A DNA stretch of 40,443 nt from Gammaproteobacteria bacterium (GTDB lineage Bacteria; Pseudomonadota; Gammaproteobacteria; Xanthomonadales; SZUA-5). Position numbers and translations under genes: made by a program. Under the pieces are notes generated by a model. The model was not told the origin of the DNA. It did not search any database and saw only the letters and a program-made list of their open reading frames with translations. Below, piece after piece: positions 1-40,443 of this stretch. The first letter of the stretch is position 1. Each line of letters opens with the position of its first letter. Where the stretch lies: the NCBI GenBank assembly GCA_030430155.1, contig JAUIFV010000022.1:1-40443 (forward strand), given 5' to 3'.

Positions 1-351
1 GGTGTAGTCGAGCTCGTTCTTCTCTAGCGTGCGGGTGAGTTCTTCGGGTCGATCCGGACTCACCGCAACCAGCTGGAAGCCGTGGCTGGCCAGATCCGGC
101 ACCACCTTGCGCAGGGCGCTGAGCTGGATATTGCAGTAGGGGCACCAGCCGCCGCGGTAGAACACCAGCAGGGTGGGTTTGCCTGCCAGAGCTTCACTCA
201 TCGCCACCGCCTTGCCGGTGTGGTCCTGCAGCGCCACCTGCGGGCTTGGGCTGCCGGGCAGCAGCGGGCGAACCTGCTCCGGTGCGGCTGCAATCTGCGC
301 ATGGGCTACGCTGGCAAGCAGCATGCTGAGGCAAATCAAGGCAAAACGCAT
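1..351 (-). CDS. Secreted peroxiredoxin-like (AhpC/TSA) protein, C-terminus off the left edge
   Basis: The minus strand reads in frame from an ATG at 351 to the window edge, giving the first 117 residues. Residues 1-18 (MRFALICLSMLLASVAHA) form a Sec signal peptide, so the protein should act in the periplasm or be membrane-exposed. The body starts like a thioredoxin-fold peroxidase: a TLLVFYRGGWCPYCN segment at about residues 60-74 carries a CxxC pair (Cys70, Cys73), followed by the FQLVAVSPDRPEE strand typical of AhpC/TSA proteins. The family reduces peroxides or disulfides. The WCPYC form belongs to the peroxiredoxin-like subgroup rather than typical 2-Cys Prx. It is divergent from the kinase gene, with a 97-bp gap that must hold both promoters. 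A TlpA-like thiol-disulfide reductase is an alternative. Confidence 0.85.
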   Translation of the reverse strand, partial: MRFALICLSMLLASVAHAQIAAAPEQVRPLLPGSPSPQVALQDHTGKAVAMSEALAGKPTLLVFYRGGWCPYCNIQLSALRKVVPDLASHGFQLVAVSPDRPEELTRTLEKNELDYT

Positions 352-448
352 CGCGACTCTCCTGTTCTTTGGATTTATCCTTGACCCGACCACAGCCGAT
401 TTGATTGCACGGGTCAATCGGATTCCGACCGCGCTCCGGAGGCAAGGC

Positions 449-2239
449 GTGCTCAGCAAGCGACAACAGTGGCAGCTGTTGACCGAACAATTCGAGCGCC
501 TGATTGATCTGCCCGAGGCCGAATGCGAGCGGGAGTTGGCCGCCTTGGCCGCCGACGATCCCGATCTGGCCGAGCGGGTTCGCGCAATGATCGAGGCCGA
601 TCGCGACGACGACACCATCCTTCGCGGCGGTAGCGCAATATCCAGTCCCGGCGCAGCCCAGGCGCTGGTCGAGAAGCTGGTCCCGGGCCAGGAGCAGACC
701 GATCCCTGGCCGCACCTGGGCGGCGACGCCCGCCGCCGCATCGAACCGCCGGAGCGCATCGGCCCGTACCGGCTGGTGGAGCGGCTGGGCATCGGTGGCA
801 TGGGTGAGGTTTGGCGCGGCGAACGCGCCGACGGCAGCTTCGAGCAGATGGTGGCGATCAAGCTGGTCGCCTATCAGGGTCGCGGGCTGGCCGAGCGCTT
901 TGAGCTGGAACGGCGGATACTGGCCAGGCTGCAGCACCCCGGCATCGCCTGCCTGTACGACGGCGGGCAAACGCCCACCGGTCTGCCCTATCTGGTGATG
1001 GAGTTTGTCGAGGGCCTGCCGATCACCGACTACGTTAGCGAGCAGCAGCTGGAGCTGCAGCAGTTGCTGCTGTTGATGATTGAGATCTGCGAGGCGGTCG
1101 ACCACGCCCACCGGTTGATGGTGGTGCACCGGGACCTCAAGCCCAGCAACGTGCTGGTCAACGCCAGCGGCCAGATCAAGCTGCTGGACTTTGGCATTGC
1201 CAAGCTGCTGGACGAGAACGCGCCGGCGTTGACCATCGGCGAGGGTCAGCCAATGACCCCGCTCTATGCCGCGCCGGAGCAGGTGCGAGGTGAACCGGTC
1301 AGCGTCGCCAGTGACGTCTATTCGCTGGGCGTGATCCTCTACCAGCTGCTCACCGAGCAGATGCCCACCGCCCGCGAAGGTGTGCCGCTGACCACCCTGG
1401 CCGAGGTGGTTTCCAATGAAACCATCGAGCCGCCCAGCCGTGCACTGAGCAGCCAAGGCAAGGACGGCCGCTGGCAGCCTGGCGCGCTGCGCGGCGATCT
1501 GGACCTGGTGGTGATCACCGCGCTGCATAGCGAGCCAGCGCGCCGTTATCGCTCCGCCGCGGCCTTGGGGGAAGATCTGCGCCGCCTGCTCAACGGTCTG
1601 CCGATCCGCGCCAGACCGGACAACTGGCGTTACCGGATGGGTAAGTATCTGCGTCGCCATCGCTACGCGGCCGGCGGCATCTCCCTGGCCCTGGTATCGC
1701 TGGCCGTCGGCTTCTCGGCCGCGCTGTGGCAAGCGCAGCGCGCCGGCGAGGCGGCTACTCGCGCCGAGCAGGCGCTGGTCCGCAGCGAACGCGGCAAGCA
1801 GTTCCTGCTGGAGCTGATCGGCAGCGCCAATCCGCTGGTTGCCGAGCGCGGCGGCGAGTTGAGCCTGCGCGCGCTGCTGCTAGGCGCCGCCCAGCGGCTG
1901 CAGGACGAGGTCGAGTTGGATCCGGCAGTGCGGGCAGAGCTGCACTTGGCGATCGGCGCCCGACTGCACCAATTGGGTGATTCCGCCGAGGCGCTGCCGC
2001 TGCTGCAGGCCGCGCTGCCGCAGATCCAACTGGATCACGGCGACGAGTCGCCTGCGGCGGCCGATGCCTGGATGCAGCTGGGTCGCGCACTGCAGGGCAG
2101 CGGCGACCTCGATGCCGCCGAAAGCGCCCTGCGCCGGGCATTGGCGCTGTTGCAGCGGCTGCCGGAGGATCACGTTGCGCAACGCGAAGCCGTTCGCGCC
2201 AGCCTTGCTGAGCTTGCCGGCATGCGTGGCGAGGAGTAA
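449..2239 (+). CDS. Membrane Ser/Thr protein kinase with C-terminal TPR domain
   Basis: Hanks-type kinase of 596 residues. The GTG start at 449 is chosen because GGAGG (438-442) lies 6 bases upstream; the frame stays open further upstream but there it only overlaps the divergent peroxiredoxin gene. A short N-terminal region (1-60) is rich in acidic helices. The kinase domain follows: glycine loop LGIGGMGEV near residue 113, VAIK lysine near 138, HRDLKPSN near 227, DFG near 247, APE near 275 and SDVYSLG near 288. All catalytic residues are present, so it should be active. One membrane segment at about 409-430 is followed by about 165 residues with TPR-like helices (LPLLQAALPQI; ALRRALALLQR), probably extracytoplasmic. 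The kinase would phosphorylate cytoplasmic targets in response to a signal sensed outside. The ECF sigma factor 182 bp downstream is the obvious candidate partner (inference). Confidence 0.93.
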   Translation: MLSKRQQWQLLTEQFERLIDLPEAECERELAALAADDPDLAERVRAMIEADRDDDTILRGGSAISSPGAAQALVEKLVPGQEQTDPWPHLGGDARRRIEPPERIGPYRLVERLGIGGMGEVWRGERADGSFEQMVAIKLVAYQGRGLAERFELERRILARLQHPGIACLYDGGQTPTGLPYLVMEFVEGLPITDYVSEQQLELQQLLLLMIEICEAVDHAHRLMVVHRDLKPSNVLVNASGQIKLLDFGIAKLLDENAPALTIGEGQPMTPLYAAPEQVRGEPVSVASDVYSLGVILYQLLTEQMPTAREGVPLTTLAEVVSNETIEPPSRALSSQGKDGRWQPGALRGDLDLVVITALHSEPARRYRSAAALGEDLRRLLNGLPIRARPDNWRYRMGKYLRRHRYAAGGISLALVSLAVGFSAALWQAQRAGEAATRAEQALVRSERGKQFLLELIGSANPLVAERGGELSLRALLLGAAQRLQDEVELDPAVRAELHLAIGARLHQLGDSAEALPLLQAALPQIQLDHGDESPAAADAWMQLGRALQGSGDLDAAESALRRALALLQRLPEDHVAQREAVRASLAELAGMRGEE

Positions 2240-2421
2240 TTCAGCGCCGGAGGAGTGGCGGCGTTGGCGACCTGAGCTTGCGCGATTATCGGCCGTTGGC
2301 ACTACACTACCCGGTGCGGCGGTGCGCAAAGGCGGCTCGCCGCATTGTGATGCGCGCCAGCAGCTTCGGATCCGTCAGGTGATTGCAGCAATGCTATCCA
2401 ACCATACGCAGGCACGCGGTC

Positions 2422-2964
2422 GTGAGTGACATCACCGACTGCCTGGACGCCATACGCGCCGGTGATCTGGAGGCCGAGGCGCGGCTATATCAGCAGGTTT
2501 ACACCGATTTGCTGAAGCTGGCCGAGCGCCATCTGCGCGCGCAGCCGGCGGTCGCCGGGTCGGTGTCGCTGGTCCACGAAACCTACCTGAAGCTCAACGC
2601 CGACGCGCTGCGCGGCATCGAGGACCGCGCCCATCTGCTGGCCGTGGCTTCACGCGCGATGCGACAGATCCTGGTTGATCAGGCCCGTCGGCGGCTTGCA
2701 GTCAAACGCGGCGGCGGCGATCAGCAGGTCACGCTGGACGACAATTTGCCGCTGCCGGAAAGCTCGGCCGAACGCTGGCTGAGCGTGCACACCGCGCTGG
2801 AAAAACTCAGCGCGGTCGATACCCGACTGGCCGAGACGGTGGAATGGCACTATTTCGGCGGCGTCTCGGTCGAGGAAATTGCCCATCTGCGCGGCATGTC
2901 CGACCGCACCGTCAAGCGCGATCTGCGTCGTGCGCGGGCGTTCTTGATCTCCGAGTTGGAGTAG
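2422..2964 (+). CDS. ECF-type RNA polymerase sigma factor (TIGR02999-like)
   Basis: A 180-residue sigma-70 family factor of the ECF type. The N-terminal half (residues about 15-95) fits sigma region 2, including the SLVHETYLKLN and HLLAVASRAMRQILVDQARRR segments characteristic of the TIGR02999/SigZ-like subfamily. The C-terminal part (about 125-175) fits region 4, with a helix-turn-helix in VSVEEIAHLRGMSDRTVKRD that would contact the -35 element. GTG at 2422 gives the usual family length; an in-frame TTG at 2383 is possible but adds 13 unusual residues. In this subfamily the sigma gene commonly neighbours a membrane Ser/Thr kinase instead of an anti-sigma factor, as here. No anti-sigma gene is seen, so control by phosphorylation is a reasonable inference. 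Confidence 0.92.
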   Translation: MSDITDCLDAIRAGDLEAEARLYQQVYTDLLKLAERHLRAQPAVAGSVSLVHETYLKLNADALRGIEDRAHLLAVASRAMRQILVDQARRRLAVKRGGGDQQVTLDDNLPLPESSAERWLSVHTALEKLSAVDTRLAETVEWHYFGGVSVEEIAHLRGMSDRTVKRDLRRARAFLISELE

Positions 2965-2970
2965 TCAGCA

Positions 2971-2994
2971 ATTTTAAAACGGACACTCTGTCCG
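2971..2994. other. Short inverted repeat next to an A/T run
   Basis: CGGACA (2980-2985) and TGTCCG (2989-2994) form a perfect 6-bp inverted repeat with a CTC loop, just right of ATTTTAAAA (2971-2979). Read on the minus strand it is a hairpin followed by a T-rich run, but no minus-strand gene lies upstream of it. It could equally be an operator for the solenoid gene at 3160 or chance. The rest of 2965-3159 shows no gene. Confidence 0.25.
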
Positions 2995-3159
2995 CTACGG
3001 ACGCACCGGACCCTACCGATTTCGCCCCAGTAACGCGGATTTTGGCCAAATTGACCAAAATTTCGGTCGTATCGGCCTCACGTATGCACAATCCGTGGTC
3101 CAAACGCCTTGGCACAGCGCTTGCAGACGGTAGTCCGACTTCGAACTGAGGTGGGACCC

Positions 3160-4005
3160 ATGACAAAGCGAACCATTGGCACCTTGAGCATCATCGCCGG
3201 CATGGTGCTGGGCACCCTGGCGGCGGCCGACACCATTCCCGAGCCCGGCAAGAACATCGATCACACCAGCCGCTCAGTGCGAGTCCCGGCGAGTATGCAG
3301 GTCGGTCACATCGACACCACCAGCGGTCGGGTCCGCCTGGAGGACGGCGCGCAGGCCCGCGATATCGATACCAGCTCAGGCAGCGTCGAGCTGGGCGCGC
3401 GGGCAGTGGCCGAAGATATCGACACCAGTTCCGGTTCAGTGCGCCTGCGCGAGGGCGCTCGCGCCGGGCGCATCGACACCAGCAGCGGCGATGTGGACCT
3501 GGGTGAGGGCAGTTTTTCCGGCGCCATCGATACCGGCAGCGGCGAAGTGCAGGCCGACCGCCAAGTCACCATCGACGGCGGCATCGATACCGGCAGTGGC
3601 GATGTGCGCGTCGGAACCGACTCGATCGTCGCCGGTGACATCGACACCGGCAGCGGTGACGTTGTACTGACCGGTGTGCGGGTCAACGGCAAGATCGACA
3701 CCGGCAGCGGCGAGATCCAGATCACCGACACCACTGTGGACCGGGATCTGACCACCACCAGCGGCGAGGTCCGAGTTCGCGGGCGCAGCGTCATCAACGG
3801 CGATCTGATCGTGCGTGAATCCAAGTGCTGGGGTCTGTGCTGGAACTCCGATGACCCGGTCGAAGTCACCATCGACGCTGGCGCCGAAGTCCGCGGCAAC
3901 ATCCGCTTCGAACATGCCGGCACGCTACGCGTGCACCAGAGTGCACGGATCGGGAGCGTGCAGGGCGTCGAGGTGGAGCGCTTTGGCGGCGTTGAGCGCG
4001 AGTAG
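3160..4005 (+). CDS. Secreted nine-repeat beta-solenoid-like protein of unknown function
   Basis: A 281-residue exported protein. ATG at 3160 is supported by GAGGTGG (3148-3154) about 5 bases upstream. A signal peptide covers about residues 1-23. Residues 51-215 consist of nine tandem repeats of 18-19 residues. Eight begin IDT(T/S/G)SG and the ninth LTTTSG, each followed by alternating hydrophobic positions (xVxL). This pattern is what a right-handed beta-helix or a DUF4097/bactofilin-like adhesive shell would give, with each IDTxSG at a turn. A non-repeat tail holds CWGLC, a possible disulfide, and two degenerate repeat-like strands (VTIDAGAEVRGNIRF). It directly follows the sigma factor gene and could be its target (inference). 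I do not recognise a named family and assign no function. A strong terminator follows at 4029-4080. Confidence 0.85.
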   Translation: MTKRTIGTLSIIAGMVLGTLAAADTIPEPGKNIDHTSRSVRVPASMQVGHIDTTSGRVRLEDGAQARDIDTSSGSVELGARAVAEDIDTSSGSVRLREGARAGRIDTSSGDVDLGEGSFSGAIDTGSGEVQADRQVTIDGGIDTGSGDVRVGTDSIVAGDIDTGSGDVVLTGVRVNGKIDTGSGEIQITDTTVDRDLTTTSGEVRVRGRSVINGDLIVRESKCWGLCWNSDDPVEVTIDAGAEVRGNIRFEHAGTLRVHQSARIGSVQGVEVERFGGVERE

Positions 4006-4014
4006 CTTTGGTTG

Positions 4015-4205
4015 AGGGCCCAGCGCATAGGGCCCAGGGCCCAGCTAGGAGTTCGCACTCCTGGGCCCTGGGCCCTTTTTGGCTCTGAGTCCGCCAACGC
4101 CAGCGCCCAGAGAATCGGCTCGGCCCGCGGCGCTGGCTCTTGCCCCTCTGGGCCCTAAGCCCTGGGTCCTGGGCCCTTTATCTCTTGGGCCCTGGGCCTT
4201 GCTCC
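4015..4205. repeat. GGGCCC intergenic repeat, copy A (compound)
   Basis: This stretch holds several AGGGCCC heptamers. TTGAGGGCCCAG opens it at 4012, AGGGCCCAGGGCCCA lies at 4029-4043, the inverted arm TGGGCCCTGGGCCCT at 4062-4076, and further TGGGCCC/TGGGTCC copies at about 4149-4202. The outer part runs into the 3' end of the EamA gene and encodes its last residues. The opening closely matches copy C at 10402 (TTGAGGGCCCAG, then GC(A/T)TAGGGCCC). It may be two elements placed head to head. Confidence 0.8.
4029..4080 (+). terminator. Rho-independent terminator formed by repeat copy A
   Basis: The arm 4029-4043 pairs perfectly over 15 bp with 4062-4076. An inner GGAGT/ACTCC helix (4048-4052 with 4057-4061) caps it with a TCGC tetraloop, and TTTTT follows at 4076-4080. 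It sits 23 bp after the solenoid gene and would end that transcript very efficiently. The EamA gene converges on it from the other side. Confidence 0.88.
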
Positions 4206-5068
4206 ATCGCCTTGCTGCGCCCGCGCAGCGCCACCACCAGCACGCCAGCCAGCACCAGTGCGCCGCCGATCCACAGCCTAGCACCGGGGCGGTCGCCCCA
4301 TACCAGGACACCGAGGGCAACGGCGAAGACCGGTGTGAGCAGCAGGAAGGGGGACACCAGCGCCACCGGATGGCGCTGCACCAGCACGTAGAGCAGACCA
4401 TGGCCGACCAACGAGGCGCCCAGCGCCGAGTACAGCACGCCACCCCAATCCAACCAGCCCGCCTGCTGCAGCAGGCCGAGCTGGACCGGCTCGATCGCCA
4501 GCGCCGCCACTAGCAGCAGCGGTACGCCCATGCAGGCCGACCAGGCCTGCAGCTGGAAGGCATGCACCCCGGCCAATCCGCGCATCAGCACCATCCCCAG
4601 GGCGAGCGTTGCGGCCGATGCCAGGCACAGCAGCAGCGCCGCGGGGGCATCCAACACCAGCGGGTCAAACCCCAATACCAGCACGCCGATGAAGGCGGTA
4701 GCGATCCCCAGCCCGGAGCGCCAGCGGATCGGCTCACCGAGCAGCCACCAGGCCATCAGCGCCGCCATCGGGATGTAGCTCTGCAGAGCGATGGCGTTGG
4801 AGCTGATATCGCCTGCCGCGCGCAGGGCCCAGAAGTTCAGACCGAAATGAATCACGTTGGTGAGCAGCGCCACCGCCACCAGCCGGCCACGCATCGCCAC
4901 CGGTACCGGCTTCAGCCAAGGCAGCAATACCACCAGGACTACCAGCATGCGCAGCGCCGTGAACAGCAGCGGCGGGAAGTGGCGCATCGATGCCGCACTG
5001 GCCAGGAAATTCCCCGCCCAGACCAGACAGATCAGCAACACCAGCAGCAGGTCGCGTCTAGGCAGCAT
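4178..5068 (-). CDS. EamA-family (DMT superfamily) transporter
   Basis: A 296-residue inner-membrane protein with about ten hydrophobic segments in two EamA halves, as in the RhaT/YdcZ-like drug/metabolite exporters. The start is the ATG at 5068 (MLPRRDLLLVLL), with GAAGG 8 bases upstream; an upstream in-frame TTG at 5083 lacks such a site. The first half opens with LVWAGNFLASA and the second is the usual second EamA copy ending RLWIGGALVLAGVLVVALR. Substrates in this family are mostly small metabolites or amino acids and cannot be told from sequence. Its last nine residues (MEQGPGPKR) and the stop codon are encoded inside the GGGCCC repeat, so the original tail was probably replaced by the repeat. 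It is likely monocistronic. Confidence 0.9.
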   Translation of the reverse strand: MLPRRDLLLVLLICLVWAGNFLASAASMRHFPPLLFTALRMLVVLVVLLPWLKPVPVAMRGRLVAVALLTNVIHFGLNFWALRAAGDISSNAIALQSYIPMAALMAWWLLGEPIRWRSGLGIATAFIGVLVLGFDPLVLDAPAALLLCLASAATLALGMVLMRGLAGVHAFQLQAWSACMGVPLLLVAALAIEPVQLGLLQQAGWLDWGGVLYSALGASLVGHGLLYVLVQRHPVALVSPFLLLTPVFAVALGVLVWGDRPGARLWIGGALVLAGVLVVALRGRSKAMEQGPGPKR

Positions 5069-5175
5069 GCTCAAGGCCTTCAAAGGGCTGCCGATTGAAG
5101 CACGATTGCGGGCGCTTGGCCCGTTGGCCGGACCATGTCCGCTGGGTCGTACGCCCTCGCCCTATCAGCGATGCG

Positions 5176-5246
5176 CACAGGGCTCAGGGCCCAGGGCCCA
5201 GTCAGGCTTCGTTGGCCGCTCTTCTGGGCCCTGGGCCCTGTGCCCT
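5176..5246. repeat. GGGCCC intergenic repeat, copy B
   Basis: The left arm, ending AGGGCCCAGGGCCCAG (5186-5201), and the right arm CTGGGCCCTGGGCCCT (5224-5239) are perfect 16-bp inverted repeats around a 22-base loop. Degenerate AGGGCTC and TGTGCCCT units extend both ends. It lies just after the stop codon of the cytochrome gene (minus strand). Unlike copy A, no T-run follows on either strand, so classic rho-independent termination is not indicated. It fills most of 5069-5248. Confidence 0.88.
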
Positions 5247-5248
5247 AC

Positions 5249-5689
5249 TTATCGATCCTCAAAGCCATTGCTGACCAGCGGCGCGCCATTGGCGATCCAG
5301 TCGAAGATCAACCGCTGCTGGGTGCTGCTCAAGGCCGTTCCCATAGGCATTCGACCGCCCAGCCCCGGGTCATCACAGTTGATCTTCAGAAACAGCAGAC
5401 TGGCCACCGGGTCGCCGGGAATGACCCGGGTGAAAGCAGGGTCTTGAAAGCTGGGCACGTTGATCAGATTCAGTTCCGACCCCGGCGCGCTCAGACTCAA
5501 ACCGCCAGCGCTGCCACCGACGTGGCAGCCATCGCAGTTGTTGTTCCAAACGGCCTGGATGGTCACCGCATAATTGAACTGGGTGAAGGGTGTGACGGCG
5601 GCGATGCTGTCGCAGCCGCTGGGCCCGCCGGCCTGGGCGGCACTGCTGAGCGCCGCCGCGATGGCGGCGGCTATTAGAGGTAGACGCAT
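5249..5689 (-). CDS. Small exported c-type cytochrome
   Basis: A 146-residue protein with a clear signal peptide (MRLPLIAAAIAAALSSAAQA, cleavage near residue 20). It has one heme c binding motif, CDGCH, at residues 52-56, and a candidate distal methionine in GGRMPMG (Met114 or Met116). The layout resembles the short periplasmic cytochrome domains of the PSCyt1/planctomycete type found with DUF1501 proteins, where RMPMG and WIxNGA (residues 131-136) recur. It is the last gene of a set with DUF1501 and DUF1800. Electron transfer linked to those exported proteins is an inference. The C-terminus ends SNGFEDR, resembling the RGGFDD near the N-terminus of the DUF1800 protein. Repeat copy B follows immediately. 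Confidence 0.82.
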   Translation of the reverse strand: MRLPLIAAAIAAALSSAAQAGGPSGCDSIAAVTPFTQFNYAVTIQAVWNNNCDGCHVGGSAGGLSLSAPGSELNLINVPSFQDPAFTRVIPGDPVASLLFLKINCDDPGLGGRMPMGTALSSTQQRLIFDWIANGAPLVSNGFEDR

Positions 5690-5703
5690 GGCGGAATCCC
5701 AAC

Positions 5704-5742
5704 GTTGGCGGTCCCAGGCAGCTTAGCGCCTAGCCCGCCAAC
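5704..5742 (-). other. Inverted repeat between DUF1501 and cytochrome genes
   Basis: GTTGGCGG (5704-5711) pairs perfectly with CCGCCAAC (5735-5742), with inner AGGC/GCCT complementarity. There is no T-run. It falls in the 73-bp gap of a likely operon and could be an mRNA-processing or stability hairpin that sets different levels for the two genes. Confidence 0.35.
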
Positions 5743-5762
5743 ACGTGCGAAAGCGGCGTGAA

Positions 5763-7376
5763 TCAGGCTGGTGCCGGGTTCATGAAGCCCAGGTCCGGGG
5801 TGCCGAAGTTGCTCAGATTGGGGAAGATGGTGTTCACCTGGCCGGCACCCAGACCCATCCACGAGGCCAATGTGGCAGCGTACTGATCCATCGCCGTGGT
5901 CGGGATCATCTGCCCTCGGCTGAAGCTATCGGGCCCGTCCAGAGTCAGATCGGGGAAGGTCCCAAACAGCTTGCCACCATCCACCGAGCCACCCATCACC
6001 AGACTCTGCCCGCCCCAGCCATGGTCGGAACCGTCGCCGTTGGAATTGAGCGTGCGCGAGAACTCGCTGGCGGTGAAGGTGGTGACGTTGTTCTCCAGCC
6101 CCATTTCCTCCAGCGCCCGGTAGAACGAACCCAAAGCGCGGGAAATCCGCCGCAGCAGCCGCGGCTGCCCGGTATCGGGCATCTGCGTGGAATGGGTGTC
6201 GAAGCCCCCCAGGCTGACGAAGAAGATGTTGCGCTGCTGACCCAGCGCCTGGCGCACCTTGATCAATCGCGCCACCATCGCCAGTTGTTCTGCCAGCGAG
6301 TTATTGCCATCGGCTGCCAAGTTGTAACCTGTAACGGCCTGGTCGTCGGCAAGAGCGCGGAAAGGCGTGGTCAGCAGCGAGTCGTTGTTGGTGGTGCCGG
6401 ACAGCAGCGCTCGAATCTCTTGCGACAGGTCCATCGCACGCTTCATAGTTGATGCGTGCTCGGCCTGGAACAGCTGTGATCCCGGATTGTTGAGCAACTG
6501 ACAAAGAGCAATCTCTTGAGCCTGTGTGGCACTGCCGGAATCGCAGGCGTCAAAACCGCTCAGCGAAGTCGTACCGGAGCAGTTGGCAAAGTTCTGACCC
6601 ACCGTATAGCCCGGCACCGCGTTGCCGTTGTTGGGGTTGCCGCAGCTGTTCATCCGGTAAGGCAGCACCTGATCGCCGACCAGAAAACGACTGGCTCCGG
6701 AGAAGCTGATGCTCATCGGCAGCGACAGGCTGGAGCCCGCGATGGTGCCATTCTCACCGAAAACCTGATCGGCAATCTGGCCGCCCCAGCCGAGCAGGAA
6801 GTTGCCGTCTTCGCGGCCCTGCAGCCAAAGTCGAGTCTGATCACTGTGCGAATACAGCTGCGGCGGCTTGGGTAACGATGGATTGGAAAAGGTTGCCTTG
6901 GTCAAGGGCACGATTAGCGTGCCGGCGTTGGCGACCCAGGCCACTCTGCCTTGATTGGTCAGGCTAGCCAATCCGGGCATAGCGGTCTGGGTTCCGTCAC
7001 GATCCGCTCCCTGCCAATCGGCGCAGGCGGGATGGAAACCGTAGCTGTGACCACCGGGAAGGTTGCTTAGCGTCGCGGGCAGCAGATCGCTCTGATCCAA
7101 ACCCAGCGGGCCGTTGCTGCCGCTGTAGACGCCGCCGCGCGAGGCCAAGTAAGTCGCGTAGCGACTGGCGTCGGTGGGCACCAGCCAGTTGAAAGAATCA
7201 TTGCCGCCGCCCAGGTAAACACAAACCAGCGCCCTGTAGCTACCGCCGGCTGTGGCGCCCAGCGCCGCTTCCATCATCCGCAGCTGCGGCAATAGGGACA
7301 GCGCACTGCCGCCTGCCAAGGTTGCGCCCAGACTCTTGAGAAAGTTTCGACGTGCGTTGTTGCGTAGACGAGACAT
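5763..7376 (-). CDS. DUF1501 protein with Tat signal
   Basis: A 537-residue protein. The N-terminus carries a twin-arginine signal (RRNFLKS at residues 9-15, then LGATLAGGSALSLLP), so it is exported folded. The body matches DUF1501, a family with an alkaline-phosphatase/sulfatase-like fold: an early CVYLGGGNDSFNWLVP segment, SLGGFDTHSTQMP in the middle, then TFTASEFSRTLNSNGDGSDHGWGGQSLVMGG, where the Asp, His and Ser positions could bind metal. The biochemical role is unknown. GGAG lies 8 bases before the ATG, and the gene starts 10 bp after the DUF1800 stop, so the two are surely co-transcribed. DUF1800-DUF1501 pairs are common in bacteria; the extra cytochrome is the less usual element. Confidence 0.93.
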   Translation of the reverse strand: MSRLRNNARRNFLKSLGATLAGGSALSLLPQLRMMEAALGATAGGSYRALVCVYLGGGNDSFNWLVPTDASRYATYLASRGGVYSGSNGPLGLDQSDLLPATLSNLPGGHSYGFHPACADWQGADRDGTQTAMPGLASLTNQGRVAWVANAGTLIVPLTKATFSNPSLPKPPQLYSHSDQTRLWLQGREDGNFLLGWGGQIADQVFGENGTIAGSSLSLPMSISFSGASRFLVGDQVLPYRMNSCGNPNNGNAVPGYTVGQNFANCSGTTSLSGFDACDSGSATQAQEIALCQLLNNPGSQLFQAEHASTMKRAMDLSQEIRALLSGTTNNDSLLTTPFRALADDQAVTGYNLAADGNNSLAEQLAMVARLIKVRQALGQQRNIFFVSLGGFDTHSTQMPDTGQPRLLRRISRALGSFYRALEEMGLENNVTTFTASEFSRTLNSNGDGSDHGWGGQSLVMGGSVDGGKLFGTFPDLTLDGPDSFSRGQMIPTTAMDQYAATLASWMGLGAGQVNTIFPNLSNFGTPDLGFMNPAPA

Positions 7377-7386
7377 GGGCTACTCC

Positions 7387-9183
7387 TTACTTCTGCACGG
7401 CGAATTCGGGTGAGAACAAAGTCACCCGCAGCAGCTGGCGCACTCGGTCGATGCGATTGGCTTCGGTGGTCGGTGCGGACTGACTGGTGAGCATATTGAG
7501 CAGCGTGGCGCGCATCGACGCGGACATCTGCCCGGCCATCAGACGCAGGCTCAGTTCGTCCACCAGTTGGCCATAGGTCGTCGCATTCGGGGTGATGATC
7601 ATGTCCGCCAGCGGACCGAGGTTGACCAGTGGACGTGTCGCCGGCGGATTGTTTGAACCTTGGTAGTAGTCCACGGCGCGGGAGCGGATGGTGTTGTTCA
7701 TCCGGGTCACGCTGGTCTCTGTGAGTATTTGAAACTCGGGCGAATACAGGCCGGCAGTTTGGATCGGCCCAGGGGCTTGGAAATCCGGCTCGTAGAAGTT
7801 GAAGACGGTCGGCGAGGACATCGGCCGCTGTTCAAAATCACGGTTGAAGCCCAGAGTCATCGACAGATTGCCGACGCTGGAGTTGGGACTGCCGTTGCTG
7901 TTGGTTGGCGGCTCGGGAGCACCGGGAATCACCTCCAGAGCGCGCCAGGCGGCGGTCATCCGCAACACCGGCTCGCGCAGCTTGCCGAAGTCGGCGCTCG
8001 GCGCGGCGCGGGCCTCCGGGTCCATCAGAATGGCCTGCAGCACAGCGGCCAGATCGCCACGAACATTGTTGCCGTTGTTGTTGAAGACCGTGGCGACGCG
8101 CTCAATGTAGTCCGGCGATGGATTGGAGGTGACGAAGCGCTGGATCAACTGGCGGGATAGGAAGGGCGCCACGCTGGGGTGATCGGCGATCCGATTCAAA
8201 CCGACATTGATGTCGCCCTCGCACGCGCTGCGAGTGTTGCCCACACCAGGCAAAACGATTCCGTCAAAGATGGTCTTGGCAGCGGTATCGTGAAAGGTCG
8301 CGCCGCCGGCCATGTAGTTTTGGTTGTTCGGCGGATTGTTCATCGGGAAACAGATCATCGGCACCAGCGGATCGCGGTTGGTGTTGTTGCCGAAGCGCGT
8401 GTTGGTGTAGTCGGTGCGATCGTAGGACAGTCCGGTGAACAGCCGGGCAAGCTCGGAGATCACCGTGTTGTCGTAGGTCGGAATCGGCTCGCCGGCGTTG
8501 AGCTGCAAAGAGAAATCCAAGTTGCGTTTGACCAGTCCGAACGAGAACAGCTGCATCACTTCGCGCGCGTAGTTCTCGTCCGGCAGCACCGTGTTGCCGT
8601 TGGACTCATAGGCGGCCCGGTTGCGCAAATAGGTCAGCCACTGGCCCATGGTCGGGCTGAAGGTGACTTCGCCCAGCAGCGGTCGATACTGACCGAAGGC
8701 GCGGCGCACCAGAATGTCGTAGTACTCAGCGGTTTCCCGGGTGGAGATGCCGCCGTCATCAGAGGCCACCAGGATCTGGCTTAGGGCGAAAGCCATCCGC
8801 TGACGCAGCTGATCCGGCGCAAACACCGCCTGGAAGTAGAAGCGATCGACGCGATGACCGGAGTTGAGGGAGAACACCGGGTTCTCGCTGAGCTCGTCCA
8901 GCCAGGGCCCGGTCAGGGTCGGCGGCTGTGAGAACTGCTGCTCCAGCCACTGTCCGTAGCCAATGCCACGCAGGCGGGCGATCTCCGCACGGGTCGGCCC
9001 GAAGGTGGCCTGGGTCAGGAAGCGCGCGGCCTCTGCGTCATTGGCCGGGGCGTCAGTGACGTCATCGAAGCCGCCGCGGAATACCAGGTCGTAGGTTTGG
9101 GCCGATAGCACCGATGGGGCGCAATGCAGCGCCAGGACGACCGCCAAGCCAATGATTCGATAACCCCGGATTCGCCCGAACAT
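7387..9183 (-). CDS. DUF1800 protein, exported
   Basis: A 598-residue protein whose N-terminus has a hydrophobic export signal (about residues 8-28, RIIGLAVVLALHCAPSVLSA). It is followed by AQTYDLVFRGGFDDVTDAP and then the DUF1800 domain, recognised from AARFLTQATFGPTRAEIARLRGIGYGQWLEQQF and, later, ENYAREVMQLFSFGL and GNLSMTLGFNRDFEQRPMSSPTVFNFYEPDFQAPGP-type segments. The function of DUF1800 is not known; it is almost always paired with DUF1501. It is the first gene of a three-gene set, and its promoter must lie in 9184-9325, where I see no gene and no clear consensus. The FRGGFDD stretch just after the signal resembles a short tag also seen at the end of the cytochrome. Confidence 0.93.
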   Translation of the reverse strand: MFGRIRGYRIIGLAVVLALHCAPSVLSAQTYDLVFRGGFDDVTDAPANDAEAARFLTQATFGPTRAEIARLRGIGYGQWLEQQFSQPPTLTGPWLDELSENPVFSLNSGHRVDRFYFQAVFAPDQLRQRMAFALSQILVASDDGGISTRETAEYYDILVRRAFGQYRPLLGEVTFSPTMGQWLTYLRNRAAYESNGNTVLPDENYAREVMQLFSFGLVKRNLDFSLQLNAGEPIPTYDNTVISELARLFTGLSYDRTDYTNTRFGNNTNRDPLVPMICFPMNNPPNNQNYMAGGATFHDTAAKTIFDGIVLPGVGNTRSACEGDINVGLNRIADHPSVAPFLSRQLIQRFVTSNPSPDYIERVATVFNNNGNNVRGDLAAVLQAILMDPEARAAPSADFGKLREPVLRMTAAWRALEVIPGAPEPPTNSNGSPNSSVGNLSMTLGFNRDFEQRPMSSPTVFNFYEPDFQAPGPIQTAGLYSPEFQILTETSVTRMNNTIRSRAVDYYQGSNNPPATRPLVNLGPLADMIITPNATTYGQLVDELSLRLMAGQMSASMRATLLNMLTSQSAPTTEANRIDRVRQLLRVTLFSPEFAVQK

Positions 9184-9325
9184 GATGCAAGCCCTTAGCT
9201 GATACGCGCACTAGGCAGTATGGTCAGACTTGCCCCAATTGTCTCGCTTAGCTACAGATCGCAGTAACACCCTGTGATGGCGCGCACGCTAGTCGCGCTG
9301 CAACGGCCGACACTGACGTCCTGAG

Positions 9326-10333
9326 TCAGCTCTGCTCGAGGTGATAGGCGGTCACCCGCTGCACTTCTTCGGTGGATCCGAGGATCACCGGAACGCGCTG
9401 GTGCAGGGTGTGCGGCTGGACTTCCATGATCCGCTGCCGACCATCGGTGGCCGCGCCGCCGGCCTGTTCGACGATCATCGCCATCGGGTTGGCCTCGTAC
9501 ATCAGCCGCAGGCGACCGCCCTTGGGTGCGCATTTGGCATCCACCGGATACATGAACACCCCGCCGCGGGTCAGGATGCGATGCACATCGGCGACCATCG
9601 AGGCCACCCAGCGCATGTTGAAATCGCGCCCTCGCGGGCCGGTCTTGCCGGCCAGCAACTCGCCGATGTAGCGCTGCACCGGCGCCTCCCAGTGACGCTG
9701 ATTGGACATATTGATGGCGAACTCACTGGTCTGCTCGGGGATGCTCACGCCGCGCTCGGTGAGTATGAACACGCCCTGCTCGCGATCCAGGGTGAACACG
9801 GTGACGCCGTCGCCGAGGGTCAGCACCAGCTGCGTGCTGGGGCCGTAGACTGCGTAGCCGGCAGCGACCTGCCGCGTGCCGGGCTGCAGGAAAGCCTTCT
9901 CGTCGGGCTCCTTGACGCCCTCCGGGCAGCGCAGCACGGAGAAGATGGTGCCCACTGAGACGTTGACGTCGATGTTCGACGAGCCGTCCAGCGGATCAAA
10001 CACCAGCAGGAACTCGCCCTTGGGATAGCGATGCGGAATGGGATGGGGGTCATCCATCTCCTCGGACGCGATCGCCGCCAGATGGCCGCCCCATTCATTG
10101 GCCTGGAGCAGGATTTCGTTGGACAGCACGTCGAGCTTCTTCTGCGCCTCGCCCTGCACGTTGGTGGTGCCCAGATTGCCCAGCACGCCACCCAGCGCGC
10201 CTTTGGAGACGGCAATGGAAATGCGCTTGCAGGCGCTGGCTACAACCTTGATCAAACGCCGTAGATCGGCGTCGATCTGGCCCTTGGCGCGCTGTTCTTC
10301 GATGAGGAATTGGCTTAGCGAGATGGGGTTCAT
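9326..10333 (-). CDS. fbp: Fructose-1,6-bisphosphatase, class I
   Basis: This 335-residue enzyme hydrolyses fructose 1,6-bisphosphate to fructose 6-phosphate in gluconeogenesis, in the cytoplasm. The metal and phosphate site is complete: Glu91-Glu92 (ASEEMDD), [10 protein letters not shown] at 113-122, RYIGE near 221, GGVFMYP near 257 and the LMYEANP glutamate at 280. Length is normal for class I. The ATG at 10333 ([10 protein letters not shown]) matches the usual family start; the open frame continuing upstream only reads through the GGGCCC repeat. The Shine-Dalgarno is weak. Repeat copy C lies 70 bp upstream, so it would be in the 5' leader if transcription starts further up, for example from holC. 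No fructose-bisphosphate aldolase or other glycolytic neighbour is present. Confidence 0.97.
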
Positions 10334-10404
10334 GTGGGGTTCCAGCGGTAGCGACGTATGGGATGTGCGGGTATAGGCGGCGACCTGTGGGGAAGCGCAA
10401 GTTG

Positions 10405-10491
10405 AGGGCCCAGGGCTTAGGGCCCAGGGCCCAGTGGTCGTCGCTCCGGAACGCCGCTCTGCTGTGCCCTGGGCCCTGTGCCCTGGGCCCT
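10405..10491. repeat. GGGCCC intergenic repeat, copy C
   Basis: The left arm (10405-10434) has four heptamers: AGGGCCC, AGGGCTT, AGGGCCC, AGGGCCC. The right arm (10463-10491) reads TGTGCCCTGGGCCCT followed by a second TGTGCCC and TGGGCCCT. The loop is 28 bases and shares CCGCTCT before the right arm with copy B. It fills much of the gap between holC and fbp. No T-run follows. Confidence 0.88.
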
Positions 10492-10536
10492 CCAAAGCGT
10501 AGAGCTGCACATTTCGAGATAACGGCAAGCACCCCG

Positions 10537-10953
10537 CTAAACCTCAACCCGCTGCGGAGTAATCCCGCGCTCAACGTAGCTGCGCCAGCGCGCCCGGGCG
10601 CTGGATTTGCCGGCGGGGTCGGCGGGGATCAGCTCGATCACCCGTTCGACGTTGATGGCAACGGCGTCGTCGCGATCATTGAAGATCACCGGACGCGGTT
10701 TGGTGCGCATGCCAGGCGCAACGATCAGCAGCGGGCACTGCCCGTCATCCTCGTCGCCGCAGATCTGATGCGGCAGGAAGGCGTCTTCGGGCTGTTCCCA
10801 CAGGTAGGCGTCAAGCGCTTCGGCAGCGGCCAAGTCGCGCACCAGCCACAGCGCCGGCTGGTGCTGCGCCAGGCATTTCTGCGCCAGACTCGCCAGCAAC
10901 CCCTGGGGGTCGTCGACGAAGCGCTGCACCGGCTGATAGAAATCGACGCGCAC
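10537..10953 (-). CDS. holC: DNA polymerase III chi subunit
   Basis: A 138-residue protein resembling HolC, the clamp-loader accessory subunit that links the polymerase III holoenzyme to single-strand binding protein. Recognisable parts are the start MRVDFYQ, the [16 protein letters not shown]-like middle ([18 protein letters not shown]) and CPLLIVAPG. It also holds the [10 protein letters not shown] and PVIFNDRDD positions where HolC proteins usually have FLPH and L(I/V)NL. The family is diverse and short, so the call leans on synteny as well: holC follows pepA in many gammaproteobacteria, and here it begins 17 bp after the pepA stop on the same strand, indicating an operon. The C-terminal [15 protein letters not shown] segment also fits the family. 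Confidence 0.88.
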
Positions 10954-10970
10954 CGCCGTCTACGCGCTGC

Positions 10971-12443
10971 TTAGCTGGCCTGACTACGCAACCATTCCAC
11001 CAGCAGTCCGACCGGACGCCCGGTGGCGTTGCCCTTGCGGCCGCTGTCCCAGGCGCTGCCGGCAATGTCCAGATGGGCCCAGCGCTGGCCCTCGGTGAAG
11101 CGCGACAGGAAGCAGCCGGCGGTGATTGCACCGGCATATTTGCCGCCCAGATTGGCCATGTCGGCAAAGCCGCTTTCCAGCTGCGACTGATAGTCATCCC
11201 ACAGCGGCAACGGCCAGGCTCTATCCATGATCCGCTCGCCGGCCGCGCGCAGCTCATCGCTGAGCTCCTGATCGCGGCTCATCAGGCCGGTGGCATGGGA
11301 GCCTAGCGCGATCACGCAGGCGCCGGTGAGGGTGGCAATGTCGACCAGCGTGGTCGGCTCAAAGCGCTTGGCATAGGTCAGCGCATCACACAGGATGAGC
11401 CGCCCTTCGGCATCGGTGTTGAGCACTTCCACGGTTAAACCGGACATCGTGGTCACCACATCGGAAGGCCGATAGGAACGGCCATCAGGCATGTTCTCCA
11501 CCGCCGCGACTATACCCACCAAATTGATAGGCAGCGCCATGCTGGCGACCGCCTCCATCACCCCGAACACGGTGGCCGCACCACACATGTCGAACTTCAT
11601 CTCCTCCATGCCCGGTCCGGGCTTGAGGCTCAGGCCGCCGGAGTCGAAGGTCACGCCCTTGCCCACCAGCACCACGGGTTTTTGATCCCTCGGCGCACCC
11701 TGGTACTTCATCACAATCAACTTGGGCTCATTGACGCTGCCCTGGCCTACCGCCAGCAGCGCGCCCATGCCCAGCGACTCCATCTCGGCCCGGCTGTGCA
11801 CTTCGCTGGCCACCGAACTGTGCCGGTCGGCCATGTGATCTGCTTCCTCGGCCAGATAGGCCGGGTTACAGATGTTCGGCGGCAGATTGCCCAGTTCACG
11901 AGTCAACCGGATGCCTGCAGCAAGCGCCTGGGTGCGCGCAGGCAGATTGCTCGGCAGTCCGCCGGCGGGGATGTGCAATTCGGTGAGTTTGCTGCCTTCT
12001 GGCGCGGTTTTGTAGGTGCGCTTGTAGCGGTAGCAGGCGTGGTCGGTGGACAGCATGGTTTGCTCGGCGCGCCACAGCGCATCACGACCGGGCACGTCGA
12101 TTTCGGGCAGAAAGCTGTGCGCGCTGCTGGTCGCAACCCCGCGCAGCACCTTGCCGCTGTCGCGCAGGGCGCGTTGGAAACGGGCGCAGTCCATCTTGCG
12201 CTGTTCGCCCAGCCCGACCACCAGCACACGCGGGCTACTGACCCCAGCCAGACCGTGTATCAAATTGGTCGCACCCAGCCGGCTGGGCAGATCGCCAGAA
12301 TCCATCAGCGCCTTGAGTTTGCCCTGCGATGCCTCGTCGATTTCGGCGGCAGCGCTGGAAAGCACGCGATCATCGTAGATACCCACGACGACAACGCCGG
12401 CATCACTGGACTGGGGACGCTTGCTACTGAGGTGAAAATCCAT
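10971..12443 (-). CDS. pepA: Leucyl aminopeptidase (M17 family)
   Basis: A 490-residue cytoplasmic metallo-aminopeptidase that removes N-terminal residues such as leucine from peptides. The two-metal site is intact: GKGVTFDSGGLSLKP (Lys262, Asp267, Lys274), the MKFDMCGAA aspartate (Asp285), and NTDAEGRL (Asp344, Glu346, Arg348). Length is normal. In E. coli, PepA also binds DNA in site-specific recombination and carAB control; nothing here tests that. It is divergent from lptF across 278 bp (12444-12721), an arrangement shared with many gammaproteobacteria, so this gap holds promoters for both sides; I could not fix their positions. The ATG at 12443 gives the expected N-terminus. Confidence 0.97.
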   Translation of the reverse strand: MDFHLSSKRPQSSDAGVVVVGIYDDRVLSSAAAEIDEASQGKLKALMDSGDLPSRLGATNLIHGLAGVSSPRVLVVGLGEQRKMDCARFQRALRDSGKVLRGVATSSAHSFLPEIDVPGRDALWRAEQTMLSTDHACYRYKRTYKTAPEGSKLTELHIPAGGLPSNLPARTQALAAGIRLTRELGNLPPNICNPAYLAEEADHMADRHSSVASEVHSRAEMESLGMGALLAVGQGSVNEPKLIVMKYQGAPRDQKPVVLVGKGVTFDSGGLSLKPGPGMEEMKFDMCGAATVFGVMEAVASMALPINLVGIVAAVENMPDGRSYRPSDVVTTMSGLTVEVLNTDAEGRLILCDALTYAKRFEPTTLVDIATLTGACVIALGSHATGLMSRDQELSDELRAAGERIMDRAWPLPLWDDYQSQLESGFADMANLGGKYAGAITAGCFLSRFTEGQRWAHLDIAGSAWDSGRKGNATGRPVGLLVEWLRSQAS

Positions 12444-12721
12444 TCAAGTACTCCGGAAAAACGGCAGGGCCGAACCGACTCGCGCACGATCGGTGCGGCG
12501 GCTGGGAAAGTTCTCAAGTGTACCCTACCGTGGTGGCCGCGGCTGCGGTTGGATGCCGTTGGGACTGGCCCACCTACAATCAATCGTGCTTAGGATTTGC
12601 GCGGCCCAATGGAAGCTTGAAGCGAGATCCGGGCTAGAATCGCGCTCCGTCCCGGCTCCTCACCGTTGCGTTCAGCGCCAAGCGGCTAAGGTGCCTACCC
12701 ACCGTCTGATCTTGACCAACC

Positions 12722-13825
12722 ATGGCACGCATCGCAGACCGCTATTTGGCCGGAGAAATCGGCCGCGCCTTTGCCGCGGTGTCGGTGTTGCTGGTGCTGA
12801 TCACCTTCGGCGGCCTGCTTACCGACGTCCTCAACAAGGTCTCGCGCGGACGCATACCGGCGGAACTGGTACTCACCCAGCTGGTGCTGCGGATTCCTGA
12901 CGCGCTCACCCTACTGCTACCGCTGGCGTCCTTCGTCGCAGTCCTGATGGCCTTCGGTCGTCTCTACAGAGACAGTGAGATGGCGGTGCTGGCCGCCGCC
13001 GGCTTCGGTCGCTGGCGGCAGCTATGGGCGGTGTTTCGCTTTGCGCTGGTGCTGACCCTGGTGCTGCTGTGGATGGGGATTTGGCTGGTACCACAGGCGC
13101 AAACCGCAGCGCAGGAGCAGATTCTGGAAGCGCAGCGCAGCCGGCCGGTGGCGGGCTTGGAGGCACGTCGATTCGTGCCTCTGGCCGGCGGCAGCGGGGT
13201 GGTCTATTTGGAGGAATACGACGTTCAGGCCAATCAGTTCAGCGGATTGATGCTGATCCGCGAGCGCGAGCACGAGTTGGACTGGCTGATGGCCGACTCC
13301 GGTCAGATGCTGCGCAGCGAGCCCGATGAGCCGCTGCGCTTCGCGCTGGGCAGCGGCGAACGGGCCACCGTCGATGAGCAGAACGACCGGGTGATGGTGA
13401 TCACCTACGGTGAGGCCAGCCTGAGCCTGCCGCGACCCAATGAAAGCCCGGACCAAGGCGCCGAGCAGTCGCTGCGGCCGATCAGCACGCTGCTGGCCGA
13501 CGATTCCAAAGCCGCGCGCGCTGAACTGGACGTCCGTCTGGCACCGGCCCTGGGCGCTCTGATGCTCGCCCTGATGGCGCCGATACTGGCGCGATCGCCG
13601 CCGCGTCAGGCGCGCTATGACCGCATCGTCATCGCGGTGGTGCTCTATCTGTCCTACAACAACCTGCAAAATCTGGCCCGGGCCTGGTATCTGCAGGGCG
13701 TGACGCCCGAGGCCCTGGGCCCGCACTGGACCCATGTGCTGCTCGCGGCGACGCTGTTTCTGATCTGGCTGCCATCCTTGCTCGATGCGCTGCGCAGTCG
13801 CCGCGTGCTGGCCGGGAGCGCATGA
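12722..13825 (+). CDS. lptF: LPS export permease LptF
   Basis: This 367-residue inner-membrane protein is one half of the LptFG permease that, with the ATPase LptB, extracts lipopolysaccharide from the inner membrane and passes it to LptC/LptA. Membrane segments lie at about residues 15-35, 55-80 and 100-125 (before the periplasmic jellyroll domain) and again in the last 100 residues (LGALMLALMAPILA, then the final helix TLFLIWLPSLLDAL). The N-terminal RYLAGEIGRAFAAVSVLLVLI and the PPRQARYDRI segment are typical. ATG is at 12722. The stop overlaps the lptG start by 4 bases (ATGA), so the pair is translationally coupled. Confidence 0.96.
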   Translation: MARIADRYLAGEIGRAFAAVSVLLVLITFGGLLTDVLNKVSRGRIPAELVLTQLVLRIPDALTLLLPLASFVAVLMAFGRLYRDSEMAVLAAAGFGRWRQLWAVFRFALVLTLVLLWMGIWLVPQAQTAAQEQILEAQRSRPVAGLEARRFVPLAGGSGVVYLEEYDVQANQFSGLMLIREREHELDWLMADSGQMLRSEPDEPLRFALGSGERATVDEQNDRVMVITYGEASLSLPRPNESPDQGAEQSLRPISTLLADDSKAARAELDVRLAPALGALMLALMAPILARSPPRQARYDRIVIAVVLYLSYNNLQNLARAWYLQGVTPEALGPHWTHVLLAATLFLIWLPSLLDALRSRRVLAGSA

Positions 13826-14895
13826 GCATGCGTACTGGTCGGTTGATTTGGTTGGCAGTGTTCCCCGCGGTACTGCTGTCGTGGGTGATGCTGGTCTCCA
13901 TCGACGCCATCTTCGCCCTGCTGCGCGAGGTGGACGAAATCGGCGTCGGCGATTACGACGCCATCAAGATGCTCACCTACATCGCCCTGACCATTCCGCG
14001 TCGAGCGCACGATTTCTACTTCGGCGCCGCCGCAGTGGGGCTGATGGTCGGGCTGGGTGGATTGGCCTCCAGCAGCCAGCTGATCGCGCTGCAGGCGGCC
14101 GGCGCCAGCCGCGCCAAGATTGCCGCCTGGGGACTGTCGGTGATCGCCGCGCTGCTGGTGGTGGTGCTGGCGCTAGGCCAGTGGCTGGGGCCTGCAGGTG
14201 ATCGCCTGGGAACCGCGATGGTCACCACCGCGCGCGAGCAAAGCGCCGCCGTTTCGGCCAGCGGAATCTGGTTCAAGGAGCGCAATGCGGTCTGGAACGC
14301 GAAGTTCCTGCACACGCCGCCGGCCGGCACTATCGAGCTGTGGGACGTGCTGCGCCTGCAAACCAATGCGCAAGGTCAGCTGGAGCGCATCGATCGCGCC
14401 GCCCGCGCGGCGCCAGTCGAGGGCGGTTGGGTACTGTATGAAACCGAGCAGCTGCGATTGATCGATAGCCGGGTCGAACGGGAGCAGTCTGCGCAACGGC
14501 AGCTGCAGTCGTCGCTGGAAGCCGAACAGATCGCCGCGCGGGTGACCGGGCCGCGGCAGCAGGCGCCTACCGAGCTATGGCGCAGCATTCGCTACGCTCA
14601 AGACAATGGCCTGGATCCCAGCAGCTTCCAATCCGCGCTGTGGTTCAAGCTCAGCTACCCGCTGGTGGTGATCTCGCTATGTCTGCTGGCACTGCCCTTC
14701 TGCTTCGGCAGCCTGCGCACTGGCGGCCTGGGCAAGCGCATCTTCATCGGCATGAGTCTGGCAATCTGCTTTCACTTCTTTCACCGTGCGATCATCAACT
14801 ACGGCGAGTCGCAAGGCTACAGCCTGCCCGCGGTTTACATCATTCCGCCGCTGCTGGTGGCTGCTTACGGGTTGCGCCGGTTGTCGCGCGCGTAG
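13822..14895 (+). CDS. lptG: LPS export permease LptG
   Basis: A 357-residue partner of LptF in the LPS transporter. It has the same plan: three N-terminal membrane segments with the coupling-helix region (LQAAGASRAKIAAWGL), a periplasmic beta-jellyroll (about residues 130-260, with SGIWFKERNAVWN) and three C-terminal helices. The ATG at 13822 overlaps the lptF stop; a second ATG at 13828 is equally possible. The SQLIALQAAGAS motif near residue 88 is typical of LptG. Downstream (14896-14995) a 100-bp gap without a clear terminator separates it from the next gene. Confidence 0.95.
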   Translation: MSMRTGRLIWLAVFPAVLLSWVMLVSIDAIFALLREVDEIGVGDYDAIKMLTYIALTIPRRAHDFYFGAAAVGLMVGLGGLASSSQLIALQAAGASRAKIAAWGLSVIAALLVVVLALGQWLGPAGDRLGTAMVTTAREQSAAVSASGIWFKERNAVWNAKFLHTPPAGTIELWDVLRLQTNAQGQLERIDRAARAAPVEGGWVLYETEQLRLIDSRVEREQSAQRQLQSSLEAEQIAARVTGPRQQAPTELWRSIRYAQDNGLDPSSFQSALWFKLSYPLVVISLCLLALPFCFGSLRTGGLGKRIFIGMSLAICFHFFHRAIINYGESQGYSLPAVYIIPPLLVAAYGLRRLSRA

Positions 14896-14995
14896 CGGAT
14901 CAGATACTGCGAGCAGGACCTATAGCTGTCTTTTGGCAGGTCTACGACTCCACCCCATCGGCTAGGCTGCGGTTTCACTCGCCGGATTGACTCAT

Positions 14996-16210
14996 GTGAA
15001 GCAGCGCATCCTGTCCATCGACTTGCTGCGTGGTCTGGTCATCGTGCTGATGGCCATCGATCACGTCCGCGATTTCTGGGGGCCCTTCGCCCATCAGCCC
15101 GAGGACCTCAGCCAGGCCTCGCCAGAGCTTTTCCTGACCCGCTGGATCACCCATTTCTGCGCACCGGTGTTTGTGTTCCTGGCCGGGACCAGCGCATGGC
15201 TGTATGGCAATCAGCTGGCTATCAAGATGGATGCGAAGGCCGGACCGACGCAAATCGACAAACGCACCCTTAGCCGCTTCCTGCTGACCCGCGGACTGTG
15301 GCTGATCCTGCTCGAACTGCTCATCGTCAATCCCAGCTGGTCACACGGCTACACCTATGCCTTCGTGCAGGTGATCTGGGCCCTGGGCTGGTCGATGATC
15401 TTTCTCGCCGGATTGATCTGGCTGCCGCGCGCGGCGCTGTTGGTGCTGGCGCTGGCGGTGGTCTGCGGTCACAACCTGCTCGATCGCTACACCCCGGCCG
15501 ACTTCGGCAGCGCCGGCACCCTGTACGCCTTCCTGCACAATCAGCTCTGGGTGCCGCTGTCGCCGCAGGGCTACGGTGTGTTCATCGCCTATCCGCTGAT
15601 TCCCTGGCCGGCACTGATGGCGCTGGGCTATCTGCTGGGACAGCTTTACACCGATACCAGCCTGGACGCCAAAAAGCTGCTGTGGCGCCTGGGGCTGGGC
15701 TGCATCGTAGCCTTCGCCGTGCTCCGCGGCCTGCTCGGCTATGGTGATGCCAGCGCGTACGCCGATCAGCCGGAGAGCAGCGTAGGCCTGATACTGGGTT
15801 TCCTGAACACCACCAAGTATCCGCCGTCTCTGCAGTTTCTATTGATGACCATCGGCCCGGCGCTGTGTTTACTGGCCTGGCTGCGACGCTACGACCGGGT
15901 CGCCGGCTCAGCCACCGAGCCGGGCTGGCTGGCGCGGCGCATACTCGTCTACGGCGGCGTGCCGATGTTCTTCTATCTGCTGCACACGCCGATCATCTCG
16001 CTGGGCGCGCTGGTCTGGACCAAACTCAGCTATGGCGTCGCGGTCAACTTCCCCAACACCCAAACGCCGAACTGGCCGGCTGGCTATGAACCCAGCCTGC
16101 TGCGCGTTTATCTGGTCTGGGCGGTATTGCTGTTGTTGCTTTATCCGCTGTGCCTGGCCTACGGGCGGTTCAAGCGGCGCGCGGCGTCGCCGCTGTGGAA
16201 ACTGTTGTAG
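14996..16210 (+). CDS. DUF1624/YeiB-like membrane acyltransferase-type protein
   Basis: A 404-residue protein with about ten to eleven hydrophobic segments. The N-terminus, RILSIDLLRGLVIVLMAIDHVRDFW, is the hallmark of the DUF1624 / heparan-alpha-glucosaminide N-acetyltransferase-like family, whose membrane members are thought to move acyl groups across the membrane onto extracytoplasmic sugars. The DHVRD histidine near residue 22 is the conserved polar site; LTRWITHFCAPVFVFLAGTSAWLY is also typical. The substrate is unknown. The start is ambiguous: GTG at 14996 puts RILSID at residue 4 as usual, while TTG at 14987 would add three residues; neither has a strong Shine-Dalgarno. The position next to lptFG is suggestive of an envelope role but not proof. 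Confidence 0.85.
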   Translation: MKQRILSIDLLRGLVIVLMAIDHVRDFWGPFAHQPEDLSQASPELFLTRWITHFCAPVFVFLAGTSAWLYGNQLAIKMDAKAGPTQIDKRTLSRFLLTRGLWLILLELLIVNPSWSHGYTYAFVQVIWALGWSMIFLAGLIWLPRAALLVLALAVVCGHNLLDRYTPADFGSAGTLYAFLHNQLWVPLSPQGYGVFIAYPLIPWPALMALGYLLGQLYTDTSLDAKKLLWRLGLGCIVAFAVLRGLLGYGDASAYADQPESSVGLILGFLNTTKYPPSLQFLLMTIGPALCLLAWLRRYDRVAGSATEPGWLARRILVYGGVPMFFYLLHTPIISLGALVWTKLSYGVAVNFPNTQTPNWPAGYEPSLLRVYLVWAVLLLLLYPLCLAYGRFKRRAASPLWKLL

Positions 16211-16299
16211 CCCGATTGATCACCAGCCAACGCTTCGCTCACGCCCCTTGGCGACGCAGATGCTAGCATTCGGCGCTTTAGCTCTGCGCTGGACCAGCT

Positions 16300-17508
16300 T
16301 TGCCCATCAACACGCCCGAACTGGATGCCCTGACTGAAGAAGTACGCTCGCTTGATGCCGTGGGCGCACGCGATCGACTGTCGGCGCACGAAGACGACGT
16401 CATCGGCCAGGTGTTGGTGTTGCTTGGACCAGGGCATGCGCTGCCCATACTTGAGCGCTTCGAGCCCGAGCGGCGTGTGCACATCGCCGCGGAAACTGCG
16501 GCCGGCCAAGGCGAGGAGTGGTTACAGTGCAGCACCTTCCCCGAGCACAGCGTGGGACGACTGCTGGAACGCGCGCCGGCGGTTTTTCGCCCCCACACGC
16601 TGGTGCGCGACGCGGTACGCGTACTTCGCCACGCGGTGAAGCAACGCCTGATCACCTACGTATTCGTCACCGAACACAGCGGCACTCTGGTTGGCGTGGT
16701 GACCTTCAGAGAACTGCTGTTTGCCGAGCAAGAAGCCACGTTGGCCGACGTGATGGTCAAGCAGCCTTTCTATCTGCAGCCTGAGACCGACCTCACCGCG
16801 GCGATGAAGCAGGTGGTGATCCGCCATTTTCCGGCCTACCCGGTATGCGATGGCGAAGGTCGCTTGCTCGGCATGGTGCGCGGACAGGTGCTGTTCGAGC
16901 AGCAGGCCTTTGAGATCAGCGCACAGGCCGGCTCGATGGTCGGCGTTGAGAAAGAGGAGCGGCTGGCCACGCCGTGGCGACGCGCGCTGCGTTTCCGCCA
17001 TCCCTGGCTGCAGCTGAATCTGTTCACCGCCTTCGTTGCCGCAGCGGTGGTGGGCACCTTTCAGGACGCGATCGACCGGATGGTGCTGCTGGCGGTCTTC
17101 TTGCCGGTGCTTTCCGGCCAGTGCAGCAACACCGGCTGCCAGGCCCTGGCGGTGACCCTGCGCGGACTGACCCTGGGCGAGTTGAAAAAGGGCAGCGAAT
17201 GGACGCTGGTTGGCAAGGAGGCCCTACTGGGTCTGATCAACGGCGCACTTGTAGGAATTCTCTCGGCGGCAGTGATGTACGGCTTGGCGGCACTGCAGGA
17301 CCATCCTCAAGGGAACATGCTGGCCCTAATCACCTTCATCGCCATGACCGGCAGTTGCGTGATCTCCGGCGCTGCCGGCGCGGTGGTTCCACTCACCCTA
17401 CGCCGCCTCGGTACGGACCCCGCCACTGCCTCCAGTATTTTCCTCACCACCGCGACTGACGTGGTCAGTATGGGGCTGTTCTTGGGGTTGGCGCAGTTGA
17501 TGATATGA
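16300..17508 (+). CDS. MgtE-type magnesium transporter with short N-domain
   Basis: A 402-residue protein with the MgtE plan. A helical N-domain of only about 95 residues precedes two CBS domains (about 100-150 and 150-205), a plug helix, and a membrane domain with five helices from residue 238. In that domain LSGQCSNTGCQALAVTLRGL replaces the usual glycine-rich segment, and TATDVVSMGLFLGL carries the pore aspartate (about residue 387). MgtE forms Mg2+-gated channels in the inner membrane, with CBS and N domains sensing cytoplasmic Mg2+. The start is uncertain: TTG at 16300 gives this length, and no in-frame ATG lies just upstream. Many homologues have about 450 residues, so the N-domain here is short. 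The TGA stop touches repeat copy D. Confidence 0.88.
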   Translation: MPINTPELDALTEEVRSLDAVGARDRLSAHEDDVIGQVLVLLGPGHALPILERFEPERRVHIAAETAAGQGEEWLQCSTFPEHSVGRLLERAPAVFRPHTLVRDAVRVLRHAVKQRLITYVFVTEHSGTLVGVVTFRELLFAEQEATLADVMVKQPFYLQPETDLTAAMKQVVIRHFPAYPVCDGEGRLLGMVRGQVLFEQQAFEISAQAGSMVGVEKEERLATPWRRALRFRHPWLQLNLFTAFVAAAVVGTFQDAIDRMVLLAVFLPVLSGQCSNTGCQALAVTLRGLTLGELKKGSEWTLVGKEALLGLINGALVGILSAAVMYGLAALQDHPQGNMLALITFIAMTGSCVISGAAGAVVPLTLRRLGTDPATASSIFLTTATDVVSMGLFLGLAQLMI

Positions 17509-17661
17509 GGGCTCAGGGCTCAGGGCCCAGGGCCCAGAAAGCGCAGGGTTCGAAGCGATTCGCTCTCTCGTAGGCTTTTGGCCAGCCACTAGGTTTGTCG
17601 GCCGCCGCTTCGTTCCGACCGGCAGTTCTTCCTGGGCCCTGTGCCCTTTGCCCTTCGCCCT
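17508..17661. repeat. GGGCCC intergenic repeat, copy D
   Basis: The left arm 17508-17537 has four units (AGGGCTC, AGGGCTC, AGGGCCC, AGGGCCC). The right arm 17632-17661 reads CTGGGCCCTGTGCCCTTTGC and two further degenerate CCCT units. The spacer is 94 bases, longer than in the other copies. It exactly fills the gap between the converging mgtE-type gene and nadE, overlapping the first stop codon and ending 3 bases before the second. It may act as a bidirectional transcript end. Confidence 0.85.
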
Positions 17662-17664
17662 CAA

Positions 17665-19272
17665 TCACCGATACCCCGAACTGATCGGATAACGCCTTTC
17701 CCGCCCAAATGCGCGAGTGGAGACGCGCGGCCCCGGCGGTGCCTGACGGCGCTTGTACTCGTTGCGCAGCACCTGCGCGGCGACTCGTCTGACGGTGGCC
17801 TCTTCGAAACCGTCGGCGACGATCTCGGTGCGCGACATTTCCTGCTCGATGAAGCGATGCAGAATGGCATCCAGCACGTCATAAGGCGGCAACGAGTCCT
17901 GATCGACCTGATTGTCACGCAACTCAGCCGACGGCGGACGCTCGATGACCACCTCGGGGATGGCCGGAGAGATTTGATTGCGCAGCCTGGCCAGCGCGTA
18001 GACCTCGGTCTTGTACAGGTCCTTCAGCGGTGCGAAGGCGCCGCACATGTCGCCGTAAAGGGTGGCGTAGCCGACCGCCATTTCACTCTTGTTGCCGGTG
18101 GACAGCAGCAGGCTGCCGAGTTTGTTGCTCAACGCCATCAGGATCACCCCGCGACAGCGCGACTGCAGGTTCTCTTCGGTGATGTCGGGATCTCGACCTT
18201 CAAAGTGCGGCTGCAGCTCGTTGAGAAAGGCCTCGAAGGGCTGCTCGATAGGAATAGAGCGCCAGCGCACGCCCAGCATTTCCGCCTGCCGCGCCGCTTC
18301 GGTGTTGCTCAACTCGGAGGTGTAGCGCGATGGCAACAGCACCGCGTCGACGTTCTCCGGCCCCAGGGCATCGGCTGCCACAGCCAGGGTCAGCGCTGAA
18401 TCGATGCCACCCGACAGCCCCAACAGCACCTTGCTGAAGCCATTCTTGCGCACATAGTCGCCGGTAGCGCGAACGATGCCGTCGTAGACCAGCTCCAGGT
18501 CGCTGCGCTGTTCGACCACGTGCCAATCCGGGCGCACGAACCGTCTGCTGGCCGGATCAAACTCGATTTCGTACAGCCCCTCGACGAACGCTGGGGCGAC
18601 CGCGACCACCTCTCCGTCCGGGTTGACCACCGTGGACTGGCCGTCGAAGAGCAGATCGTCCTGTCCACCGACCAGATTGACATAAGCAATGGCCACGCCG
18701 TGCTCGCGTGCCCTTGCGGCGAGCAGCGCCTCGCGCCGACTCCTTTTGCCGACATGAAAGGGCGAGGCGTTGATCACCAGCAGCAGCTCGGCGCCAGCGT
18801 GGACCGCAGCCCGCGCCGGCAGCTCTTCCCAGATGTCTTCGCAGATCAGCACACCGACCGGCACGTCGCCCCAGCGCGCCAATCCGGGTTGGCTTCCGCG
18901 CTGGAAATAGCGCTTCTCATCGAACACCGCGTAATTGGGCAGCGCCTGCTTGCGGTAGCGCAGCTGCAGCTGACCATCACGTAGCCAGCTGGCCACGTTG
19001 TAAAGGCGATCGGCCTCATGCCAGGGATGGCCAACCAGCAGGTTGCCACCGCGGTGCCCAGCTTTGAGCTGAGCAAACTCCACCGCGCAGCGGCGCAAGA
19101 AGCCGGGTCGCAGCAGCAGATCCTCGGGTGGGTAGCCGGCCAGGGCCAGCTCCGGACAAATCAGCAGGTCATCGGCGCCTATAGCGGCGTCGTCCCAGGC
19201 ACGCTGCAGCCGCTCCCGATTGACCTCCACCGCACCGACGGTGCAGTCCAGCTGACCCAGTATCAGTCGCAT
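17665..19272 (-). CDS. nadE: Glutamine-dependent NAD+ synthetase
   Basis: A 535-residue two-domain enzyme that makes NAD+ from deamido-NAD+, ATP and glutamine in the cytoplasm. The N-terminal nitrilase-type amidase (residues 1-about 250) has the Glu-Lys-Cys triad at Glu41 (CPELALAGYPPEDLL), Lys108 (RKQALPNY) and Cys144 (LICEDIWE), so it can take nitrogen from glutamine. The C-terminal synthetase holds the PP-loop LSGGIDSALT (SGGIDS at 287-292), the STGNKSEMAVGYATLYGDM segment and the RPPSAELRDNQVDQDSLPPY region. Length is typical of the gammaproteobacterial long form. ATG is at 19272. It appears to be monocistronic. Confidence 0.97.
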   Translation of the reverse strand: MRLILGQLDCTVGAVEVNRERLQRAWDDAAIGADDLLICPELALAGYPPEDLLLRPGFLRRCAVEFAQLKAGHRGGNLLVGHPWHEADRLYNVASWLRDGQLQLRYRKQALPNYAVFDEKRYFQRGSQPGLARWGDVPVGVLICEDIWEELPARAAVHAGAELLLVINASPFHVGKRSRREALLAARAREHGVAIAYVNLVGGQDDLLFDGQSTVVNPDGEVVAVAPAFVEGLYEIEFDPASRRFVRPDWHVVEQRSDLELVYDGIVRATGDYVRKNGFSKVLLGLSGGIDSALTLAVAADALGPENVDAVLLPSRYTSELSNTEAARQAEMLGVRWRSIPIEQPFEAFLNELQPHFEGRDPDITEENLQSRCRGVILMALSNKLGSLLLSTGNKSEMAVGYATLYGDMCGAFAPLKDLYKTEVYALARLRNQISPAIPEVVIERPPSAELRDNQVDQDSLPPYDVLDAILHRFIEQEMSRTEIVADGFEEATVRRVAAQVLRNEYKRRQAPPGPRVSTRAFGRERRYPISSGYR

Positions 19273-19326
19273 TGGTGGTTCCTATGGCTGGACTTCAGGC
19301 GCTGGAGTGTGCCATGCGCTTGAGCG

Positions 19327-19353
19327 AGGGCCCAGGGGAAAGCAGGGCCCAGG
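19327..19353. repeat. Degenerate GGGCCC repeat, copy E
   Basis: Two AGGGCCCAGG units (19327-19336 and 19344-19353) are separated by 7 bases, with no inverted arm. It lies in the 159-bp gap upstream of nadE. It is probably a decayed or partial member of the same family as copies A-D. Confidence 0.55.
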
Positions 19354-19384
19354 AGTGGCAATTCGACCCGCTGGCACAAACAAA

Positions 19385-19408
19385 GCGGGGCGGCCGCAGC
19401 CGCCCCGC
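19385..19408 (-). terminator. Terminator of the sucCD operon
   Basis: GCGGGGCGGC (19385-19394) and GCCGCCCCGC (19399-19408) form a perfect 10-bp stem with a CGCA loop. Read on the minus strand, TTTGTTTGT follows. It lies 23 bp after the sucD stop, in the expected position. Confidence 0.85.
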
Positions 19409-19431
19409 ATGCTCGCAAAAAACGCCGAAGC

Positions 19432-20334
19432 TTAGGCCTTTGAGGCCTGCTTTGCCTTGCCACCGGCCAGGCGGTCGCTGATTGCTGCGCCCAACTCGGC
19501 CGGAGAGCTCACGGTGGAGGCGCCGGCCTTCTCCAGGGCTTCGAACTTGGCTGCCGCGGTGCCCTTGCCGCCAGCGACGATGGCGCCAGCATGACCCATC
19601 CGCTTGCCTGGCGGTGCAGCCACCCCGGCGACGTAGGCCACCACCGGCTTGGTCACGTTGGCCTTGATGAAGGCGGCAGCCTCTTCCTCGGCCGAACCGC
19701 CGATCTCGCCGACCATGATGATGCCCTCGGTCTGCGGGTCGTCCTGGAACAGCTGCAGGCAGTCGATGAAGTTCATCCCGTGGATGGGATCGCCACCGAT
19801 GCCGATGCAGGTGCTCTGGCCCAGCCCGGCCTGGGTGGTTTGATAGACCGCCTCATAGGTCAGCGTGCCGGAGCGCGAAACGATGCCGATCTTGCCCGGG
19901 CGATGGATAAAGCCCGGCATGATGCCGATCTTGCACTCGCCAGGGGTGATGATGCCCGGGCAGTTGGGGCCGATCAGCCAGGTGTCTTCGTAGCGCTCTA
20001 GCGATTTCTTCACTCGCAGCATATCCAGCACCGGAATGCCTTCGGTGATCGCGACGATGACCCGGATGCCGGCATCGGCCGCCTCCAGGATGGCGTCGGC
20101 GGCAAAGGCCGGCGGCACGAAGATCATCGTTGCATCGGCGCCGGTTTCTTCTACCGCGTCTTGCACGGTATCGAAGACAGGTAGGCCGATGTGCTCTTTG
20201 CCGCCCTTGCCGGGAGTGACGCCGCCGACCAGCTTGGTGCCGTATTCCAGCGCCTGCTCGGCGTGGAAAGTGCCCTGAGTGCCGGTGAAGCCTTGGCAGA
20301 TAACGCGGGTGTTTTTGTCAACCAGTACAGGCAT
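19432..20334 (-). CDS. sucD: Succinyl-CoA synthetase alpha subunit
   Basis: This 300-residue protein, with SucC, converts succinyl-CoA, ADP or GDP and phosphate to succinate, nucleoside triphosphate and CoA in the TCA cycle. The CoA-binding Rossmann domain opens with [21 protein letters not shown] and the catalytic phospho-histidine is His248 in [23 protein letters not shown] and [12 protein letters not shown] are standard. Length and motifs are normal. The gene starts 10 bp after the sucC stop and ends at a strong terminator, so sucC-sucD form a two-gene operon. In this window the operon is divergent from pilS; sucCD beside pil regulatory genes is seen in Xanthomonas relatives. Confidence 0.98.
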
Positions 20335-20344
20335 TGCTCCGTCC

Positions 20345-21517
20345 TTAGTCCTTGGCGCCTTTAACCGCTTCGACCGCCTTCTTGGCGCCGTCGCTCAGGT
20401 TGTCGGCAGAAATGATGGAGAGCCCGCTCTTGTTCAGCAGATCCCGGCCCTTCTCGACATTGGTCCCTTCCAGACGCACCACCACCGGCACGTTGATCCC
20501 CACCTCCTTGACCGCATCAATGATGCCCTGGGCAATCTGATCGCAGCGCACGATGCCGCCGAAGATGTTGACCAGGATGGCCTTGACGTTGGGGTTGGAG
20601 AGGATCAGCTTGAACGCAGCAGTCACCTTGGCCGCATTGGTACCGCCGCCCACATCCAGGAAGTTGGCCGGCTCGGCGCCATACAGCTTGATCACGTCCA
20701 TGGTCGCCATCGCCAGCCCGGCGCCGTTGACCATGCAGGCGATATTGCCGTCCATGCTGACGTAGTTCAGGTCGTGCTGGCTGGCCTGCGCCTCCAGCGG
20801 ATCCTCTTGGGTAATGTCGCGCATCTTGGCCAGATCGGGATGCCGGAACAGCGCATTGCTGTCGGCATTGACCTTGCCATCCAGGCAAATCAGATCGCCG
20901 GCACCGTTGATGACCAGCGGGTTGAGCTCGACCAGCGAGAAATCCAACTCGTTAAAGATCTTGTACAGGCCGCGCATGATCTTGGTCAGCTGATTGACCT
21001 GCTTGGCGCCCAGCCCCATGGCGAAGCCCAGCTTGCGGCACTCATAGGGCATCAGGCCCTGCAGGAAGTCCACCTCGACGGTGAAGATCGCCTCCGGATT
21101 CTCTTCGGCCACCTTTTCGATTTCCACGCCGCCCTCGGGCGAAGCGATGAAGGTCACTGCCTTGGCCGAGCGATCCACCAGCATGCTCAGGTAGAGCTCT
21201 TTTTTGATCTCGGTGGCCTCGGTGACCAATACCAGATTGACCGGCAGCGCAGCGCCGGCGGTCTGATAGGTCTCCATAGAGGTGCCCAGCATCTTCTCGG
21301 CAGCCTCGCGCACCTGCGCCAGATTGCGGGCGAACTTCACCCCGCCAGCCTTGCCGCGGCCACCGGCGTGAATCTGTGCCTTGACCACCCATTGATCGCC
21401 GCCGAGCTTGCGAGCGGCATCCACCGCTTCCTCTGGCGAACCCGCAACGATACCGGCCGGAACCGGCAGTCCGAACTGCGCGAACAGTTCCTTGGCCTGA
21501 TACTCGTGAAAGTTCAT
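20345..21517 (-). CDS. sucC: Succinyl-CoA synthetase beta subunit
   Basis: This 390-residue ATP-grasp protein supplies the nucleotide-binding half of the enzyme. [20 protein letters not shown] is the standard N-terminus. [18 protein letters not shown] binds the nucleotide, ELNPLVI carries a metal-contacting region, and [12 protein letters not shown] and [11 protein letters not shown] belong to the C-terminal domain. The start is fixed at ATG 21517 by the family N-terminus and by GGGAG about 7 bases upstream; the frame remains open to 21628 but that part is not conserved. The divergent gap to pilS (21518-21741) must hold the sucC promoter. Confidence 0.98.
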
Positions 21518-21741
21518 TCCTACTCCCAAAACATGATGGCATTCGCCATGAAGGTCGGGGGGGTCACCCCCGCGTCGCGGCGTATTGTGTCCAAAGCCAC
21601 CTCGCGAGCCAAGGGGCAGCGCGCGCACCGGCGGCAGGGCCGATGCTATATTGCTTTGCGTTCGAGGGCACCTTTGCGGCTGGGGAAGCTGTAAACAGCA
21701 AAGGCGCGTTCGGCGCCGGGCGCCCCATCTGCGAGCAGCAC

Positions 21742-23385
21742 ATGATCACCAAGCCGGTCGTCCAAAGCCTGGACCAGGTCGCCGATGCCCAGGTCCGCTG
21801 GCGCGAGCTCCGCCTGTTCCATCTTTACCGATTGTTTGTCGGTAGCGCCTTTATCGGTTTGCTGCTGAGCAACTACCGACCGCGCAGCAGCAATTTCAGC
21901 CACGATAGCGTCTTCATCGTTGCCATCATCTATTTGCTCACCGCTACTGCCGGCTGGCTCTATGTCCGCTTGGTGCAGCGCGGCCTACTGCTGCAGACCA
22001 GCCTGGCGGTGGCGATCGATCTGGCTTTTGGCACACTGGTGCTGTTTGCCTTCGGCGGCTTGACCGGCGGCACGGGCGCGCTGCTGCTGGTCACCGTCGC
22101 GATGGCTGCGCTGATGCTGCCGGGGCGATTGGCATTGCTGGCCGCGGCCCTGGCCACCATGGCGGTGCTCGGCGAGGCGGCCTATGCGACGCTGGCCCTG
22201 GCCGCCTCTGATCGTACGCCACTGCAGGCCGGATTCTTCTCTGCCGGATTCTTCATCACCGCCGCGCTTTTCTATTGGCTCGCGCGCGAGACCCGGGAAA
22301 GCCAGGAGCAGGCTGCGGCTTCGGACAGCGATCGCGCCAATCTCACCCAGCTCAACGAGCTGATCATTCAGCGCATGCGCACCGGAATCCTGGTGGTCGA
22401 TCAGGAAGAGCGAATCTCCCGCCGCAACGAGTCGGCCTGGTATCTGCTCGGCATGCCAGACCCCAAAGTTGCGCACCTGGGCGAAGTCAGCCGCGAACTA
22501 CTACGCCGGCTGCGCTACTGGATGACTCACAACCAGCACGACAACAACCCTGTGCATCTGGCCGACGGGGTGCCCGCGGTGGTGCCGCGCTTTGCTCGCA
22601 TGGGGCCGGAAGCGGATTCGCCGGTGCTGGTCTTTCTGGAAGACGAATCGATGGTCTCCAGGCGGGCCGAGGAACTGACCCTGACTTCGCTGGGCAGACT
22701 GGCAGCGAGCATCGCCCACGAGGTCCGCAATCCGCTTGCGGCGATTCATCACGCCGCTCAGCTGCTGCAAGAGTCACCGGAACTGCCTGATACCGACCAG
22801 CGCCTGGTCGAGATCATCGTCAGTCACTGCGCGCGCATGAATGGCATAGTCGAAAACGTCCTACAGCTGTCGCGGCGCGAGCGGGCCAGACCGGAGACGC
22901 TGCGCCTGGGCCAATGGTTGGAAGAATTCGTGCTGGACTTCAAACAGGCCCATCCGTTGGGCGAGGACAGCATCAAGGTCGTCATTGATGCGCCCAAGGC
23001 ACAGGCCTTGGCCGACCCCTCGCAGCTTAGTCAGGCGCTGTGGAATCTGATTCGCAACGCCTTGCGCTACGGACGCGACATGGACCAAGCGGCCGACATC
23101 ACCCTGCGGGTGCGCCAGCTGGCCGGTACCGACAAGGTTCTGGTCGAGGTCATCGACCGCGGTCCGGGCATACCGCCGAAGGTCCAGAGCCGGTTGTTCG
23201 AGCCCTTTTTCACCACCCATGCGGACGGTAACGGATTGGGCCTCTATCTGGTCAAACAGCTGGTCCAGGCCAATCAGGGCGAGGTCGACTACGCCACGGT
23301 GCCAGGCGGCGGCAGCTGTTTCCGCATTGCCCTGATGGCGCCGCAACGATTGGCCAACAAGGCGGCAGTCGCCGCGCGCGCCTGA
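21742..23385 (+). CDS. pilS: Sensor histidine kinase PilS
   Basis: A 547-residue membrane sensor. Six hydrophobic segments fill residues about 30-180, as in PilS. A PAS-like region follows (about 205-300, [24 protein letters not shown]), then the HisKA helix with the phospho-acceptor His326 in [21 protein letters not shown]. The HATPase domain has the N-box [10 protein letters not shown], the G1 box DRGPGIPP, the FEPFFTTH box and GNGLGLYLV. PilS phosphorylates PilR and also responds to pilin in the inner membrane in Pseudomonas. The ATG at 21742 is preferred; the frame is open from an upstream ATG at 21643, but those 33 residues do not look like PilS. TGCTATATT at 21644-21652 resembles an extended -10 element. 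pilR follows after 128 bp. Confidence 0.94.
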
Positions 23386-23513
23386 CGCGGGCATGCTTGG
23401 GATGGTGGCGCTCGCCGCCACGGGCTCGCGCCGAGGTCGCTTTCGTCCTACTTGGCTGCACAGTTGCGGTCCGTTAATGTTTGGAGCGGGCTTACACAAC
23501 CAGGATGAGCAAG

Positions 23514-24884
23514 ATGAGCACGCAGGCCAAGGCCCTGATCGTCGACGATGAAGCGGGTATACGTGAGCTGCTGAGCATCACCCTGGGTCGACTGGGCCTG
23601 GACATCGACACCGCCAGCAATCTGGTCGAGGCGCGCCAGCATTTGGCCAGCACCGATTACGATCTGTGCTTCACCGACATGCGCCTGCCGGACGGCAATG
23701 GCCATTCGCTGATCGAATTCATGGCTGACGTCTGTCCCAACACGCCGGTGGCGATGATCACCGCTTACGGCAACGTCGAGGCGGCGGTGCAGGCGCTCAA
23801 GGCAGGTGCCTTCGACTGCGTGTCCAAGCCGGTTGATCTGACCGTACTGCGCAATCTGGTGCAGACCGCGCTGCGGCTGCGCGCCGAACGCACCGGCGCC
23901 GATGAATCCAACGCGCTGACCCGTATGCTCGGCGAATCCCCCGCGCTCAAACAGGTCCGACAAACGATCGCCAAACTGGCTCGCAGCCAGGCACCGGTGC
24001 ACATCAGCGGCGAGTCCGGGGTCGGCAAGGAGCTGGCCGCGCGTGCGATCCACGAGTTGGGCCCACGCTCTGAGGCGGCCTTTATCCCGGTCAACTGCGG
24101 CGCCATTCCCAGCGAACTGATGGAAAGCGAGTTCTTTGGCCACAAGAAAGGCAGCTTCACCGGCGCCCACGCCGACAAGGACGGCTTATTCCAGACCGCC
24201 AACGGCGGCACCCTGTTCTTGGACGAGATTGCGGAGTTGCCAGCGCACATGCAGGTCAAGCTGCTGCGGGTGATACAAGAGAAGACCGTGCGCCCGATCG
24301 GCGCTCGCAGCGAAGTGCCGATTGATGTGCGCATCCTCTCGGCCACGCACAAGCCATTGGCCAAGCTGGTCGAGAAGGGCGAGTTTCGCCAAGACCTTTA
24401 TTACCGCGTCAACGTCATCGAGTTGCGCATGCCGCCGTTGCGCGAACGGCGCGAGGATATCGCTCTGTTGGCCAACAGCTACCTGTCCAGGCTGGCCCCC
24501 GAATGGGGCATTGATCCGCCCAATCTTTCCGCTGGCGCCCTGCGCGCCCTGGAGGGCTATGGCTTCCCCGGCAACGTGCGCGAGTTGGAGAACATCCTGG
24601 AGCGTGCCGTGGCCCTGAGTGAAGGCGACACCATCGAAGCCGACGATCTGCAGCTCAGCAGCGCCGACGACAGCCCCGCAGCCAGTACCGGCGAAGCCGA
24701 CTCCGGCAGCCCCACCGACGATCCCAAGCGGGTCGGCTTGACCAACTACATCGACAGCCTCGAACGCGAGGCGCTGATGAACGCGCTGGAGGAGTGCCGC
24801 TACAACAAGACCGCTGCGGCGAAGAAGCTGGGAATCACCTTCCGAGCCATGCGCTATCGGCTGAAGAAGCTGGGAATTGAGTGA
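23514..24884 (+). CDS. pilR: Sigma-54 response regulator PilR
   Basis: A 456-residue NtrC-type activator. The receiver domain has Asp11, Asp12, the phospho-acceptor Asp55 (FTDMRLPDG) and Lys105 (SKP). The AAA+ domain has Walker A GESGVGKE (166-173), the sigma-54 contact loop as GSFTGA (213-218, a PilR-like variant of GAFTGA) and Walker B GGTLFLDE (231-238). The C-terminus has a Fis-like helix-turn-helix (CRYNKTAAAKKLGITFRAMRYRLKK). ATG at 23514 is favoured because AGGA lies 8 bases upstream; ATG 23505 is also in frame. It should activate the sigma-54 promoter found 0.3 kb downstream in front of pilA. Confidence 0.96.
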   Translation: MSTQAKALIVDDEAGIRELLSITLGRLGLDIDTASNLVEARQHLASTDYDLCFTDMRLPDGNGHSLIEFMADVCPNTPVAMITAYGNVEAAVQALKAGAFDCVSKPVDLTVLRNLVQTALRLRAERTGADESNALTRMLGESPALKQVRQTIAKLARSQAPVHISGESGVGKELAARAIHELGPRSEAAFIPVNCGAIPSELMESEFFGHKKGSFTGAHADKDGLFQTANGGTLFLDEIAELPAHMQVKLLRVIQEKTVRPIGARSEVPIDVRILSATHKPLAKLVEKGEFRQDLYYRVNVIELRMPPLRERREDIALLANSYLSRLAPEWGIDPPNLSAGALRALEGYGFPGNVRELENILERAVALSEGDTIEADDLQLSSADDSPAASTGEADSGSPTDDPKRVGLTNYIDSLEREALMNALEECRYNKTAAAKKLGITFRAMRYRLKKLGIE

Positions 24885-25163
24885 GAAACCCAGCCACGCG
24901 CTGCCGCGCAGATGAATCTGAGCTGACGCTGTTGGTCACCATGTGCCGCGAATCACGTCACTGCGCGACGCAAGCAGCGCTTCGACAGCCTGACCGCGCC
25001 CCGTACGCGGATGCGGGTGCCCAGACTTGAGGTGAATTGCGCGCTCAGCTTGTTAGGCCGGCGTTAACGGACTGTGCACAGGATCACACTTTGGCCCGCA
25101 AATCGGCCGCATCGTGATGAAAGTGCGGGTTTGTTGCATTTGCCCGGCGCGCAATCGCAACAG

Positions 25164-25180
25164 TTGGCACGAGCTGTGCT
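25164..25180 (+). promoter_or_regulatory. Sigma-54 promoter of the first pilin gene
   Basis: TTGGCACGAGCTGTGCT has the -24 GG and -12 GC separated by exactly 10 bases (GG at 25166-25167, GC at 25178-25179), matching TGGCAC-N5-TTGC closely. Transcription would start near 25191, leaving a leader of about 100 bases before the ATG at 25292. PilR is encoded just upstream. The remaining part of 24885-25163 holds no gene. Confidence 0.88.
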
Positions 25181-25291
25181 AAAACATACCCGCCTCAAGC
25201 GAACACCCGGCCGAGAGGGTCAGGGAAGATCGTCCCGGGGAGGGACCGCGCGAGGATTCGCTTTCCCAGTCATGACACATAAGGATTCAAG

Positions 25292-25720
25292 ATGTCCAAG
25301 ACCATCCAAAAAGGTTTCACCCTGATCGAGCTGATGATCGTCATCGCGATTCTCGGCATTCTGCTGGCCATCGCCATCCCGGCCTACCAGGACTATCTGG
25401 CCCGCGCCCGTGCGTCTGAAGCCGTCTACGCTGCCGCGCCGACCAAGCTCGCCATTGCCGAGTTCCGTCTGAGCAACGGCCGCTACGCCAGCACCTTTGC
25501 CTCTGTCTACACCGCGCCGCCCAATGGCCACGGCAAGTTCGTTGCTGGTGTTGCGCAAAGCGGTAACGGTTTCACCGTGACCTCGCAGGCCACGCAGTGC
25601 AACGGCGGTGAGCCGGTGTTCACCTTCACCCCGCAGGCCCCGGCCACTGGCGCGACTGGTTCGGTGGACTGGCTGTGCACTTCCACCAACACCGTTTGCG
25701 CTCCGGCTTCCTGCCGCTAG
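25292..25720 (+). CDS. pilA: Type IV major pilin, copy 1
   Basis: A 142-residue type IVa prepilin. A short leader ends in KG, followed by [22 protein letters not shown]: cleavage and N-methylation by PilD would occur at Gly8/Phe9, and Glu13 (the conserved Glu5 of the mature pilin) is present. The C-terminal half has four cysteines (103, 129, 136, 141), giving likely disulfides that close the D-region loop. AAGGA lies 7 bases before the ATG. A sigma-54 promoter upstream and a strong terminator at 25742 make it a single-gene unit. It forms the pilus fibre for twitching and adhesion. The second copy, 0.7 kb on, is about 90 percent identical in protein. Confidence 0.96.
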
Positions 25721-25741
25721 TAGCAAATCGAAGTTGAAAGA

Positions 25742-25771
25742 CCCCCGGCGCGTGAGCGCCGGGGGTTTTTT
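25742..25771 (+). terminator. Terminator of pilin copy 1
   Basis: CCCCCGGCGC (25742-25751) and GCGCCGGGGG (25756-25765) form a perfect 10-bp stem with a GTGA loop, followed by TTTTTT (25766-25771). It lies 21 bp after the stop and will separate pilin 1 transcripts from pilin 2. Confidence 0.96.
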
Positions 25772-26423
25772 ATTGCAGTTTTCCGCCAGCCCAAGCTTAT
25801 TCTTTCCGGTGGCCCAAGGTTCTTTAGGTTCTCATCTATTTCCATTCATGCCAGAAGCGCCGGAAACGCCCAGAGTTCAATTTTAAAAACCGTACATTGA
25901 ACGTAGACGGCAAAGGTTTCTTGGCTAGCCCGCATATTTCATGAGTGTTCGTAGCGAGGGCGTCGTAGAGCTGCAGTGGTGCGGTCCGCTTCACTGAAGA
26001 TCGAGGACCGCTTTGCGGTTGATCGCATTTGGCGGCAAACCCAACAATTCCGCATTGCTCAGGGCCTTTCTCTATAGTGCAGCTTTCTAGTCGGCCACCC
26101 GATTGACACACGGCCCGCCATGGCTCCTGCCTGCATCCTTGGAGCTTCCTACTAGATATCTATTTGTATGGAACTCCAACAACGGCATTGGCGCCGGCGT
26201 TTCTTCGGGCCTGTTTAGCTGGCAGCCCTTCCTCGATCCATAGCCCTGCAAAAAGTCTCGAACATATTGCAATTGTTGGCCGATCTATCACACGGTTTTC
26301 TACCGTGGATGTCACCATTTATTCGCCCCCAATGAACACTGGGGAAGTGGGTCGGCGCAGTAGCCCCTGTGGTGGTCTTAATTGGGGTAAAGACACTCCA
26401 TTTGCAATTCATGAGGATTGAAC
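25772..26423. other. Gap between the two pilin genes
   Basis: These 650 bp contain no convincing gene on either strand; the short open frames lack Shine-Dalgarno sites and protein-like composition. I found no correctly spaced GG-N10-GC sigma-54 promoter, so the second pilin probably has a different promoter within this stretch. It is noticeably richer in A and T than the flanking pilin genes. It may be a remnant of a lost gene or hold a regulatory RNA. Confidence 0.5.
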
Positions 26424-26855
26424 ATGTCCAAGTCCATTCAAAAAGGTTTCACCTTGATCGAGCTGATGATTGTCATCGCGATCCTGGGCATTCTGCTGGC
26501 CATCGCAATTCCGGCCTACCAAGACTATCTAGCCCGCGCCCGTGCGTCTGAAGCCGTGTACGCTGCCGCTCCGACCAAACTCGCTATTGCCGAGTTCCGG
26601 CTAAGTAACGGGCGCTACGCCGCTACCTGGGCTTCCGTTTACACTGCACCGCCCAATGGCCACGGAAAGTACGTTTCTGGGCTTGCCCCGACAGGCGTCG
26701 CCGCATTTACAGTCACGTCGCAGAATACTCAGTGCAACGGCGGTGAACCAGTATTCACGTTTACACCGCAGGCCCCGGTCACAGGCGCGACTGGTTCGGT
26801 GGACTGGCTGTGCACCTCCACTAACACCGTTTGCGCGCCAGCTTCCTGCCGCTAG
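26424..26855 (+). CDS. Type IV pilin, copy 2 (tandem paralogue)
   Basis: A 143-residue prepilin with the same leader, cleavage site (KG/FTLIE), N-terminal helix and four C-terminal cysteines as copy 1. Differences cluster at residues 67-69 and in the stretch from about 83 to 101, where [10 protein letters not shown] replaces GVAQSGNGF. Many codons differ silently while the protein is kept, so both copies are under selection. The ATG at 26424 has AGGA 7 bases upstream; an in-frame TTG at 26418 is not preferred. It could be a minor or alternative pilin, a backup, or a partner in one fibre. A weaker terminator follows. Confidence 0.94.
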
Positions 26856-26872
26856 TAGCAAGTCGAGTTTGA

Positions 26873-26904
26873 AGACTCCGGCGCTCGAGCGCTGGAGTCT
26901 TTGC
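26873..26904 (+). terminator. Probable terminator of pilin copy 2
   Basis: AGACTCC (26873-26879) pairs with GGAGTCT (26894-26900), with GCGCTCGAGCGC self-complementarity inside. Only TTTGCG follows, so it is weaker than the copy 1 terminator, and read-through into the membrane protein gene at 27016 is possible. Confidence 0.65.
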
Positions 26905-27015
26905 GTCAAACAATAGGGATGCAGGGATCGCCGAGCGAAACCCTCGACCAATACCCCGATCAATCCACACCGCTGTATGCTCTGATGCTCCAGTCCTCCT
27001 GCTGAGTTCTTGCAC

Positions 27016-28947
27016 GTGCCACTCTGGCGAGCCCACGTCCCGATTGGGCGTTCCATCGACGATCATCGCTGGTCAATCGCGGTACTGCTTCTGTTGACGG
27101 CCTTGCTCTGCTTCGGCGCAGGCCTTTCCGGGCCACTGCTGTTTGACGATCTACCGAATCTGGAGCCGGTCCTCGCCTGGCAATCGGGCGAACTGGGCTG
27201 GTGGGAAGTCGTATTTGGCAACACCGCAGGCCCGCTCGGACGACCGATCAGTTCTGCCAGCTTTCTGCTTAACGTAATCCTGTTTGGCGACAGTGTTTAT
27301 GCACTGAAACTGGTCAACCTTCTGATTCATTCGGCCAACGGCTTTCTGGTGTACGTATTGAGCCGGATGCTGCTCGTTACAGGCAGCACGCGCACCACCA
27401 GACCTGAAACACTTGCCCTGCTGATTGCAATCGCCTGGACGGTCAATCCCGTTCATGTCAGCACGGTGCTGTACGCGATCCAGCGTACGACCATGCTCAG
27501 CACGACGTTTGTGCTGTTAGCGCTCATCAGCTATCTCCAAGGCAGGCGAATGCTAGCTGAGGGAATCGGCCCTGCCCGTGCGAAGTCACTATTGTTCCTG
27601 CTGTTCCCAGCGCTTTGCATCGCCGCCATGCTGTGCAAGGAGAACGGCATGTTGGCGCCATTCCTGGCTGCGGCAATGGAGTGGTCATTGTTCAGCCGCA
27701 AGCACCGACCGCGCCCAGTGCGGACATTTCTGGGCGTTTTGGTCTTGCTGCCTTTGGCAATCGGCACTGCGTTGGCGTTGTCGGCACTGGGCGATCAAGT
27801 CTGGGTCGCTTACGAACATCGAAGCTTCAGCTTGACGGAACGATTGCTGAGCCAACCTCGAGCGCTACTTGCCTATGCCAGTGGAATCTTGATTCCCGGC
27901 ACCAGTCTGGGATCGGTATACACGGATGGATTCCAGGCCTCGAACTCGTTGTTCGCACCCTTGACCACGGCGCTATCCATATTCGCCTGGCTGGTGCTGA
28001 TCGCTTTGGCATTGTTGGGTAGGACGCGTTTTCCGCTGGTCTGTTGCGGTTTGGCGTTCTTTCTGGTGGGCCATGCGCTGGAGAGCAGCGTGATTCCGCT
28101 GGAGCTGTATTTCGAACACCGCAACTACCTTCCGGCCTTGGGTCTGCTGTTGGCCGCTTCGGCCATCGTCCAGAACTTGCCAATTGCCCAGCGCCTGCGC
28201 ATGGGTATCGGTGTGGGCTTCATCATCCTGTGCGCATTGGTCAGTCACGTTCAAAGTACGACCTGGCGTTCGCACCGGGCTCTAGCCACGCATGCGACGG
28301 CAACATTGCCCGACTCCATTCGTGCGCCGCTGGATCTTGCTGCCCTACTGGCCCAGGACCAAGATCCCGGGCCAACGCTGCAGGTCCTGGATCGCCTCAG
28401 TCGGAAGCCGGCGACGGAAAGCGCGCGGATTGGGCACCTCGTATACATGGCCTATGACTGCACGCTGCGCAGCGACGGATCACCTGAACGATTGGATCCT
28501 CTGCGCGCGATGCCACCAACCGTAATCACACCGTTGCTCACCCAAGCCATCGAGATGCTCGGCGCACAGGTCCTCGATGGGTATTGCAAGCGACTGAGCC
28601 CGACTGCATTGGCGGATTTGATCGCCGCCTACTTGAACCACTCGACCCAACCAAAGAACCTGCATGTGCGTTGGCGACTGGAACACCTGATCGGCAAGCT
28701 TCGGCTGCAGTCCGAGCAGTACGATAGGGGCATTGCAGCGCTGACCGAAGCTTTCGAACACGGCGGCACAGTGGCTCCAGTAGGAGTGGATCTGATCGCC
28801 AACTTGATTGGGCTTGGACGATTTGATGATGCTGCCAGGACCTTGGCTGTCGCCAAGCAGCGCAGAGACGCACAGGATGCCTCGACGCAAGCGATCCTCG
28901 CCGAGTTTGAGAATCAACTGGCCGGGACTCAACCTGACCGGCACTGA
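27016..28947 (+). CDS. Multi-pass GT-C-like protein, candidate pilin glycosyltransferase
   Basis: A protein of about 643 residues. Residues about 20-420 hold ten or more membrane segments; residues about 425-643 are soluble with TPR-like helices (YDRGIAALTEAFEHGG, LGRFDDAARTLAVAK). The first loop carries an acidic pair (LLFDDLPNL), as in GT-C glycosyltransferases that use lipid-linked sugars, and LYFEHRNYLPALGLLLA is a motif I associate with TMTC/TfpW-like proteins. In Pseudomonas, genes placed right after pilA (tfpO, tfpW) encode pilin O-glycosyltransferases; here the position is the same. That role is inference, not proven. The start is uncertain: GTG 27016 or TTG 27010. The stop is at 28947, followed by a 105-bp gap. 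Confidence 0.72.
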   Translation: MPLWRAHVPIGRSIDDHRWSIAVLLLLTALLCFGAGLSGPLLFDDLPNLEPVLAWQSGELGWWEVVFGNTAGPLGRPISSASFLLNVILFGDSVYALKLVNLLIHSANGFLVYVLSRMLLVTGSTRTTRPETLALLIAIAWTVNPVHVSTVLYAIQRTTMLSTTFVLLALISYLQGRRMLAEGIGPARAKSLLFLLFPALCIAAMLCKENGMLAPFLAAAMEWSLFSRKHRPRPVRTFLGVLVLLPLAIGTALALSALGDQVWVAYEHRSFSLTERLLSQPRALLAYASGILIPGTSLGSVYTDGFQASNSLFAPLTTALSIFAWLVLIALALLGRTRFPLVCCGLAFFLVGHALESSVIPLELYFEHRNYLPALGLLLAASAIVQNLPIAQRLRMGIGVGFIILCALVSHVQSTTWRSHRALATHATATLPDSIRAPLDLAALLAQDQDPGPTLQVLDRLSRKPATESARIGHLVYMAYDCTLRSDGSPERLDPLRAMPPTVITPLLTQAIEMLGAQVLDGYCKRLSPTALADLIAAYLNHSTQPKNLHVRWRLEHLIGKLRLQSEQYDRGIAALTEAFEHGGTVAPVGVDLIANLIGLGRFDDAARTLAVAKQRRDAQDASTQAILAEFENQLAGTQPDRH

Positions 28948-29052
28948 TTGATTCCCAAGAGCGGCACGCTACTCCGTAGATCTCCAAGGTGGAAACGCAT
29001 GGGCTTGCGATTCCAATATTGGCGGCCGCGCGGGTGCAGCCAACGCTGAGGA

Positions 29053-30270
29053 ATGATCCGGGCTAGACTTCGGGTGCACTCAAAGGGATGTACGGACATC
29101 GCACGCGCTGACGCCGCTCATCGGCCAACCTCTGGCAATAAGTGTCCTCCGGATCGGCTCAACGTGCTGATGGTCAGCACATCCTATCCCTCCACTTCGG
29201 AGGACTGGCGCGGGCAATTCATTCTTCGATTGAGCGAGGCGCTGAGTCGACACGCTGACCTATCGCTGCGCTCGTGGGCGCCGCCGGGACCGCAGCCGCC
29301 CGGTGCCATCAACGTTGCAACGCAGGAGGAGTCGCTCTGGCTTGGGCAACTGATGACTCGCGGAGGCATTGCCCATCTACTGCGCCGAAACCCTGTGGCC
29401 GGAATACTGGCGGCAGCTCGATTGCTGCGTTTCGAACGACACCTTTTTCGCCGTCAGAGCGATACCCACGTCTATCATCTCAACTGGCTACAAAATGCGC
29501 TGGCACTGCCAAACGATGGTCGCCCGCTGTTGGCAACCGTACTGGGAACCGACATGCAACTGCTGAAAGTGCCACTGATGAAGGCGATGCTGTCGCGGGT
29601 GATGAGCTATAGGACGACCATGCTCTGCCCGAACGCGGAATGGATGGTGGCACCACTGAGCGAGCATTTCGGAAAGCTGGCCAAGGTCGAGTTCGTGCCG
29701 TTCGGCATCGACCCCGCATGGTTCACGGTCGAGCGCCAGCAGACTTCCGATGTGCGCCAGTGGCTATGTGTGAGTCGAGTCACCAAGAACAAGATCGGAA
29801 CGCTGTTCGAATGGGGCCAGACTTGGTTTTCTACCGGCGATCGCGTGCTCCACCTGTTCGGACCGATGCAGGAGGAACTGGCGATACCACCTTGGGTGCG
29901 TTATCACGGACCAGTCGCACCAGCCACGTTGATTGATCAATGGTTTCCACAAGCGACGGGTCTCATATCGCTGAGTCAACACAGCGAAGGCCGGCCGCAA
30001 ATCATGCTGGAGGCGATGGCTGCGGGAGTCCCGATCGTCGCCTCCGCGATAGCGGCCCATCGCAACCTGATTGGCGACCAGCGCAACGGTTGGATCTGCG
30101 AACGGGCTGATCAGCTGGGCGACATCTTGAGTACGGCCGAAACATCGTCCAACAACGTACTGGCCGGGAAACAGGCGCGGCAATGGGCATTGGATCAAAT
30201 CGGCACGTGGGACGACTGCGCCAACCGTTACGTCGATCGCTATCACCGGCTATTTGAGGGTACGCAGTGA
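29053..30270 (+). CDS. Glycosyltransferase family 4
   Basis: A GT-B fold sugar transferase of up to 405 residues, probably cytoplasmic or peripheral to the membrane. The N-terminal domain begins NVLMVSTSYPSTSEDWRGQFILRLSEAL. The C-terminal domain has WLCVSRVTKNKI and the retaining-enzyme E-x7-E motif in SEGRPQIMLEAMAAGVPIVAS, which binds the nucleotide sugar. It would add one sugar to a lipid-linked glycan. The donor is not predictable. The start is unsure: ATG 29053 has a purine run too close; GTG 29164, just before LMVSTSYP, has GGA 10 bases upstream and may be the real start, giving about 368 residues. It is the first of a + strand run reaching 33130. Confidence 0.9.
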   Translation: MIRARLRVHSKGCTDIARADAAHRPTSGNKCPPDRLNVLMVSTSYPSTSEDWRGQFILRLSEALSRHADLSLRSWAPPGPQPPGAINVATQEESLWLGQLMTRGGIAHLLRRNPVAGILAAARLLRFERHLFRRQSDTHVYHLNWLQNALALPNDGRPLLATVLGTDMQLLKVPLMKAMLSRVMSYRTTMLCPNAEWMVAPLSEHFGKLAKVEFVPFGIDPAWFTVERQQTSDVRQWLCVSRVTKNKIGTLFEWGQTWFSTGDRVLHLFGPMQEELAIPPWVRYHGPVAPATLIDQWFPQATGLISLSQHSEGRPQIMLEAMAAGVPIVASAIAAHRNLIGDQRNGWICERADQLGDILSTAETSSNNVLAGKQARQWALDQIGTWDDCANRYVDRYHRLFEGTQ

Positions 30271-30307
30271 GGCAGAGCAAAGAACCTAGCCGGCAATCGG
30301 GTCAACC

Positions 30308-31249
30308 ATGACCCGTTCAATTGCCATTCTGGGAGCTGGTGGGTTCATCGGCAATCACCTTGCGCTGCGTCTGGCCGCAAGCGGACACAGCGTAATCGCC
30401 GCCAGCAGGAAGCCGAGTAGCTTTGAACACCCGAACATTCGCAACTTGGTCGGCGTATACGATGCGCCCGAGCACTTTAGGGATCTCGTCCAAAGCTGCG
30501 ATACGATCATTCACGCGGCGGCGAGCTCGACGCCCGGGTCCACTGCGAACGCGCCGTTGCGTGAAATCGTGGGAGACTTGCAGTCGACCCTGTCGATGCT
30601 CTCCAGCATGCAATCGGCGACGGCACCTCGACTGCTCTACTTTTCGTCAGGAGGCGGCATCTACGGTGATCGAAGAACCGGAGGACATACGGAACGCAGC
30701 GCAGTGCATCCTCGTTCGTATCACGGTGCGGCGAAGGCCTCCGCCGAGCACTTCGTGCATGCTTGGGCAAAGCAATACGACAAACGCGCGGTCATTCTGA
30801 GACCATCCAATGTTTATGGGCCTGGACAAGTAGGCAAGCCGGGCTTTGGAATCGTTCCTTGGGCACTCGCCGCCGCATCGAGAGGTGAACCGTTCACGAT
30901 ATGGGGCGACGGAGGTGCGACGCGCGACTACCTTTATGTTGACGACCTGACCGACCTCGTAACCCGAATCCTCGACACCGAGTTCGCACCCGGCGTCCAA
31001 ACCGTAAACGCCGCCGCAGGCGTAGCGACATCAATCAACGACCTGCTAGCCACTATTGAAGCGGTTACCGGGAGGACGATTAGCCGCACCTACCAATCAC
31101 CCCGCAGAGTGGATCTGCAATCTGTTGCCCTGGACAACCGTATGGCCCGCGCGCAGTACCAGTGGTTGCCTCGGACCGATCTGCGCTCGGGACTGGAAGA
31201 AACCTGGCGATGGACACTGACAAAACACTCCGAAGATCCCACGCCCTAA
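30308..31249 (+). CDS. NAD-dependent epimerase/dehydratase (extended SDR)
   Basis: A 313-residue sugar-nucleotide epimerase or dehydratase. The Rossmann motif is GAGGFIG near residues 9-15. The Thr/Ser catalytic segment is LLYFSSGGGIYGD near residue 113, and ILRPSNVYGPGQVG plus WGDGGATRDYLYVDDL are standard. The active-site stretch reads SYHGAAKASAE: the lysine is followed normally, but the tyrosine is five residues before it instead of four, and histidine occupies the usual Tyr place. It may be a shifted loop or a weakened enzyme. It would make an NDP-sugar (for example a UDP-galactose or related hexose) for this cluster. It lies 37 bp after the GT4 gene and 31 bp before the GT2 gene. Confidence 0.88.
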   Translation: MTRSIAILGAGGFIGNHLALRLAASGHSVIAASRKPSSFEHPNIRNLVGVYDAPEHFRDLVQSCDTIIHAAASSTPGSTANAPLREIVGDLQSTLSMLSSMQSATAPRLLYFSSGGGIYGDRRTGGHTERSAVHPRSYHGAAKASAEHFVHAWAKQYDKRAVILRPSNVYGPGQVGKPGFGIVPWALAAASRGEPFTIWGDGGATRDYLYVDDLTDLVTRILDTEFAPGVQTVNAAAGVATSINDLLATIEAVTGRTISRTYQSPRRVDLQSVALDNRMARAQYQWLPRTDLRSGLEETWRWTLTKHSEDPTP

Positions 31250-31280
31250 GCGCTCACGGGTTTCCATCGAGGCATCGGTG

Positions 31281-32342
31281 ATGAATGCAAGTGCGCAAGC
31301 CACCGTCAAAGTGTCGGTACTGATAGCCAACTACAATGGCGAAAGCTTGCTGCACGATTGCCTAAGATCCGTCTTGGAGCAATCCGGCGCAAGTGATATC
31401 GAGATCATCGTCCACGATGACGCTTCGACCGACGCGTCGCTCGCGTTGCTCAAACACCACTATCCCACGGTCAAAGTCATCAGCAGCGATCGCAACGTTG
31501 GATTCTGCGTTGCCAACAATCGCATGGCGGCCGTCGCCAACGGTCGATATCTGCTGCTCCTGAACAACGACGCGGCGCTGTTTGCAGATGCCGTGGAAAC
31601 GATGCTTCACGCGGCCGGAGCTGCACGCCCAACGTCGATCATTGCGACAGTGCCGCAATACGACTGGGAAACAGGTGAGTTGGTAGACCAAGGTTGCCAT
31701 CTGGATCCCTTCTACAACCCAGTGCCCATCCGCTCGTCTAAACCATGCAGCGCGGCAATGGTCATCGGTGCTTGTCTGTTTGTCGAGCGAGATTTGTGGA
31801 TCCGCGCCGGTGGTTTCCCTGAGTGGTTCGGCTCGATCGCCGAGGACATGCTCCTTTGCTGTACCGCGCGCCTGCAGGGCGCCGAAGTCATTTCTTGCAG
31901 CAACAGTGGCTACCGGCATCGGCAGGGCGCCAGTTTCGGCGGATCTAGGGTGAGCCGCGGAAAGCTGGCGAGCAACCTGCAAAGGCGCCGCCTCAGCGAG
32001 CACAACAAGACCATGGTGATGCTGATTTGCACACCGGGCGTCGCGCTCGTGCTACTGCTACCGTTGCATCTATTGCTGCTGCTTTTTGAAGGGGTGGTCT
32101 TGACGACGGCGGCTGGATCGCTGCGGCCGTTGAAAGCGATCTATCTCCACACGCTCTACAGCGTATGGTCAGACCGGCAGCGGTGGGTTGCCGAAAGACA
32201 ACGGGTCGCGGGAACACGCAAGCTGGGTGCTATTCGCTACTTCAGCCGCTTCCGGCTGTTTCCTAGAAAGCTGCAGATGCTGGTCAAGCACGGTTTCCCA
32301 AGTTTGACCATGGGCAGTGAGCGGACTCAAAAACAAAAGTAG
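31281..32342 (+). CDS. Glycosyltransferase family 2 with C-terminal membrane segment
   Basis: A 353-residue GT-A transferase. VSVLIANYNGESLLHDCLRSVLEQ opens the nucleotide-binding fold; IIVHDDASTD and LLLLNNDAAL give the acidic metal-binding positions; GGFPEWFGSIAEDMLLCCTARLQG fits the acceptor ED motif. One long hydrophobic stretch at about residues 250-275 (VMLICTPGVALVLLLPLHLLLLLFEGVV) anchors it to the membrane. GAGG lies 8 bases before the ATG at 31281; a GTG at 31278 is in frame. It would extend a lipid-linked saccharide. It follows the SDR gene closely in an operon. Confidence 0.92.
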   Translation: MNASAQATVKVSVLIANYNGESLLHDCLRSVLEQSGASDIEIIVHDDASTDASLALLKHHYPTVKVISSDRNVGFCVANNRMAAVANGRYLLLLNNDAALFADAVETMLHAAGAARPTSIIATVPQYDWETGELVDQGCHLDPFYNPVPIRSSKPCSAAMVIGACLFVERDLWIRAGGFPEWFGSIAEDMLLCCTARLQGAEVISCSNSGYRHRQGASFGGSRVSRGKLASNLQRRRLSEHNKTMVMLICTPGVALVLLLPLHLLLLLFEGVVLTTAAGSLRPLKAIYLHTLYSVWSDRQRWVAERQRVAGTRKLGAIRYFSRFRLFPRKLQMLVKHGFPSLTMGSERTQKQK

Positions 32343-32377
32343 CTCCTGCATGGCTATGCAACACACTGGATTATGAA

Positions 32378-33130
32378 ATGAATTCGACTATACGTGCGGT
32401 GCTGCTGATGTTGCGACGGATACCGCTATTCGTTGAAGCCCGATTCGATAATCGCTTTCTAGCCGATGACGTAGCGCCTCCGCGGAAGGTGACTCACGCG
32501 AACTGGCAAAACGCTTTGCTGGAACTGGCAAATGTAAAAGGCGCTCGCGTTCTGGAAGTAGGTAGTCGCGAGGTTACCGGAAAATCAAGTTTCAGGAAGC
32601 AGTTCTCGAAAGCCGAGTACATAGGCTTCGACTATTACAGCGGGAGCAATGTGGATATCGTAGGTGACGCCCACAAATTGTCTTCATATTTCGACCCAGG
32701 AACTGAATTCGACCTGATTTTCTCGAGCGCCAGCTTTGAGCATTTCGCCATGCCCTGGGTCGTATCCCAGGAAATCTGCAAACTGCTTCGGGTGGGTGGA
32801 CATGTGTTCGTGGAAACCCACTTCTCCTACAGCTCTCACGAGCGACCGTGGAACTTTTTCCAATTCAGCGACATGGGACTGCGCGTCCTGTTCAACGAGC
32901 AGCTCGGGATCACCCCCGTGGACTCAGGCATGTGCAACCCCATCGTCGGACGCTTCTCTTCCCTGGCGGACCCCTATTTGCGTCTGACACCCGTGCCTGC
33001 ACTTTATTGCCACAGCGCGTTTCTGGGCAAAAAGACCAAGCATGTCGCTGATTTCAGTTGGGATCGTGCCAGTGTCGAGAACCTCGTATCAGGCACAACC
33101 TATCCGAAGCCAGCAGTCCACAGGGACTAG
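32378..33130 (+). CDS. Class I SAM-dependent methyltransferase 1
   Basis: A 250-residue methyltransferase. SAM motif I is ARVLEVGSREVTG near residue 55; YIGFDYYSG supplies the ribose-binding acid; FDLIFSSASFEHF and EICKLLRVGGHVFVETHF complete the fold. The context of glycosyltransferases suggests O- or N-methylation of a sugar or a glycan end cap, which can also stop chain growth. The exact target is unknown. It ends the + strand run and faces the GT2 gene at 33223 across 92 bp, where I see no clear terminator. Confidence 0.87.
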   Translation: MNSTIRAVLLMLRRIPLFVEARFDNRFLADDVAPPRKVTHANWQNALLELANVKGARVLEVGSREVTGKSSFRKQFSKAEYIGFDYYSGSNVDIVGDAHKLSSYFDPGTEFDLIFSSASFEHFAMPWVVSQEICKLLRVGGHVFVETHFSYSSHERPWNFFQFSDMGLRVLFNEQLGITPVDSGMCNPIVGRFSSLADPYLRLTPVPALYCHSAFLGKKTKHVADFSWDRASVENLVSGTTYPKPAVHRD

Positions 33131-33222
33131 CTCAAGCGCCAGACCTGGCTCCACCGTCCTCAAGGAATCGGCGGTCAGCATTGTGCCCCTCATTCGAGCA
33201 GATAGTTGCCCAGCATTACTCC

Positions 33223-34197
33223 CTAGTCCGAAACGAGATCTGCCGTCTTCCCTGTCCGCATCGGCCCCATGTGGCCGCGCAACCCATCCCATAGCCCCCA
33301 CGCAATGTAGCGGATGTTGACCAAACGCCTTGGCGAGAACAGCACATAGGCGTACAGGTTCCCTAGCCAATACCACAACGCCCGCAGCTTCCAGCGTCCG
33401 GGAACGAAGTCCGCCTTGAGAATCGCAATGAAATTGCGGAAACGGTAATAGAGCCGCTGCGGCGAGTAGCCGTTGTAGGGGCGCCACTTCAAGTACCAAA
33501 CCGGAAACTGATCCTCGCCGAGCCGCTGGCTGAGCACGGCCCGGGAGGTCCCGAACAGTTTGTAGCCAAAGTGGATCGCTCGATGACACCACTCCGTGTC
33601 AACGTAATCGATGAAATAGTCCTCTCGCATTTCGCCAACGACGTCAAAGACATCAAGGCGAATGAGCGAGCCGGACGTGATTGCACTCAGAATCTCGATC
33701 CAAGGCTCACCAGATCTCGGCGGCGCGACCGAATAGAAAAACCTGCCGGGTCGTTGAACTTGAAAACCAAACGCATGCCCGGTGACCTCATCGACGTACT
33801 CCGGTGACACCAGGCCAACCGGCAATCCTTCCTTGCGCAGTGCCGTGTCGGTGCGCAGTAACTCGTCCACCATTCCTGAAGATGGCAGGCTGTCTTGATC
33901 ACTTAGCAGTACGTAGTCGAAACCCGCAGCTCTGGCCGCCTCAAGGCCCACGTTGATTGCCGAGCCTATTCCACAATTCTGGCGCAGCCGAACCACACTC
34001 AGTGCGTCTCCGAAGGCCCTGTGGTTCAGGACCAGCTTCTCCACAGATGGGTCCTCGAACCCGGAGTTATCCACGATCAAGACGCGGTTCACCTGCTCCG
34101 CAAGCGACTCCACCAGTTCAAGCAGACGCACCGCATCTGGGCGATAGGTCACCACCAGCGCGCACACCCGAGTGGCGCCTACTTCACCAAGTACCAA
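33223..34197 (-). CDS. Glycosyltransferase family 2, rhamnosyltransferase-like
   Basis: A transferase of about 324 residues resembling the TIGR01556 rhamnosyltransferases of O-antigen clusters (WbbL/RfbN type). The core has ALVVTYRPDAVRLLELVESL, VLIVDNSG, LLSDQDSLPSSGMV (metal-binding DxD region) and the acceptor part ITSGSLIRLDVFDVVGEMREDYFIDYVDTEWCHRA. GIGSAINVGLEAA is typical. It probably adds a deoxyhexose such as rhamnose, but no rmlABCD genes lie in this window. The start is TTG 34197 or GTG 34167, just before CALVVTYR; neither has a strong Shine-Dalgarno. It is on its own on this strand, facing two + strand methyltransferase genes. Confidence 0.9.
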   Translation of the reverse strand: MVLGEVGATRVCALVVTYRPDAVRLLELVESLAEQVNRVLIVDNSGFEDPSVEKLVLNHRAFGDALSVVRLRQNCGIGSAINVGLEAARAAGFDYVLLSDQDSLPSSGMVDELLRTDTALRKEGLPVGLVSPEYVDEVTGHAFGFQVQRPGRFFYSVAPPRSGEPWIEILSAITSGSLIRLDVFDVVGEMREDYFIDYVDTEWCHRAIHFGYKLFGTSRAVLSQRLGEDQFPVWYLKWRPYNGYSPQRLYYRFRNFIAILKADFVPGRWKLRALWYWLGNLYAYVLFSPRRLVNIRYIAWGLWDGLRGHMGPMRTGKTADLVSD

Positions 34198-34405
34198 GTT
34201 GCTCGAGATATCCGATACTCCCGATCGTCAGGAAAGCGCCAATCACGCATGCCGCAAGACCGACGAAGCACCCAATGCTACCGCCTCAGACCTCTCGCAA
34301 ACCAACCGTGCTGCAGTTCCCGATCGATCACTTGCCGCCAGAGTTTGCACTCCGCCATCAGCTAGGACTTAAGATTGTCAGTGCCCACCAACCTACGGAG
34401 TCAGC

Positions 34406-35335
34406 GTGTCAGACGCCAAGTCTATTCAGAGCGAACTTGCCAAGCTAATCGCTGAACACGGTCCCTGGAGCTATGACATCCCCCTCGGCCATGGAATCTG
34501 GACGAGAGGAAACGAGGGACTTCCCCATACCAGACTGCGCAGACTCCTCCAGGCCACGTGCGACATCCTACAAACACCCCCAGAAACCTGGAGGGTACTC
34601 GATCTAGGCTGCCTGGATGGACAGTTCTCCATCGAGTTTGCACTGCAGGGAGCCGAAGTCATTGGCGTTGATGCCCGTGAAGCCAACATAGTCAAGGCTG
34701 AGTACTGCCGCAAGGTACTCAATCTGAATCGACTCCGCTTCCTCCACGCAGACGTCAGGGATCTCAGTGCACAAAGCCTGGGCGAATTTGACGTCATCCT
34801 TTGCAGTGGCCTGCTTTACCATCTCCCGGCCAACGATGCCGCAGAGCTGCTCAGTACCATGTATCAAATGACCCGCCACCTGGTTCTCATAGATACTCAC
34901 ATCTCACTATTGGGCGACGCCACGGTGCAAATAGATGAATCCGTGTGCCACGGTCATATCGCGCGGGAACACGCCGAGGGAAGCACCGACGAACAGAAGC
35001 GCAGTCGCACCTGGGCTTCGGCCGACAATAACGAGAGCTTTTGGTTCAGCAGGTCTTCGCTGATAAACCTACTTGCTAACAATGGATTCAGCTCCGTTTA
35101 CGAATGTTTCAATCCTCCACACCTGAATTTCGGCAGACCCGGCTTGGAATCCAACGATCGTTGCACTTTTGTGGCAATAAAGGGAGTATCGCAGGAATTG
35201 TTAACCGCGCCAATAACCAACGAAACCCTGGAGACGTTTCCGGAGCGTTCTTTGCAATACCCGATGATCGGACCGGGGCTCCTCGCGTTGCGAGAATGGG
35301 TGAAGAAAATAAAATCAATTGTCAAGCGTCAGTAG
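34406..35335 (+). CDS. Class I SAM-dependent methyltransferase 2
   Basis: A 309-residue enzyme. Motif I is WRVLDLGCLDGQFSIEF near residue 62, with VIGVDAREANIVKAEYC as motif II, and DVILCSGLLYHLP in the substrate pocket. The layout (SAM domain in the middle, tail of about 100 residues) resembles sugar or small-molecule methyltransferases in polysaccharide loci. GTG at 34406 is supported by GGAG 6 bases upstream. Its stop region overlaps the stop of the converging gene by 14 bp. The 208-bp gap on the left (34198-34405) shows no gene. Confidence 0.86.
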   Translation: MSDAKSIQSELAKLIAEHGPWSYDIPLGHGIWTRGNEGLPHTRLRRLLQATCDILQTPPETWRVLDLGCLDGQFSIEFALQGAEVIGVDAREANIVKAEYCRKVLNLNRLRFLHADVRDLSAQSLGEFDVILCSGLLYHLPANDAAELLSTMYQMTRHLVLIDTHISLLGDATVQIDESVCHGHIAREHAEGSTDEQKRSRTWASADNNESFWFSRSSLINLLANNGFSSVYECFNPPHLNFGRPGLESNDRCTFVAIKGVSQELLTAPITNETLETFPERSLQYPMIGPGLLALREWVKKIKSIVKRQ

Positions 35336-36104
35336 CCCCTTTCCGAAAAAGAAAGAATGGCTCCCTAGCATTGACTCCGAACCTGGAGGAACTCACCTCC
35401 GGAAGAATTTCACTGTGTCCTCCGACGCAAGACCGCAAGTCGAATTGACCAAACCGATCAAAAATATCCTTGCCATACAACCTCACATGATCTTCCTGGC
35501 CGTAGGCCTGCAGTCTCGCTGAATCCGAATCGATCCCGGAGTCAGACCAGGTTTGCTGCAGCTTGGAACTGAATGGCGTCTGCAGTATTGCTGCGCCATT
35601 CGGTACGAGCACCCGGCCAATCTCGGCAAGTGCGCGCAAATCATCTTCAACATGCTCAAGGACATGATTTGCAATGACCAAGTCGAATGTTTCACTCTCG
35701 AAAGGCAAGGCCTGAATATCAAGCCTAAGATAGTCCGGTGAAGTGGGAAAAAGGTCTCCTCGGACATAGTGCCTCGGACCGCGCTCCGTAATCAATCTGG
35801 ACAAGTGACGCTCCGGCGCAAAGTGCAGGACCGAACTGCCGTCTATCGACTCGAATAGACCGCTATGCTTCATGTAGAGAACCAAATGCCTTTCTCGGTC
35901 AAAACTCCCACACCTAGGGCAACTGAAATTCTTAACGTCGCTTCCGATCAGGTCCAACTCCCGAAGCATTGGAGGTATGCCGGCCAATCCTCCCCGATAA
36001 GGAAGGAATCGCCCAATCTGTTTCTCACATACCACGCACCATGCCCCACTGCGTCGCGGCAACATCCCCCAGATTCGCAACAAGTTGTCAGCGACGACTC
36101 CCAT
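35322..36104 (-). CDS. SAM-dependent methyltransferase 3 with N-terminal zinc ribbon
   Basis: A 260-residue methyltransferase. Two CxxC pairs (Cys23/Cys26 and Cys62/Cys65, in WCVVC and SCPRCGSFDRERHL) form a likely zinc ribbon ahead of the SAM domain. SSVLHFAPERHLSRLI holds a variant motif I; LRLDIQALPFESETFDLVIANHVLEHVEDD is the type 11 methyltransferase signature. The ATG at 36104 is chosen over the upstream in-frame start at 36203: GGAAAGG precedes it, and it avoids a 67-bp overlap with the GT2 gene. It lies 32 bp after that gene and is the last of a minus-strand run. Its glycan or protein target is unknown. Confidence 0.85.
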   Translation of the reverse strand: MGVVADNLLRIWGMLPRRSGAWCVVCEKQIGRFLPYRGGLAGIPPMLRELDLIGSDVKNFSCPRCGSFDRERHLVLYMKHSGLFESIDGSSVLHFAPERHLSRLITERGPRHYVRGDLFPTSPDYLRLDIQALPFESETFDLVIANHVLEHVEDDLRALAEIGRVLVPNGAAILQTPFSSKLQQTWSDSGIDSDSARLQAYGQEDHVRLYGKDIFDRFGQFDLRSCVGGHSEILPEVSSSRFGVNAREPFFLFRKGATDA

Positions 36105-36136
36105 AACCCTTTCCGCATCTCGCTTGTAAGGTGGTC

Positions 36137-37186
36137 TCAATCCATTCTTTGATAATTCCGCATCTCGCTCATCAGCATCTTGAATTCCCTCAAGAGAACA
36201 CAACCGAAACCCGCCAGTCTTGAGTGGATTAACACCGCCATGATTCGAGGCTTAAGATGCCGAGTGTACTCGCGATCATGCGCTTCAAGCCAGTTCCACG
36301 CGTCAGAGAACGCACCCTTGTTGTGAGTGAACAATGCCCAGCTCAATTCGAGCCGCGCCAGATCACGGGCCCCGATTCGAGCTTCCTCGTTCCTCCCCAG
36401 CAACTGGCCGATTTGCTCGATCATCTGGCGTGAGCGCCTAATTTGGCTCATTCGTGCGGCGTAACCAGCGTTGGTCGCTGAACCGGGCGCCCTACGATAG
36501 ACCGCAGTGACGCAATCGAGGTAGCCAATCTCGGACGCACTGGCGACAAAAATGAAGAACGGCCAATCTCCAACAGGACTGACTACTCTATTTAGCGCTG
36601 ACTTGCGGTATTCTGCGAAAAGCCCAACTCGAGCACAGAACGTACATGACTGGATAAAGTTTCCAACAAGAAGCTGAGAAACCGCATTCTCCGAATCAAA
36701 CGCATTAGAGGCCAGGTTGTTGTCGTTTTCAGCTATTCGCCAATGCCCGAACCTCGAGATGATGTGGGCGAAGTTTGTGTGGACCAGTCCTGCTTTCGGA
36801 TTGCTTTGAAGAAAGTCGACCTGCATCTGGAGCTTGTTGGAATCAGTCCAGTAGTCGTCCCCTTCGCAATATGCTACGAATCTACCGCGAACCTGTCTTA
36901 CCAGTTCATTGTAGTTCGATTCCGCGCCAACGTTTTTAGCCCACCTCAGGACCTTGATCAGATGTGGGAATCGCTTCGCGTGAGCACGCGCTATAGAAAA
37001 TGTCTCATCAGTAGAACTGTCGTCACCGATGAGCAATTCAAAGGTGAAATCAGTGCATTGCTCAACGACACCCCTGATAGCTTCTTCAATGAATCCAGCT
37101 TGGTTGTAAGTGGGCATAAGCACGCTTACCAGCGGCTGGGCTTGCTCGAACTCCTCGCTACAGAATACTTCAAGGCCTCTATCCAT
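36137..37186 (-). CDS. Glycosyltransferase family 2
   Basis: A 349-residue GT-A transferase. VSVLMPTYNQAGFIEEAIRGVVEQ opens the fold; IGDDSSTDET and YCEGDDYWTDSNKLQMQVDFL carry the metal-binding acids and are typical of capsule and LPS side-chain GT2 enzymes. No membrane anchor is evident. The ATG at 37186 comes directly after the TAA of the flippase gene (TAA-ATG), so translation is coupled. Base composition is clearly more A/T-rich than in the first half of the window, consistent with a transferred cassette. Confidence 0.91.
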   Translation of the reverse strand: MDRGLEVFCSEEFEQAQPLVSVLMPTYNQAGFIEEAIRGVVEQCTDFTFELLIGDDSSTDETFSIARAHAKRFPHLIKVLRWAKNVGAESNYNELVRQVRGRFVAYCEGDDYWTDSNKLQMQVDFLQSNPKAGLVHTNFAHIISRFGHWRIAENDNNLASNAFDSENAVSQLLVGNFIQSCTFCARVGLFAEYRKSALNRVVSPVGDWPFFIFVASASEIGYLDCVTAVYRRAPGSATNAGYAARMSQIRRSRQMIEQIGQLLGRNEEARIGARDLARLELSWALFTHNKGAFSDAWNWLEAHDREYTRHLKPRIMAVLIHSRLAGFGCVLLREFKMLMSEMRNYQRMD

Positions 37187-38620
37187 TTATCTATGTCGGG
37201 CCCTTCCAAATAGCTGAATGATGTCGTCGGCGGCCGTAAAACGCGCCAACAAGACTATGAGTGCGTAGACCAAAAACGCACCGGGAAGTACCAGTGCAAG
37301 CATCAGAGGTGAGTTCATTTGCCAACTGTCGTTCAGAACACAAAGACACGCTGCAAGCACCATACTGAGGCACAGTGGTGCGCTGATGTCTGTCAGTTGA
37401 CTACGGGCATCGTAGCCCAATAGCTTCTTGGTGTAGTGCGCGTTGATCCCGAGTGCGGCAATTGAAAATACCACTTGGCTCCAGGCTACGCCTAGGACGC
37501 CAAAAAAGGAACCTGAGATGATAAGGCCGACTCCCAACAACTTCTTCTGCAACTCGAGCTTGAACAACAGTTTCGCGTGGCCCTGTGCAAGCAAGGCGTT
37601 CAGGTTGATCGCGTGCACAGGATAGAGCAAACCGGCAAGGCAGAGAATGCTGAGGATCGGCGCCGTCGGTTGCCACTTTCTTCCCAACAGTACTTCGATG
37701 ATCGGGTCAGCCAATGCCGCCATGAATAACATTATCGGCGCGTTGAGCAACATCATTCCTCGAACTGAGACCTGCACTCCTCTGCGAATCTTATCGGGCG
37801 CTTCTTGCGCTGCGGCGAAGAGCGGAAAGGCGACCCGGGAGATCACCCGCACCAAGAAAGTGCTGGGAACCTGTTGAAGGGCATCGGCGTTGGTGTAGTA
37901 GCCAACATCGCGGATTTCGTGGAACTTTCCCAGCAACACGGTGTAGAGGCGTGTGTAGCCCAGATCGCCCAGGATGGCAGCGAAATGGTATGAACTGAAC
38001 GGCAAGAGTTCTTTGATTGAGCGAAACGCCGGTTTGCCCTTCGGCCTCCAATCGTTCAGCCACCAAAGCAAGGCAGAGTTGAGACCTGCCATGAGCACCG
38101 ACTGTACCGCGAGTGCCCACACGCCATGGCCTTCAAGCGCCAACCAAACCGCGGTGGATCCGGAAACAAGCGTAGCGAGAAGTCCAGCCTGCATCGGAAT
38201 TTGAAAGTTGAGCCGACGCGATAGCAGCGTTGTGTGGATCGCACCGAATGATGCAAAGGCCACACCCAACGACATAAACCGCATCAGGTCCGCGAGTAGT
38301 TGCTGCTCGTAGAACAAAGCGATCATGGGTGCGATCGCGAAAATCAGAGCGGACGCGGACAGACCGATGAGCAAGTTGAACCAGAAGATGCTTGTTTCAT
38401 CAACGATGTCAACGTTGCGACGTTGGATCAAGGCAGCGGAGAAGCCGCCATCCACAAAGACTCCAGCGAGCCCGGTGAAGAGCATGATCGCTGCGATCAG
38501 GCCAAAATCAGAGGGACTGAGTATGCGAGCCAGGACCAGCGTGACCGCGACCTGGATGATCTGCCGGCCGGCCACTTCTATGGCGCTCCACGTGGTCGCG
38601 ACGAGTGCCTCGGCTTTCAC
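37187..38620 (-). CDS. Wzx-like polysaccharide/lipid-linked glycan flippase
   Basis: An inner-membrane protein of the MOP superfamily with about twelve to fourteen hydrophobic segments, 477 residues from GTG 38620. ATTWSAIEVAGRQIIQVAVTLVLARILSPSDFGLIAAI is the family's usual first helices; TRLYTVLLGKFHEIRDVGYY and SRVAFPLFAAAQEAP are also typical. It would flip undecaprenyl-linked oligosaccharide to the periplasm for polymerisation or ligation. The GTG is favoured because the family N-terminus begins near KAEALV and because a small upstream gene ends in TGA-G-GTG; the frame is open to an ATG at 38707, which would add 29 unlikely residues. It is the key export gene of the cluster, yet no Wzy is seen in the window. 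Confidence 0.9.
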   Translation of the reverse strand: MKAEALVATTWSAIEVAGRQIIQVAVTLVLARILSPSDFGLIAAIMLFTGLAGVFVDGGFSAALIQRRNVDIVDETSIFWFNLLIGLSASALIFAIAPMIALFYEQQLLADLMRFMSLGVAFASFGAIHTTLLSRRLNFQIPMQAGLLATLVSGSTAVWLALEGHGVWALAVQSVLMAGLNSALLWWLNDWRPKGKPAFRSIKELLPFSSYHFAAILGDLGYTRLYTVLLGKFHEIRDVGYYTNADALQQVPSTFLVRVISRVAFPLFAAAQEAPDKIRRGVQVSVRGMMLLNAPIMLFMAALADPIIEVLLGRKWQPTAPILSILCLAGLLYPVHAINLNALLAQGHAKLLFKLELQKKLLGVGLIISGSFFGVLGVAWSQVVFSIAALGINAHYTKKLLGYDARSQLTDISAPLCLSMVLAACLCVLNDSWQMNSPLMLALVLPGAFLVYALIVLLARFTAADDIIQLFGRARHR

Positions 38621-38621
38621 C

Positions 38622-38870
38622 TCAGACGCCCACCAGCCTTGGCCAATCGGGGATTTCCCAGTGGGCCAGGGCATAACACCACAATGCATGGCGCTCAAGC
38701 GATCCACCGTCAGCGACGATCGGCAAGAGGGCGAAGAGGGCGCCGGTCACGCAGCCAGGTAGCTCTCTAAAAAGCAGGCCTTGCGGCCGTGCGCACGTAC
38801 AGATGTAGTGCACCATTGAGTCTACTCGCAGCTGAGCAATCTCCTGGAGCGTCAGCGGTTGCTCATACAC
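38622..38870 (-). CDS. Possible small protein of 82 residues, unknown
   Basis: An 82-codon frame starts with GTG at 38870, preceded by GAGGAG six bases upstream, a strong Shine-Dalgarno. It ends in TGA one base before the flippase GTG, suggesting coupled translation. The product starts YEQPLTLQEIAQLRVDSMVHY, has a short hydrophobic stretch (LPGCVTGALFALLPIVA) and four cysteines. I recognise no family. It could be a real small gene, a leader peptide controlling the flippase, or a chance frame. The rest of 38871-38969 shows no gene. Confidence 0.4.
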   Translation of the reverse strand: MYEQPLTLQEIAQLRVDSMVHYICTCARPQGLLFRELPGCVTGALFALLPIVADGGSLERHALWCYALAHWEIPDWPRLVGV

Positions 38871-38969
38871 GAGGAACTCCTCATTGCCGAACTCGCATAC
38901 GATTCATACGTTCACTGAAAGCGGCGTGATCGAATACAGAAGCGAGCAAGAGCGGGACACGCGCGAATG

Positions 38970-39695
38970 CTAGTCGCGTCCACAAACGAGGTAAATACTC
39001 GCTGATAGGTCCGGATATTTCATGCCCAGCGCATAGCAACCGTCCAGATACGCTTGATCGATGATCTTGTGTTGAATCATGAGATCGAACTGGAAATTCG
39101 CGAAGGGCTTGAACACGATTCCACCTCGGGAAACCACACTCAATCCGGCGCTACGCACATCATGCTCTAGTGTGTCCAAACTGTAGGTGCAGCGATGGCC
39201 GTGTTCTCGCTCCCCTTCGGTCACGGAAGTACAGGTATTGATCAAGCTCATATGGACTGCGATCTGGCGTGATGCCGCGTAGGCGTTTGGAACCACCACA
39301 AAGAGCTTGCCGCTCGGAGCCAACCAAGTCTTGATTCGTTCAAGATCAGCAATGGGGTCGTCAAGATGTTCCAACGTATGCACGAGAAAGATGGACTCGA
39401 ATTCTCCCGAAAAATCAACCGATTGAATCGTGCCCTGTACGAATTGAACTCGGCTAGGGACACGTTCTTTGGCGATTGCGATAAGCGACTCGGCAGGCTC
39501 GATCACAGTCAGGTCTTCGAAGCACTCAGAGAAGAGGGTCGTTGAGTCGCCCTGGAAGCAGCCGATTTCAAGTGCCTTTCCTGCAGTAAAGAAAGGGCTG
39601 AGCGATTGCATCATGTACTTTCTGACGATTGAGTCGAAATCATAGGCGTATTGCCTCAGGCCGGTATCTCGATACTCTTCGTTGAAATTACGCAC
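38970..39695 (-). CDS. Class I SAM-dependent methyltransferase 4
   Basis: A 241-residue enzyme. Motif I is KALEIGCFQGDSTTLF near residue 40; DLTVIEPAESLIAIAKE supplies the SAM ribose contact; FESIFLVHTLEHLDDP and WLAPSGKLFVVVPNAYA complete the type 11/12 fold. GTG at 39695 is used, with AGGG about 8 bases upstream. It starts 9 bp after the dioxygenase gene stop, so the two are one transcript. The function is probably methylation of a nucleotide sugar or a glycan intermediate. It separates from the flippase by a 350-bp stretch. Confidence 0.88.
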   Translation of the reverse strand: MRNFNEEYRDTGLRQYAYDFDSIVRKYMMQSLSPFFTAGKALEIGCFQGDSTTLFSECFEDLTVIEPAESLIAIAKERVPSRVQFVQGTIQSVDFSGEFESIFLVHTLEHLDDPIADLERIKTWLAPSGKLFVVVPNAYAASRQIAVHMSLINTCTSVTEGEREHGHRCTYSLDTLEHDVRSAGLSVVSRGGIVFKPFANFQFDLMIQHKIIDQAYLDGCYALGMKYPDLSASIYLVCGRD

Positions 39696-39704
39696 GTGGA
39701 AACC

Positions 39705-40443
39705 CTATCCCTGACCTGGTTTGTACATTCGCTTCTCAGGAGGCTGATACCATTCATCCAGACTCGCCGGAACACGCGCATTGTAGCCGAGAATTTGCCG
39801 CACACGCTCATTGGGCGGGAATTCATCTCCCAGCAAACGTGGATAGTCCAGCTGCTGTTTGAAGAACGGCCTGGTGAATGTCAACGTCAGCGCCATGCGT
39901 GATCGTTTGGTCCTATTCGGTGCAGCCGCATGCCACAAGTTTGAATCGAATAGAAGAATACTTCCGGCAAGACCACAAACCTGCTCGGCTCTGCGCTCGA
40001 GCTCTGTTTCGGAAGGCCTTTCCTTTCGTCGATGTGAACCAGGTACGATCAACGTAGCGCCGTTCTCAGGGGTGAATTCATCAACCATGACCAGCATGTT
40101 CACCATCAGCCGGAAATCATGGGAATAGGTCCTGACATCTCGGTGGAATCGTAGACCATGGTCATAACCTGACTGTGTCGACGGGAGGTTCTCCAGTGCA
40201 CCAAACGAATTCAGTATGTACTCGCCCTCGAAATAGCTTGAGATCTGTTCGTCGAGATAGAGGGCGAACAGAAATTGATTGAGGCCATCACCGCCACCGA
40301 CAATGTGATGGGCCGAGCCATCAAATTTGGATTCCAAACCGTTCTTAATCCGCCAGTCCCTGCAAACCTGCTGACATCGGGCGACGTCCTTCTTTATCAA
40401 GCCCAACAACTGGCCTGGGACCATGTTGGGAAACAGAGCGAAG
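39705..40443 (-). CDS. PhyH-type Fe(II)/2-oxoglutarate dioxygenase, N-terminus off the right edge
   Basis: At least 245 residues on the minus strand; the frame continues to the window edge (FALFPNMVPGQ), so the beginning is missing. The double-stranded beta-helix metal site is visible as GLRFHRDVRTY (HxD) and SNLWHAAAPNRTKRSRMALTLTF (distal His and the Arg that binds 2-oxoglutarate). NGATLIVPGSHRR is typical of phytanoyl-CoA dioxygenase family members. The family hydroxylates small molecules and, in surface-glycan clusters, may modify sugars or lipids. Here its place beside a methyltransferase suggests a hydroxylation-then-methylation step, which is inference. It is likely the first or an early gene of the minus-strand run. 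Confidence 0.88.
   Translation of the reverse strand, partial: FALFPNMVPGQLLGLIKKDVARCQQVCRDWRIKNGLESKFDGSAHHIVGGGDGLNQFLFALYLDEQISSYFEGEYILNSFGALENLPSTQSGYDHGLRFHRDVRTYSHDFRLMVNMLVMVDEFTPENGATLIVPGSHRRKERPSETELERRAEQVCGLAGSILLFDSNLWHAAAPNRTKRSRMALTLTFTRPFFKQQLDYPRLLGDEFPPNERVRQILGYNARVPASLDEWYQPPEKRMYKPGQG

Follow-up and report, generated by a model that had tools for sequence, protein, structure and literature searches.

The glycan gene cluster of this stretch of DNA is probably a type IV pilin glycosylation island, which would make a short, methylated and oxidatively modified glycan. On this reading, the methylated glycan would belong to type IV pili instead of LPS; such pili serve as phage receptors and adhesion organs. 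The window, i.e. the whole stretch of 40,443 nucleotides, is the entire contig C233 of genome G000, and both its edges are contig edges. The genes of the island and its left border are as follows.

21643..23385, +, pilS sensor kinase, left anchor of the island; 58% identity over 525 aa to the sucC-adjoining gene in genome G004, named through synteny with pilR and pilA
23481..24884, +, pilR response regulator; Pfam Response_reg, Sigma54_activat and HTH_8
25292..25720, +, pilA1 type IV pilin; Pfam N_methyl and Pilin PF00114
26418..26855, +, pilA2 type IV pilin, near-identical to pilA1 in alignment; Pfam N_methyl and Pilin PF00114
27010..28947, +, GT-C membrane glycosyltransferase with C-terminal TPR, proposed pilin glycosyl- or oligosaccharyl-transferase; fold, motifs and prepilin linkage
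29053..30270, +, GT4 glycosyltransferase; Pfam PF13692 and PF00534
30308..31249, +, SDR sugar epimerase/dehydratase; Pfam Epimerase 156.6 bits, under every NCBIfam equivalog cut-off
31278..32342, +, GT2a glycosyltransferase; Pfam PF00535
32378..33130, +, MT1 SAM methyltransferase; Pfam Methyltransf_23/_11, Methyltransf_23 34.1 bits (gathering cut-off 27)
33223..34197, -, GT2b, rhamnosyltransferase-like; NCBIfam TIGR01556 199.5 bits, slightly under the cut-off of 200.55
34406..35335, +, MT2 SAM methyltransferase; Pfam Methyltransf_23/_25, 57.0 bits (cut-off 27)
35322..36203, -, MT3 SAM methyltransferase; Pfam Methyltransf_11, 51.9 bits (cut-off 21.2)
36137..37186, -, GT2c glycosyltransferase; Pfam PF00535, a relative adjoins MT3 in L024, G003 and G082
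37187..38707, -, Wzx-type flippase; Pfam PF13440 273.9 bits
38970..39695, -, MT4 SAM methyltransferase, partner of PhyH; Pfam Methyltransf_23, 68.1 bits (cut-off 27)
39705..40442, -, PhyH Fe(II)/2-oxoglutarate dioxygenase; Pfam PF05721, 76.8 bits (cut-off 22), N-terminus (5' end) lost at the contig end

The run pilS-pilR-pilA-pilA and the GT-C/TPR gene lie directly upstream of the glycan genes on the same strand, and the GT-C/TPR gene starts 154 bp past pilA2 (both pilins together span 25292-26855). An earlier note on this DNA had overlooked this run. Because the modifying enzymes stand directly behind pilin genes and beside a probable protein-glycosylating enzyme, they are more likely to decorate a pilus sugar than an LPS chain. 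The pilin linkage is found across the GT-C/TPR family, which occurs in 104 of 369 genomes of the class: a same-strand prepilin motif lies just upstream in 24 of the 30 loci read (22 of 28 minus the two seed loci), whereas none of the 30 has a prepilin downstream, and control windows gave 2 in 401. Two genomes of the same family as the window carry sucC, pilS, pilR, pilA and the GT-C/TPR gene on a single contig. Members of this widespread, pilA-linked family are probably pilin glycosyltransferases in this class.

The predicted model of the GT-C/TPR protein is of moderate confidence (pLDDT 72.7). VIA-align places residues ~11-450 on Pmt4, Pmt1-Pmt2, STT3, ArnT, AglB and PglB with Z of 15-19 and rmsd of 4.4-6.0 over about 290-360 residues, while residues ~470-645 match TPR proteins; plain Foldseek on the model returned no match below 0.001, with TPR proteins mixed among ArnT, AglB and PglB. 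The acidic DD of the first external loop (residues 46-47) is kept in all six of the seven aligned rows that reach this position, and it stands alongside the motifs RP..SF, KEN and EHRNY, by comparison with the portions of PMC7801869 that were available. Fold and motifs suggest a probable protein-glycosylating, PMT/OST-like GT-C enzyme encoded with pilin. It resembles the TMTC1-4/PMT protein O-mannosyltransferases in its GT-C core, DD and related motifs, and the TMTC proteins also in the TPR tail; unlike these, the window protein is bacterial and pilA-linked. An accessory glycosyltransferase gene tied to the pilA type is also described for Pseudomonas aeruginosa, as TfpW (group IV) and TfpO (group I), compared here by description only. 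Reference titles in PMC11841053 describe TfpW both as an arabinosyltransferase of the GT-C family and as a multifunctional enzyme with glycosyltransferase and oligosaccharyltransferase roles. The window protein differs in its TPR tail and PMT/OST-like fold, and in being followed by a full GT-Wzx-methyltransferase-PhyH cluster.

A closed homologous island in G082, a class member of another family, is bounded by pilA on one side and pilB-pilC on the other. Its order is pilS-pilR-pilA-pilA-GT-C/TPR-GTs-DegT-WbqC-GH130x2-GNAT-MT4-Wzx-GT2c-MT3-(GT4 and MT on the opposite strand)-pilB-pilC, so that the window's PhyH-MT4-Wzx-GT2-MT3 is collinear with MT4-Wzx-GT2-MT3 of G082. In Caenimonas (L024), PhyH-MT4-GT2c-MT3 is found with a pilin ~3.4 kb past MT3. 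The arrangement in G003 is at odds with a simple island order: pilS/sucC and pilR/pilA pairs flank the glycan genes on opposite sides, which is a rearrangement or a misassembly. To the right of pilA in G004, no gene matched PhyH, MT4 or Wzx of the window. ORFs of the relatives were chosen by codon-position GC, and some of those in high-GC contigs are spurious; any conclusion on relatives uses only genes supported by BLAST or Pfam, or is labelled as read by eye. The related islands have sets of modifying enzymes similar to that of the window, and the earlier statement that few loci have this many was overstated.

PhyH and MT4 are a conserved pair: in 16 of 33 PhyH loci, MT4 lies behind PhyH at a spacing of -1 to 127 bp, and the pair is hosted by Alpha-, Beta- and Gammaproteobacteria and one planctomycete. 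G082 and G192 have MT4 without PhyH, which counts against the island reading. The paired loci often contain DegT and WbqC and sometimes adjoin flagellin, with FliC or FliS in the examined stretch of 6 of 19. The residues H100-x-D102, H171 and R182 of PhyH (the HxD...H...R catalytic set) do not vary in any of the 23 aligned homologues (23 of 23); as is usual for this fold, HxD...H would be the metal triad and the arginine would bind 2-oxoglutarate. The predicted model (pLDDT 84.8) matches solved Fe/2OG dioxygenases, and the fold and catalytic set are common to SptF, AndA, TlxI, DhiD and the window protein. By sequence, the best hits among solved structures are DhiD, TlxJ and AndA. Most of the best-matching oxygenases belong to natural-product pathways and have substrates other than sugars.

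All four methyltransferases (class I, SAM-dependent) and PhyH, as originally noticed, lie above the curated Pfam gathering cut-offs, and the methylated, oxidatively modified glycan proposed from them is supported. The count of four glycosyltransferases holds for the whole cluster (29053-37186); 32378-40443 contains two (33223-34197 and 36137-37186), and the other two lie upstream with the SDR epimerase. MT3 has an N-terminal CxxC...CPxC knuckle and an atypical motif I (HFAPE/HMAPE) in alignment with its relatives in Caenimonas, G003 and G082, and its true start is probably at a coordinate lower than 36203, i.e. downstream. The MT4 profile matches PDB 2p7h/2p7i end to end (5e-113). The entry 2p7h, listed as a hypothetical protein, is presumably ECA1738 of Pectobacterium, a handle under which no literature was found.

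In the proposed pathway, the cytoplasmic GT4 and GT2 enzymes would build a short lipid-linked oligosaccharide, a probable rhamnosyltransferase among them using dTDP-rhamnose made by a locus elsewhere in the genome. PhyH would oxidise one sugar or its acyl substituent and MT4 would methylate it in a paired step, while MT1-MT3 may add extra methyl groups or modify adjacent residues. Wzx would then flip the lipid-linked glycan. Transfer of this glycan, or of its terminal sugar, to PilA1/PilA2 would fall to the PMT/OST-like GT-C protein behind pilA2, whose TPR tail may hold the pilin or a partner in assembly.

The precursors appear to be borrowed, as had been suggested. The genome has a strong RmlC match (225.6 bits) on contig C40, within an apparent rmlB-A-C-D-manC run (read by eye), and this locus probably supplies the dTDP-rhamnose. 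An aminosugar route (DegT/WbqC) may lie beyond the contig end. WbqC is absent from the contigs of the genome that were searched and DegT-family matches are weak (<=40 bits), so these genes are in the gap or absent. The contig ends inside PhyH, and the right border, where pilB is expected, is therefore not in view. Searches of the genome for PhyH, WbqC, DegT and T2SSE/PilB revealed no contig carrying the missing right part, and the PF00437 matches that were read do not place pilB beside glycan genes: the T2SSE contigs include C45 (a GspE/GspD operon, read by eye), C191, C5 and C9 (no glycan cluster adjoining the T2SSE gene), C127 and C98.

Export through Wzx can also be used for O-antigen or exopolysaccharide, and the cluster could be an O-antigen (LPS) locus with a methylated, hydroxylated O-chain that sits beside pilA by chance. 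The combination of Wzx, glycosyltransferases and sugar-modifying enzymes is O-antigen-like too, and a Wzy could sit in the right flank past the contig end. As the earlier note stated, neither Wzy nor rml genes are in view; a Wzy_C-family search gave no match on C233, although Wzy families are diverse and the contig ends within PhyH. Genes resembling Wza, PCP and Wzy are found on C3 instead (read by eye save the Wzy_C match). We regard a chance neighbour as unlikely, in view of the pilA linkage of the GT-C/TPR family and the closed G082 island between pilA and pilB-pilC. The pilA-pilA-GT-C/TPR...Wzx order, that island and the pilin and flagellin settings of PhyH-MT4 favour protein glycosylation of pili, and the O-chain originally proposed is probably wrong.

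A glycan shared between two acceptors, whereby one lipid-linked oligosaccharide serves both pilin and LPS, is quite improbable, even though group I pilins receive O-antigen units from TfpO (PMC11841053) and two Wzy_C-family proteins above the cut-off are encoded elsewhere in the genome (C117 and C3), since neither the window island nor its closed counterpart in G082 showed a recognisable polymerase or ligase. Very improbable in our view is that PhyH and some of the methyltransferases have an unrelated small molecule or lipid as their substrate and are simply carried along. MT1 and MT2 lack a clear close relative in the G082 island (an MT1-like match of only 23%, none found for MT2) and none of MT1-MT4 exceeded the cut-off of a curated sugar-methyltransferase model, but in glycan loci MT3 recurs with GT2c, and PhyH with MT4.

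The pilin glycosylation island also recalls the flagellin glycosylation islands of Enterobacteriaceae (PMC4875605), which are inserts next to a filament gene and encode GTs, DegT aminotransferases and AdoMet methyltransferases; PhyH-MT4 itself adjoins FliC in other bacteria. In contrast to those islands, the filament of the window is a type IV pilus, and the cluster has Wzx and the GT-C enzyme; the words 'phytanoyl' and 'dioxygenase' are absent from the main text of PMC4875605. A joint reading, which we offer tentatively, is that PhyH-MT4 is a portable two-enzyme cassette common to pilin and flagellin glycosylation islands of several proteobacterial classes and one planctomycete, carrying out one coupled chemistry on a filament-linked sugar, and that the GT-C/TPR proteins encoded next to pilA correspond in bacteria to the TMTC O-mannosyltransferases. 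Under this tentative reading, an unactivated carbon (of the sugar ring or an N-acyl group) might be oxidised and the new hydroxyl O-methylated, or O-methylation might come first and an oxidative ring closure then give a methylenedioxy bridge. PhyH as an orthosomycin oxygenase (EvdO/AviO/HygX, EvdMO1) is not supported, as its closest sequence relatives among solved structures are others (6ec3, which we take to be EvdMO1, at 6e-5 and EvdO2 at 0.25); orthosomycin-type chemistry remains solely as a bold option. The literature consulted (parts of PMC4875605, PMC7801869, PMC11841053 and PMC3130047, otherwise titles and abstract openings) contained no paper on the PhyH-MT4 pair or the pilA-linked GT-C/TPR family. 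With the conserved oxygenase-methyltransferase pair now named, its chemistry is directly testable by mass spectrometry of pili or flagella.

The glycan cluster at the right end of the window is probably a type IV pilin glycosylation island. The earlier note took 32378-40443 for a locus building a methylated, possibly hydroxylated, LPS O-chain, and its enzyme assignments hold: four class-I SAM methyltransferases (MT1-MT4) and PhyH, an Fe(II)/2-oxoglutarate dioxygenase, all score above curated Pfam cut-offs.

32378-33130, plus strand, methyltransferase MT1
34406-35335, plus strand, methyltransferase MT2
35322-36203, minus strand, methyltransferase MT3
38970-39695, minus strand, methyltransferase MT4
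39705-40442, minus strand, dioxygenase PhyH

Two glycosyltransferases (GT2b and GT2c) and a Wzx flippase share this interval; immediately upstream an SDR enzyme and two further glycosyltransferases are encoded. The window is an entire contig (G000:C233) of a 5.06-Mb genome in 287 contigs (96.6% complete); the sequence stops at 40443, and PhyH lacks the N-terminus, where most relatives in the alignment extend further. GC content falls from 64.1% (1-25000) through 59.0% (27001-32000) to 54.0% (32378-40443), in keeping with acquired DNA.

Directly left of the cluster on one strand, and overlooked previously, lie pilS (identified by homology and synteny), pilR, pilA1 (25292-25720) and pilA2 (26418-26855). 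The near-identical pilins are encoded about 700 bp apart, and most of their differences fall in the central stretch of the globular region. On the same strand, 154 bp past pilA2, starts the gene (27010-28947) for a 645-aa membrane protein, here GT-C/TPR. Pfam is little help with it, giving DUF6056 (27.5 bits) and a TPR match below cut-off. Foldseek alone gave weak matches to its predicted model (pLDDT 72.7), none with E < 0.001; a second aligner matches residues about 11-450, at Z 15-19, to Pmt4, Pmt1-Pmt2, STT3, ArnT, AglB and PglB, and the C-terminus to TPR proteins. The aligned family has DD in six of seven rows (the six long enough to reach it) and shares R(P/W)...SF, a KEN/KES/KPN site and EHRNY; these resemble the TMTC motifs DD, SHKSYRP..SF, KET and ERxxY given in PMC7801869. 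The fold alignments and shared motifs make a GT-C glycosyltransferase carrying a TPR tail the most likely identity of the protein.

Searched with a profile of seven such proteins, 104 of the 369 class genomes contain the family. Upstream of the gene, on its strand and at most 1.5 kb away, a prepilin motif is present in 24 of 30 loci read (22/28 minus two profile-seeding loci); none of the 30 downstream flanks has one, and among 401 control windows (1.5 kb each, taken from other loci) two do. Among the six loci without it, L094 ends at a contig edge, and L090 and L101 have a family member directly upstream. In the family to which the window belongs, the pilA-bearing contigs of G003 and G004 carry two copies each, and G008 has one fragment adjoining pilA. 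Such genes directly 3' of pilA are widespread in the class (L087-L116), frequently as tandem copies, and would appear to form a pilin-linked, TMTC-like family. A match with eight in-frame stops (G042:C1:1406970-1407695) is an apparent pseudogene.

This linkage, together with the homologous island of G082 (another family of the class) lying between pilA and the PilB/PilC genes, makes the LPS O-chain reading probably wrong. A single G082 contig reads pilS-pilR-pilA-pilA-GT-C/TPR-GT2-GT4-GT2-DegT-WbqC-GH130-GH130-GNAT-MT4-Wzx-GT2c-MT3. Next come two opposite-strand genes, a GT4 and one that is methyltransferase-like, followed by a T2SSE/MshEN protein (PilB), a T2SSF protein (PilC) and, at the contig edge, a PilD-like ORF (by eye). 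The window's minus-strand PhyH-MT4-Wzx-GT2c-MT3 is collinear with MT4-Wzx-GT2c-MT3 there, and Caenimonas (L024) has in a row DegT, WbqC, a flippase-like ORF (by eye), PhyH, MT4, GT2c and MT3, with a pilin gene about 3.4 kb past MT3. Given these gene orders, it is simplest to suppose that the window island continues to pilB, with DegT and WbqC in the unassembled part; source-genome contigs gave zero WbqC matches and seven to DegT, all at most 40 bits, against 343 bits for a true DegT. In G003 (L051-L052, G003:C11:40001-80000), unlike G004 and the window, pilS-sucC and pilR-pilA flank the glycan genes from opposite sides, an inversion or misassembly.

The surplus of modifying enzymes per glycosyltransferase, previously thought exceptional, is usual in filament-glycan islands. 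Enterobacteriaceae commonly carry flagellin glycosylation islands that encode DegT and several methyltransferases (PMC4875605): of 307 island-bearing strains, 242 have aminotransferases, and in 235 methylation is possible. The window island looks the same kind, but on the pilus; its distinctive components are GT-C/TPR and the PhyH-MT4 pair. P. aeruginosa pilins are glycosylated by TfpO and TfpW (PMC11841053).

In a species-level genome collection, an MT4 relative lies directly downstream of PhyH in 16 of 33 PhyH loci, the match ends being -1 to 127 bp apart. These 16 are from Alpha-, Beta- and Gammaproteobacteria, one unclassified proteobacterium and one planctomycete. The remaining 17 all lack MT4; 13 are from Mucilaginibacter/Pedobacter, and four (L031-L034) are matches that are both weak and partial. 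In Mucilaginibacter (L007, L008, L010, L014, L015, L018-L020, L022, L030) PhyH adjoins a GT2c-like gene with no MT4, so PhyH may act independently of the methylase. The class search found MT4 in 7 of 369 genomes, adjacent to PhyH in four and not in G082, G192 and G213. Of 39 loci examined, 19 have the adjacent pair, with matches within the available stretch to DegT in 17 and WbqC in 14. Flagellar genes occur in six of the 19 (FliC in L003, L012, L077, L078 and L079; FliS in L028) and filament genes, flagellar or pilin, in seven, counting L024, many stretches being short. GH130-like, hexapeptide, TylF-like, second PhyH and TPR-GT41 genes recur around PhyH. L005, L006, L009, L012, L013, L016, L027 and L029 combine PhyH-MT4 with GH130-like, PglD/NeuD-like hexapeptide and TylF-like methyltransferase genes, most with a second PhyH; the recurring set looks like one pathway to a filament sugar. 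PhyH residues H100, D102, H171 and R182 are invariant (23/23 aligned), and the MT4 profile matches PDB 2p7h/2p7i (5e-113), annotated only as hypothetical protein. The putative coupled chemistry of PhyH and MT4 is possibly novel.

What the analysis establishes is gene content and order, folds, active-site residues and linkage. With substrates and reaction order as predicted here, the glycan would be assembled on a lipid carrier at the cytoplasmic side, one residue being oxidised and methylated by PhyH and MT4 and further methylation added by MT1-MT3; Wzx would flip the lipid-linked glycan and GT-C/TPR would transfer it to PilA, the presumed acceptor. Rhamnose is a likely constituent, since contig C40 carries a strong RmlC match (225.6 bits) and GT2b reaches 199.5 bits against a rhamnosyltransferase model, just short of the 200.55 cut-off; ORFs flanking RmlC resemble rmlB, rmlA, rmlD and GDP-mannose pyrophosphorylase (by eye). 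A second, exopolysaccharide-like cluster is found on C3 and includes a Wzy_C-family protein (by eye except the Wzy_C match). Among the predicted methyltransferases MT3 is a type apart: its N-terminus has a zinc-knuckle-like CxxC...CPxC, and HFAPE/HMAPE replaces the usual SAM motif I. Both are conserved across four aligned sequences, and GT2c adjoins MT3 in all four loci.
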